A DNA stretch of 64,000 bases from Cenococcum geophilum 1.58 (lineage: Eukaryota > Ascomycota > Dothideomycetes > Gloniales > Gloniaceae). Below are positions 1 to 64,000 of the stretch, one piece after another. The notes under the pieces were generated by a model. That model made no database searches. It had not been told where the DNA came from and saw nothing but the letters and a program-made list of their open reading frames with translations. Both the position numbers and the translations under genes were made by a program. The first letter of the stretch is position 1. Every line of letters starts with the position of its first letter. Location of the stretch: contig KV748181.1 in the NCBI GenBank assembly GCA_001692895.1, positions 3,415,640 to 3,479,639 of the forward strand, in the 5' to 3' direction.

Positions 1-533
1 ACAATAATCCTAGCTTTAAATTCTACTATAGTTTCTTTTGGTTTTCTTCTTCTGAGTAGATCCTTAAAGTCTTCTTACTTCTTAATCTCGATATTAACTT
101 TTTAATTTTTAGGCTGAACACTTTATTCTCTTAGTAAGTCTTTTAGGTTTATATGTCTATCTCCTAATCTAGCTACTATTTATGCCGCTAATTCTTTAAT
201 CTTATTAATAGTCCTTATTTATATCTTAAAGTCTTAGTTCTATAGGATTTTTAATCCTAAGCTTGCTTCTATTTTAAGCTTTACTCCTACCTTAGTCTAA
301 CTAGGCTTAGGTGTTCTCATCTCGTCTTAAGAGTTTTAAATCTCACTTATCTCGTCTTAAGAATCTTATACCTATAGGAAACTCTATCCCGAGCTTATTT
401 ATATATCCTTAAACTAAGCTACTGCCCTACTCTATTGGTTTCTATCTATTATAGGTCCTTAGGTCTACCTTATTTTATTTTAAGAATCTTAGTTATCTTT
501 TATCTTATCTTAAGAATCTTAAGCCTTTAGCTT

Positions 534-720
534 TGTTACAGTGCTGCAATGAAGTAGACTAAATAACTACGTTGTGGTATGAAGAGGGGAAGAAGGTGGA
601 AAGGGGGTATTGTATATAAATAGTAGGGCCGGCCGCCAAGTCGCTAGTAGTGGGCCAGCTAACAGTAGGGAATAGTACGAGACAGTATGAAACAGTATAC
701 GTTAGGTCAGTGCCGTAACA
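534..720 (-). repeat. 3' LTR of Element 1
   Basis: 187 bp, starting TGTTACAG and ending GTAACA on the plus strand. It is nearly identical to 7262-7448. Read in element orientation it opens with TGTTACGGCACTGACCTAAC, resembling the head of the solo LTR at 29804. Confidence 0.88.
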
Positions 721-3700
721 GTACTCCTCTCCCCTAGACGGTTTGGTCCCTAAACTAAATAAATAACTTAAAAATAGGCAGTATACGGGGTTGCCTATTT
801 TCTACCGCAAAGATATTAGTTCCGCTTACCGCCCTTAACCGAGCTAATGGCGATTTTCTATGCCGGGTATGGAAAATCCTAATTGGTTAGTTTAGTGAGT
901 AAGGTCGGTAAAACTCTATACCGCTACCTAAATCAGTCCGTGTGGCGTTTTTTAGCGAGAATTTGGCTAATTAGACAACTTTAACCGCTGGTCAAAGTTC
1001 TATAATATCTTAACCACTATAAATTTTAATGCGGTGGTCGGCCGCGACCTTGGCGTGACTTTTCCTTATCTTATGCCTAGTCTGGGGGTCTTGGCTTCTT
1101 AGGGTGTTGCTTATAAAAGCGCTATACAGCTTATTTACAACCCTTTAGGTCTTTTTCTAGCTGCCAGGTTGTATCCTTATAATATTTCTATTTAATCTTA
1201 TAAGTTAGGCCCTAGGGGTCTTCGTTATATATATTAAGGATTTTCTTAAACTCCTATTTATCTTCTATGTTGCTATTATTATCTCTCTTTGCTACTCGTC
1301 CTTATATATTACGGCGCTCTATAGTATTAATATTTGCTTGGCCAGGGATCTCTTTAGCAGCCTAGAGGCGGACCTTAGATGTATAAAAGGATTTATTTAC
1401 TCGGATGTGGTCTAGGAGGTCTACTATAACTACCCTTTAGTATACTGTAAGTACGGGGTATAGGCCGTCCCATTTATCGTCCTATTTCTTCTTAGGTTTA
1501 TTTATCTTTATATTTTCTAAGCTAACTATAACTATATCACCTTCGTAGAATAACGCGCTTTTGTTCCTATAAGTATTAGTATTATCTTTATAGCGTTACT
1601 ATAAAATCCGGGCTAGGGCCTTAAGCTATATTAATATCCGCTTAAAGTGGTTAGCTATAGAGTCTGCGTAAAAAAACTTCTTCTTTGCTTATGCTAATAG
1701 TGTTAGTAGGCGGGGGCTAGCAGGCTTAATTTTAAGGCGAGGGTTAAAGCTATAGTTTATAAAAAACAGGGAGATACCTATGCTCTTATTAACTTGGTTA
1801 TTTATAGCAAACTTGGTAAGCGGTAGGTAGTTAACCTAGTTATCCTATATAAAGCTAACAAAAGCATAAAGGTATTTATTTATAGCGGCGTTAATAATTT
1901 TAGTTTAGCCGTCCGTTTTTAGGTGCTAGGCTAAGCTTAGTTATAAGGTTATCTTAAGGCGTTTACTTAGTTGTTACTAGAAGTCGCTAACAAATTATAT
2001 GCTGTAATTAAAGATAATTATGCTTAGTGTACTGTGGAGCTTATATATATTATTAATAAAGCTATTAACTAACTCCTCTATTAAGAGTCCTATTACTAGA
2101 ACAAGGTGTCATATTTTAGTTAGGCGGTTTATAATAATAAGGATATATTTATATGCCTTGCTATGGCGTTGGCATACTAGCAGCGTTGTGATATAGTTAA
2201 TTGAGATATCGGTTTATGGGCGGGTAGGTAATTTTAGTAGCTTTAGGAAACTGGGTAAGGCAGAATAGGGGGTCTTAATACAAAAGTATAGGGTATAGTC
2301 TTTAACAAAGGTAGCCGTAAACTAGGAGATTTCTAGCCACCAGTATGTTTAATTTAAGAAGTTAAGAGTCTTAACCCGGCTAGGGTAACTAGCGGGGCCG
2401 CTGCTATAAGAGCAATAGGTAACTTTTAGGTAAAGGTCTAGGGCGTTAGGGACAAAGAGACGTTGGTGGAAGTAGATCTATTTATTAATAATACTATATT
2501 CTAACTTATTACAACAGAGTAATTTCCTAATTTTCTTTAGCTAATGGCGAGCTTTCTAATTACGCAGGGCTGCTACTATATCTCTTGCGAGTTTGTTCTC
2601 CTAGTATCCTAGCTAGATTAACTTGTCTAGTGACTTTTTAGCTATTTTAGGGTCTAGAGCGGCTATAAACTCCGCGTTATTAGAGTTACGGGACTTATAT
2701 AATAATTCTTCTAAGATTATAGGGTTAACTTTTTGGGGTGGTATAACGACTTAGGCTTAGTGGCGGAGGCGTTTATTATTAGCGTCCTTAGGCCTTATTC
2801 CTAGTAGCCGGCTTAGGGCGTTAGGGAGCGTGGCTTTACTGCTAGGTCTGTATATAATTATAAAGTTAAACTATAAAAGGAACTCTGCCTACTGGACTTA
2901 GCGCTAGTTTAGCTACTTAGTAGTTATAAATATCTATAGGTTTTTATAGTCGGTAATAATTTTAAATAGCTCCTTAGTCCCTTATAGCTTAGGATACTAT
3001 TCCTCTAAAGCCTTAATAATAGCTAGGAGTTCTTTGTCGTAGATTTTATAGTTACATTCCGGCGCGGAGTGCTTTACGGAGAAAAATGCAACCAGTCTTA
3101 ATTTTCCGTTGTTATTATACTAGAAAAGGACTCCGCCGGAAGCCTAATTTAATATATTTATTTCTACTACTGTTTTCTTCGTATAGTTATAGTATGCTAG
3201 TACTAGTGCTAAAGTAAAGGCTCCCTTAAGGGCCTTAAATGATTTAGCTTGTTCTAGTCCCTATAGCCATCCGATATCCTTCTTTAGAAGTTTTATTATA
3301 GGTATAGTAATAGCAGAGTAGCCTTAGATAAATTATTGGTAGAAGTTCGCGAAGCTGAGAAATTGTTATAATTCTTTAATTAATATTAGGTTCTTCTATT
3401 CCTATAAGGCCTGTATCTTCTTAGGGTCTATAGTTATACTATTAGTTAAAATAATTAAGCCGAGGTATTTTATTTTAGTAGAGTAGAACTTAGACTTATT
3501 AATATTAATCTAAAGTCTAGCATTACTAAGTCTTTGGATGACTTCATTTATATACTTAGTATACTCGGCGCGTGTTTTAGAAAAGATAAGGACGTCGTTA
3601 AGGTAGGCGGTGCAGTAGTTATTAAGGGCATTATATAGAATATGGTTAATATAGTTCTGGAATATAGCGGGTGCGTTATAGAGGCTAAATAGTATAACTA

Positions 3701-6700
3701 GTATCTTATAGAGTCCAAACCAGGTAATAAATACTATAAGCTATTTATAGCCCTCTGCAATCCGGATCTGGTTAAACGCAGCAATTATATTAAGTTTAGT
3801 AAAGTACTTAGCGCTATAAAGTACGTCAAGTATCTTGCGGATTAGTGGCAGTGGGTATCAATTCTTAATAGTAACTGTGTTTAGGCCTTAGTAGTTATAG
3901 TAGATTTATATACTACTGCTAGGCTTAGTAGCGAGGAGGAGTGGTACAGCAGCTAGTAAGGTCAATTCACGGATAAAACCCTTATCTAGTATCTTATTAA
4001 TCTACTTCTTTATACACCTAAGTTTAGTAGGTAAAAGTAGTCTATTTTTATAGTACGGGGCCTAGTTTCTAGGGGTAATCTCAATTTTATGGTCCTATGG
4101 TTAGTAAGGGGGCAGCTTATCTACATTTTTAGGGAGGAAGTGCTTAATATATTTACTAAACTCCTTTAATAGGCGTTATAGAATGTCTTCGCGGGTTAAT
4201 CCTAGTTTGCCTTTTAGGAATTTTTTAATATCAGTGTTAACTATCTTCCGATATAAAAGCTTGGGTTTAGTTTTTAGATTTGTTTTAAAGAAGTTATAGA
4301 AATAGGGGGGGAGCGCTTTACGGGCTTCCTTTATTATATAGTTACCTTCCACTAGCTAGTAGAAAGACCTTTTTAATAGGTTCGGTACTTCTATTAGGCC
4401 TATAGGCAGCTCTTTAAGCAGCTATTAGTACTTATCTTATTTAACTAGTTCTACTAACTCCACTATATAAATCCTTATTACCTTTATATCTTTTTGTTTA
4501 TAGAACTAGGTAAAATTAATAGCATAGGTATATTTAATATTGTCTAGGTTAAGGCGTATCTAGCTCTCCGGTGCTACGGCTAGGCTAACACGGCTCGGTT
4601 AGCCCGGGGGGGCGGAAACAAGGCGGCGGCCCTATACAGTACGCGCGGGAGACAGGTATAAGGTTAGGCGTTACAGTGGCGCGGTTTCTATTATCTGGGT
4701 TTTAGTAGTTCCATAGCCAGTCCTTGCTATAACGCGAGCTATAGTGTACGTATATAGTATATGGCTTAGTTCTAGGTATTAGGCTAAGCGGTTAGGGTTT
4801 AAATAGTACCTAGGTTAGGGTTAGTTTCTTAATAGTAGCGGCGTAAAGCGGACCTTCTTCCTTAGTCTCGGCAGGGCTAGCTAGCCTATTGTTTTAGTCT
4901 TAAGTGCTAGGTTAGTCCAGTCTTTTACTGTCTTATTTCTTTACAGCTATATGGGCTCTCCTTTATTAGGAACGTCTTCTACTATTAGGGCTTTATATAT
5001 AGTCTTAGGCACTAGGCTTAGTAGTACTAAGTATCTATATAGGGCGTCCCTACTAACATCAGCTATTCCCCACGGGAGGTAGTACCTAGAGTAGTAGTCT
5101 AAGTTAAAGCGGATCTTAAGTTTTCTAAAGCTGGGATAGGGCTTATACTTCTAAAGCTAGGGCATGCCTAGGATAATTAGGGTAGCGGGCGAGAGTTTGG
5201 TAATAAAAAAGAGCATAGCTTTAGTATAGAGGCCGATTAACATTTGGGTAGTAAAATAGTCTGTAATAAGCAAAGTTAGAATACTGTCTACAAGGCGCAG
5301 TGGCCTAGGTGCTAGCAGCTTCTTAGTTATAATATTATACTTTCTTATAATAGACTCTACGTCGGTAAATACCATTATAGTACTACTAGAGTCTACTAGG
5401 CTTACTATATTAATATAAACTTAGAGGTATAGGTTACGTAATAAGGAGAGTTGGGTTTAAACAAGGATTAATTTCTTATTACTATTTGCTAATTTAAGAT
5501 TAAGTGGCAGTTTACTAATAGAAAGGACTAATTAATCTAGTAACAGGGACCTAATCTTCTTATCTTCCTCCTTATATAGTTTAAACCCTTAGGCGCGACT
5601 TAGTTTAAGGGTTTGCCTTTTAACGACTAGGGTACGGGGCTGTCTTAGCAGGGCGGTCCAGTATCTATCTGGCTAGCGGTATCTATCTCTATTTCGGTTA
5701 GGGTATAGGAAGACGATACCTCGCTAACAGCGTAGCCGTGTTCGTATTCGCTAGCGCAAAGTCGCTAATACTAGGCGTTATTAACGGGTTGGGCTCCTAT
5801 ATAGGGCATGGTTTGGAGTAACTAAGCCGTAGGGTTAAAGGGGGGAGATCGTCCACCACGGCCATAATAGGCTCCGCGGTCGCCGCGTCTATAATAGACT
5901 CCACAGTCGCCGCGTCCGCGGTTATTTGTTCGCGTTATTTAACAGGGTAGTATTAGGACTAGATTTACTATCTTAGCGGGGTCATAGGCATCTTTTTAGT
6001 GGCTGGGTAGGCCATAGGCAAGGCACAGTCTATTATTAACGCGGCGCTTACGCTCCGTGTCTAAGATTCTATTAAGGTCTATAGGTTCTCCAGTCACTAC
6101 TAGGGTTAAGGTTAACATAGGGGCAGGGGCTTAGGTAGGTAGGCAGTAGTTAGCGTTCTTCTTAAGGTTAGCTCAGTATATATAGTTTGCGAGGTTCTTA
6201 GCAAATATATCTATCTACTTACTCCAACCTATATAGTCGCTATCGTTAATTTCGTAGGCTAGTCTAAATACTAGCTCTTCCATCTTCGGAGAGATAAACT
6301 TTTAGAGTAGGTCCACCTTCTATTTATCTATCTTCTTAGCGCGGACTATTAGCTTATTAAGCTCTCCCTTCCAGGACCAGTAATTACGCTCGCCTTAGGG
6401 GAAATGGTTAAGCTTATTCTTTACGACCTAGGTTATATTAAGGACCTTATAGTAAGTAGTAAGGTCTTTAAGTATATCTTCCTTAGTAGGCCATTTCCAC
6501 GCAGATGTATTGTTTAGGTTCTTATGTATAAGCTCTAGGCCCTACTTAATAAACTCATAGGCCTTATCCTTTAGCATATCCAAGATGTAAAGGATCTAGG
6601 ACTAAACTATATTAAAATAGTCCTAGTCCCGGTCGAAGACTCCCTTAATCTTAATATGCCAGGTTTTAAAATTAGCTTATTATTCTAGCGGGGTGCCTTT

Positions 6701-7261
6701 TCCGCTAAATATTAGCGGGTCTTTAGATCTCCGTTTTTTCTGCTAGGTTACTACCGTTGTTATAGGGGTTAATTATTTTAGAACGGTAATAGTCTCTACC
6801 TAGGAGTTAATAGTTCCTATTTAAGAAGCGATAAGGGCACTAAGGTTTTTACTAACTTTTTTATTAGCGGTGTTTGTGTTATACATACACTATAGTCCTA
6901 CTTTAATATTGTTAAGGAACTTATTAGTATAGTCGATAAGGGTAAGGTAAGCTTTGCTAGGCTTAAAGGTCTTAGGGTATAGTAGGGAGCGGCGGATTAT
7001 CCACACGATATTGGGGTATGTCTCTATAAATAGGTCTACAAAAACGTCGCGGGGGTTCTAGGTTTCGGCCATTTTGGCGTCGTTAGTGTCGCCTATTTAG
7101 GCGCTAGGTAAAAACTAAGGATTATTCTAAGACTATGCTAGGGACGTATTGGTTTTAGCAGAGGCGCGCATAGGTCGCGATTGCTCTGGGGTAAAGGTTA
7201 ATTGGCTAGGGTACGGGGAATTAGTGATCGCGATGGGGCGCAAATTAAAGATACCACAAAC

Positions 7262-7448
7262 TGTCACAGTGCTGCAATAAAGTAGACTAAATAACTACAT
7301 TATGGTATAAAGAGGGGAAGAAGGTGGAAAGGGGGTATTGTATATAAATAGTAGGGCCGGCCGCTAAGTCGCTAGTGGTGGGCCAGCTAACAGTAGGGAA
7401 CAGTACGAGATAGTATGAAACAGTATGCGTCAGGTCAGTGCCGTGATA
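7262..7448 (-). repeat. 5' LTR of Element 1
   Basis: 187 bp, the partner of 534-720, followed at once by the second AGCTT duplication. The bases just left of it in element orientation include TGGTATC, a plausible primer-binding-site core. Confidence 0.87.
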
Positions 7449-8671
7449 AGCTTTTTGCCTTTATTAAGTGCTGAAGTGGTTCACTATCCTACTTCTCTTG
7501 CGTCTTGTAAAGCAATAAACATTATATCTAGTGGGGTCTTAATCCCTATTAATGTTCCCTATTCTATAGTAGAATTATTCTCTACCTCTTATATAACATC
7601 TCTAAGGTCTATATACTCCTAGTAAGCTACTTTTATTACCTTATTATTATAAAATATTTCGCCTATATTAAATTTATCGTCCTTAATATCCAATCTACAA
7701 ACTAGTTTATTAGTTCCTTTATATTTTAAGAATTTCGGCTCCTATAGCTAATAGCTTACGCTATACTTAGCGTCTTTATAAATTTAGTATGCGTTATTAT
7801 AATAGAACGCAAAACTTCTAATTAAATATTCTTTTATTCCTTGTAGTATACTATTATCCCTCTATACGTATATATCTTCTACTACTAGTCTAGTTTCCTT
7901 TATTATATAGTAACTCTAACCATCTTTATAATCCCTTATAAAGTAATCTTATTTTCCGCAATTTATATAAGCTTTATCTTTAAACTATTAATTTTACTAT
8001 AGAGTCCGCCTAAACGTCTTCTACTACTAAAATCCCTAGTTTAGCCTCTGCTCCTTAGTCCTATAATTACTAGATCCTTAACCTTTAGGTTTTTATAATT
8101 TCTTACTTTATCTCTTATAGGCTTCTTTAGTACCACTTAGGTCTATTAGCTCTGCGCTATACTATAGTTTCTAACTTAGCTTTAGTTAATGCGTACTTTA
8201 CGCCTTATATAACTATAGAACTCTATCCTAACCTCTTTTAGCCTATTCCCTTTAGTAAATCTAATTATTAATCTTAATCGCTTAATTTATTAGCTCCTTT
8301 AGGGTGTCTATATCTTCTATTAGGATAATTACGTTCTAGACTTTAGCCTTAAGTCCTTACTTATACTGTGCTATAAGCGCCCTATTATTCTACTTAACTT
8401 ATATCGCTAATATCTGGAACTATATTATATACTTAATTGCTAAGGTTCGTTATATAATATCTTAGAGTTTTCTTTCCGCTATAGTTACCGCCTCTAGGTC
8501 TCTAAATATTTATATAAGTTGCTCCATAAACCCTTCCTAGCTTAAGAATATAAACCGCACCTCTTAATTAGTAGTCGTTATTTTATTTACCTATATTTCC
8601 ATAAGGTAAGGTTTAAACTATTTAAGTGCCCTTCTTAATAGCAATAATCCCGTATACGCTATTCGATCTAT

Positions 8672-9096
8672 TATTACGGACGCTTTAAGTATAATATTAC
8701 GACTACTTAGGGAAGAGTCGGAAGAAGCTAGTTGGTTAATTCAGGCATAGTTTAAGATGGAACCGGTAGAACCATATGACGAGGAATGGTAGCCGAGGTT
8801 ACATAACATGCTACGTATTAAACGAGAGGAACGAGAGGAATTTACGTACCTTACGTATAAGACGTATATTACGTATAAGAAGGATTTTATAGGAGTACGG
8901 TTGTGTATTTAAGGACCCTTAGTCCCTACCTAGATAGTTCCTTCCTTATAGTAATTCTTAGAATATAATTAGAGTTAATTTATTGGGCAACCACTCCACC
9001 AGTTATTATTACATTATTAACTTTTATACTTGCATTTCCTATACACCTAGCCTAATAATAAGCCCACCGTAGTTCCTACTACAAGGTTCTGTTATA
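8672..9096 (+). repeat. 5' LTR of Element 3
   Basis: 425 bp, paired with 19356-19780. It keeps clearly more C and G than its partner. Contains the stretch ending CCGTAGTTCC that is shared by all LTRs of this family in the window. Confidence 0.88.
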
Positions 9097-11657
9097 TAAT
9101 TACTACCTAGTTACGGTGTTAATATAAGAAGTTAAATAATATGCCACCAAAAGCAGCCACCATAACGCTATTAACGGCGGCAACTACTTTAAGGTTAGGT
9201 AACGACACTAGTATAGCAGACACTAACTTACAGCAACCTATAACGGTCGGATAACTATAAGAGATAGTTAACTAGTTAACAGAAAACAATATAATATTAG
9301 AAAATAGGATTAACGGAATAGGCGTAGTAAAGGTTAAGTTACTATTAATTAAAAGGTACTTAGGAGAGAGATTAAAGCTTAAAGGATTCCTAATATAAAT
9401 GCACTTTAAGGTAGCATAAGAAGGAGCAAAGCTGGCAATACCTATAGATTAAATAGCCTATGCAGGACTATTCCCAACAGGAAGAGCACTTAAATGGTTT
9501 GAGCCTTACTTTATAGAGATATAAGCGAACGGCATAATAACTACTAACTAAGAGGTACGGTTTATATTCTTAAGCTAGAATGGATTTATAGAACGACTTA
9601 TATAAATATTTAGAGACCTAGAGGCAGCGACCACGGCGAAAAGAAAACTCTAAGACATTACGTAATAAACCTTAGCAATTAAGTATATAACGCAGTTCTA
9701 GACGTTAGTAACGTAAGTAGAGTAGAATAATAGGGCGCTTATAGCACAGTATAAACAGAGACTTAGGGCTAAAGTCTAGGACGCGATTACCCTAATGAAA
9801 GATATAGATACCCTAAGGGAACTAATAGATTAGGTAATTAAGATTAACAATTAGATCTACTAAAGGAAATAGGCTAAGAAGGGCTAGGATAGAGTTCTAC
9901 AGTTATATAAGGCGTAGAGTACGTAACGACAAAAGCCAAGTTAAAAACTATAGTATGGCGCAGAGCCTATAGACCTAAGTGGTACTAAAGAAGCCTATAA
10001 AAGATGGAGCAAAAAACCGTAGAAACTTAGAGGATAAGAATTAAGTAATTAAAGGTCTAAGGAGCAGAGGCTAAATTAGGGATCTTAGTAGTAGAAGATA
10101 TTTAGGCGGACTCTATAGTAAGAAAAATGGTTTAAAGAAGAAGCTTGCATAAATTATAGAAAATAGGGTTATTACGTTAGAGACTATAGAAGTGGGCAGA
10201 GTTACTATATAGTAAAAGGCATAAGACTAGTAGACGATATATATATATAGAGGGATAATAATATGCTACAAAGAACAAAAGAATATTTAATTAAAAGTTT
10301 TGCGTTTTATTATAATAACGTATACTAAATTTATAAGGACGCTAAGTACGGCGCAAGCTATTAGCTATAAGAGTTATAACCTATAGGATATAGAGGAACT
10401 AATAAACTAGTTCGTAGATCGGATATTAAGGATAATAAATTTAATAAAGGCGAAACATTTCGTGACGATAAGGTAATAAGAGCGGTTTACTAGGAACACG
10501 TAGCTATTAAAGATATTATATTAGAGGTAGAGGATAATTCCACTACAGAATAGGGAGCATTAGTAGGGATTAAGGCCCTACTAGACACAATATCTATCGC
10601 TTCGCGAGATATAAGAGAAGTAGGATAGCGAACCACTTTAGCACTTAATAAAGGCAAAAGGCTATAAGCTTAAGATTTTTATGACGAGATATAAGACGAC
10701 TAAGATTCTTAAGACGAGATGAGGTAAGCTTAAGGACCCACGATAGACGATAACCGATAGAGTAGAGTAATGGCTTAGTTTAGTAATATACGAATAAGCT
10801 TAGGATGAAGTTTCCTAAAGGTATAAGACTCTTAAGATAAGATAAGTGAGATTTAAGACTCTTAAGACGAGATAAGAATACTAAATAAGCCTAGTTGGAC
10901 TAAGGCTAGAGTAAAGCTTAAGATAGAAGTAAGCTTAGGATCAAAAATCTAAAGGGGTTAAGAATTTAGAGAACGAATAAGGATACCTATAAGAAAGAAG
11001 TAAGGAGCTTCCTTATAGATTAGAGAATCTGTAGTATAAACAGCAATTAGACTAGGAGACAAATATATAAACCTAGAAGATTTACTAGTAGAACACAGTA
11101 TTTAGACTAAAAATTAAAATGTTAATACTAAGATTAAGAAGTAAGAGAACTTTAAGGATTAAAGCGCGAGATATAAACTAAAAGAAACCATAGAAGAGTT
11201 TAGGTAAAGAATTATCGTATAGCAAGAATAGAAACTAGATAAGAGATCTAGTATATTAGGACGTATAAGGGACAGAGCGCTAGTACAAAGAATTACTAAT
11301 AGGCTAAGAATAGGCACACTAAGAGCTAAGTGGCTTACCAAACTAGAAGATAAAGAGGATNTAGGGATCCCNACTAGNTTTAAAGAACGACATATAAAAG
11401 GCTGTTACGACGTAGTAATAAGAAAATACTTCCTTATGGATAAGCTATATATACTCTAGTAGCTATATTAAAGGTAGTATAGGCAAAGGCATAATAATAA
11501 GTGGGAAGATTTCTATATATAGTTAGATAAAAAAGTTATCTAGGACCACCTAATTATAGAAAAGGCTATAACATATATTAAAGGAGCCTTAATTATAACG
11601 TTAAAGGATCTAAAGGAATAATTAGAGGACTAAAAAAGCGAGAGATGCATCTTAGTA

Positions 11658-11838
11658 AGACTATGGAGCATAAAGACTGCATATAGGGAACTTTGATTTT
11701 CGCGATTTTCGCTAAGTCCTACTATGGCGGTACCTTGTGTACGCAGATGTGACCAGGACGCCTCGCAAAACGACTTAAAATTTTAAAGTTCTCGCCTAGC
11801 AAAATTTCCCTATATGCAGTCTTTATGCTCTATGCTCT
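11658..11838. mobile_element. 181-bp MITE with TA duplication, inside Element 3
   Basis: Long terminal inverted repeats surround about 115 bp of non-coding, GC-richer DNA. Both ends carry GAGCATAAAGACTGCATATA in inverted orientation. TA flanks both sides (11656-11657, 11839-11840). The homologous position in Element 5 (minus strand near 43.7 kb) lacks the insert and reads straight across one TA, so the empty site is visible. TA duplication suggests mobilisation by a Tc1/mariner-type transposase. Confidence 0.85.
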
Positions 11839-13649
11839 TACCTGCAAATAAAGTTATAACGTTTAGATTAGTATAATAGAGGTTTAAACTTAAGAATAAG
11901 GACGAGTTAAGAGTTAACCTAAAGCACCTAGTACACTATACGTTATTATAGATTGCGTATATGGATAATATATGCGAGATATATAAGAATCTAAAAGAAA
12001 AGAATCGGAAATACCTTATAAGGATATACTGGATAATAGACAAGTAATAGTATAGGAATGCTAAATATATGTATAGATGGCATCTAGTAGAGGTTTAAGA
12101 GGAAGGGAGTTTAGTACTTTAATTAGGAAGATTCCTTATAGAAGAATGCTTAGACGGATAATAGTAGTGGGAATGCCTAGAGAATATATATCTATAGTAT
12201 ATTAAAGATAAGAAGTAAACTAGGTATTAGCTAAAGAGCGAGCTAAGTATATAAGGATTAAGCAGCTAATAGTTGGGAAAAGTAGAGGCCTATAAAACTA
12301 GGGGGAGCCAGTAGTAGAGCCTTAGACCCTTAAAGGAATTTAAGGATAATACCTAAATTTACGAGTTAAATAGTAAGATTAGTAGTTTAAAGCGCTAATA
12401 GATAGTAGAGCAACGAGGAACTATATCTTACTAATAGTAGTTAAAAGAATGGGACTACCTTATAAACAGAAGGAGGAGCTTTATCTATTAGTTATAATTT
12501 TAGAAGATCTAATAGCCTATAGAGGAGGGATTATTAATCTTAAAATAGGACCTATTTAGATAACTATTAAAGGGAGATAAATTAAGATGTCTTTTAATAT
12601 CCTACTATTGGGACGGGATAAGGCAGTATTAGGTATACCTTAGTTACAGAAATATAATCTAAAGATTAATTAGATTATAGGTTAGGTCAATATTAAGAAT
12701 ACTTAATATTATAGAAAGTAATAATAAGCTAAGTTAGTATAGTACTAAGTCGGAGTAATATATAAAGAGATTAAGCGAGGCTTAAGTTATATACTAAAGA
12801 GATACTATAAGTATGGCAAGAAACTATAGTCACTAGAAAGTAAAAAGCTATTAGAGTATATAGTATAGAACTATAAGATAGAATTAGAACCAGAAATAAG
12901 TCTAAGGTTCTTTCTAATCTATAAGCTTACTAAAGAGGAAGGTAAAGTATTAAAAGAGTTTATCTAAGAAAACCTATAAAAAGGATATATTAAACCATTG
13001 TAGTTATTAGCAGGTTATCTAGTACTATTTATACTAAAGAAGAATAGTAAACTAANGCTGTGTATTAACTATAGNNAGTTAAANANNATTACTAGNAAGG
13101 ATAGGTATCCTTTACCCTTAATTAGCGAAATTTAAGATAGGATAGGTAATGCGCAAATCTTTATAAAGATAGATCTAAGATAGGCGTACTATTAAATTAG
13201 AATTAAGGAAGGCAATAAATAGAAGGCAGCCTTTAGGTTAAAGGAAGGACTATATAAACTATTAGTTATGCAATTTAGGCTTATAAACGCACTAGCAACG
13301 TTTTAGAAGCGTATTAATAATATATTAGGAGAATACTTAGATAAGTTTATTATAGTATACCTTAATAATATCATTATTTACTTAATAACTAAGGAAGAAT
13401 ATAGGGAATATATTAAATAGGTCTTAAGGAGACTATAGGAAGAATAGATACATCAGGAAATTTTTTTTTGGGCACGTTGTCGCAAGCGAAAATCGGGGTC
13501 TGCAAAACCTGCGTAAGTCGCGATTTTAGCGATTTGCGGCAACTTGCGGCGATTTGCTACAAATACATAGGCTACCCATGTAAATCGCCGCAAATTGCGA
13601 CTTAAGTAGACCCTAATTTTTGGCTGCAACAAAAACGTAATAAAAATAC

Positions 13650-15215
13650 TATAAAGCTCTACACGAAGCTCTACACAAAGCTCTGCACGAAGCTCTGCAC
13701 AAAGCTCTACACGAAGCTCTGCACGAAGCTCTGCACGAGGCTCTGCACAAAGCTCTACACGAAGCTCTGCACGAAGCTCTGCACGAAGCTCTGCACGAGG
13801 CTCTGCACAAAGCTCTACACGAAGCTCTGCACGAAGCTCTGCACGAAGCTCTATACGAAGCTCTGCGTATAGAGGCTCTGTACGAGGCTCCTGCACGAAG
13901 CTCTACACGAGGCTCTGCACGAAGCTCTACACGAAGCTTTGCACGAAGCTCTACACGAGGCTCTGCACGAAGCTCTACACGAAGCTTTGCACGAAGCTCT
14001 ACACGAAGCTTTGTACGAAGCTCTACACGAAGCTCTGCACGAAGCTCTGCACGAAGCTCTATACGAAGCTCTGCGTATAGAGGCTCTGTACGAGGCTCTG
14101 CACGAAGCTCTACACGAGGCTCTGCACGAAGCTCTACACGAAGCTTTGCACGAAGCTCTACACGAAGCTTTGCACGAAGCTCTACACGAAGCTCTGCACG
14201 AAGCTCTGCACGAAGCTCTATACGAAGCTCTGCGTATAGAGGCTCTGTACGAGGCTCTGCACGAAGCTCTACACGAGGCTCTGCACGAAGCTCTACACGA
14301 AGCTTTGCACGAAGCTCTACACGAGGCTCTGCACGAAGCTCTACACGAAGCTCTACACGAAGCTTTGCACGAAGCTCTACACGAGGCTCTACACGAAGCT
14401 CTACACGAAGCTCTACACGAAGCTCTACACGAAGCTCTACACGAAGCTCTACACGAAGCTCTATACAAAGCTCTACACGAAGCTCTACACGAGGCTCTGC
14501 ACGAAGCTCTACACGAAGCTCTGCACGAAGCTTTGCATAAAGCTCTACACGAAGCTCTACACGAAGCTCTACAAAGCTCTGCACGAAGCTTGCGCGAGGC
14601 TCTACACGAAGCTCTACGAAGCTTTGCACAAGGCTCTGGCATGAGGCTCTACACGAAGCTCTGCACGAAGCTCTGCACGAAGCTCTATACGAAGCTCTGC
14701 GTATAGAGGCTCTGTACGAGGCTCTGCACGAAGCTCTACACGAGGCTCTGCACGAAGCTCTACACGAAGCTCTGCACAAAGCTTGCACGAGGCTCTAACC
14801 ACGAAGGCTCTATACGAAGCTCTGCGTACAGAGGCTCTGTATGAGGCTCTGCACGAAGCTCTCTACACGAGGCTCTGCACGAAGCCTCTACACGAAGCTC
14901 TGCACGAAGCTCTACACGAAGCTCTACACAAAGCTCTGCACGAAGCTTTGCGCGAGGCTCTACACGAAGCTCTACACGAAGCTTTGCACAAGGGCTCTGC
15001 ATAAGGCTCTACACGAAGCTCTGCACGAAGCTCTACACAAAGGCTCTACACGAAGCTCTACGTACAGAGGCTCTGGCACGAGGCCTTTGCGCGAAGCTCT
15101 ACATACGGGAGGCTCTACCCAAGCTCTGCACGAAGCTTCTTACAACGAAGCTCTACGTACAGAAGGCTCTGCACGAGGCTTTGCGCGACATAACGGAGGC
15201 TTACACGAAGCTCTG
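13650..15215. repeat. 12-bp tandem array (GAAGCTCTRCAC), about 1.55 kb
   Basis: More than 100 near-copies of GAAGCTCTACAC or GAAGCTCTGCAC run with single-base variants such as CGAGG and AGCTTTGC. A marker variant, GCGTATAGAGGCTCTG, recurs at about 13865, 14073, 14232 and 14699, with GCGTACAGAGG relatives at 14824 and 15059. This shows higher-order duplication of blocks. The right third is more degenerate, with small indels. The period is a multiple of three, so long open frames appear on both strands; I regard these as by-products. Confidence 0.95.
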
Positions 15216-15359
15216 CATCGGGTCCCCGCTATATTCCCGATAGCCCTCTTACACGTGCCTCTGCCAAGTGTACCCCTTATCTATATACCTAGGTAGGCCA
15301 CCTTATTTTTTACCTTCTTCCTTCCTATATAATCCTCCCTACCTTAGGGAGGCACCAGA

Positions 15360-15595
15360 ACGGTGCCAGCCAAGCTGGGACCGTCACCAGAACCAGACGA
15401 CCGTCGACCGTCGCCAGAACTAGACAACCGTCAACCGTGGCCAGAACCAGACAACCGTCGACCATTCGCCAGAACCCAGACAACCGTCAACCGTCGCCAG
15501 AACCAAACGACCGTAACCCGGCCAGAACCAGACAACCGTTAACCGTCGCCAGAACTAGACGACCGTCGACCGTCGCCAGAGGCCAGACAACCACC
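15360..15595. repeat. 27-30-bp tandem array (CGCCAGAACCAGACAACCGT)
   Basis: About eight imperfect copies of a unit containing GCCAGAACCAGACAACCGTC, with variable spacing and substitutions. Second of four arrays within the 13451-16406 element. Confidence 0.88.
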
Positions 15596-15714
15596 ATTCA
15601 CAATAATACAGCCAGCCGAACGGCCATAGAGAACGATTCGAATTTATACAATTAATCGATTAATTAAATCAGGCGGAGCCTTCAATCGGGCCCGACCTTT
15701 CCCCCAAATTACAG

Positions 15715-15985
15715 CAGACAGGTAGGCATAGACAGTTAGCACAGATAGGAAGGCAACAGACGGTAGGCCACAAACAGGTAGGCATAGACAGGTAGCACAG
15801 ATAGGTAGGTACAGACAGGTAGGCACAAACAGTAGGCACAGACAGGTAGGCACAGATAGTAGGCATAGACAGTAGGCATAGGCAGGTAGGCATAGGCAGG
15901 TATAGACAGACAGACAGATAGACAGACAGACAGACAGATAGATAGGTAGGCAGGCAGGCAGGCAGGCAGGTAGGCACTAGGCCTA
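15715..15985. repeat. About 14-bp tandem array (CAGGTAGGCACAGA) running into GACA/GGCA microsatellite
   Basis: Repeats of GGTAGGCAYAGACA with single-base variants run from 15715 to about 15905. They then simplify into (GACA)n and (GGCA)n tracts up to about 15975. Third array of the element. Confidence 0.92.
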
Positions 15986-16099
15986 GTTAGGAAATCAGTA
16001 CACAGCTAGCAGATCATTAGGAATACCGCCAATTAATAATTTAGAGCCTTTGTAAAGGGTATCCCCCTTATCTTAATTGCTTAATAAATAGCTCTATAT

Positions 16100-16205
16100 T
16101 TTATATAGTTATATAGGAATATAAAATATACAAAATATAAAATGTATAAAATGTGCAAAATGTGCAAAATATATAAAATATATAAAACGTGTAAAATATA
16201 TAGGC
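16100..16205. repeat. AT-rich short repeats (ATAAAATGTGCAAAATG type)
   Basis: Tandem variants of TATAAAATGTGCAAAATG with a period of about 9-11 bp. Fourth array of the element, next to the right subterminal region. Confidence 0.8.
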
Positions 16206-19200
16206 TCTGCGCGTTTGCTGCGAGTTGCTATAAAATGCGTAGGCTCTATGTAGTTTGCTGCAAGTTGCTGCAAAATACGCAGGCTCTGTGCAGTTTGCCA
16301 CAAAATGCGCAAACCGCACAAGACTATATACAACTGCCGCGACCGTACAGTTTGCCGCAAATTGCCGCAAACTGCAACAACGAGCCCGAAAAAAAATTTC
16401 CTGATGTACTAGTAGTAATTAAAAAATGCGAGTTCTTCACTAGGAAGACCAATTTTGTTAGATTTATTATTAAATTAGGCTAACTTAGTATAGATCTAAA
16501 GAAGATCAAGGCTATAGTAAATTAGCAAAAACTAGAGAATATTACGCAGTTAAGATTGTTTCTAAGGTTTTGCAATTACTATAGAAGGTTTATAGCATAA
16601 TAGTTAAAGGATATTAAGCCATTTACGCGATTAATAAAGAAAGAAGAACTATAGGTATAGGGAGAGGAATAGAGAAAACTCTTTAAGAAAGTTAAAGAGT
16701 TGTTTACCTAGGAGCTAGTTCTTAAGATCTATTAACTAGGTCTAGAGACGGTTATAGAAATAAACGTATTAGACTATATACTAGGGGCGTACTTTATATA
16801 AAAATATTAGGATGGATGGCACCTAGTAGTATACTATAGTTAAAAGATAATACTACTAGAGTTAAACTATAACATCTATAATAAGGAGTTATTAGGTATA
16901 GTTATAGTATTAAAGAAATAAAGAGCATTCTTATAAGGTATAGAAAAACTATTTATAGTTAAAATGGATTATAGGAATCTAATAGAATTTCTAATAATAA
17001 AGGAACTTAACTAAAGATAGGTTAGATAGGTAAAGATACTTATAGAATACTATTTTAAGATTTAGTATATTAAGGGTATAGATAATATATAAGCAGATGC
17101 TTTAAGTTATAAAGCTAAACTATAAAATAATAGGAAGCTATTAGGGGCTTTACTGCGAAAAGACACAGACGGATTAATTAGGTATAATTATCTAAAGATT
17201 ATAGCAACTTAAGAAGAACTAGAAAGGGTTTATAAGATATTAAAAAGCTTTTAAGTATAAAGGATTCTAAAAGCGTAACTAGAAGATCTATAGATAGATA
17301 TATATAAGAATTAAAAAGTAAAATATATTTTAAGAAGTATAGTAGAGTAGTTTATAGAGGACTTTTATAAAGGATTAACTTAAGAATATAATAGAGCTAC
17401 GGGCTTAGCGTTAAGACTCTAAGAGGAGTATATTATTAATGGAATTTAGAAAATAGCTAGAAGAGTTACTAAAGAGTGTTTAGATTGCTAAAGAAATAAA
17501 CTAACGAGGTATAAGCTATATAGAGGGCTATAACCTATTAAAACACTAGAGAGACTATAGGAGGTTATATTATAGAACTTTATTATTAAGTTACTAAAAT
17601 TAAGAGATTTTATTACCGGATAAGATTATAACGCGATCTTAATAATAGTAGATAAGTTTATAAAGTAGGGATACTTTATAGCATATACAGAAGAAATCTT
17701 AGCGGATGATGTTGCTAGAATCTATATTAAAGAAGTATTTATAAAATATAGAGTACTAAGTAAGATTATATTGGATAGAGATTTAAGATTTATAGTAGTA
17801 TTTTAGGAGGTATTCTTAGCGGAGTAAGGAGTTAGAGTAGTAACTTTTACTGTATATTATCTATAGACAGACGGTTAAATAAAAAGATTAAATTAAATAC
17901 TAGAGTAGTATCTAAGGCATTATATTAATTATGCATAGAATAATTAGGTATTGCTATTACTAGTTATATAGTTTATATATAATATAACACCTTAAGAAGG
18001 AATAGGTATATTACTATTTAAGGCAAATTACGGATATAAGCTAAGAATATTGTTATTACTATAGTAAGTAAAGAAAATAAGTAGTATAGCTAAAGAAAGA
18101 ATAAAGATATTAATAAATCTTTATATAGACCTTATAGAATTAGTAAAGAAAGTATAAGAGAGAATAAAAAAGTACTATAATATTAAGAGATCTAAGGGAC
18201 TAGATCTTAAGGAGGGAGATAAAGTATAGCTACTATATAAAAATTTTAAAAGTTAATGATTAAGTAAGAAGTTAGACTATATTAGACTAGGACCTTTTAA
18301 AATTATATAAAGGATTTTACTAGTTATATTTAAGTTAAACCTACTAGCCAAAATAAAGATTTACCCTATATAGCATATTGTAATACTAAAGCTAGTATAT
18401 AGGAATGTTAAGCTACCGGTTTATAAAGTAGACATATATAGAGGATAAGAGGAAGATAAATAGTAAGTTTTAAAGATTGTTAGTTATAAGGATATTAATA
18501 ATAAAATATAGTATAAGGTTAAGTAAATAAGCTACACTAAGACTACCTAGGAGCTACTAGAGAATTTAAAAAACGCTATAGAAAAGGTATAGGAGTATCG
18601 GAAGAGATTAGGTTAGGCAGTATTAAAAAAAAGGATTACTAAAGAATGAGTTACCTAAGGGGAACCTAAGAAGAGTAGTTGCTAAACTACTTAGATCTAT
18701 TTCCTTCTCTATTAGAAGAGAATCCGTTCTTTTATTACTAAGTTTTTATAAACCTTATTCTATAAGTTTTTACTCTTTAAAATAAACCTTCTTATAAACC
18801 TTTTTAAGACGGATTAGTTAAGCGGACGCAGCTAGATAAGACTTAAGGGCCCTTTACTAAGCATTAGCAGCCTCCTATTTAGCGTCCTAAGAGTAATATA
18901 GTTCCGCCAAAGTAATAGATAGTTTACTATCTAGCCGCGCAGCAGTAGATTAAATATAAAACCCTAAGATAAATTAATTAGGGAACTAGACGACTATTAA
19001 GAGTAATAGGTTGCGTATATTTAGCATTAGAAGTAGAGTAAACATTATAGAACGAATAAATATTTACTTTAATGCACTTTAAATAAGAGGACGGTTATTA
19101 TAAAGATGGATTTGCTAACGTAATATAAACTAACCCCTTTTTTAAATAGTAAGAACACGGAGATGGTATAATCTCACTAAAAGATAATATTGCAGCAATA

Positions 19201-19355
19201 GTATAAGCACGACGTTGGGCGTATAAAGAAGAAATTGCTTTAGGTATAATAAGTAATAATATTAACTAAATTAATTAGACGGATATTATACCTCTAGTAA
19301 ATAACTTAGAGATATTTTAAATCTTTAAGAATGAAGATAAAAAGGAGGGAGATAG

Positions 19356-19780
19356 TGTTACGGACGCTTTAAGTATAATATTACAACTACTTAGGGAAGA
19401 GTTAGAAGAAGCTAGTTAGTTAATTTAGGCACGGTCTAAAATAGAACCGGTAGAACTATATAATGAGGAATAGTAGCCAAGGTTATATAATATACTATAT
19501 ATTAAATAAGAGGAATAAAAGGAACTTACGTACCTTACGTATAAGACGTATATTATATATAAGAAGGATTTTATAGGAGTACGGTTGTGTATTTAAGGAC
19601 CCTTAGTCCCTACCTAGATAGTTCCTTCCTTGTAGTAATTCTTAGAATATAATTAGAGTTAATCTATTAGGCAACCACTCCACCAGTTGTTATTACGTTG
19701 TTAACTTTTGTATTTGCATTTCCTATATACCTAGCCCAATAACGAGCCCACCGTAGTTCCTGCTATAAGGTTCCGTTACA
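19356..19780 (+). repeat. 3' LTR of Element 3
   Basis: 425 bp, starting TGTTACGGACGC and ending CCGTTACA. It is preceded by a purine-rich tract (AAAAAGGAGGGAGATAG). More C-to-T and G-to-A changes than the 5' LTR. Confidence 0.9.
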
Positions 19781-20557
19781 TCTATAGGTATCGGCAGTTT
19801 TACTCCTTTTTAGGTAACCTTAAAGTACATCTATATAAGAAATCCTTTAAGCTTTAATCTTTCTCCTAAGTATCTCTTAATTAATAGTAACTTAATCTTT
19901 ACCGCTTCTATCCTATTAACCCTTTCTTCTAACACTATATTATTTATTATTAATTAGTTAACTATCTCTTATAGTTATCCGACCGTTATAGGTTGCTATA
20001 AGTTAGTATCCGCTATACTAGTGTTACCTCCTAACCTTAAAGTAGTTACCGCCGTCATTAGTGTTATAGTGGCTGCTTTTAGTGGCATATTATTTAACTT
20101 TCTATANTTAATACCGTAACTAGGTAGTAATTATATAATAGAACCTTATAGTAGGTACTATAATAGGATTATTATTAGGCTAGGTATATAGGTAATATAA
20201 GTTAAAGTTAATAACGTAATAATAACTAGTAGAGTAGTTACCTAATAAATTAACTCTAAATATATTCTAAGAATTACTACAAGGAAGGAACTATCTAGGT
20301 AGGGACTATAGTCCTTTAAATACACAACTATACTCCTATAAAATCCTTCTTATACGTAATATACGTGNGCTCTATTTACTCTATTATGGATTATATAGAT
20401 TATATAGATTACATAGATCACATTATATAACCTTAGCTACTATTCCTCGTCATATAGTTCTATCGGCTCCATTTTGGACCGTGCCTAAATTAACCAACTA
20501 GCTTCTTTTAACTCTTCCCCAAGTAGTTATAATATTGTACTTAAAGCGTCCGTAATA

Positions 20558-21218
20558 CAGATAGAGCCGTAATTATAATATATACTAACTTCTTCTCCGC
20601 ATAATAAGAATAGAATAGTATAACTTCACTAAGTAAAAGAATAAATGTTACTAGCTAATTATAATAATTAGACATAGAGGATCTAATAGGAGATATTAGG
20701 AATAATAAATGTTACTAAATTAAAAATTGGGAATGCTATACCTTTAATAGTTAACTTAGAGATAAGAGATATCTTTAAGAACAAAGATAAAAAGGGGGAG
20801 GATGGTGTTACGGACCTTATATTAGTAGTAGTATTACTACTAAGGAGAGATATAAACGGACTAGTAGTAGAAGTATAAGAGGTACTAAAACTAGTTAAAC
20901 TATGGGATAAGGGGTAGCTAAGTAATATGGCTAGTTATATTATAAGTTCAGAACGTAGGAATATAGGAACGTGAGAACGTAATATACTAACGTACTAACG
21001 TACTTAGTACATTTCTTAGGCGCAGTATTGTGTATTTAAAGGACCACAGTCTCTACCTAAATAGTTCTCTTCTTTGTAGTAAATCTTAGAATATAATTAG
21101 AGTTAATCTATTAGGCAACCACTTCACTAGTTATTATTATATTGTTGACTTCTTATTTACCTATATACCTAGCCCATTAGCAAGTCTACCGTAGTATTTC
21201 CTATAAGGCTTCGTTATA
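20558..21218 (+). mobile_element. Remnant of a related chromovirus (Element 4) with its 3' LTR
   Basis: 20558-20805 resembles the end of the internal region of Element 3, including a purine-rich tract AAAAAGGGGGAGGATGG. It runs into an LTR-like stretch at 20806-21218 that starts TGTTACGGACC and ends with a mutated CGTTACA. The head and several internal blocks match the LTRs of Elements 2, 3 and 5, but the rest is diverged, so it is a related subfamily. Its left part is cut off by Element 2. Fossil. Confidence 0.7.
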
Positions 21219-21590
21219 ATTATCCTTACAGCCTTTCTACTCTATCTTCTTTACTTTAATCTAGCTAATAGTATACTCCGTGCCACTATTGTATTATATC
21301 AATTATATAGAAACTAGAGCATCTCTTTAAAATAGACGTTTAGGCCATATAAGAGGTATTTAAAGAGGCCCTAAGGTACGCGTTAATAAGTTAATATTAA
21401 TAATACCTAACGTTATATATCTAGAGCCTTATCTATAAGCAATAGCGGCCTACTACTTGCCTTAATTAGTAGATTAATCTAGCTATCTCCTTAAATTTAC
21501 CCTCTAGCGTTAAAGAATAGGTTAAGGAACGCGGGTCTTAACTTCTATATAGAAATTGTTGTTGCTAAGGTTAATTAGAGCTTGCATAAT
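21219..21590. other. AT-rich, RIP-like stretch, origin not recognised
   Basis: Few CpA or TpG, no open frame. Probably more degraded repeat. The change to normal base composition occurs at about 21590-21600, the edge of the first gene island. Confidence 0.5.
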
Positions 21591-22080
21591 TAACTTCTGT
21601 TCAGTTAACTAGACAGGTTTGCCCATGGCTTTAAATAATAAGGGGATGGGTGGTGGCATGCGCGAGTACAGAAAAAGGGTTCAAACAGGTGAGGATTCGG
21701 CAAATTTCTATTTTTGATCATGGTTTTCTTCGGTATGTTCCGTTTGTTCACCCTTGAACCCAGCATCACACGTCAACACAGCTGCGGAAAATAGGTACTG
21801 CTCACCACCAAAAGGCGCGCAATAACCGAAATACGAGGAGTTTTCGTGGCGGCGACGAAGAGATTCTTTAAAGTCGTGGTAACTAGTACCCCCACCTTAT
21901 CCAACTTCGATCGCATTGATTAAACTTGGCAGATAAGCGCAAAACCGATCCCAGGTCTTTAATTACTCCGTTGCCTGCCTCGATAATCATCAGCCTTCTC
22001 AAAATCTTTGTCCTTTTATTCCCTCTTAAATAGTCTATCACAACAGCCTGTGGTTTTAGTGGATTCGTAAGGCTGTGGAA

Positions 22081-22744
22081 ATGGCGAAGACAAATTCCTT
22101 TGCGACATTCCTCATAATCGGCCGTAAAGTCCTCCATATTTTGCTAGCTCTGAAAATATTGCTAATGAACCGCAGCTACCTGCTTTTTCCTTGGGATTCT
22201 GTTTTCATCGTTTCCCTACGATTACCATGTCTTGTGGTCAACTCCTCCAGATCGGGAGCCATACTTTCAAATTCTCGAGAACCATCTCAAATTTATACAT
22301 GCCTCACCCCCTATAATATCCCGGATTTTACATATTGCTATTGGTACTGGCTTGCTCGGATTTATTACAAAGCTTTACAAGCCCAGCGAAGCGAACATGC
22401 TGTTTGATGGTGCCTCTCTTGTGCTCTATATGGCCGGGATTACGGTATACATTACGAATATTGTTAAGGGACTTAAGGTTGTGGCTGCTGGTCTCTATGG
22501 ACAAGCAGAGCTGGTCGAAGGTGAATCAATAGCTTCTGGTGGCCTTGATTCAGAAGATTACGTTTCACGGGAGGACACTTTGAGGGTGTTTGCTGCAAGC
22601 AATACAATTTTGGCTCTGGTACTCGTTGGAGTCTTAGTACTGCAGGCAGGGCAGTGGTATGCCCAGCGTAAGGAAGAAGCCGAGATTGCGGAAATGGATC
22701 GGATGGCTGAGGAGAAGAAAAAGGCAGGGAAAAAGAAGCAGTGA
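22081..22744 (+). CDS. SHR3: ER membrane chaperone SHR3 (amino-acid permease packaging)
   Basis: Two exons, 22081-22123 and 22176-22744; the 52-nt intron has GTAAAG..CGCAG ends and a GCTAATG-like branch site. The protein is 203 aa, about the family's usual length. Shr3 is an ER-resident chaperone that lets amino-acid permeases fold and enter COPII vesicles. The sequence shows four hydrophobic segments, near residues 8-25, 60-80, 90-112 and 150-172. The conserved blocks FPYDYHVLW, LENHLKFIHASPPI, KLYKPSEANMLFDGASLVLY and VSREDTLRVFAASNTILALV are typical of the family, followed by a charged Lys-rich cytosolic tail. The ATG was chosen because AKTNSFATFLIIG is the known N-terminus; an upstream in-frame GTG at 22075 is not needed. 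Convergent with the TED1-like gene. Confidence 0.95.
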
Positions 22745-23695
22745 GCGTACTCTACCGCTCTGCTGGAGCTTTTTGGGCTTGGGAGAGAGATTTGTAGATC
22801 CAGCTTTGTCTTCCTTAGTGTCGACACCTTTTCAAACCCTTAGCTTTTCTTGCAATTTCCTGGATTGCTGCATACGTCGGCGCCGAGAACATCGAACTAA
22901 GGATAGTCTGTCACGGGATTTCCTATATCTCCTTAAACTATTTGTATATCCTTAGTGCTATATATTGGGAGCCTCAGCTAAGCCAATAGCCACTCGCAAT
23001 CGAGAAATAAGTCATAATATCCCAGCCACCATTTGATATCTCCATCGATAGCAAACACGACCTATTCCGCATATATGAGTATCTGAAGACCTTATAACCT
23101 AATTTGCCGGGAAAACTCTTCTCAATTAGCTCGATAGCTCTTTAAGTGAACATTACTCCATAAGTATTTCAATCAAAAGAATATATACCACCACAATCTG
23201 TTAAAGTAGGCACAAAATAGCCAATCCAGACGAGTAGAAGATGCTTTTTGTATGAGCTTGCCTTGTAGACTAGGCTCGAAATTAAGCCAATAGATTAAAC
23301 TAGTGTTATTTTCCGTTATGCCAAGCTCCCCGGGCTCTTATCAAGTGGCTTGGAGCGAACCTTATTTTTTGTATGGTTTCTTTGGACAACAGTTGGTGGG
23401 GCCGTGCACGCTACGGGGTGAACTTCTACTCTCATAAACAGCATTCCTTCATCCTGGATTCCCCGTAGATGCTGTGAAGGGATGCTTTGAAGCAATGTGG
23501 AGAATTGGAAGGGATAGACATGCGTAGCGTAATGCTTGTTGGTTTATAGACCCGAGGGAGTGTTGTTACAACTTTAAATGGTTAAGATGGATGAAACATG
23601 GATGTATACACCCAATCAGTTTCCCAAGACAATAATAAAACGATTGTCAAACGATAAATATACAATAATGCTAACAGTAGCGTACATAACAAACC
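22745..23695. other. Intergenic region between convergent SHR3 and TED1-like genes
   Basis: About 950 bp holding both 3' flanks. Base composition is normal. I see no conserved gene, RNA or repeat; short open frames here match nothing I know. Confidence 0.6.
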
Positions 23696-25375
23696 TCAAC
23701 TCCTCTCCTCCAGTTTCTTCTTTCCTTTTACCTCTTCCTTCCTTTCCTCTCGCCTTTTTTCTTCCACCTTCCCAGTCCCCCAGACCCCTTCCCACGCTCT
23801 CAACACCCCCACCACAACCACCACCCCCAGGGCCACCAGATCAAGCACATGCACTACCCACCACCAATGCTGCACCGCAAACCCACACGTCTGCACCTCA
23901 ACCCTCCACTCTCCACTCCCTTCCTCAAACCACGCACTCACAAAACCCGCATACCCGCCAAACTCGCCCATCATGCTGCGCAGCGTAACCTCCCGAACCC
24001 TCGGCACCTCCCCCAACACCACCTTACCCACATCGCCATCCGGAGGCGTGCGCACAGCACTCCACTCCGCGCCATCCTCGCGCGGATGGAAATGCACAAC
24101 ATCGCAGCCCTCATGGTCATGGCCAGTCAGAATCACGCCCCGCCGCCCCATGCCGCGCGCGGGGGCCTCGACGCGGCCGCTGAGCCCGAACACGCCTTCC
24201 AGGATGCTGGCGCTGGCGTGCTGGGAGAGGTGGTTCTGCTCGCGGACGCCGCCGCCCTCGTGGGACGGGTAGAAGGCGAAGAAAGGGGCGTCGACGCACA
24301 CACCGGCGGGTTTGTGCAGCGGGATGTGCGTGAGGAGGAGCGTCAGGGTGGAGGGGTCGGTGACGGGGCGCGAGCGGGTGATGGCGTCGTTGATGAAGGT
24401 GTAGGTCGCGGTTTGCTGGGCCGCGGAGAGGGCTGGGATGTCGAGATTCATGGAGTTGAGGATTAGGAGGCGGAGTCCGGGAGCGTGTGCGGTGGCCGCG
24501 TCCTCGCCATTGACTTTCGCGTTGTCGGTGGCGTCAGGAGTAGCCGGGTCGCCTGTGGTGACTTCGTCCGTCTTGAGATCGGTGGTGTTGGGTAGAAGCT
24601 TAGACTTCGGTAGCGTAAACACGACCTCCCAATTCACCCTCCCAAACACCCGCTCGAACCGCTCGACCCTCTCCTCGCTCAAATCCCCAGCATACCCGAC
24701 GTCATGATTCCCCGCAATGGCAATGACCCTGTTCCTCCAGCCCTCATCCTGTCCTAAAACCTCCCTCCAGACCTCCCCATCCCCCTCCATAACCGAATCC
24801 ATAACTCGCCCAGGCACCCTCTCGGCCCCACGAAACACCCTCCCCCAAAACCTACTCCCCCTCCTCTCGAACTCTGCATCGCTGACCCACTGACTCCCCA
24901 GAAGATCCCCTAGCACCGTGACATGCGTCGGCCGCGTCCAGAACTGCAAGCTGCGGTAGATATGCGCGAGGTAGAAGTCGTTGCCCAGCAGATCCAGCCG
25001 TTTGCGGTACGTCGCCGCCGCCTTCCACAGATCTTTCATCACTAGCTCTTTCGCTGCGGCTGTGGCACCACGCCATTCGCGCGCCCACAGCTCGCTCCAT
25101 AGCGTCCGGAGGTGCGGGAGACGCGCCTCGCTGACCGCGGGGACCGACGAGTCGCCTTCGAGTTGGGGGTCGCCGAGGGCGAGGAGGCGGAACGGTGCGG
25201 GGGTGCTGCTGCTACCGTTGCAGTCGTTTCTGGTGGAAGCGTTCGCGGCGCATGGTGGGATTTGCGGGAAGCGGCAGCCGCGGAGGGGAGGGTAGGCGTA
25301 GAGCAGCGTGGTTGCTATGAGGCATGCGGGAAGGAGAAACTGGAGCAGCCGAGTGAGGAGCGAAGAAAGCTGCAT
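23696..25375 (-). CDS. TED1: TED1/PGAP5-like metallophosphoesterase (GPI ethanolamine-phosphate phosphodiesterase)
   Basis: Single exon, 559 aa from the first ATG at 25375. Family knowledge: Ted1/PGAP5 remodels GPI anchors in the ER, removing ethanolamine phosphate from the second mannose, which allows cargo exit with p24 proteins. The sequence shows a membrane segment near residues 9-27, then the calcineurin-like metal-binding blocks in order: GDPQLEGD (68-75), LGDLLGS (155-161), GNHDVGY (222-228), LTHIPLH (348-354) and GHDHEGCDVVH (418-428). A second membrane segment lies near 505-525, before a Lys/Glu-rich tail. The DPQ in place of the usual DxH fits the Cdc1/Ted1 branch. A low-complexity Thr/Asp insert lies at about 263-297. 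Cdc1 is the main alternative. GC skew of the coding strand flips several times along the exon. Confidence 0.9.
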   Translation of the reverse strand: MQLSSLLTRLLQFLLPACLIATTLLYAYPPLRGCRFPQIPPCAANASTRNDCNGSSSTPAPFRLLALGDPQLEGDSSVPAVSEARLPHLRTLWSELWAREWRGATAAAKELVMKDLWKAAATYRKRLDLLGNDFYLAHIYRSLQFWTRPTHVTVLGDLLGSQWVSDAEFERRGSRFWGRVFRGAERVPGRVMDSVMEGDGEVWREVLGQDEGWRNRVIAIAGNHDVGYAGDLSEERVERFERVFGRVNWEVVFTLPKSKLLPNTTDLKTDEVTTGDPATPDATDNAKVNGEDAATAHAPGLRLLILNSMNLDIPALSAAQQTATYTFINDAITRSRPVTDPSTLTLLLTHIPLHKPAGVCVDAPFFAFYPSHEGGGVREQNHLSQHASASILEGVFGLSGRVEAPARGMGRRGVILTGHDHEGCDVVHFHPREDGAEWSAVRTPPDGDVGKVVLGEVPRVREVTLRSMMGEFGGYAGFVSAWFEEGSGEWRVEVQTCGFAVQHWWWVVHVLDLVALGVVVVVGVLRAWEGVWGTGKVEEKRREERKEEVKGKKKLEERS

Positions 25376-25713
25376 CGAGACATCACGGAGTGCGAGAAGC
25401 GCGTGGGAGTGTTGATGTGGATGCGTCAAGAATTTGTTTGGGTTTGTTTGGGGTGTTTGCAGGAAGGGTTGGTATTGTTACGTTAGCTTTGGTTACATAA
25501 GTAATTTAGAAGCTTTTAAGCAATTCGACGGTCGATGTGAACCGAGTGCGGCACTAGATTTGTTTTCGGAGTACCTTTATATTATTTAAAATCTACAGTT
25601 ATTTCAGTAGTATTACGGGCTCTTAGCTATTAGCCTTGAGAATGAGGTCGAGCCCAGGGTTAGGTAGCGGTTCGCTAAAAAGTTCTCTGGGATCTTGAGC
25701 CTTTCCGGGCATC
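25376..25713. other. Upstream region of the TED1-like gene
   Basis: 338 bp between the TED1-like start and the end of the kelch pseudogene, both on the minus strand. It should hold the TED1-like promoter. No clear motif stands out beyond a T-rich stretch (CTTTATATTATTTAAA region near 25575). Confidence 0.5.
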
Positions 25714-28700
25714 TCAGACTTCAGTATGGGCCGGTTCCCTCGCCTCTTTCAGTGACTTGGCCTTGTCAGATTGTCGTTTCCTCCAAAAACGAAGACAACC
25801 TGCCAATCCAGCGAGCACAATCACCCCGCCTAGAGATGCACCAATAGCAACTCCTACTACATTTGGCTTGCTTGACTGCTAACTTGGGAGAGAAGAGGCT
25901 GCCGAAGTGTTTGGCGGAGCGGTGGTTGTTGGAGTGGGTGTTAGAGTGGACACTTGATACGATCTTTGAAAGGCATAGAATAATGTACTGCCCAATTTCC
26001 CATTGGGCGGTCCCGAGACAGTTGCTCCTCTTTTGGCTCCGTTCGGAATATAATCAATTATGACTGACACCTAACGTCGTTCAGGCAGAAATGAGAGGGG
26101 ATGCTTACGTCCCACCTATTACTTGGATTACATCCGGAGGGTTTCACGTCCGAGAAGTCTAGAACAAACGGGCTCCAAGATGAGTTATCGGGAGTATCTT
26201 GTCTAAGATTGAGGTTGTGCCTCCTACGGATGGAGCGTGGTAATCCGAGGAGTTGGGGAAGGTCCCGCCTATGGTGATTATTTGCGTGCCATTGACAACA
26301 TCGCAAGAAAGTGAGTGATGTCCATACGACGGTACCGTAGTCTTGGGTACCATTTTATCCATACGAGCGCAGGAAGAGTTAGAATATAGACGTCGTCAAA
26401 TGCCATGGATCCGTTGATAGTGGCCGCTTCGGATCTCAGGTCACCGTAGATATATCTGTAAAGAAGCATGCATAGTGTAAATCATCAGAACATCTAACCA
26501 CACCTACATACTGAACGAATATTTATTATCGAGCCAAGCCACACCGCCACAAAATCTTGTCCTTGGCTCTAGAGCATCACCGGTGGCATTCTACTCATTC
26601 CGTGTGCTACTCCATATCATAGACCATAATACTCTGCTCGCTATTAGTAGCTGTCAAGAAGAGGGGTGCAGGTGCGCACGGAGTAGTATTACGTCCGTAG
26701 GAACCTAGGCGTGTCAGCGCTATGTCTACTAGGGTTCATCGGAGAGGCGTACGCCGGGGATTTGTCCGGTGCCACGATCTTGAGTAATCCCACCAAAGTA
26801 GGCCAGCAGGCTGGACCTTGATATTGGAATAAACACTATGAGGCCTTCGCCTCTCCCTTTATCATGAATTCCGGCGCTATTCGCATAGGTCCTGGAAATC
26901 GCGTCGAATGTGATGTGGTTTGACGAATACTAAGGTCCGCCAGCCGACCAGTTACCGGTCAGGTTATTTTGAAACCCTCCGAGATAGTACGGAGGTGCGT
27001 TTCAAAAGTCTTTGCCGCCAAGAAAATTGACCGCTTTGGCTCACCGCCTTCCAAATCTAGATATCCTCCCATTTGTCCTCTGCCGCTTTAGGTGCTTTTA
27101 AGCGTCTTGGTACCTCTATAGCACCCTCCCTATACTCGTTACCTCCTTCAAGCTTAATAACCTTCTTAATATGCCTAATAATCCGCTCAATCTAAGCCTA
27201 AATCCTCCACTGCTCAAGATCTCTCCATGCCACCTACCATACCTTCTTGCAACCTCCCTCTTCTGCGGCGCTCCCTTACACGTAGTAACCCTCTTTATAT
27301 ACGGCCAGCAAGGCTTAATTATATTTAAATTAGGAGAGTTGCTATACTAAAGAAGGCGTTAGATATTCTATACGTTATATACAGTTAATTAATATTAGTA
27401 GGCGTAAGCTAGAGCCTTATCTTCCTAGACAATAGTACTAGGCCTCTCCTTAAGGCACTCTTAAGTAAAAGGTAATAGCTTTAGTATAAGAATTGATGTT
27501 TAATATTGCTACTAATTAATACCTCCATGGCCCTGATTCCGTACGAGCTTACTAGTTGCTTTAGTAAACTTCTATTCTAGCTTTAGTCTAGGAAGATTAC
27601 GCAGTCCTATCTATCTAATGCCTATATTAAGCTCCTACTCCTCCCGTATATAAGGCTTAAGCTCTTTATTTAGCTTATTAATTACAGCCTAAGCTTTCTT
27701 CCGCTCTATAGTTGTCTCTAGCTGCTAAATATAGTAAGGTCCTTTCTTATTATATAAAAAACAGCCCCAAAACATAAACTCTAAGTAGCCTTTTTAGTGG
27801 GGGTGTATACAGCTCTTAATAAAACGCTTATCTATAGCACGCCAAATTTAATATCCACCGCGGCAATAATTTAAGACAATAGATGTCTTATTTAACCAGA
27901 TAATATTCTTCCAATCTTCTAACTTCTAATAAGCGTAATCTATATAGAACTTATACCTCTTAAGCTTTATCTTCTTCGTTAATCTAGGCTTAGTGTGGCC
28001 AACAGGCAGCGTCGCTAGTAGCGTCGCTAGCAGCTAGCTGCTTATATAAGTAGTTAGTCAGCGTATATAGTTATAACAGTTAGTTAGTGGTAAGACTGCA
28101 GCGAGCTGATAGCTCGCTGCATAGGTGGTAAGAAAGGATGGTATTTTAAAGCTTTTAGTAGAGGTTAAAGATCTAAGGGTTTTCGGCTAAAATTCGGGCG
28201 GGAAACCCCTGGGATATTTATATAAAATAGTATAGTTTTCTCTAAATTCCCCGTCGCGTATATACACGCGTTTATATTAACCTTTTTATTACTACGGAAA
28301 ATGTAATATACTTTACATTTTGCTAGCCAGCCAACTAGTAGAGCTTCTTCCTCTACTCCTTCCTTATTAAGTTTATAATCTACACGTTAATTAAGCTCTT
28401 TAGCATCCCATAGGCGTTGCAGATTTACTGCTTCTACTCCCCTCGCAATTAAAGACACGCCCAAATTAAATAAGTAGAATAACTCTATATTACGAAATCC
28501 TTCATTAATTGGCTAGAACTATAGCTATATCTTTTCTATTAACTAGGATAATCTTTACCTAGGTAAGCACGGTAAGCTTACTAGTAAATACGGATACTAA
28601 ATTATTAATAAGCGGTCCCTTTTAAAGAACTCCGTTATATTAATAATATGGAAGTATAGAGCAGATCTATTTTAGGACGGGCTAGAGGGTAGGAAGAGAC

Positions 28701-29803
28701 TTTAGTTATATAAAATCTGCTATCTAGCTTAAAGACTAGCTATATTACTTATAATTAACGGCACGGATTATATTGTTGGCCATTTAAAATTAAAATATAG
28801 TCTTATTCTTAATTATAATAGCCATAGTAATACTCTATAAGCACTATCCGAACTAAACGCTTAAGTCTCTCCTATACCCAGTAGCAGCAAACGCCAGCTA
28901 TTTTAGGCAGCTGGCTATATACAAGCCTATATTAATTAGACGATCCTATAGGATATTATATTTTAGCAAGCTATAAATACTTATACCCGCGCATTACTTA
29001 TATTTAACCATCCTTAGATATAAGAGTGTCTTGTACGTTCGTATATATTACTAAGTAACTAGATAAAATCTGCCTTTGAGCGCCAACGCCTTAATATTAA
29101 AGACCTCCTCCTTACCTTACAAAGTAAAATCTATATCAGCTGTAATATCTAGACGTTAATAAATGGAATGTTACTACTTAGTATAGTAGCTTACTTAGTT
29201 AATAAAGATAGCAAGTTACAATTAATCCTTATAGGACTTCCGCGGATATAAGGATTGTATATAGCTGAGAATATAGCAACAGCTTTAGCAACGGTTATTT
29301 AGAAGTATTAATTTAAATATAAGCTTAGCTATCTAATAGCTAATAACGCCACTAATAATAACGAGCTCTACAAATACCTCTTGTAAAGCCTTATAGTAGC
29401 AAAAAGGGAACAACTCTGGTATGTTGGCTATATTATAAACCTCGTCGTTAAGGCCTTACTATATAGTAAAGGTATTAGCAAGCTTAAACGCTTGCTAATT
29501 AGTGCTAGCAATTAAGCTAAATTTGACCTTATATAGCAGAAAGGTGTTGTTAGAAAAGTTTATAATATTGTTAAATATATTATGCGATCTATGGCTTACC
29601 GCTAGGACTTTACTAAGAATTAAGCTAAGGCTTATATAGAGGATAAGCTCTTTAATTAAGCCAAACTTATACTTATTAAAGACGGTAGCGTTCGGTAGAA
29701 TTCTACCTACTTTATACTTTAACGGGCGCTACTTCTTAAAAAAGGGATTAATAAATATCTGCTAACTTAGAGGAAGCCTACTAATAATAGCTACAACCTT
29801 ACG

Positions 29804-29990
29804 TGTCACGGCACTGACCTGACACGTTGTTATGATTCAGTGTTGTTATGACACGAGCACGGACCTGACCCCTGAGCGACGTGTATATAGATCGCCTCAC
29901 CTCCTACATGGATCCTCACACGACATTGTTTGTCAATCATATACAGTCACCTCGTACATCGTACCTTGACAGTCCGCACGTACTGTGACA
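29804..29990 (+). mobile_element. Solo LTR (187 bp) inside the hAT
   Basis: Starts TGTCACGGCAC and ends CTGTGACA, with the perfect 5-bp duplication TTACG on both sides (29799-29803, 29991-29995). It keeps GC-rich sequence while the hAT around it is RIP-mutated, so it is probably younger. The first 20 bases match the LTR head of Element 1 at 18 positions and the length is equal, so it likely belongs to a related gypsy family. Orientation is taken from that match. Confidence 0.87.
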
Positions 29991-30881
29991 TTACGCAAGA
30001 CTTTCTTACTAAAGAAGATTAGGCGGAAGTTAAGCAGCTTATTAAAATCCTAAAGCCTTTTATATTAGCTACTAAACGTATAAAAGGTGATGCTAATAGC
30101 TATAGCGTTAAGGGCTTATATAGAGCTTTATGGGAGTTAATTATAAATATAGAGCTTCTTCGCCAGATTCTTATATAAACTTAGTAGAATCTTAAGAATA
30201 CAGACGACTGCTTTCTTAAATCTAGCGTTAATATGGCTCTATAAAAGCTTAATAAGTATTTTAATAAAATAAAAGCTAAGAGCCCGTACTACTTTATTAC
30301 AGTTATTCTTTATTCCTCTCTTAAACGCGCCTACTTTCGCAATAAGTGGAAACGGTGGCCACAGTGGTGGAAGTATGCTAAGAGGTGTATAGAAATAGTA
30401 TTTGATAACTATATTAATAAGTAAGTAGGCGAGGAAGATAAGAAGGTAGTTAAACTATAATGCAGGAAGGTTTCTTATATATCTAGCAATAATTTAGGCG
30501 ATAAATATTTATAATCTCTACTAGTTAATAAGAATCTTACTTCTTTACACTTGCAGAAGCGAATTAAGCTTATTACTAAACTTAATTATTACTACAACGT
30601 AGGCCTTAAGCTAATTAAGATCCGTAATAAAAACAGCAGTAAAGTAAGCAACGTCGTTTTAGATCCTCTTAACTGGTGGCTTACTACTAGTTAAATCCTT
30701 TATTTAACTCTCGCTAAGATTGCTCTAAATCTATTCTCTATACTAGTAATAAGCTCTATATGTAAGTGAGCTTTTAGCTAAGCTAAGAAGATTATTACAA
30801 ATAAGCGCAATAGGCTTTTAGCCGATACAGTTAAAGCAGACCAATGTTAAAAATGGTGGCTACTTAAAGGCCGTTTACTAA

Positions 30882-31008
30882 TGTCAGGTGACGAAGTCAC
30901 CTCGCCTATATGTATTGTTCCGCACAGCCGTGTCTGGCATCAAGCCAGTCACTTGCTTACCTTTTGCGGGTTTGTGTGGCTGAGTGGTGCGGAGCTTATC
31001 ACCTCACA
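30882..31008. mobile_element. 127-bp TG..CA element with 5-bp duplication (mini solo LTR or MITE)
   Basis: Ends TGTCAGGTGA and TCACCTCACA are inverted repeats (9 of 10) and are flanked by ACTAA on both sides (30877-30881, 31009-31013). GC-rich and non-coding; it contains the palindrome AGGTGACGAAGTCACCT. TG..CA plus a 5-bp duplication suggests a very short LTR of a TRIM-type element. A MITE cannot be excluded. Confidence 0.65.
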
Positions 31009-31108
31009 ACTAAGCAGCTTAATTAACTGCATTAACTCTAACGGAGCCTTAGCTACGCCCTAGTTAACGAGTTTAAAAACCGATCTTACTGGCTACAGGT
31101 TAGATATA

Positions 31109-31557
31109 CAGTGATGTGCACGACCAGCTTCCACCCCCCCTCTGAAAAAAAATATTATTTCGCTTCGGTACGCGGGCTCGCTAGCAATCGTAGCGAACGC
31201 CCATGCTTGGCTGCAAGAACTTTACTTCTGGCAGACTTCGCGATCGGCCTTCCTCCGCAGTGTCGTGATCTTTGTTAAATATCGTGAGGTCCCCACCAGT
31301 ACGATATCACCAAATTTCATCGGCAACTGCAGGAACAGCTTTGTATTCGCGTTTTGGCGGCCACAGCGGGGGGGGCGCAGTTAAGGGGGAGGGGAGGGCG
31401 CGTGCGTCCTCAGCTTGGTTCTCCTGGCCAACCAAGGCGATTCTCCAGGGCAACCAAAAAGGTCCTTGCGTGCAGGCACATGCGTTCGCTACAGTTACTA
31501 TGTACAGTTGGTGGCGATTTAGCGAGCCCGGGTGGAAGCTGGTCGTGCACATCACTG
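31109..31557. mobile_element. 449-bp foldback MITE inside the hAT
   Basis: Terminal inverted repeats of about 26 bp start CAGTGATGTGCACGACCAGC and are flanked by TA (31107-31108, 31558-31559). Interior segments are also inverted (CGGGCTCGCTA near 31174, AGCGAGCCCG near 31521; GTAGCGAACGC with GCGTTCGCTAC), so most of it can fold back. No RIP signature. TA duplication and the CAGTG start fit Tc1/mariner. An open frame across 31272-31652 is not considered a gene. Confidence 0.8.
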
Positions 31558-33110
31558 TAGTAGTAGAAACACCAGATAAGAGAGGTACGTTTACTAGAGC
31601 TCTCTACCTAATAGAATCTAACTTTAAAATAGAGCTTATAGAGCCTACTTAACCACCTAACCCAAGTTCCTACCACTAACGTCACTACGAACTTCTTTAA
31701 AGCCTACGCGGCGTGGCGATATCTGAATACTATACAAGGTTAATTGAGGTAGATTTGATATCGGGCAATATCAATATTTGTATATACAGAAGTGCTGTCA
31801 AAAATCTAAATTTTGGCTCTATAACTCCATTAAATCTATACAAATTACCCAATTTAGATAAGCGCGCTGTCAGCGGTGCAGTCAGCGTACACATTTACCC
31901 AGCAAGCGGACAGCGAGCGGTTCAATTGGTACAGTCAGTCAGCGAAGCTCGCTGGACGCTGACTGTTGGCCACACTGTCCAGGCTTTTGTGTAGGCTTAA
32001 TCTTCCTTAATTTAGAGGCTCTGAGTATTCGCTATATAGTTAGAGCACTAACTTCTCTAACCTCTGCAGCAATATAAGCGTATGTCTTTTCTCTACTATA
32101 TCTATCACAACGGACCTTCTCCAGTATTAAGTTCTTAGTATCTTTAGTTTGTTTAGATGGACGGCTAGGGTAAGGAGCATCGTCTACGTGGGTATTAAGG
32201 ACGAGAGGAGAAGACCTTGGATTAAAGCCTTAATCGATTTCACGGCGATATATGTCTCGTATAGTTCGTTTAGAAATTTGTGTTATCTTTATAATTTCGG
32301 CAGCTGAGATTCCATAAGCTCTAAGAGCCATAATTTAAGCTCTTGTAGCTGAATCGTAGCCCCCTACAGAACGTTTAGCAGTAGATCTTTTAGTAGCCAT
32401 TTGGAATATTAAAAGAGACTTAAGAGCTGCGGAATTGGGCTGGTAGGGGAACACTTGGTAGGACACTTGGTGACGTGGCAGGATCCTGGTGGCAGGATTC
32501 TGCCGGCAGAATCTTGGTTTTCTGCCTTGGCGGTAAGCGGTCAATTTTCTTGGCGGCAAAGACTTTTGAAACGCACCTCCGTAACCGACTCCGCTGTCTT
32601 GTGCCACAGCTGACATGCCATACGCTAAGTACTCTGGCTGTCCTTTGGTTTCAACGACGTTCTATAGGCCGCGGACAGTATTGTAAGACTAGGTGACAAA
32701 ATTCGTTGGCTCTTTATCGGTAAAATAGCCACCAGATGCGTAGAAGACTTTATTGACTGTGTCGGCCCAGAGCGTGCCACCAGGTACAGACGAATTTTTC
32801 GTTAGGCCTGAATACAGGAGATCATGATCTAGGTTGATATTAGTACTGGGCAGCCTGCGATCGAAATCTTCTAGGCAGTTGTCTTAATTTGTGTGATTCA
32901 GAAGGTTTTGCGAAAGTGGATTCCAATTTATATATTCACCGTCGATGCAAAGGCGATTGTCAATGACTGCTGTGCGATGACCAAAGCGGCGACAGAAATC
33001 TATGATATGAGGGCTCGGCGTGAAAAGTAGGCTCCGGCAAAAACACAGTTCAATAGGTTCGACCTCAGGAATAAATGTATTTTAGTCTTGCGGCAGATAT
33101 TTAGCGATCC

Positions 33111-33538
33111 GATAAACATGAGACAGAGAGGCGGAAGTGGGGTGAATTGCCGCGGCCTTGCAAATCGGGGTGCTAGACCTCCCTATATCTTCCCACTGCG
33201 ACTGACGTGGAGTTCTCTGTTCTCTTTTATTTGGCGTGCACAACCTCGCCCCGCACCTCGAATATCACCAGTTGCAACTCTAGGGCCGTATTTCCCTTTC
33301 TAACTGCACAATGGCTGACGCTAACTACGAGATGCGGGAAATATGCTGTAGCCTTACATATCCGCCCTATTGTCTCACATGCATTTATGGCATGTTAGTG
33401 GAGACCCCGGGCGCTGCACCTGTGGTTTGGGTTTGGGATGCTGTTGGGGCTAAGCCATTGTATCACGATGCAACATGGGAGGGCGGTGGTAGGAGACTTG
33501 TCGACCTGAATCGAAGTTCCTTACTACCATCGTAATAC
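33111..33538. other. Region 5' of the kelch pseudogene
   Basis: About 430 bp of normal composition, presumably the old promoter of the kelch gene. Two short open frames are present, but no recognisable product. Confidence 0.4.
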
Positions 33539-33799
33539 TGTCTGACGACCTAGATCGTCTATACGAACTATGTCTCATGTCTTAGTTGTCTCGTATCTTG
33601 AGCTCGGATGTCTTATCGAACGTCTCATTACCTGTTTCTCTTAACTATGACCTACTACATGACGACGTCGTCGTCATTGTATTTGGACCTACCTGATGTA
33701 TATAAGAGAGCTTCTAGAGCCCTCTTTAATAAACAGAGTTCTCATTCCTGATCGTCCGTTCAACAAGACTCCATAGTAGAGTCGTCATCGTTCCGAACA
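33539..33799 (+). mobile_element. Probable LTR (solo or truncated), about 261 bp
   Basis: Starts TGTCTGACGACC. Contains a TATA box TATATAAG (33699-33706) and a polyadenylation signal AATAAA (33728-33733) in the right order and spacing for an LTR, and can be ended at CCGAACA (33799). I could not find matching flanking duplications, so the right boundary and the solo status are uncertain. Copia-like by layout only. Little RIP. Confidence 0.5.
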
Positions 33800-33941
33800 G
33801 ATCTATATACTAGAATGCCATCACGTGATCGCAGGAAACTCTACAGCACCTCCTTATCTCAGGTGCCTCAGCCGCTTCTCCAAGAAATTTGCGGCGTTGC
33901 ATGGCCCCACTCTCTTGCCACAGCCCCACTCTGCCAACTCG

Positions 33942-34535
33942 TGCGAACTCCTGAGCCAATCAGCGGCGCGCACTAACTCCTGCGAACTCCTAAGCCAATA
34001 GAACGTCGCGCTACTCCCTACCCCCCCTACAACCCCCAAATTCCTCTACAAAGCGTCTAAGAGATTATAGGCGCGCGTTTGCTATAAACCGGGCCCGATC
34101 CTTAACGCGTGTTAACTTTAAGCAACTATAATAGGGTTAATCTAGCAGCTACGGTTATAGTTTGCGATGCAATTAAATTATAATATCCTCTATTAGTATA
34201 TTCTAGTGAATTTAACTAGCTAACTAACGTATTAGGGGTTAAAGTACAGCCTTAAAGTTTAAAGACGCGTTTTTAAACCTGGTCCTGCCCAACCAGCCTT
34301 ATTAATATAGCAACCGTACTCCACTACCACAACTTTATTTACTATTAAACTTTATAAGGCGCCTCTTATACCCTATTAAAAACAGCTCGCCTAATTACAC
34401 TACACCTATATAATATTTATAGCGCGTTATTGGCTAGGTACGCTCTTTTAGAGACTCCTACAAACTCCTATAAACTCCTAGGCTAATTAGATAAGCTCCT
34501 ACGAACTTCTATAAACTCCTAGGCCAATTAGATGG
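33942..34535 (+). repeat. Left subterminal repeats (CTCCTGAGCCAATCAGCGGC)
   Basis: Copies of a motif RAACTCCTRRGCCAATNAG, often doubled with an upstream AACTCCTRCGAACTCCT, occur at about 33942-33966, 33975-34000, 34452-34490 and 34491-34532. All are in forward orientation. The same motif occurs in reverse orientation in the rest of the element. Confidence 0.8.
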
Positions 34536-34789
34536 CGAGATTTAGAAGGAAAAAGAAGATAGGTAGTAGGAATATAGATCGCCGGAGTTAATGGCATAGA
34601 GCTTAGGGTAGGGCAGTAGAGCCGCCTACAGTATAGACGTTAGCTAATCGTGGTTCTATCCCAAAGACTCTCTAGTTAATTTAGAGACTAAGCGTAAAAG
34701 AATTACCGTTGGTTATCTAGTAGGTAGGGCATATGGAGAATATACCGTTCCAGCACAAGGTTATTAACCTCTACCTTTAGCGAATTATG

Positions 34790-37389
34790 CTTTAGACCTG
34801 CCCATAGCTTAATAACTTTAAGCCACGCGACGAGCAGGTGCGCACTCTGCGTCGGCTTATATTTAGGAAAGGTAACACTCTTCTTATTGCCCGTACGGGC
34901 TTTAGTAAAAGCCTAATCTTCCACACATATTCTGTCCTTACGGGGAAGATTACTATTTAGATAATCCCGTTAAATAAACTAGGCGACGAGCAGCTGGATA
35001 ATATTAAGAAGATAGATAGCTCTTATCTAGTTCTTATTAACGCTAAGATAAGAAGTTAAGAGAAGTCTCTAATTATAAAGATCTAGGAGGGGGCGTATAC
35101 GTATATACTTCTTAGACCTAAGTAGGCGTTAACAAAGTTATTCTAGGATGCCTTAAAGGAGCCAGAGTTATAGTCTCGGATTAGGCTAATTGCAATTAAT
35201 AAATATTATCTTATAAAGGAATAGGAAGGCTTTTAACCGGCCTATTTAATGCTAGGTAAGCTGCGGATAATCCTCCGCCTAAGTATAGTCTGGTTTACCT
35301 ATTCTACGACTCTTAATAAGAAGGCAGAGAAACTAGTCCTATCGCGCGCTAGGTTCTAAGCAGTTGGCCATCGTCTATACTAGACTAAGGTTATAAAAAC
35401 ATCTATTAATTATCTGGATGTATCTATATATATACAACCAACTCCTAAAGGAAAGGTAGACTTATAGGAAAACCTATACTTTCTATTAGATAACTATATA
35501 AACGGCGACGAAGTACCTATACCTAAATAGATACTAAAGACGATAGTCTTTATTAATGGTTGAACATCTATTCAGTAGGCAGTAGAGTACCTCTAAAATA
35601 TACTACTTTAAAAGTCTAAGGCGTATATAAAAGGGACTAATAATAATAATAAGGCCTTTTATATTAGTAGCGTAATCTAGGAGTTTACCGCTACTATATA
35701 AGAGTATAATTATAACTAGCAGTATACAGAGTTTAAGAAGCCCTTCTTTATTATCCGAATTATAATAGCTATAACCTTACTTGGTATAGGCGTAAATGTT
35801 ATAAATATTAAGCGTATAATTATTTAAAGGTTTCTAATTATAAATAGCTTAGGCGATATATGGTAGTAAATTAGTTAAGGCGGATAAGGGAAGAATCGTA
35901 CTAGTATAGGTTATATCTTCCTACCGTACTGGGCATTTAATATAGAGGGGGTAGATAAGCTAGAACGGAAACTACTACTACCGTTATATATAGAGCCGCC
36001 AACCTAGGCGCCTTAGAGAGGATATAATAGCTTACCTGCCAGATATAGACGGAGTAAACTTATTTAGAGTACTACACCTAGCAATATTAGCGATGCAGAG
36101 AGTATTACCTTAGAGAAATTAGCCGTAAGTCACAATTCTGCACCTGCGGCTAATGGTAACCTTTTATTTTAGATAAAGGCTAAGATAGCTAGTTATAAGA
36201 AGCTATTGGCTAAATAGAAGGATATAGTAAACGGTAAATATTATTAAAAGGCCTTCCTTACCTTTCTAGGAGAGGATAGGTTACTACTAGTAGTCTTAAA
36301 CCATGTTGTTCACGCGCTAGCTAATTAGTGCTGTAATTAATACAACCCTTTACTATTTCCTAAGTTTACGTCGGCCCCTAAAGTACTAGCACTACTTTAT
36401 TAGCTAAGGGCTAGCACCCAGCCTAATATTGCATTGGGATTTATTAATAATTGGGCTGTTAAGCAGGCAGAGTTAATATACGCTAGTAAATATCGACGCT
36501 TCCTTATACTATCGTCTGCATTTATAGAAGAGAAGTATTACTAGTAGCTTACGCATCTATATAATAGGAAAACGCCTAATACCTTCTAGGAGACACTTAT
36601 AATAGATTCCCTAGAAAGTATAGCTCCTCTACTTATCTTATAGCGATATCGCGATACCTATAGCGATTAGTTAATTAAGCAACTAAAGAGTATAGTTAAG
36701 GCAGTTAGGAGTACCTATAAGAATAATCTGGCGCAAAGACGGGCAAAAGATGCTTAGGGTAGGGCCTTAGTAGTGCGCGAGTTGCTAGAGCAGCCGTCTA
36801 TACTGGCGGAGTATACTACGCATATTTGGCGACGGGATGATAGCCTTGCCGTCTAGGTTGCTATACGGGAGGCAGTACGGAGCGTAGTAGACTTGCCAGC
36901 TTCGCTACTTAGAAGTTAGGTTACTAGTAGGATTAGCGCGCCGGGCTCTTTACCTAGTACTTTACTTCTAGCTATACTAGAGGGTATTAAACGCGCGGCG
37001 TAGGTACTTAAGGATGTTTAGAGACTAATCTCTACGCCTATAACGCATAGTACGTCCACTATAGGCTCTTAAAATGTCGCTGCTCCTAACGCTTAGGATG
37101 CTATAGTTCTTAACTCCCAGAATACGGCCAGTCTTAATTCTTAAGTTATCGCTATTCTTAATTCTTAGCCTACCGTTCTAGCTATATCCTAGTTACAGGT
37201 GGTTTTAACGCCTAGCCGGAAAAGATAAGCTAGTAACTAAAGGGACTCGCCTGCTAAACGTTAGATAGTTATATAGAAGAGGGATATAAATATAGATATA
37301 GTACTTATATTTACTCCAAAAACTAAATCTAGGCGTATTAGAAAAGCAATACTAAGAGGTAAAGAGAATTTCCTTATAGAATTGTAGAT
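34790..37389 (+). pseudogene. RecQ-like ATP-dependent DNA helicase, RIP-degraded
   Basis: A plus-strand coding remnant of roughly 850 codons with many stops from RIP. Readable landmarks: FKPRDEQVRTLRRLIF (about 34817), a Walker A block LLIARTGFSKSLIFHTY (about 34875-34925), KITIxIIPLNKLGDEQLD (about 34955-35010), the DExH region in mutated form (IAINKYYLI, about 35187), WFTYSTTLNKKAE (about 35290), KTIVFING, and a motif V/VI region near 35770-35900 (VNVINIKR, SLGDIW, GGxGKNRTS). The order matches SF2 RecQ-type helicases. The C-terminal third (36.1-37.4 kb) has no recognised domain. Start not determined. It resembles helicases of fungal repeats more than housekeeping RecQ, but I cannot test this. 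Confidence 0.72.
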
Positions 37390-37417
37390 AGAGATAGCTT
37401 AGGGTTTTATATAATGG

Positions 37418-37665
37418 CGCGTTTTAATTAGTCTAGGAGTTAGCAGGAGTTAGTAGGAGTTGGCAGGAGTTAGTAGGAGTTGGCAGGAGTTAGTAGGAGT
37501 TGGCAGGAGTTAGTAGGAGTTAGTAGAAGTTTACGTAGTAGATTTTATATAGAATCTTACCTATTAACCTATAACCTTTACTTAAAATATTATAACGTGT
37601 TTTAATTAGCCTAGGAATTTATAGGAGTCTTTTAATTAGTTTAGGAGTTTACAGAAGTCTTTAGA
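37418..37665 (-). repeat. 10-bp tandem array (GAGTTAGYAG/GAGTTGGCAG) and internal motif copies
   Basis: About nine copies of GAGTTAGTAG alternating with GAGTTGGCAG (20-bp higher period) lie at roughly 37436-37530. Around them (37418-37440 and 37592-37660) are reverse-orientation copies of the subterminal motif (ATTAGTCTAGGAG, ATTAGCCTAGGAA). The array looks like an expansion of the motif's AGGAGTT part. Confidence 0.8.
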
Positions 37666-37739
37666 AGTTTTGCGCTAGTAACTTAATTAATAATATAAGG
37701 TAAATAAGTGTTAGATTGCGGTGAATATTTATAAAGGTA

Positions 37740-38741
37740 AAGTAGATAAGCTAGTACTTACAATTATCTACGCCCCCTATTTCTCTTTATAACACCAACA
37801 CTAATAATAACTCCCCCTGCGGCCTAGGTACTTTCGCACCCAGTAAACTTTCCAATTAGTAAGAAAGCTATTCTCGCCGCTACCTCCACGCTCCATCCCG
37901 GAGCCCTACATTTAGGTTATATCTGGCGTCCTCTATAGGTATTTTCCTTACTAAGTAGTTAATTAAAGCTTTAGTAAATTAAACCTAAGCTTCTAACTAC
38001 TTCCCTACTTAGAGAGGCTATTTACTAACCAATTCTATAGCCCTCCTTGCCCTTACCGCGCTCGCGCTCCCCCTATCCCCGTCCCTATCCCCTATCCCTC
38101 TCCTATACTACCTCTTAGCAGCGATAATAATAATAATAATAATAACGGTGTTAGCTAGTGGCCTAATCTACCATACATTTTGCAATGCCTTATGTCTTAA
38201 ACGTTAGCTAATATGGTATATAGATCACCATCACTATTACCTTTACCTCCTCCTCTACCACTACTACTACTACTACCACTACCACCACCACCACTGCTGC
38301 CCGCGGCCCCGCCGCTACCCCTTGCTTAGGCTGGCTTCGCGGCCACCTAGTAAGTAGACTAATAGCGGCTCTTATAGAACTGGGCCCTCTATAGAAAGGC
38401 TACTATTAACTACATGCCTATAGTTACGGGTAAATAGTGGTTAGACCTTCTGGCGTTAGTAGGCGCCAAGAATACCTCTTATATTAGGAGGATTCTAGAG
38501 ACGGAGCTAGGTAAGCAGCTTATAAAAAAGGATTAGTGCTTAGCTTGCTAAGTAAGGGATAAGGAGTGCTAGGCCTACTCTAGAAAGGGTTCCTAGTAGG
38601 TAAGTAGGCCTAGTAACGCCTGTGCTTACTATTATATAGCAGCCCACTCTAGCGAGTGCAGTCTATTAAAGTGGCGTAAGTCTTAGAGAGGCTTACGGTC
38701 GCCGCCTCCTCCCCCTTAGTTTCTTTTTCTAAAGGGGCCGC
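37740..38741 (+). pseudogene. Zn2Cys6-like cysteine-rich protein remnant, interrupted by Element 5
   Basis: A plus-strand coding remnant continuing on the far side of Element 5 (46670 to about 46930). It begins in Pro/Ser-rich low complexity containing an (AAT)n tract near 38126-38145 and an (ACC/ACT)n tract near 38243-38293. After this comes LLALVGAKNTSYIRRILETE (about 38450-38510). Then a cysteine set follows: CLAC, six residues later C, and about 18 residues further a second set C-x2-(mutated C)-x8-C (38545-38665). The spacing resembles a fungal binuclear zinc cluster, so DNA binding is plausible but inferred. A proline run spans the insertion point. RIP-degraded; start and end uncertain. 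Confidence 0.5.
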
Positions 38742-39167
38742 TGTAACGGAACCTTATAGTAAGGACTACGATGGGCTCGTTATTGGGCTAGGTGTGTAGG
38801 AAATGCAGGTATAAAAGTCAACAACGAAATAATAACTAGTGGAGTGGTTGCCTAATAGATTAACTCTAATTATATTCTAAGAATTACTATAAAAAAGGAA
38901 CTATCTAGGTAGGGATTAAGGGTCCTTAAATACACAACCGTACTCCTATAAAATCCTTCTTATATATAATATACGTATACTCTATCTACTCTATTATGGA
39001 TTACGTAGATTACGCAGATTATATAGATCACCCTATGTGACCTTAGTTACTATTCCTCGTTATATAGTTCTACTAGTTCCATCCTAGACTATACCTAAAT
39101 TAACTAACTAGCTTCTTTTAACTCCTCTTCTAGTAGTTATAATATCGTACTTAAAGCGTCCGTAATA
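38742..39167 (-). repeat. 3' LTR of Element 5
   Basis: 426 bp, beginning TGTAACGGAACC and ending GCGTCCGTAATA on the plus strand. Partner of 46239-46664. Confidence 0.92.
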
Positions 39168-42100
39168 CTATCTCCCTCCTCTTTATCTTTGTCCTTAAAG
39201 ATTTAAAATATCTCTAAGTTGTTTACTAGAGGTGTAATATTTATCTAATTAATTTAGTTAATATTATTACTTATTATACTTAAAGTAATTTCTTCTTCTT
39301 CGACCGCTCGTCGTGTTCGCACTATTACTACAATATTATCTCTTAGTGAGATTATACTATCTCTATGTTCTCGCTGTTCGAAAGAGGGGTTAGTTTATAT
39401 TGCGCTGGCGAACCTATCTTTGTGATAACCGTTCTCTTGCTTAAAGTGCACTAAAGCGAATATTTGTTCGTCTTATAATATTTACTCCATCTCTAATGCT
39501 AAATATATATAACCTATTACTCTTAATAGTCGTCTAGTTCCCTAATTAATTTATCTTAGGGTCTTATATTTAATCTGCTGCTATATAGCTAGATAATAAA
39601 CTATCTATTACTTTGGCGGAACTGCGCCGTTCTTATAATGTAGAATAGGAGGCTGCCGATACTTAGCAACGGGCTCTTAAGTCTTATCTTATGGCGTCCG
39701 CTTGGTTAATCCATCTTAAAAAGGTGCGTAAAAAGGTGCGTTTTAAGGAGTGGAAACTTATAGAATAAGGTTTATAGGAACTTAGTAATAAAAGAATAGA
39801 TTCTTTTTTAATAGAGAAGGAAATAGATCTGAGTAGTTTGGCAACTACTCCTTTTAGGTCCCCTTTAGGTGACTTATTTTTTAATGCTTCCTAACCTAAT
39901 TTCTTCTGATACTCCTATACCTTTCTTATAGCATTCTTTAAATTTTCTAGTAGCTCCTAAGTAGTCTTAGTGTAGCCTATTTACTTAACCTCGTATTATA
40001 TTTTATCGTTAACGCCCTTATAACTAACGATCTTTAAAACTTACTATTTATCTTCTTTTTGTCCTTTATATGTGTCTACTTTATAAACTAGTGGCTTAAT
40101 ATTTCCGTGTGCTAGCTCTAGTATTGTAATATACTATATAGGGTAGATCTTTATCTTAGCTAGTAAGTTTAACTTAAATATAATTAGTAAAATCCTTTAC
40201 GTAATTTTAAAAGGTCCTAGTCTAATATGGTCTAACTTCTTACTTAGTCGTTAACTCTTAAAATTTTTATATAGTAGCTATACTTTATCTCCCTCCTTAA
40301 GATCTAGTCCCTTAGATCTCCTAGCATTATAGTACCTTTTTATTCTCTTTTATACTTTCTTTACTAATTCTATAAGGTCTATATAAAGATTTATTAATAT
40401 CTTTATTCTTTCTTTAGCTGTGCTACTCGTTTTCTTTACTTGCCGTAGTAATAACAATATTCTTAGCTTATATCTATAATTTGCCTTAAATAGTAATATG
40501 CCTATTCCTTCTTAAGGTGTTATATTATATATAAACTGTGTAATTAGTAATAGCGATACCTAATTATTCTGTGTATAATTAATATAATATCTTAGATACT
40601 GCTCTAGTGTTTAATTTAATCTTTCTGTTTAACTGTTTGTCTATAGATAATACGCAGTAAAAGTTGCTGCTCGAACTCCTTATTCCGCTAAAAATACCTC
40701 TTAGAATGCTGCTATAAATCTTAAATCTCTATCTAATATAATCTTACTTAGTACTTTATATCTTATAAATACTTCCTTAATATAGATTCTAGCGATATCT
40801 TCCGCTAAGATTTCTTCCGTATATGTTATAAAGTATCCCTACTTTATAAGCTTGTCTATTATTACTAAAATTGCGTTATAATCTTATCCGGTAATAGGAT
40901 CTCTTAATTTTAGTAACTTAATAATAAAGTCCTATAATATAACCTCCTATAGTCTCTCTAGTATTTTAATAGGTTGTAGCCCTCTATATAGCTTATGCCT
41001 TATTAGTTTATTCCTTTAGTAATTTAGACACTCTTTAGTGACCCTTCTAGCTATCTTTTAGATTTTGTTAATAATATACTCCTTTTAGAGTCTTAACACT
41101 AAGCCTATAGCTCTATTATGCCCTTAAGTTAATTCTTTATGGAATTCTTCTATAAATTGCTCCGCTATGCTTCTTAGGATATACTTTACTTTTTGATTTT
41201 TGTATATATCTATTTATAAATCTTCTAGTTGTACTTTTAGAATTCTTTATACCCAAAAGCTTTCTAGTGTCTTGTAAACCCTATCTAGTTCTTCTTAAGT
41301 TGCTGCGATCTTTAGATAATTATACCTAATTAATCCGTCTGTGTCTTTTCGCAGTAAAGCCCCTAATGGCTTTTTATTGTTCTATAGTTTAGCCTTATAA
41401 CTTAGAGCATCTGCCCTTATATTATCTGTACCCTTAATATACTAAATCTTAAAATAGTATTCTATAAGTATCTCTGCCTATCTAACCTATCTTTAGTTAA
41501 GTTCCTTTGTCGTTAGAAATCCTATTAGGTTCTTATAATTTATCTTAATTATAAATAGTTTTTCTATACCTTATAAGAATGCTCTTTATTTCTTTAGTAC
41601 TGTAACTATACCTAATAACTCCTTGTTGTAAATGTTATAGTTTAACTCTAGTAGTATTATCTTCTAACTATAGTATACCACTAGGTGCTATCTATTTTAA
41701 TATTTCTATATAAAGCATGCCCCTAGTATATAGTCTAATATATCTATTTCTATAACCGTCTCTAGACCTGGTTAATAGATTTTAAGAACTAGCTCCTGGG
41801 TAAACAACTCCTTAACTTTCTTAAAGAGTTCTCTTTATTCCTCTCCCTATGCCTATAGTTCTTCTTTCTTTATTAATTATGTAAACGGCTTAATATTCTT
41901 TAACTATTACGCTATAAACCTTCTATAGTAATTATAAAACCCTAGAAACGATCTTAACTACATAATATTCTCTAGTTCTTGCCAATTCACTATAGCCTTA
42001 ATCTTCTTTAGATCTATACTAAGTTGGCCTAGTTTAATAATAAATTTAATAAAATTGGTCTTCCTGGTAAAGAACTTATATTTCTTAATTACTACTAGCA

Positions 42101-45100
42101 TCTATTTTTTTTATAGTCTCCTTAAGACCTATTTAATATATTCCCCGTATTCTTCCTTAGTTATTAAGTAGATAATAATATCGTTAAGATATACTATAAT
42201 AAATTTATCTAAGTGTTCTCCTAATATATTGTTAATACGCTTTTAGAACGTTACTAGTGCGTTTATAAGCCTGAATTGTATAACTAATGGTTTATATAGT
42301 CCTTCCTTTAACCTAAAGGCTGCCTTTTATTTTTGCCTTCCTTAATCCTAATCTAATAGTACGCCTATCTTAGATCTATCTTTATAAAGATTTGCGCGTT
42401 GCCTATTCTATTTTAGATTTTGCTAATTAAGGGTAAAGGATACTTATCCTTTCTAGTAATGCTGTCTAACTGCCTATAGTTAATATACAGCCTTAGTTTG
42501 CTATTCTTCTTTAGTACAAACAGTACTAGATAACCCGCTAATAACTGCGATAGTCTAATATATCCCTTTTATAGATTTTCCTAGACAAACTCTTTTAGTA
42601 CTCTACCTTCCTCTTCGGTAAGCTTATAGATTAGAAAGAACTTTAGACTTATCTCTAGTTCTAATTCTATTTTATAGTCCTATACTATATACTTTAACAG
42701 CTTTTTACTTTTCGGTAACTATAGTTTTTTGCCGTACTTATAGTATCTCTTTAGTACGTAACTTAGTCCTTTTTCTGTTTCTTTATAGGTTGCTCCTACT
42801 TAGTACTATACCAACTTAGCTTATTATCGCATCTTGCGGCGTTAAGTATCCCTAATATTGACTTAACCTATAATTTAATCGATCCTTAGATTGTATTCCT
42901 ATAACTAAGGCATGCTTAATACTGCTTTGTCCCGTCCTAATAGTAGGATATTAAAAGATATCTTAATTTATCTCCCTTTAATAGTTATCTAAATAGGTCC
43001 TGTTTTAAGATTAATAATACTTCCTCTATAGGCTATTAGATCTCCTAAAATTGTAATTAATAGGTAAAATTACTCCTTCTGTCTATGCGGTAGCCCTATT
43101 CTTTTAACTGCTGCTAGTAAAATATAGTTTCTTATTACTCTACTATCTATTAGCGCTTTAAACTGCTAATCTTACTATTTAACTTATAGATTTAGGTGTT
43201 GTCCTTAAATTTCTTTAAGGGTCTAAGGCTCTATTACTGGCTCCCTCTAGTCCTATAGGCCTCTACTTTTCCTAACTATTAGCTGCTTAATCCTTATATA
43301 CTTGGCTTACTCTTTAGCCAATACCTAGTTCGCTTCTTATCTTTAATATACTATAAATACGTGTTTTCTAGGTATTCCCACTACTATTATCCGTCTAAGC
43401 ATTCTTCTATAAGAAATTTTCCTAATTAAAGTACTAAGCTTTCTTCCTCTTAGACCTCTGCTAGATGCCATCTATATATATATTTAGCATTCCTATATTA
43501 TTGCTCGTCCATTATCCAATATATCCTTATAGGGTATTTCTAATTCTTTTCCTTTGGATTCTTATACATCTTATATATATCGTCTACGCACACAATCTAT
43601 AATAACGTGTGGTGTGCTAGGTGCTTTAGGTTAACTCTTAACTCGTTTTTATCTTTAAGTTTAAACCTCTGTTGTACTAATCTAAACGTTATAACTTTGT
43701 TCGCAGGTACTAAGATACGTCTCTTGCTTCTCTAGTCCTCTAATTATTCCTCTAGATCCTTTAACGTTATTATTAAGGCTCCTTTAATATGCGTTATAGC
43801 CTTCTCTATAATTAGGTGGTTTTAGATAACTTTTTTATCTAACCACATATAGAAATCTTCCCACTCGTTATTATGCCTTTACCTATACCACTTTTAGTAC
43901 AGCTGCTAGAGTATATACGGCTTATCTGTAAGGAAGTATCTTCTTATTACTGCGTTATGACAGCCCTTTATATATTGTTCTTTAAACCTAGTTAAGATCC
44001 CTAGATCCTCTTTGTTTTCCAGTTTAGTAAGCTACTTAGCTCTTAGTATGCCTGCCCTAGGCCTATTAGTAATTCTTTATACTAGTGCTTTATCCTTTAT
44101 ACGTCCTAATATGCTAGATCTCTTATCTAGTTTCTGTTCTTACTATGCGATAATTCTTTGCCTAAACTCTTCTATGGTTTCTTTTGGTTTATGTCTCGCG
44201 CTTAGATTCTTAAAGTTCTCTTACTTCTTAATCTTGGTATTAACTTTTTAATCTTTAGTCCGAATAATATATTCTACTAGTAAGTCTTCTAGGTCTATAT
44301 ATTCGTCTCCTAGTCTAATTACTATTTATGCCGCAGATTCTCTAATCTATAAAGAAGCTCCTTACCTCTTACTTATAGGTGTCCTTATTCGTTCTCCAAA
44401 TTCTTAACCCCTTTAGATTTTTGATCCTAAGCTTGCTTCTATCTTAAGCTTTACTCTAACCTTAGTTTAACTAGGCTTACTTAGTGTTTTTATCTTATCT
44501 TAAGAGTCTTATGCCTTTAGGAAACTTCGTCCTAAGCTTATTTATATATTACTGAACTAAGCTATTACTCTGCTCCATTAGTTATCGTCTATTATAGGTC
44601 CTTAAGCTTACCTTATCTTATCTTAAGAATCTTGGTCGTCTCGTATCTTACTATAAGAATCTTAAGCTTGTGGCCTTTTGCCTTTATTAAGTGCCAAAGT
44701 AGTTTACTATCCTACTTCTCTTGCGTCTTGCGAAGCGATAGACATCGTATTTAGTAGTGTCTTAATCCCCACTAATGTTCCCTATTCTATAGTGGAATTA
44801 TCCTTTGCCTCTATTATAATATCTCTAATAGCTACGTGTCCCTAGTAGACCACCTTTATTACCTTATTGTTACGAAATGCTTCGCCTATATTAAAATCAT
44901 CATCCTTAATATCCGATCTATAAGCTAGTTTATTAGTTCCTCTGCATTCTATAGGTGCTAGCTCCTATAGCTAATAGCTTACGCTATACTTAGCGTCCTT
45001 ATAAATTTAGCATACGTTATTATAACAAAACGCAAAACTTTTAATTAAACATTCTTTTGTTCCTTGCAGTACATTATCGTCCCTCTATACGTGTATATCG

Positions 45101-46238
45101 TCTACTAGTCTTATACCTTTTACTATATAGTAACTTTACCCACTTCTATAGTCTCTAATATAATAACCCTATTTTCCGCAATTTATATAAGCTCCTTTTT
45201 TAAACCATTTTTCTTGTTATGGAGTCCGCCTAAATGTCTTCTACTATTAAAATCCCTAATTTGGCCTCTGCTCCTTAGACCTCTAATTACTTAATTCTTA
45301 TCCTCTAGGTTTCTATAATGTCTTACTCTATCTCTTATAGGCTTCTTTAGTACCACTTAGGTCTATTAGCTCTGCGCTATACTATAGTTTCTAACTTAGC
45401 TTCTATTGTTACGTACTCTACGCCTTATACAACTATAGAACTCTATCCTAGCCTCTCTTAGCCTATTCCCTCTAGTAGATCTAATTATTAATCTTAATCG
45501 CCTAATCTATTAGTTCCCTTAGGGTGTCCGCATCTTCCATTAGGATAATTACATCCTAAACTTTAGCCTTAAGTCCCTGTTTATACTATGCCATAAGCGC
45601 CCTATTATTCCACTCTACTTATATCGCTAATATCTGGAACTACGTTATATACTTAATTGCTAAGGTTTATTACGTAATATCTTAGAGTTTTCTTTCTGCC
45701 GTGGTTACTGCCTCTAGGTCTCCAAATATTTATATAAGTCGTTCTATAAATCTATTCCAGCTTAAGAACATAAACCGTACCTCTTAGTTAGTGGTCGTTA
45801 TACCGTTTACTTATATCTCTATAAGGTAAAACTTAAACTATTTAAGTGCTCTTCCTATTAAGAATAGTCCTACATAGGCTATTTAATCTATAGGTATTGC
45901 CAGCTTTACTCCTTCCTGTACTACCTTAAAGTGCATTTATATAAGGAATCCTTTAAGCTTCGATCTCTCTCCTAAGTATCTTTTAATTGATAGTAACTTA
46001 ACCTTTACTGCGCCTATCCCGTTAATCCTATTTTCTAACATTATATTATTTTCTGTTAACTAGTTAACTATCTCTTATAATTATCCGACCGTTATAGGTT
46101 GCTGTAAGTTAGTGTCTGCTATACTAGTGTCGTTACCTAATCTTAAAGTAGTTGCTGCCGTCGATGGCGTTGTGGTGGCTGCTTTTAGTGGCATATTATT
46201 CGACTTCTTGTATTAATACTATAACTAGGTAGTGATTG

Positions 46239-46664
46239 TGTAACGGAACCTTATAGTAAGGACTACGATGGGCTCGTTATTAGGCTAGGTATATAGGAAA
46301 TATAAGTATAAAAGTCAACAACGAAATAATAACTAGTGGAGTGGTTGCCTAATAGATTAACTCTAATTATATTCTAAGAATTACTATAAGGAAGGAACTA
46401 TCTAGGTAGGGACTAAGGGTCCTTAAATACACAACCGTACTCCTATAAAATCCTTCTTGTATATAATATACGTGTGCTTTGTCTACTCTGTTACGGATTA
46501 CGCAGATCACGCAGATTATATAAATCACCCTACGTGACCTCGGTTACCATTCCTCGTCACATAGTTCTACCGGTTCCATCCTAGACCATACCTAAATTAA
46601 CTAACTAGCTTCTTCCGACTCCTCTCCTAGTAGTCGTAACATCGTACTTAAAGCGTCTGTAATA
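46239..46664 (-). repeat. 5' LTR of Element 5
   Basis: 426 bp, nearly identical to 38742-39167, followed by the second GCCGC duplication. Confidence 0.92.
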
Positions 46665-46946
46665 GCCGCCGCCGCCTCCTCCGGGAGCTAGGGGTTTAGG
46701 TATAACAGCGTAAGAAGGTATAGTATAGAATTAACGGCTATAGCAAAGACTGGTATCTTTTTATAGGTAAGCTTTAACCTTATTCCGGTTAGTTTAGATT
46801 CTATATAGGTAAAGAAGCTAGTATCCTAGGCGGGCCTAACCGTAAGTTATCCTTTATAGGTAACTGCAAGGCGTTATAAAAGCCCTTATTCTACTTCCTA
46901 TTTAGGTTTAGGTTAGAGGGGTATCTAGTATAAATAAATAAATAAA

Positions 46947-47078
46947 GTAAGTATAGCGGGCCTCTACTCTAGTATAGATAGGTAAAGAGAGTAAGTATAG
47001 CGGGCCTCTGCTCTAGTATAGGTGGATAGAGAGAGTAAGTATAGTGGGCCTTTGCTCTAGAGTAGTAGTATTAAAATA
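46947..47078. repeat. 44-bp tandem repeat, three copies
   Basis: GTAAGTATAGYGGGCCTYTR starts at 46947, 46991 and 47035, exactly 44 bp apart. Inside the helicase-bearing element, after the cysteine-rich remnant. Confidence 0.88.
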
Positions 47079-47154
47079 GAGGTTATTTTTATTCTGCCGC
47101 TTAAATATACTATAACTATTCCTACTCCCTTAAAGTGCATAAGCTTATAGCCTG

Positions 47155-47430
47155 GCGCGCGCTCTAATTAGTTTAGAAGTTTACAGCAGTTTGCTAGGAG
47201 ACCTTAGGGAATAATAATAATAGTAGGGAACTTAGCGCGCGTTCTAATTAGCCTAGGAGTTTGCAGTAGTTTGCTAGGAGACCTTAGGGAATAATAATAA
47301 TAGTAGGGAACTTAGCGCGCGTTCTAATTGGCCTAGGAGTTTGCAGCAGTTTACTAGGAGACCTTAGGGAATAACGGTAGTAAGGGGCTTAGCGCGCGCT
47401 CTAATTGGCCTAGGAGTTTATAGCAGTTTA
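47155..47430 (-). repeat. About 80-bp tandem repeat containing the subterminal motif
   Basis: Units start with GCGCGCGYTCTAATTRG at 47155, 47235, 47315 and 47392 (periods 80, 80, 77). Each contains a reverse-orientation subterminal motif (ATTGGCCTAGGAGTTTGCAG) followed by GCTAGGAGACCTTAGGGAAT. The last copy is partial. Confidence 0.88.
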
Positions 47431-47449
47431 GGTAATATCTAAGTAAGGA

Positions 47450-50268
47450 GCTTAAGAGACATCTAGCTCCTAGCCTATATTTTAGTTAGAGGTAAGATCT
47501 ACCTTATCTAACCCATCGCCGATAATATTGGTAAACTCTTATATATCCGTAAAGCTAGTTAGGTTATTAGTATCTAAAAGAGGATAGGAAGTAGTAGCCG
47601 AATGCGGGTCCCATATATAGAGCTAGTTAAACTACTTAATCCTCTCCACTAAAACGTCTATACCGGTACGGAGAATATTATAAGAGTTAAATAGCTATAA
47701 GCCTGCTAGCTGCCTAGGGCCTTATGGTATAGCTAGATTACTTAAATAGATTGTATAAGTAAGCAGGAACATATCGAGTTCCGTAAAAGCCCGCGTATAA
47801 GCACCTAATATCTCCTTACTAAATATATGCTCTATCTTACTATACACTATCCTAACCGTCGCGTTTAATAGACATACTTAGTTAAATATAATATTAGTAT
47901 TATAGGTAGAGTTCTTATAACACTTTATCTTAATTTTATAGCTGCTGTTTAGGTGCTCTAGTCTAAAATTAATAGCCTTATATATATTAAGAGACCTAAG
48001 CTAGTTTATAACCCCTAAAGCTAGTATTACATACTAGAGTTTAGGCAAATTTACCGAAGTAAGATTCCACCAATAGAACAGCATCTCGCGGCCGTAATTA
48101 TGCTATAACGCGCCAAAGAAGTAGATAATAAGGGGGTTAATAAGCCGTTGTAGTATACCTATATCGGCATATTTAACGGCATGCCGAATAATAAGAAGTA
48201 GCTCGGCTTCTTAAAGTAGGCGACACATTATCTAAAACTTAATATCGCCATACACGTGCCTACTTAAGTCTACGCCGCTCTATACTTTAATAGTAAAAGT
48301 AATAAACTAAATATCCTTAACTATTTCTAGGAACCGCTCTGGTATAAGGCAACCGATCGCCTAAGTGACATTCTCTATACATTCCAACAATAACGGATTA
48401 GATAGGTCGGACAGTTTAGGTATTATAGTAAAAAGACCTTGGCGCTATATAGCCGTATAGAAGAGGGCTATTATACGCGCTATAAAGCCCTACTTAACAA
48501 TTAGTACCACTTAATAGTACTTAGCGTTCTCCTGTATAAATAGTACACGATTTTATAGAGTAATGTTAAATCTTAGATAATAGTACGCCTCCTCTTAATA
48601 GTCCTTAGGCGCTAAATGCGTGCGTATAATAGTGTTATATAGGTTTATCTTAATATAGAACCACGAAGGTATACTAAGGAGCCAGTCCTAATAGTTAAAA
48701 GGACAACCCGCGTAGGCCTATTCCTATTTTACCGACCTAATATAATACGCAGTAAGCTGGTCACTATAGGCAAGCTAAAGCCGATTAGTAAAGTCGTTAT
48801 ATATAGAGCTATAGGGGTTATCCGGAGCCTAAAGTCTAAGCTAGTTAAGGAAGATATTTTTATAGACGCTATATATACCCTAGATAGTACCCTTATCTTC
48901 TATTATAGCACTAAACTACTAAAACTTAGTCTTCCTGGTGTTAATATAGTGTATACTTAGCATTTAAGGGAAAAGATCACTTTTAGCAAAGACGCGCTCC
49001 ACCCTATATAGATAAACCCCCTTTATTACGTTAGTAATAAGGTAATAGCTAATCTTTACTATTAACTCGTCTCTAATAAAGCTAGGTAATCGAAAGATAT
49101 TATTAAGTTACAGCGGTTTTATTAAATTATATATTAATTGGCGTAGCCTAGATAAAGGTAATTCTGGATAGAATATAATAGCAGCGGTTGTTAGCGAACG
49201 CATAATAGACGTATAACTAAGCAATTCATCGTGTTTTATATCCTTAAAGTTTACATTATTATATATAACCACTGTTTATGGGTTATACGCTAGGGTCTTA
49301 AGATGCCTCTATAAATATTAGCCCCTAAAGGAGTCCGTAGAAGCCCTTTTAATTAACCTAGGAGTTTATAGAAGTTTATAGGAGCTCTTCTAATTAGCCT
49401 AGGAGTTTATAGAAGTTTGTAGGAGATAGATACAAAATAATTAATATACCTCTGCCTCCTTAGCAATACTATTTATAATACAATTTACTAAATAGTAGCT
49501 ATAATATAGCCTAAAGCCAGATAGCGTTTTAAACACCCTCCTTTTTACCCTAGAGCCTATAAGATAGATATCTATAAGCAAAGTAAAGAAATTTAACCAC
49601 TTCTTAGCTCTAGAAGAATAGATTATACTAGTAATAGCATACGCCCGCCTAACTAAAGTGTCTTAACTCTTCGCCTTCTAATCTTTTACTTTCTAACCTC
49701 CCGCTTTCTAACCTCCCGCCTTCTAACCTTTTATCTTCTAACCTCCCGCCTAATAACTTGCTTTATAGGCGCGCTGGTTACTAAGAAGCTATAGCAAAGT
49801 TATATACTATATTAGGGCAATATCTTACATAGTGCGGAAGGCGACTTTAAAGTCTAGGTCCTCTATATTTAACGTCCTATTAAACGTATTAAAGTATAGC
49901 TCCTAAATAAGGCGGTCTAGCTCTATAGTAAAAGACCCTACTAGTATAACTGCCCCTCGAATATAGCTAAGTTACGGATTTTTCGCAACTGTATCTAATA
50001 ATACTCGCCATTGTCTTTTAACGCGACCGTACCAACAGTGCCTAATTATAACCCCCCCATTATCTGTATCGTCTGCTCTAACCTAGGTAGATAGGAATAA
50101 TGCAAAGGTCCAACCCTCTCGTTTTAGGGTATTAACCACAGCTTATAACTTCTTTGCGCGCCTCCGCTGTCTTATGCTTTAGTTTAATAAGGGAGGTTTA
50201 GGCTTACTAGTATCGGGTCAGCTGTTGTTATCTATCTAGTCGTCGCTATTAGAGGAATCCTTAGACAT
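47450..50268 (-). pseudogene. DUF6589-like protein, RIP-degraded
   Basis: A minus-strand coding remnant of about 900 codons. A start is possible at 50268 (MSKDSSNSDD). Near the N-terminus come REGWTFALFLS and a WYGRVKRQWRVLLDTVAKNP block. Near 48.0-48.25 kb it reads MCRLL, EAELLLIIRHAVKYADIG, FFGAL, HNYGREMLFYWWNL and SVNLPKL. The HNYGRE-type block with a Trp/Asn-rich follow-up is what I recall of the fungal DUF6589 family, whose function is unknown. Many stops from RIP. It is the largest protein of the element after the helicase, so it may be its transposase or a replication partner; that is inference only. Confidence 0.62.
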
Positions 50269-50735
50269 ATTAATGAAGTATTCTAGCGGGCTAGAAAGAC
50301 TAAACTGGCTAGAGTAGCTAGATAGAGGACTCTAAGTATCCTGCTCGGATGGACGCCTATTAGGGGTACGGTCGGGCTCTATTACAGATGCAATATATAA
50401 AGTAAGAGATAAGCTTTTAAATAGAGGTATTGGCGAGCTAAGCAGCGCTATATTAGGGGTTAATATATAACGTTAAAGGCGATCGAACTGTTATCTATTA
50501 GTAAGGCTGTACAGCCCTTATAAAAGGCGCCCATAATCCCTTAGACCCTTAGAGAGGAATCCACCTTGGCGCTCTATAATTGGCTGCTAAAGCTAGCATA
50601 AGCGCTAACGCTTGTGGCGTACATTAGGCTGCGGCGCCGGCCGCTAATTGGCTCAGGAGTTTATAGGAATCATAGGGGTTACAGAGGTGTGGCGGTGCCA
50701 GCCGCTGATTGGCCCAGGAGTTTGCAGGAGGTGAG
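49343..50735 (-). repeat. Right subterminal and internal motif copies (reverse orientation)
   Basis: ATTGGCYYAGGAGTTTRYAG-type copies at about 49345-49365, 49385-49425, 50643-50665 and 50700-50730, all reverse relative to the left end. Those at 50.64-50.73 kb are the least mutated (GCTGATTGGCCCAGGAG). Confidence 0.8.
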
Positions 50736-50782
50736 GTGGATTTTCTCTCCGAGGGTCTGAGTCAACTGAGATAAGCACCTCC

Positions 50783-51301
50783 CCCCTTAGCAACATATTA
50801 GATGAGGAAGCCCTCGCGGTGCACAGCAGCCTCAAAAGACGCGTCTGCAATTGTGGCAAAGATTTAGCATTGTTGCCCAAGAATGGACAGACATTACAAA
50901 TACTTACCCCAAGTCGTGAGGTTAGAGAGTGGTAGATATTAGTATCTTGGTCGACTCGAAATAGACTTATGAGAATGCCTGCCGGTAGTATCTGACAAGC
51001 ACGAGGCTCAACTTTCCAAAGCAAGGACTGGCCAATCGGCTCGAGAGATTAGAGTTTGGGGTCTAGACGTGCACCTCAAATTTTTGCTTACGTTCAGGAA
51101 AAATCATCGCGGCAAGAATGGAAGTAACCATCACTCTGATATTCCTCACCCGGCTGTTTTTTACCTACACCAAACCCACCCATCTCCCTTGAGGAAATCA
51201 CCCGTCAGCCATAAAACATTTACCCTCCCGCAGCGCCCCGCACAAGCGTGAACATAAAAGCATTAACCACCCTCAACCCCACCACAAAGTCTCCGCGGAA
51301 T
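50783..51301. other. Intergenic, between the large element and the ENT3-like gene
   Basis: About 520 bp of normal composition, holding the 3' flank of the ENT3-like gene. One open frame on the minus strand (50653-51024) runs across the transposon boundary and looks spurious. Nothing else recognised. Confidence 0.55.
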
Positions 51302-53059
51302 CTAACCCAGCAAGTCATCAAACGCGCTGCTAGTCTTGGGCGCTGCGCCGGACTGGCTCCCCGGCGTGGACGATGTCGGCGCGCCCCAGATGCCCGCGCT
51401 CGCCTTTTGCTTGGCCATGTCGGCCATGGTGATCTTCTGCGTGGGTGTCGATGTCTTCTTGATAGTAGTGCCGGCCAGTAGTGAGCTGAAAGCGTCACCG
51501 CCGGATGAGGATTTAGGTGCGGAGGTGGGTTTGCCGATGGAGGGAGAGGGAACGCCAGGCGTGTTAGTCGCGGATGGTGGAGCCGGGTTGGCGGCGAGTG
51601 GGACGGAGGTGTAGTAATTTGGCTGAGAGGCCTGGAAGCCTGCAGGGCGATACTGTTGCGCTTGTTGCGGGATGGGAGGGGGAGAGAAGGTGGAAGTAGT
51701 GGCTGGAGAGGCGGTTTTGTTGCTTGGAGCAGGAGAGATGGATGCGAAGAGGTCGTTTATATTTGCGCCTTGAGTGCCAGAGCGGGGTTGTGGTGCAGCG
51801 AATTGAGTAGAAGATGTAGTTGTCGATGTTGATGCAGGAGGTGCGATACTTGCTAGTGAAGGTTGTGGTGTTGGCTGTGCTGCTGGCGGAGGAGCAGCCT
51901 GGAAGTCGTCAAACTCATCGTCATCGGGACCGAAGTCAGGAGCGCCAGCTTTTTGTTTGCCGTTCGAGGAAGATGTGGTTGCGGGTTCTTCATCACCGAA
52001 GGAAAATAGGTCTACCTCAGGCTCCTTTGGTTTTGGAGGATCTGCCTTCTGGGTCTCACGTTTAACACTGGTTGAGGCTGGCGCTGCGTCTGCTTTCCTC
52101 CGGCCTGGTGCGGCGACAGCGCCCTCATCATACTCGTCATACTCTTCAAATCGGTCTCGACGACTCTGTGTGTCCGAAAATCCTCCAGTATTGCCTCCGA
52201 ACCCACCTCCGTCGCCATACACGCCTCCGCTGAAGCCTCCATAACCGCCATCTGCTTCTTCGCTGCCGAAGCCGCCATATCTGCTTCCGCTTCCTGACAT
52301 GCCTCCTCCCATACCCATGCCGCCTTCTGCACCGCCATACTTGTTTCGTGTAGCTCGAGCCTTCTTCCTCTCCGCTCGAATACGGTCAACGTCGCTGAGA
52401 AGTTCCGCCAATTCCTTTGACCGATTGCGGACATTGACCCCCTGATCCTTGCCGTTTTGATCGATGAAGTGGAATTGCCTTAGCATTTTAAGGAGGGAAA
52501 TGTGAGAGCGCGCATCGTCGATAACCCGTTCCGAGCCATTCTTGATGAGAAATTCGAGCAATTGGAGTGCCTTTTCCAAGTTAGCATGGCAGCTGTGGTC
52601 TATCTTCAGCGACCCACTTTATAAATCTGCCTCCACTCCTCTGCGGCTTTCTCGGTAAATCTCTTGTAGATCATGGGCATGATTTCGTTAAGCAGTTGGC
52701 TAAAGAAGTCAGAATCTGCGTAGGAATAATGGGAGCCTGGAAGCGCGCTGACTAGTTGTATGTTCCATTTGCAATTTCTTGCATCAACGTCGACGATGCA
52801 CCTAGACACCGAAGATTCTGAGCTAGGATACTAGAGCGGAAACCGGGCGCAACATACCCCAAGGCTCGTTATTGGTGGCCTCTCTAACCTTTGCCTCCAT
52901 CTCGGTATAATTCATGACGGCTGGAAGGACAGGTTAGCATTGGCGCCCAAACGGGTCAACTTCGAGGGTCAACCTACCATTTTGAACTTTCCGCACGCCG
53001 GCTTTGAGATCGTAGAGGGTGAGATTGCTCACTTGCTCCTTTAAGCTGGAGAAATCCAT
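51302..53059 (-). CDS. ENT3: ENTH-domain clathrin adaptor, ENT3/epsinR type
   Basis: Five exons: 53059-52978, 52920-52858, 52801-52753, 52699-52618 and 52570-51302, giving 514 aa. Ent3/epsinR proteins bind phosphoinositides through the ENTH domain and work with clathrin, AP-1 and GGA at the trans-Golgi network and endosomes. The ENTH domain fills about residues 25-160: MNYTEMEAKVREATNNEPWG, LMQEIANGTYN, LNEIMPMIYKRFTEKAAEEW, LQLLEFLIKNGSERVIDDAR and NVRNRSKELAELL. A Gly-rich stretch follows, then DLFSFGDEEPA and an acidic-Phe motif DDDEFDDFQ of the type that binds gamma-ear domains, a Pro/Ser-rich region, and a C-terminal FDDLLG. Introns are 46-57 nt. The third uses a non-consensus donor, GTCAGC, but is needed to keep the ENTH frame. 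Diverges from the cyclophilin gene. Confidence 0.93.
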
Positions 53060-53783
53060 GATGGCGGAGAATTTTGGAGGCGAAGTTTGGGAGGTGTTGG
53101 AGGGGTTGAGGTGGCAGCTTATTATTGAGCCGCTTTGATGAGTTGCATTTATGAAGCGCTGCTAATATGGAAGTCACGTGAGCAGTAAGAACAGTGTAAG
53201 CTTCTCTTAGTTGAAGTCAGAAGGATTAGCATCAACTACCACTGGTAAACTTAGTTGACAGCAATAGTCTCCCTGTATGCGCCCGCGACAACGGGCGTCT
53301 GTTGTAAGTCACGGGATTTGCTTGGGAGATCGCGGTGTGCTGGAGCCTGACTCGGCATTCTCCCGGGACGAAAATCGGCAGCCAATGTTCTTGCTATTGC
53401 ATATTCCCCTTTTTTTCCCTTCATCCTCTAGAAGCGGTACCTCTAATTGCATCGTCCCTTGTACTATAGTTAGAGCATTGGCGGCCATTGTAATTGTAGC
53501 ATCTCTGTTCCCCAGGCATTCCTCCAGGAGCAGCTTCCCGGTCCCTTCCAGCTTCATTTCCATCACCACCTCAGGCAATTGGCAGCCGGGTTGTACAGTA
53601 CCAGACGAAAGAATCGGTGAGAGCCCATCGCCCACGACCGAGCCCCACAGCACCCACTTGGGATGGATTGTGCATATGATACTCTCCTGTCGTCTCCTTT
53701 GGCTGGCCCTGCTGACGGCGGCTTGGAGCTTCAAATCCGACGCTAAGACATTCACAGCAAACAGCCCAGCCCACCCCGCCATC
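53060..53783. promoter_or_regulatory. Divergent promoter region of the ENT3-like and cyclophilin genes
   Basis: 724 bp between two divergent starts. A CACGTG E-box lies at 53175-53180, about 120 bp upstream of the ENT3-like ATG. An open frame from 53277 runs in frame into the cyclophilin, but its translation before 53784 looks like leader rather than protein. Confidence 0.55.
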
Positions 53784-54746
53784 ATGCCCCTCACCTCGCA
53801 ATCTCTTCTTACCCAGTCTCGTCTTGCAACGCGCACCTATCTCAAAAACCCCTCATCCATAAGATATTTCCATCCGACAAACACAAACATGGTCATCAGA
53901 TGCTTTTTTGACTGCACCTGGTCTGGCCCCGAGGTCGAGATCGACTCCAAGGGCAACGTCACCAAGACCGGCGAAGTGAAAGGTAAGCTGCCATTGACCT
54001 CAAATCCCTTCCCTAAAATCCCTTCCCCAAAACCCCCCCCCCGGCTCCTGCTGCACTTCATCGAGGAGCCATTATCATACCCATCTTCGCACCTCCTCCA
54101 ATTCTCACAAGCAATTGCTGACGTTTGCCTGCTCTACAGACCAGCACGGTCGCATCAACTTCGAGCTCTTCGACGACGTCGTCCCCAAGACAGCTGAGAA
54201 CTTCCGTGCTCTCTGCACTGGCGAGAAGGGCTTTGGATACAAGGAATCCAAATTCCACCGTGTCATCCCGCAATTCATGCTTCAGGGTGGTGACTTCACC
54301 CGTGGCAACGTGAGTGTTACCCCTCGCTCAGCTGCTGCGCCTCAGTCGAAAATCCCTCAATTACTAACAACATCACAAAACAGGGCACTGGCGGCAAGTC
54401 CATCTACGGCGAGAAGTTTGCCGATGAGAACTTCAAGTTGAAGCACAGCAAGCCCTTCCTGCTCTCCATGGCTAACGCTGGACCTAACACGTAAGCTCTA
54501 GCTACCTCATCTCACTCGTAGCATCCAGCCCATACTGACGAGTTCCCCAACAGCAACGGATCACAATTCTTCATCACCACTGTCGTCACAAGCTGGCTCG
54601 ACACAAAGCACGTCGTCTTCGGTCAGGTTCCTGATGGTGACACCGCTTCGATGAAGGTAGTCAGGGCGATTGAGTCATGCGGTTCCGGCTCAGGTGCCAT
54701 CAAGTACAAGAAGTCACCCACCATCGTCAACGCCGGCCAAGCTTAG
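53784..54746 (+). CDS. Cyclophilin-type peptidyl-prolyl isomerase, likely mitochondrial and cytosolic forms
   Basis: Four exons: 53784-53982, 54140-54309, 54384-54490 and 54554-54746. From the first ATG the product is 222 aa; from the in-frame ATG at 53889 it is 187 aa. The extra 35 residues ([20 protein letters not shown] and on) have Arg, Ser and Thr and no acids, like a mitochondrial presequence. The core has [40 protein letters not shown] (active-site Arg), [20 protein letters not shown] and [13 protein letters not shown] (the Trp that gives cyclosporin sensitivity), ending [19 protein letters not shown]. Proline isomerisation aids protein folding. Making two forms from one gene is known for the Neurospora homologue; here it is inferred. 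A polyadenylation-like AATAAA lies at 54764-54769. Confidence 0.95.
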
Positions 54747-55439
54747 GTTGTTTTCAGAGGGGGAATAAATATTGAGCTACGATGTGAAAGGAGATCCGGA
54801 CATCATTTCATGTGATGGTGATTTGTCGGAAGAGTTGTTGATAAAATTGGCAATCATCTAGACAATCTAATATGATTACTGATTACTGATTACCGTATAC
54901 CGAATATGCTGTGTTTATTCATCGTGACAACATTCGATTAGTTGCACGCCAATTCATCAAGCTCATGTGCTGTTGTCCTGTCGAGCGATGAATAACAAAA
55001 TTTCGCCATGTTGCGCCCTCTGCCCCACCTTCAGAAATGTTCGACCCCGCATTACCGCAGGTGGCCTCATCGGGCAAATCTATCGTCACCCTGCCACATC
55101 TATCCACCTATCCACCTATCCACTTCCGCCTCTAGAACCCCAGCCTTTAAGGGAACCTCTAATCGCTATTAGTGCAGCGGTAATGACATGCCATTTCCAT
55201 GTTCTATTCAAGGAGCGTTCCGATCTCGCAGGGCGTCGCAAAACAAAAGTTACTCATAATGACTCCAGTTCCATTTCTTCAACGCTCAACACTCGCCTAT
55301 CACCTTTCAATTAACCTATGTACATGCCTAGTACTTACAATTGCATTTTAATCCCTTTGTCTTGAGCCACTATAACTTCTTCTTCCACCTTCTCCCCACT
55401 GTGACCCTTCCCCTCTCCAAAGAAAGACCAAAAGCTACA
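54747..55439. other. Intergenic between the cyclophilin and PLP-enzyme genes
   Basis: About 690 bp with the cyclophilin 3' end and the promoter of the next gene. A TGACTC core like the Gcn4/Cpc1 site is present near 55260. The 90 bp before the next ATG are pyrimidine-rich, as in many fungal promoters. No gene seen. Confidence 0.55.
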
Positions 55440-56801
55440 ATGCCCCCCTCCACGACACCCACCCCCTACGCGCCTTCCACCCTCGCCATCCACGCCGACG
55501 ACCACCTGAACCAAACCACCGACGTCGCTCCCCCAATCCACCTCTCAACCACCTACCGCTACCCATCCAGCCCCTCTGCCCTCGCCCCCGTCCCCGCCGA
55601 CACCGACCCCTCCGCCGCGGCGCTCCTCTCCCCCACCGCGCCCCTCATCTACTCCCGCGTCGCCGCCTCGAACCTCAACCGCCTCGAAACCCTCCTCGCG
55701 CCGCTCCTCTTCCCCGCCCACGCCGCCGACCCCGCCGCCCTATCCCGCCTCGCCGTCCACGTCATAACCTACGCCAGCGGCCTCGCAGCCTTCCACGCGC
55801 TGCTCGTGCGCCTCGCCCCGCGCGTCGTCGCCCTCAGCGGCGGCTACCACGGCATCCACGGCGTGGTCTCGCTGCACGCGCGCCTGCACGGCCTGCGCAC
55901 CGTGGACCTGCACGCCTCCGACGCCGCCTGGGACGCCGCCGGCCTCGGCCCCGGCGACCTGGTCCATCTCGAAACCCCGCTCAACCCGACTGGCGAGGCG
56001 TCCTGCATCGCTGCCTTCGCTGCCCGCGCCCACGCCCGCGGCGCCCTGCTGTCCGTCGACGCGACGTTCGGCCCGCCGGGCTTGCAGGACCCGTTTGCCT
56101 GGGGCGCGGACGTGGTGATGCATAGTGGGACGAAGTATATTGGCGGGCATTCGGATTTGCTGTGTGGGGTTCTGGCGACGACGGCCGTGGGGGAGGTGGG
56201 GGGAAGGTTGGCGGTGGGGTTGAGGGCGGATAGGGTGTTTTTGGGGAGTGTGATGGGGGGGTTGGAGGGGTGGTTGGGGGTTAGGAGCTTGAGGACGCTG
56301 GAGTTGAGGGTTGGGAGGCAGAGTCAGAGTGCGGGGGAGCTGGTGAGGTGGTTGGATGGGTGTGTGAATGGGGGTCGGGCGGCGGATCAGGACGCGCAGG
56401 CAGAGGCAGAGGCGGAGGTGGTCAGGCGCTGTGTGGATAGGGTCCAGCATGCATCGCTGCAGCGCGAGGATATGGGGTGGTTGAAGCAGCAGATGCCGAA
56501 CGGTTTTGGCCCCGTCTTCGCCATCTGGATGCGTGACCCGGCGGCTGCGCGTGTGCTGCCGAGTAAGCTGAAGCTGTTCCATCATGCGACGAGCTTGGGG
56601 GGTGTGGAGAGCTTGATTGAGTGGCGGAGGATGAGCGATCACGATGTCGACGAGAGGTTGTTGAGGGTTAGTGTTGGTGTGGAGGACTGGAGGGACCTGA
56701 AGGCGGATTTGGCGGCCGGGCTGAGGGCGTTGGTCGAGGAGGGATTGCTGGGTGGAGAGAGCAAGGAGGTGCAGGTTAGGGAGAATGGAAGCGCGGCGTG
56801 A
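55440..56801 (+). CDS. Cys/Met-metabolism PLP-dependent enzyme (cystathionine lyase/synthase family, YHR112C-like)
   Basis: Single exon, 453 aa from the ATG at 55440; the upstream in-frame part of the frame lies in the pyrimidine-rich leader. These fold-type I PLP enzymes make or break the C-S bond of cystathionine or related thioethers. In order: TLAIHADDHLNQTTDVAPPI, STTYRYPSSP, a Ser/Tyr-Arg phosphate-site block (YSRVAASNLNRLE), YASGLAAFHALL, GGYHGIHG, LETPLNPTGEA, SVDATFGPPGLQDPF, then the PLP-lysine motif SGTKYIGGHSD with Lys232, and GWLGVRSLRTLELRV. The block order fits the yeast YHR112C branch more than the classical lyases, so the exact substrate is open. The coding strand switches from C-rich to G-rich third positions near 56100, with no break in homology. 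Confidence 0.9.
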   Translation: MPPSTTPTPYAPSTLAIHADDHLNQTTDVAPPIHLSTTYRYPSSPSALAPVPADTDPSAAALLSPTAPLIYSRVAASNLNRLETLLAPLLFPAHAADPAALSRLAVHVITYASGLAAFHALLVRLAPRVVALSGGYHGIHGVVSLHARLHGLRTVDLHASDAAWDAAGLGPGDLVHLETPLNPTGEASCIAAFAARAHARGALLSVDATFGPPGLQDPFAWGADVVMHSGTKYIGGHSDLLCGVLATTAVGEVGGRLAVGLRADRVFLGSVMGGLEGWLGVRSLRTLELRVGRQSQSAGELVRWLDGCVNGGRAADQDAQAEAEAEVVRRCVDRVQHASLQREDMGWLKQQMPNGFGPVFAIWMRDPAAARVLPSKLKLFHHATSLGGVESLIEWRRMSDHDVDERLLRVSVGVEDWRDLKADLAAGLRALVEEGLLGGESKEVQVRENGSAA

Positions 56802-57940
56802 GGTAGAGGAAGTGATTGGGATAGAAATTGCAGAGCATTGCGCTTGCTTAGGGCTGATATAGAGAGAAAAGTGAGCTGGGGAGGCAGGCAGTATAATTAA
56901 TCATCGCGAAAATCCTAATACTGATATCTCACAACCCAAGCGTCTTTTTATGAGCGACGACAGATATTCCTCCAGTTATATTAGAGTGGGTGAATCTGCC
57001 TCCGCTTTGGCTGTTACTCCCTTAGGCAATGCCCCTCAATTCTCATTGACTCGACGCCCTCCGATGGTTTTTTCTGTCCCGGCCGCCGCTCCAGACCATG
57101 TAAGGCATCTCTCTCTTCTAGAATCCCTTCANCATGCTGTCCGATCACTAAAGAAAGACGAGCAATTTAGCTACATCTTTGATATTGAGCCGATCGCCAG
57201 GTCCTGGCAGAGGCATTGTCAGACGCTTGGCTATACGGGGTATGTAAGCGTTTCGGGCAGGGCTCGGGGAAGCGTTGTCAGGTGCTTGGTTATGCAAACG
57301 GGGTACTGTCATGGTACTGTCATGGTACTGTCAGGATCCGGGAGAGGCTTTTTGGATGCATCGTTCCTGGAACCCACTACTCTGCGCAGTGGACACTCCG
57401 TGTTCGGGAGACAACCTAGAAGAACAGTTGCAGGTTAACATAACTTCGACTCATTTTAGCCGCACTACCTTAGGGACTGCATTATACTGACGCGCGTGGA
57501 AATTGCGGATATGGCTCTGACGGGCGTTCATTGGCATTGACTGTCATGCCTGGACGCAACTCAGCTGCAAAGGAATGAGATAGTCTGTATCAAAGCGGTT
57601 CCGCTGGGAGCGCCCACAGAGTAGCCTAACGTAAGCAGCTCAAACATGCGAACGAATTCTAGATGCACGTACCAGAGGTAAGAGACTAATTGTTATGGAA
57701 GGAAGTGTAAATTCCATATAAGTAGGACTTAGACCCTGCCGTATTGACGCGCAAATCACGAAGAACAAACCACCCCTCCAGCCTTGAGGTTAGATACTCC
57801 CAACTCTCGACGAAATAGACTTCTAGCCATTCATTTTATTTGCATTTCCAAATCATTAAAGGCTACACAGCGACTTTTGACGATATGGCCCCTCATGCAA
57901 TTCCTCGTCGCCTCCTTCAGAGACCGAGCCAAGGCCAAGA
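56802..57940. other. Intergenic, between the PLP enzyme and the PKS fossil
   Basis: About 1.14 kb. An open frame at 56950-57438 has no recognisable product, one unread base (57132) and short imperfect duplications: GCTTGG..ATGCAAACGG-like segments at 57226 and 57283, and GTACTGTCATG repeated at 57305-57330. Probably non-coding or a fossil. Confidence 0.45.
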
Positions 57941-60900
57941 ATGAATGGTTTCCCGTTGTGGGAATCCTCAAAGCCTTTGGTGAATGAGTCTCCCCAAAAC
58001 AAAGCGGAGCCCATCGCGATTGTGGGTTTAGGTAAGTCCCTGTTGGTAGGGGGGGTGCGTAAACATCCACAGGAGCTTCCTGAGATCACGTGATAGCTTC
58101 GTTTGTATATATTCTCGTTCTTCGAGACGGTCTACCTTATGGAGTCCTCACACATCATACACCTGCAATTCCAGTGACAGTCCACAAAGTGGTTTGCTTA
58201 ATAGTAAACAGTTCTGGTTCTGACAACACTACAATAGCTTGTAGACTGCCAGGTGAAGCTTCCTCGGGATCCAAGCTGTGGGATCTCCTTGTCAATGGAT
58301 GATCCAGGTAGTGTGTGTGCCATCTTCGCGCTTTAGTATTGACGGCTTTTACTACCCAAGTGGCGTCGATCGTCCAGGAAGTATGGACACAAAGGGAGGT
58401 TACTTTCTGAGAAGATATTTGCGCTTTCGAAAATGACTTCTTTGGTATCAACAACCTCGAAGCTACATACATGGATCCGCAGCAACGGAAACTCCTTGAG
58501 GTCGCCTTCGAGTGGTTCGAAAGTGCAGGCGTTCCCCTAGAGAAAGTTTCTGGATCCAGCACAGGATGCTATGTCGGAAACTTCGCTGTCGACTTTCAAG
58601 TTATGCAGACAAGAGACCCTGAGTATCTGCATCGTTACAGCGCGACAGGTATGGGTACAACGATCTTGGGCAATCGCGTCAGCCACGCTTTCAACTCGAT
58701 AGGCTTTAGGTACGTTAGCCGGTTTTGGAGGTGAAAGGATGTTTTTATTGACAGTTTTAATGTAGTTTGGTGCTCGATACTGCCTGTTCTTCGTTGCTCT
58801 ATTGCCTCCATGTGGCCGTAGCCGCGTTGGAAGCCGGCGAATGCGAGACCGCGATTGTTGCTGGAGCAAATCTTATCCGGTCAGCAGAGTAGCATTTGGG
58901 AATTATGAAGGTTGGAGTGCTTTCTGGAATGTCTACCTGTCACACTTTTGACGCGTCTGCCGATGGTTACGGTCGTGCGGACGGCATTGGCGCGCTATAC
59001 TTGAAGAAGCCTAGCGACGCGATTCGGGATGGTGATCCCATCTGCTCAGATTAGAGGCACCACCATCAATGCGTAAGTCAACTCAGTGTACTCGCATATC
59101 GAGACATATGAAGACAAATGAGGATATATGGCTAACATACAAACAGCAAATGGAAAACACAAGGCATTGCCCTGCCAAACGCAGACGGCCAGAGTACTGT
59201 CATCCGTAAGGCCTATGAAAAGGCAGGTCTTAAAAGATACTGCTTACGTCGAGTGCCACGGCACAGGCACCCCAGTCGGAGACCTAACCGAAGTAGAAGC
59301 TGTCTCGCGCGTCTTCAACCGTTCCAGCAAAAATCCCTTTCTGGTCGGCTCGGTGAAGACAAATCTCGGCCACAGTGGAGCTGCTAGTGGAATCTCCAGC
59401 GTCATTAAAGCAACGCTTGCCTTGGAAAAGTCCTACATCCCGGCTACTATCGGAATCGGATCCATCAATCCAAAAATAAATGCGAGGAATGGGGTGTTAA
59501 TATCATTGCTCAGCCGGGAGCATGGCCAACAGCGAAGCCTTTCCAATCTGCTCCAGTCGTTCGCCGGGCTGATGTCAATTCTTTCGGCTATGGTGGTACT
59601 AATGCTCATGCCATCATCGACAATGCTTCGGCACACGTTCCATCCAACAATGGAAGAACTGGAAGAGCTGCCGAGATACTAGGGACACGGAAGACATTTC
59701 TGCTGCCTTTCTCCGCAAGCACCCAGGACTCGCTTGAAGCACGAGTCAATGATCTCCCAAACTACGACCTTGAGGATGCCTCTATAGTCGACCTTGCCTA
59801 CACACTTGGCCTTCGCCGGTCTCACCCCGGAAGATGGGGCTTCACCGTTGCATCTCGGAACGGTCTTCGTGACAGGCTTACCCTGGAACACCTCCGAACA
59901 CTTCCCAAAGCCATTAACAATTCTCCGTCTAAATTGGCATACGTATTTACCGGGCAAGGCGCCCAATGGGCTGGAATGTGCAAAGAGCTTTTTGCCGAAT
60001 TCCGTGTGTTCCGCGACAGCGTTGCCGAGATGGATTCGGTCCTTCAATCACTGCCGCACCCCCCTCGCCGGAGTCTCCGCGAAGCCCTTCTTGAGCCAGA
60101 ACCCACCAGCCGGATCAACGAAGTCACATACTCCCAGCCTACCTGCACTGTTATCCAAGCTGCAATGGTGCAGCTTCTAGCATCCGGGGCGTGCAACCAT
60201 CCACAGTGACTGGTCACTCATCAGGAGATATTGCCGCGGCATTTGCTGCTGGATACATATCATCTGCAGAGGCCATAATAGCTGCATATTATCAAGGCTA
60301 TGTTGTCGGTAAACACATCATGGATGGTGCTATGATGGCTGCGGGTATGTCCCGTGAAGCAGCCGAGGAAGCTATTGTTGTTGCTGGTGTCTCTGGCAAA
60401 TCAGGGTTGCTTGTGTCAACTCTCCGGAAAGTGTTACAATATCTGGAGATGCTCCCGCAATTGACATTCTTTTAGAGGCGCTGAAACCCCAGGGCTTTTT
60501 CGTAAGAAAAGCTCAAGACAGGGGACGAGCTTATCACTCTCACCACATGAAGATCCTCGGCGAAGAATACTAGCTTCTCCTAGAGCTTGCCTGGCGAGGT
60601 TTGGGTCCCTCAGCTCAAATGCCTACCGGGGCACTATTTGTATCTTCGGTGACTGGCGAACCCATCGCCTCCCACGAAGTTGGTCCCTTCTATTGGCAAA
60701 GCAACTTAGAGAACCGGGCCCTCTTCTCAGACGCGTTGCAACGCCTCGGTGAGACGGACAAGTATCACCTCATTGAGCTTGGTCCTCATTCTGCGTTGGA
60801 GCTTCCTGTGAAGCAATCTTGCACCAAATTGGGCATCAGTGAAGACGATATGCCATACTCGGTTGCAATCATTCGCAGCAAAGACTCCGTGGAGAGTATC

Positions 60901-62898
60901 TTGGGCCTAGCACGGAAACAGTGCCGCTTCGAGAAGATCAACGAATTGTCAATGAATAAAGGTAGTCTAACAAAGTATAACTATAAAGTACTTTACAACT
61001 TGCCCACGTACCGGTGGAGCTATGAAGATTCTCCACTCTGAAATGAATGCCGCGCCAGCTCGGAATTTCGCCTTCGCTCACACCACCGCCATGAATTGCT
61101 AGGCTCTAGGGTGCCCGCTGGTAACGGCTTGGAGCTGTCTTAGAGAAATATACTCCGAGTTGAAGATGTCTCATGGCTGCAAGACCATCAGCTAGAGGAA
61201 ACAGTCGTCTTCTCCGGGGCAGGATACGTTGCCATGGCCATCGAGGCTCTTCTTCAAGCTACTAGTGGCTTTTCTCCTGACAAACCTAAAGTAGCTGTAC
61301 AGAATTTCAACATTCTCCCTGTTTTGGCACTCTCGAAGGAGTCTACTGCGCAGATTGAGCTTTCCAGTACTCTACGGCCCACACCTATAACATATGCATC
61401 TAACTCAAATAAGTGGTGGGAGTTCACCGCTATTTCCTTTTCAAATGACGTTTCGACTGCACATGCTACCGGAACTCTGAGCATAAGTTCCCAGTCTCGA
61501 TGCATGTCGCTCAAATATCAGATGCTCAGCAGCGAACTTAAACCCACCGCAGCTAGAGTGGTATGATAAGTTGATCAAGGAAGGCCTTAACTTTGGTTCT
61601 CAATTCCAGTCTATCACGGAATTCCATGTTCCACGTCAGAGGTCACGGAAACATTGCACAAAGTCCCGTTGAGAGCACAGATAACGAAGATCATCATATC
61701 CATCCAATCACCATTGATGCAATGCTGCAAACTGCGATCATTGCAACGACATCCGGTAACACTTCTGATCTCCGAGTAAAAGTGCCGACAAGGATTGGTT
61801 CTGTGATTTTCGGTCTTTCGCATGCCCCTATCAAGACGTTTTGGATAGTCAATGCTAACACCAGCGTCATTGGATTTGGTGCGCCAGAAATCAACGCTGA
61901 ACTCTTCGACTCAGACGGGAAGGTCAAGGCACAGAATTGAAAATGTTAGACTTGCTCCATATGGGGCAGCACCTCAGCTTGATGACGGCTCCGCTCAGCG
62001 TCATCCAATGCTCAGGGTTCTCTGGAAGCCCGACGTTACTGGCGGATTACTTCGTGCTCTCGATTTCACCAAGTACCCCGACGCATTCCTTGCGGAGGCT
62101 CACTCGGAGTTCAATGATGAGGGTATAATCAAACTCGGTGCCAGCCTAAATCTACTCAGTCGCAAGAGCCCCGCTCCCCGGATCCTTGAGCTAGGGAATG
62201 ACGTTCCTGAGATTACTCAGGGTGCTCTAAGTTTTCTACTAGCGCTCACGCCATTCAAGAGACTTTTATCCTATACAACAGGATCTATTAGCGAAGATGG
62301 TAATTTAATCGGAGCTGTTGTGACTCCCTCAGTCAACCAATCCGCGTTTGAGAAGTCATCTTTGGTTCCTGTTGAATCTAGACTGAGTAATGCTGGAGCT
62401 TCAATCGTGATGTGCTATAATTTAGAAGACGATCAGGTTGACAAGTTCGTTCACAAGACACCAATCGTCATTGTCGACCACTAGCGGAATGTTTTGAGCG
62501 AAACACTTTTGCGACTTATTCCTAAAACAATCGGGGAAAAGTCAGGAGGGTTCCATTCTCCGGGGTTTCGAAAGATTCAGTTCCTTCGGACACCATCGTG
62601 CTATCGCCTGTCAAACCAGAAGATCCTCTTCTAGCCGTCACGAACGACGAACAAATGGATCGGGTTAAAATCATGACCGACAACGCGTCTATTATTCTTT
62701 GGGTCACGGCAGGAGATCTCCTTGGCGGCAAGTCTCCCAATTTTGCCCTTGTACAAGGGCTCTCTCGAGCATTGATGATGGAACAACCATCTCTGAGATT
62801 TCTTACTTTCGATGTAGACAACATCCAGCGTCGGACTGATCGTACTGCTGAGAACAGTGTGTCCAACAGTCAGCTTAGCTGCGATCTTGAGAAAAATA
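57941..62898 (+). pseudogene. Fossil of a highly reducing type I polyketide synthase
   Basis: A broken secondary-metabolite gene with several breaks; treated as a fossil. Domain order is still clear. Ketosynthase (57941 to about 59660) shows NKAEPIAIVGLG at the start, MDPQQRKLLEVAFE, the active-site block DTACSSSLYCLH (about 58770), ECHGTGTPVGD (about 59250) and SVKTNLGHSGAASG (about 59350). Acyltransferase (about 59.93-61.0 kb) has YVFTGQGAQWAGM and TGHSSGDIAAA. Dehydratase (about 61.07-61.95 kb) has WLQDHQLEETVVFSGAGY. A methyltransferase-like region follows (about 62.0-62.5 kb). A piece leading to the reductive half (FALVQGLSRALMMEQPSLRF, about 62.75 kb) comes last, after which homology stops at a repeat. 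Product unknown. The AT-rich repeat starts where it ends. Confidence 0.88.
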
Positions 62899-64000
62899 GC
62901 TGACTGACTGCGTCAATTGGATCGCTCGCTGTCCGCTAGCTGTCGGATAACGTACGCTGACTGTGAAGCTGCCAGCTAGCTGTCCCAATTAGGAAAGTAG
63001 TATAGACTTTATAGTATTTATTGCGGATTTTAGCAGTACCCTCTCTATATATAAAATATAAAATATTACTTAATTAAAATTCGACCCTAATTTACCTAAT
63101 ACAGTATTTAAATATAGCTAAATTGATCTTATATACCCTATAAAAGCTAAAAAAAAATAGGTAAAATAGTTAGTAGTAAAGGCTCTAAAGGCTCTATTTT
63201 ATATTAAATTTAATTAAATATAAAGCTCTATTAAATATATTTTACTAAGCTAGCCTTTTTACCTCTATAGTTAGCTTATAGTTAATAAGATTAATATTAA
63301 ACTTATTACTAAGGTATAGTTAAGCCCTACTAGAGTTAATATAGTTAATTAAACTACTTAATAAGGCCTTTAATTAACTGCTACTTCTAATATTAATATA
63401 CTTTAATTATATCGGCCTAATAATCTACTATACTTATTAATAATAATTCTTTTATCTTAATTAAAGGCTTGGTTATATATAAAGAGTTTATTACTAGTAT
63501 AGAGAATATATTAAGAGTAATTTTAGTAAGTATTAGATAAAGAATTTAACTAATTTTAAGCTACTAGTTAAGAGGATTAGAAATAATAATATTCGCTTAT
63601 TACTATTATTAGAATTAATCTTAATAGACTTAAAGCCTACATTATAGTAGCGTTAAGCTTATTAGTAAGCTTAATACGCTTTTAATTATACTTTAAGGAA
63701 GAAAAACTCCTACCTATATCTAAGAACTATATTTATTATTTAAATATTATATATTATAAGGAGCCTTTTTACATTATTGCTTAACTAGTTCTTATCTTCC
63801 TTATTTACTTACTTATTAATAATAGCTATTAAATAGAGTCTCTATATACCGCTTGGCGTACTTCTATTACTAGGGTTACTATTTCTACTTAGTAAAAGTA
63901 AACGCGTTCTATAATAGATTATAGCTAATATTAATGGACTTTCTTTAAGCTTAAGGGTAATAAATATAGCTAACGCACTTAAGCTACCCCCTTTTTAGCT
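62899..64000. mobile_element. hAT-related repeat, RIP-degraded, running off the window
   Basis: The first 100 bases (GCTGACTGACTG, CAATTGGATCGCTCGCTGTC, GTACGCTGACTG) match the right end of the hAT at 27991-31977 in reverse complement, in the same order and spacing. The match begins about 35 bases inside that element's end, so this is either a truncated copy or a related subfamily starting TAGCTGACTG. From about 63000 it becomes strongly AT-rich, with no readable protein. The other end lies beyond the window. Confidence 0.68.

Follow-up and report, generated by a model that had tools for sequence, protein, structure and literature searches.

Several described groups of fungal and other eukaryotic elements share features with the locus examined here. 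AcademH elements are reported to encode a helicase and to generate target-site duplications (TSDs) of 9-10 bp (PMC10045372), and their occurrence in Ascomycota, Basidiomycota and Mucoromycota has been recorded (PMC10799480); the lineage is known here through these citing papers. KolobokH, described as known only from fungi, encodes a RecQ helicase, and Kolobok elements duplicate TTAA and have 5'-RR...YY-3' ends (PMC9587614); one report describes telomere-side copies of ~10.5 kb that contain, besides two RecQ-like genes, one that is uncharacterised (PMC10989895). Duplications of 8 bp are given for hAT elements, together with terminal inverted repeats (TIRs) and subterminal repeats (PMC4763223), and for the KDZ element Zisupton (PMC12730594). 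Finally, fungal subtelomeres repeatedly carry RecQ-like helicases (PMC4522978, PMC5576322).

We analysed a window of 64,000 nucleotides from Cenococcum geophilum 1.58, in which a segment of 16,921 bp (33854-50774) carries a RecQ-like helicase frame and a DUF6589 frame between inverted ends. Subtraction of a nested retrotransposon leaves 8,993 bp. We put the probability at slightly under 60% that this is a RIP-inactivated TIR DNA transposon of that length, with a helicase and with DUF6589 as its candidate transposase, and that it belongs to AcademH or is a close relative.

Ends, target-site duplication and shared motif

The inverted ends and the perfect 8-bp direct repeat claimed by the initial annotation were both recovered, and the segment therefore has the TIRs and flush TSD by which a TIR DNA transposon is recognised (Table 1). 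Its termini read TT...AA. The most symmetrical parse of the ends gives an exact 8-bp TSD; adding the preceding A at 33845 extends the direct repeat to a perfect 9 bp, and adding the terminal T at 33854 as well extends it to 10 bp, then with one T/C mismatch. Thus, the length of the duplication (8, 9 or 10 bp) depends on where the end of the element is drawn, and its unit reads GCACCTCC or, alternatively, AGCACCTCC. The octamer GCACCTCC is not rare locally, with nine copies in the window vs. 0.89 in shuffles, and two of the nine are the TIR ends of a neighbouring transposon. That the octamer is a mere leftover of a neighbouring mariner-type TIR end, which has the same terminal octamer, was considered and dropped because the surrounding bases differ.

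Table 1. Positions of the features described, in window coordinates
Feature	Position	Strand	Remark
Left TSD GCACCTCC	33846..33853	+	touches left end exactly
Left TIR TTATCTCAGGTGCCTCAGCC	33854..33873	+	17/20 vs. right end
TIR core TTATCTCAG	33854-33862; 50766-50774		second copy reversed
Four 15-bp motif copies AACTCCTRRGCYAAT	33946..34528	+	at 33946, 33985, 34473, 34514
RecQ-like helicase frame	34808..37420	+	RIP-broken; RecQ family profile match in 34808-35275
Three 15-bp motif copies	37427..37649	-	one mismatch each
10/20-bp tandem array	37434-37531		within the preceding motif region
Cys-containing stretch	38537..38662	+	translation; no family match
Nested Ty3/gypsy-like LTR retrotransposon	38742..46664	-	7.9 kb; not part of host element
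44-bp tandem repeat	46924..47060	none	3.1 copies
Three 15-bp motif copies	47247..47418	-	inside 80-bp tandem repeat (47155-47429)
DUF6589 protein frame	47486..50268	-	RIP-broken; 54 stops in 926 codons
DUF6589 domain match	47839-48987	-	E=3e-32
Two 15-bp motif copies	49352..49407	-	between N-terminal part and DUF6589 domain
Two 15-bp motif copies	50647..50722	-	right subterminal region
Right TIR	50755..50774	-	17/20 bp vs. left end
Right TSD GCACCTCC	50775..50782	+	touches right end exactly

We scanned for flush 8-bp repeats combined with a 9-bp perfect / 17-of-20 TIR at a spacing of 1-30 kb, both in the window and in composition-matched simulations. Three matches appeared in 100 simulations, resulting in a chance of ~0.03 for TIR and TSD alone, vs. 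13 in the real window. The other 12 real matches were inverted-repeat pairs in the LTR retrotransposon region, 11 of them with palindromic 'TSDs'. The strongest evidence for a single unit, which adds the weight needed beyond TIR and TSD, is the 15-bp motif AACTCCTRRGCYAAT. All 14 copies in the window at up to one mismatch, and all 15 at up to two, lie inside the element; neither the nested retrotransposon nor the remaining ~47 kb of the window holds a copy, and each simulated window held 0-2 (50 simulations). The motif is present on both sides of the retrotransposon, in + orientation at the left end and - at the right. The mobile unit of about 9 kb with both genes, as initially proposed, is thus supported by the shared motif, the TIRs and the flush duplication, which tie the two halves together, and its size is correct once the nested retrotransposon is subtracted. 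Searches of the window by tblastn with the helicase and DUF6589 frames found no second copy.

The motif also bears on a very improbable reading, in which a subtelomeric segment with a telomere-linked RecQ helicase (TLH) lies beside an unrelated DUF6589 gene and the end repeats arose by chance. Fungal TLHs resemble the present gene in being RecQ-like helicases in AT-rich repeated DNA, and such helicases do recur in subtelomeres, as noted above. However, a motif common to both sides makes a chance juxtaposition unlikely, and the helicase here lies inside a TIR/TSD unit, not beside telomere repeats in the window (no TTAGGG pair at one mismatch). Scans of the element gave no DUF3505 match, and the right flank consists of ordinary genes (an ENTH protein and a Cys/Met enzyme).

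Coding remnants of the element

The element retains both coding remnants that had been named as RecQ-like and DUF6589-like. The helicase frame matches the RecQ family TIGR00614 (E=8e-10, stops as X), and phmmer pairs it with WRN, RecQ5 and RecQ1. The TIGR00614 score of 38 bits is below the NCBIfam full-length cut-off of 219.8, the matched part being the RecQ-type first helicase domain; no profile matched a second helicase domain, a zinc-binding domain or RQC, and a second-domain motif was read by eye only. Pfam DEAD reached 17 bits in a shorter piece of the frame, below its cut-off of 26, and whole-frame Pfam scans gave no helicase family. Counted from 34829, the frame has 55 stops in 864 codons; one antisense frame is similar (54 in 863), so that the helicase frame does not stand out by its number of stops. 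Its core, predicted as a structure without alignment, had a mean pLDDT of 36.0.

The DUF6589 frame is convergent with the helicase frame. Its match to PF20231 (112.3 bits vs. a curated cut-off of 27) spans positions 47-395 of 410, and across the six frames of the element no other Pfam family exceeds its cut-off. The stretch upstream of the domain that holds two motif copies may be an intron or a spacer. Structure prediction without alignment gave a mean pLDDT of 32.8, and no solved structure matched DUF6589 at E up to 5. NCBIfam returned no matches for DUF6589 or for the Cys-containing stretch, and PHROGs none for the helicase or the DUF6589 protein. A third remnant, called 'Zn2Cys6-like' in the initial annotation, probably derives from that Cys stretch and found no support, since zinc-cluster Pfam matches were absent from all six frames (a scan of limited power on RIP-broken frames).

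Pfam detected no further transposase family in any of the six frames, a weak negative given that the same scan missed the helicase. The earlier suggestion that the element uses no standard transposase is at best partly correct: helicase-encoding lineages, KolobokH and AcademH, were already described, and a machinery necessarily outside every known kind is not supported. Because helicase-carrying transposons of this general kind are known, the locus is a clue to DUF6589 and not a new kind of element.

The Pfam scans bear equally on a reading that we regard as improbable: a hAT or KDZ (Zisupton-type) element, non-autonomous or cargo-bearing, that was mobilised in trans and had the helicase and DUF6589 as passengers. 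The 8-bp duplication is common to both groups, TIRs and subterminal repeats are also hAT features, a hAT dimerisation domain lies in a neighbouring remnant at ~30659-30862, and domains in RIP-broken frames can escape a Pfam scan. Pfam includes a KDZ model. Nevertheless, no hAT domain was found in the element's six frames (stops as X) by a search like the one that found the neighbouring remnant's domain, yet missed the helicase, and no KDZ match was found in a scan without a positive control; the sensitivity of these scans is limited. The RecQ-like helicase is a further difference. Exact matches to the terminal sequence TTATCTCAGNTG are confined, within the window, to the element's own two ends, with 14 further sites at two mismatches; two of these, at 29131 and at 30879, lie close to the hAT remnant. 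A link to that remnant was rejected, its region having no exact TIR match and just these two sites.

Assignment and possible mode of movement

The element most likely belongs to, or is closely related to, the helicase-encoding AcademH lineage. Like AcademH, it is a fungal DNA transposon with a helicase, and the reported 9-10 bp duplication overlaps the 8-, 9- and 10-bp readings here; the difference is that the symmetrical parse gives 8 bp. Its position in the element, together with this analogy, makes the DUF6589 protein a plausible transposase, probably of Academ type, in which case DUF6589 would be an Academ-type transposase core unlabelled as such by Pfam. Such a transposase would bind the motif arrays and the TIRs, excise the element and insert it at a staggered cut of 8-10 bp in the target; the helicase might unwind or clear the DNA of the ends or of the gap.

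KolobokH, likewise a fungal DNA transposon that encodes a RecQ helicase, comes into question too, and the ~10.5-kb telomere-side copies noted above also hold an uncharacterised gene, but we consider this identity highly unlikely: it is contradicted by GCACCTCC in place of the 4-bp TTAA duplication and by TT...AA in place of RR...YY ends. The element could instead belong to an undescribed superfamily, with 8-bp duplications, a DUF6589 transposase unrelated to Academ and an independently acquired RecQ-like helicase. We think this doubtful. The exact 8-bp TSD of the symmetrical parse, against 9-10 bp for AcademH as cited, fits it, as do the six frames without another transposase family and a literature search on DUF6589 and its accessions that gave no relevant paper. 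However, a single copy cannot fix TSD length, and a helicase, a duplication of ~9-10 bp and a fungal host already describe AcademH. A shade more doubtful still is the bolder claim that DUF6589 founds a eukaryotic transposase superfamily separate from those described, which makes 8-bp duplications, reads 15-bp motif arrays at the ends and between genes and works with its own RecQ-like helicase, perhaps replicatively.

If helicase-carrying transposons do use DUF6589 as their transposase, a Pfam family so far uncharacterised gains a testable function, and DUF6589 genes could be recognised as mobile elements, not host genes. The locus, with its ends, duplication and motif arrays, also provides a worked case for asking what makes a transposon keep a RecQ-type helicase, as has been asked before of AcademH and KolobokH.

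Searches of contig collections added little. The TIR pattern occurred in 74 stretches of viral contigs, most likely by chance; none of the 74, nor a lambda piece, matched the DUF6589 frame by tblastn, and the subterminal motif did not occur in viral contigs. Pattern matches to the DUF6589 frame (2 in viral and 44 in genome contigs) included no relatives. As all of these contigs are viral or prokaryotic, the misses say nothing about fungi, and a PF20231 search of 14 control genomes (0 matches) was uninformative.

The nested retrotransposon

In the proposed history, a TIR DNA transposon in a filamentous fungus would have been inactivated by RIP and later split by the Ty3/gypsy-like retrotransposon. 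The latter has its own 5-bp duplication, GCCGC (38737-38741 and 46665-46669), and its LTRs (38742-39167 and 46239-46664) are 91.5% identical, with one 1-base gap and 36 base differences, all of them transitions.

Ends and unity of the host element

The putative DNA transposon at 33854-50774 (the host element) is a bounded unit: it has terminal inverted repeats (TIRs), a duplication flush with both ends and arrays of a motif inside, and it encodes a RecQ-like helicase and a DUF6589 protein. The initial annotation had read the element well. Its left end is TTATCTCAG at 33854 and the reverse complement of TTATCTCAG ends at 50774, with 17/20 terminal bases matching. The duplicated octamer is GCACCTCC. 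A perfect 9-bp direct repeat (AGCACCTCC) can also be read, because an A precedes the left octamer and the right end itself finishes in A; drawing the TIR as TATCTCAG on both sides gives a 10-bp duplication with one T/C difference. The target-site duplication (TSD) is 8, 9 or 10 bp, a single copy being compatible with each.

Features of the host element and its nested insertion
Feature	Position	Strand	Evidence
RecQ-like helicase frame	34808-37420	+	TIGR00614, E=8e-10, stops as X
DUF6589 domain	47839-48987	-	PF20231, 112 bits vs cut-off 27
DUF6589 frame	50268 to ~47486	-	contains PF20231 domain
Nested LTR retrotransposon	38742-46664		Pfam, two RT-RNase H matches above cut-off
Duplication octamer	33846-33853 and 50775-50782		flush with both element ends

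The nested Ty3/gypsy-like retrotransposon, which also has reverse transcriptase, integrase zinc-binding and Tf2-type SH3 matches below the Pfam cut-off, is flanked by GCCGC on both sides. Subtracting it and one GCCGC leaves 8,993 bp, in agreement with the unit of about 9 kb first proposed. Its LTRs are 91.5% identical (36 transitions, 0 transversions, one 1-base gap).

Taken alone, the TIR and TSD (~0.03 by chance) are suggestive and not overwhelming, because a scan for the combined end features gave 3 matches in 100 Markov-simulated windows and 13 in the real window, the host element among them. All 12 others belong to the LTR-retrotransposon region, where they fall in inverted-repeat pairs, and in 11 of them the 'duplications' are palindromes. 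GCACCTCC is commoner in the window than expected (9 copies vs. 0.89 in shuffles), and two of the nine are the TIR ends of a mariner-type unit at 26990/32581.

The decisive in-window evidence for one unit is the 15-bp motif AACTCCTRRGCYAAT. Allowing one mismatch or none, the 64-kb window has 14 copies, every one within 33946-50722 and none in the nested retrotransposon or the remaining window; 50 simulated windows held 0-2 copies, and at two mismatches 15/15 copies fall in the host element. The count is descriptive, since the motif was derived from these same repeats; that derivation does not, however, force the copies to be confined to the two sides of the retrotransposon. The copies form small arrays at both element ends and between the coding frames, the four left of the helicase on the + strand and the other 10 on the - strand.

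Coding capacity under RIP

The window, which appears to be filamentous ascomycete DNA, is RIP-mutated (TA/AT ratio mostly 1.4-2.2 in AT-rich parts), with RIP-type composition starting ~100-200 bp inward from both element ends. The helicase frame has 55 stops in 864 codons and the DUF6589 frame 54 in 926, nearly all TAA/TAG, a load expected from RIP. The coding call rests on profile matches and not on stop counts, because TGA is scarce in every frame here and stops are equally few (54 in 863) in an antisense frame of the helicase region.

Reading TAA/TAG as Q in 34751-36100 gave TIGR00614 at E=7e-12, and phmmer matched the helicase frame to WRN, RecQ5 and RecQ1. The RecQ profile match spans the first helicase domain; a motif of the second was seen by eye only. 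A Pfam scan of the whole frame gave no helicase match, and DEAD in a shorter piece scored 17 bits, under the cut-off of 26 (E=0.005). Pfam negatives in the element are therefore weak: its six frames gave no family above cut-off besides DUF6589 in scans that also missed the helicase (Sporozoite_P67, MyTH4 and DUF6480 rows, E 0.05-0.9, were disregarded). The Zn2Cys6-like remnant initially annotated is probably a Cys-containing stretch with no family match.

At 49352-49407, motif copies break the DUF6589 frame, separating the domain from an N-terminal part (49430-50268); this break may be an intron or the boundary of two separate genes. Acidic positions near the domain start and in an SDQLT segment, which from the translation we suspect to be conserved, lie in a RIP-damaged copy and were given no weight.

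Affinity and putative mechanism

The initial annotation held that the machinery was unlike any standard transposase. This was not borne out; the helicase-carrying lineages AcademH and KolobokH are already described. Fungal KolobokH, according to PMC9587614, encodes a RecQ helicase, as here, but has TTAA duplications and RR...YY ends; we looked for both in the host element and found neither. AcademH, known here via citing papers only, is helicase-encoding with 9 or 10 bp duplications (PMC10045372), compared with 8, 9 or 10 bp here, and occurs at low copy number in Ascomycota, Basidiomycota and Mucoromycota (PMC10799480). hAT and KDZ (Zisupton) share an 8-bp duplication with the host element; no hAT or KDZ domain was found in it by scans that missed the helicase, and the same kind of search detected a hAT domain in a neighbouring remnant.

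The simplest reading is a DNA transposon that carries a helicase and belongs to, or adjoins, AcademH, its putative transposase listed by Pfam as DUF6589. A new superfamily is possible; DUF6589, by name or accession, returned no relevant paper in the literature searched, a scope outside which lay subscription journals, Repbase and preprints. Four papers carry the accession string embedded in other text, and their titles and abstracts point to unrelated subjects. DUF6589 would be the transposase, since no other candidate protein remains and elements of this sort are known to pair a helicase with a transposase. If the comparison with the subterminal repeats of hAT elements holds (PMC4763223), the motif arrays could serve as its binding sites. 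The helicase may help end processing or gap filling.

Neighbouring repeats and genes

Several overlapping inverted copies of the nested retrotransposon (~81-90% identity) occupy 7449-20557. A 12-bp minisatellite at 13654-15188 (~125 copies of AAGCTCTGCACG; further 27- and 14-bp arrays up to 15976) sits in a retrotransposon copy whose matches break off at 13449 and start again at 16389. The 5.6-kb mariner-type unit (26990-32581) has 47-bp perfect inverted ends (CGGAGGTGCGTTTC...) with TA on both flanks; these include the octamer GGAGGTGC/GCACCTCC, the same as the host element's duplication, apparently by coincidence. Inside this unit, RIP-affected DNA holds a hAT dimerisation domain (30659-30862; PF05699, E=8e-10), and a TA-flanked, MITE-like 449-bp insert with 28-bp inverted ends CAGTGATGTGCACGACCAGCTTCCACCC lies at 31109-31557. 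The right flank holds an ENTH-domain protein, a Cys/Met-metabolism enzyme and part of a polyketide synthase. At the right end of the window, 63365-63908 forms an inverted pair with 30324-30872 (~70% identity) and may be another remnant of the repeat that bears the hAT domain.
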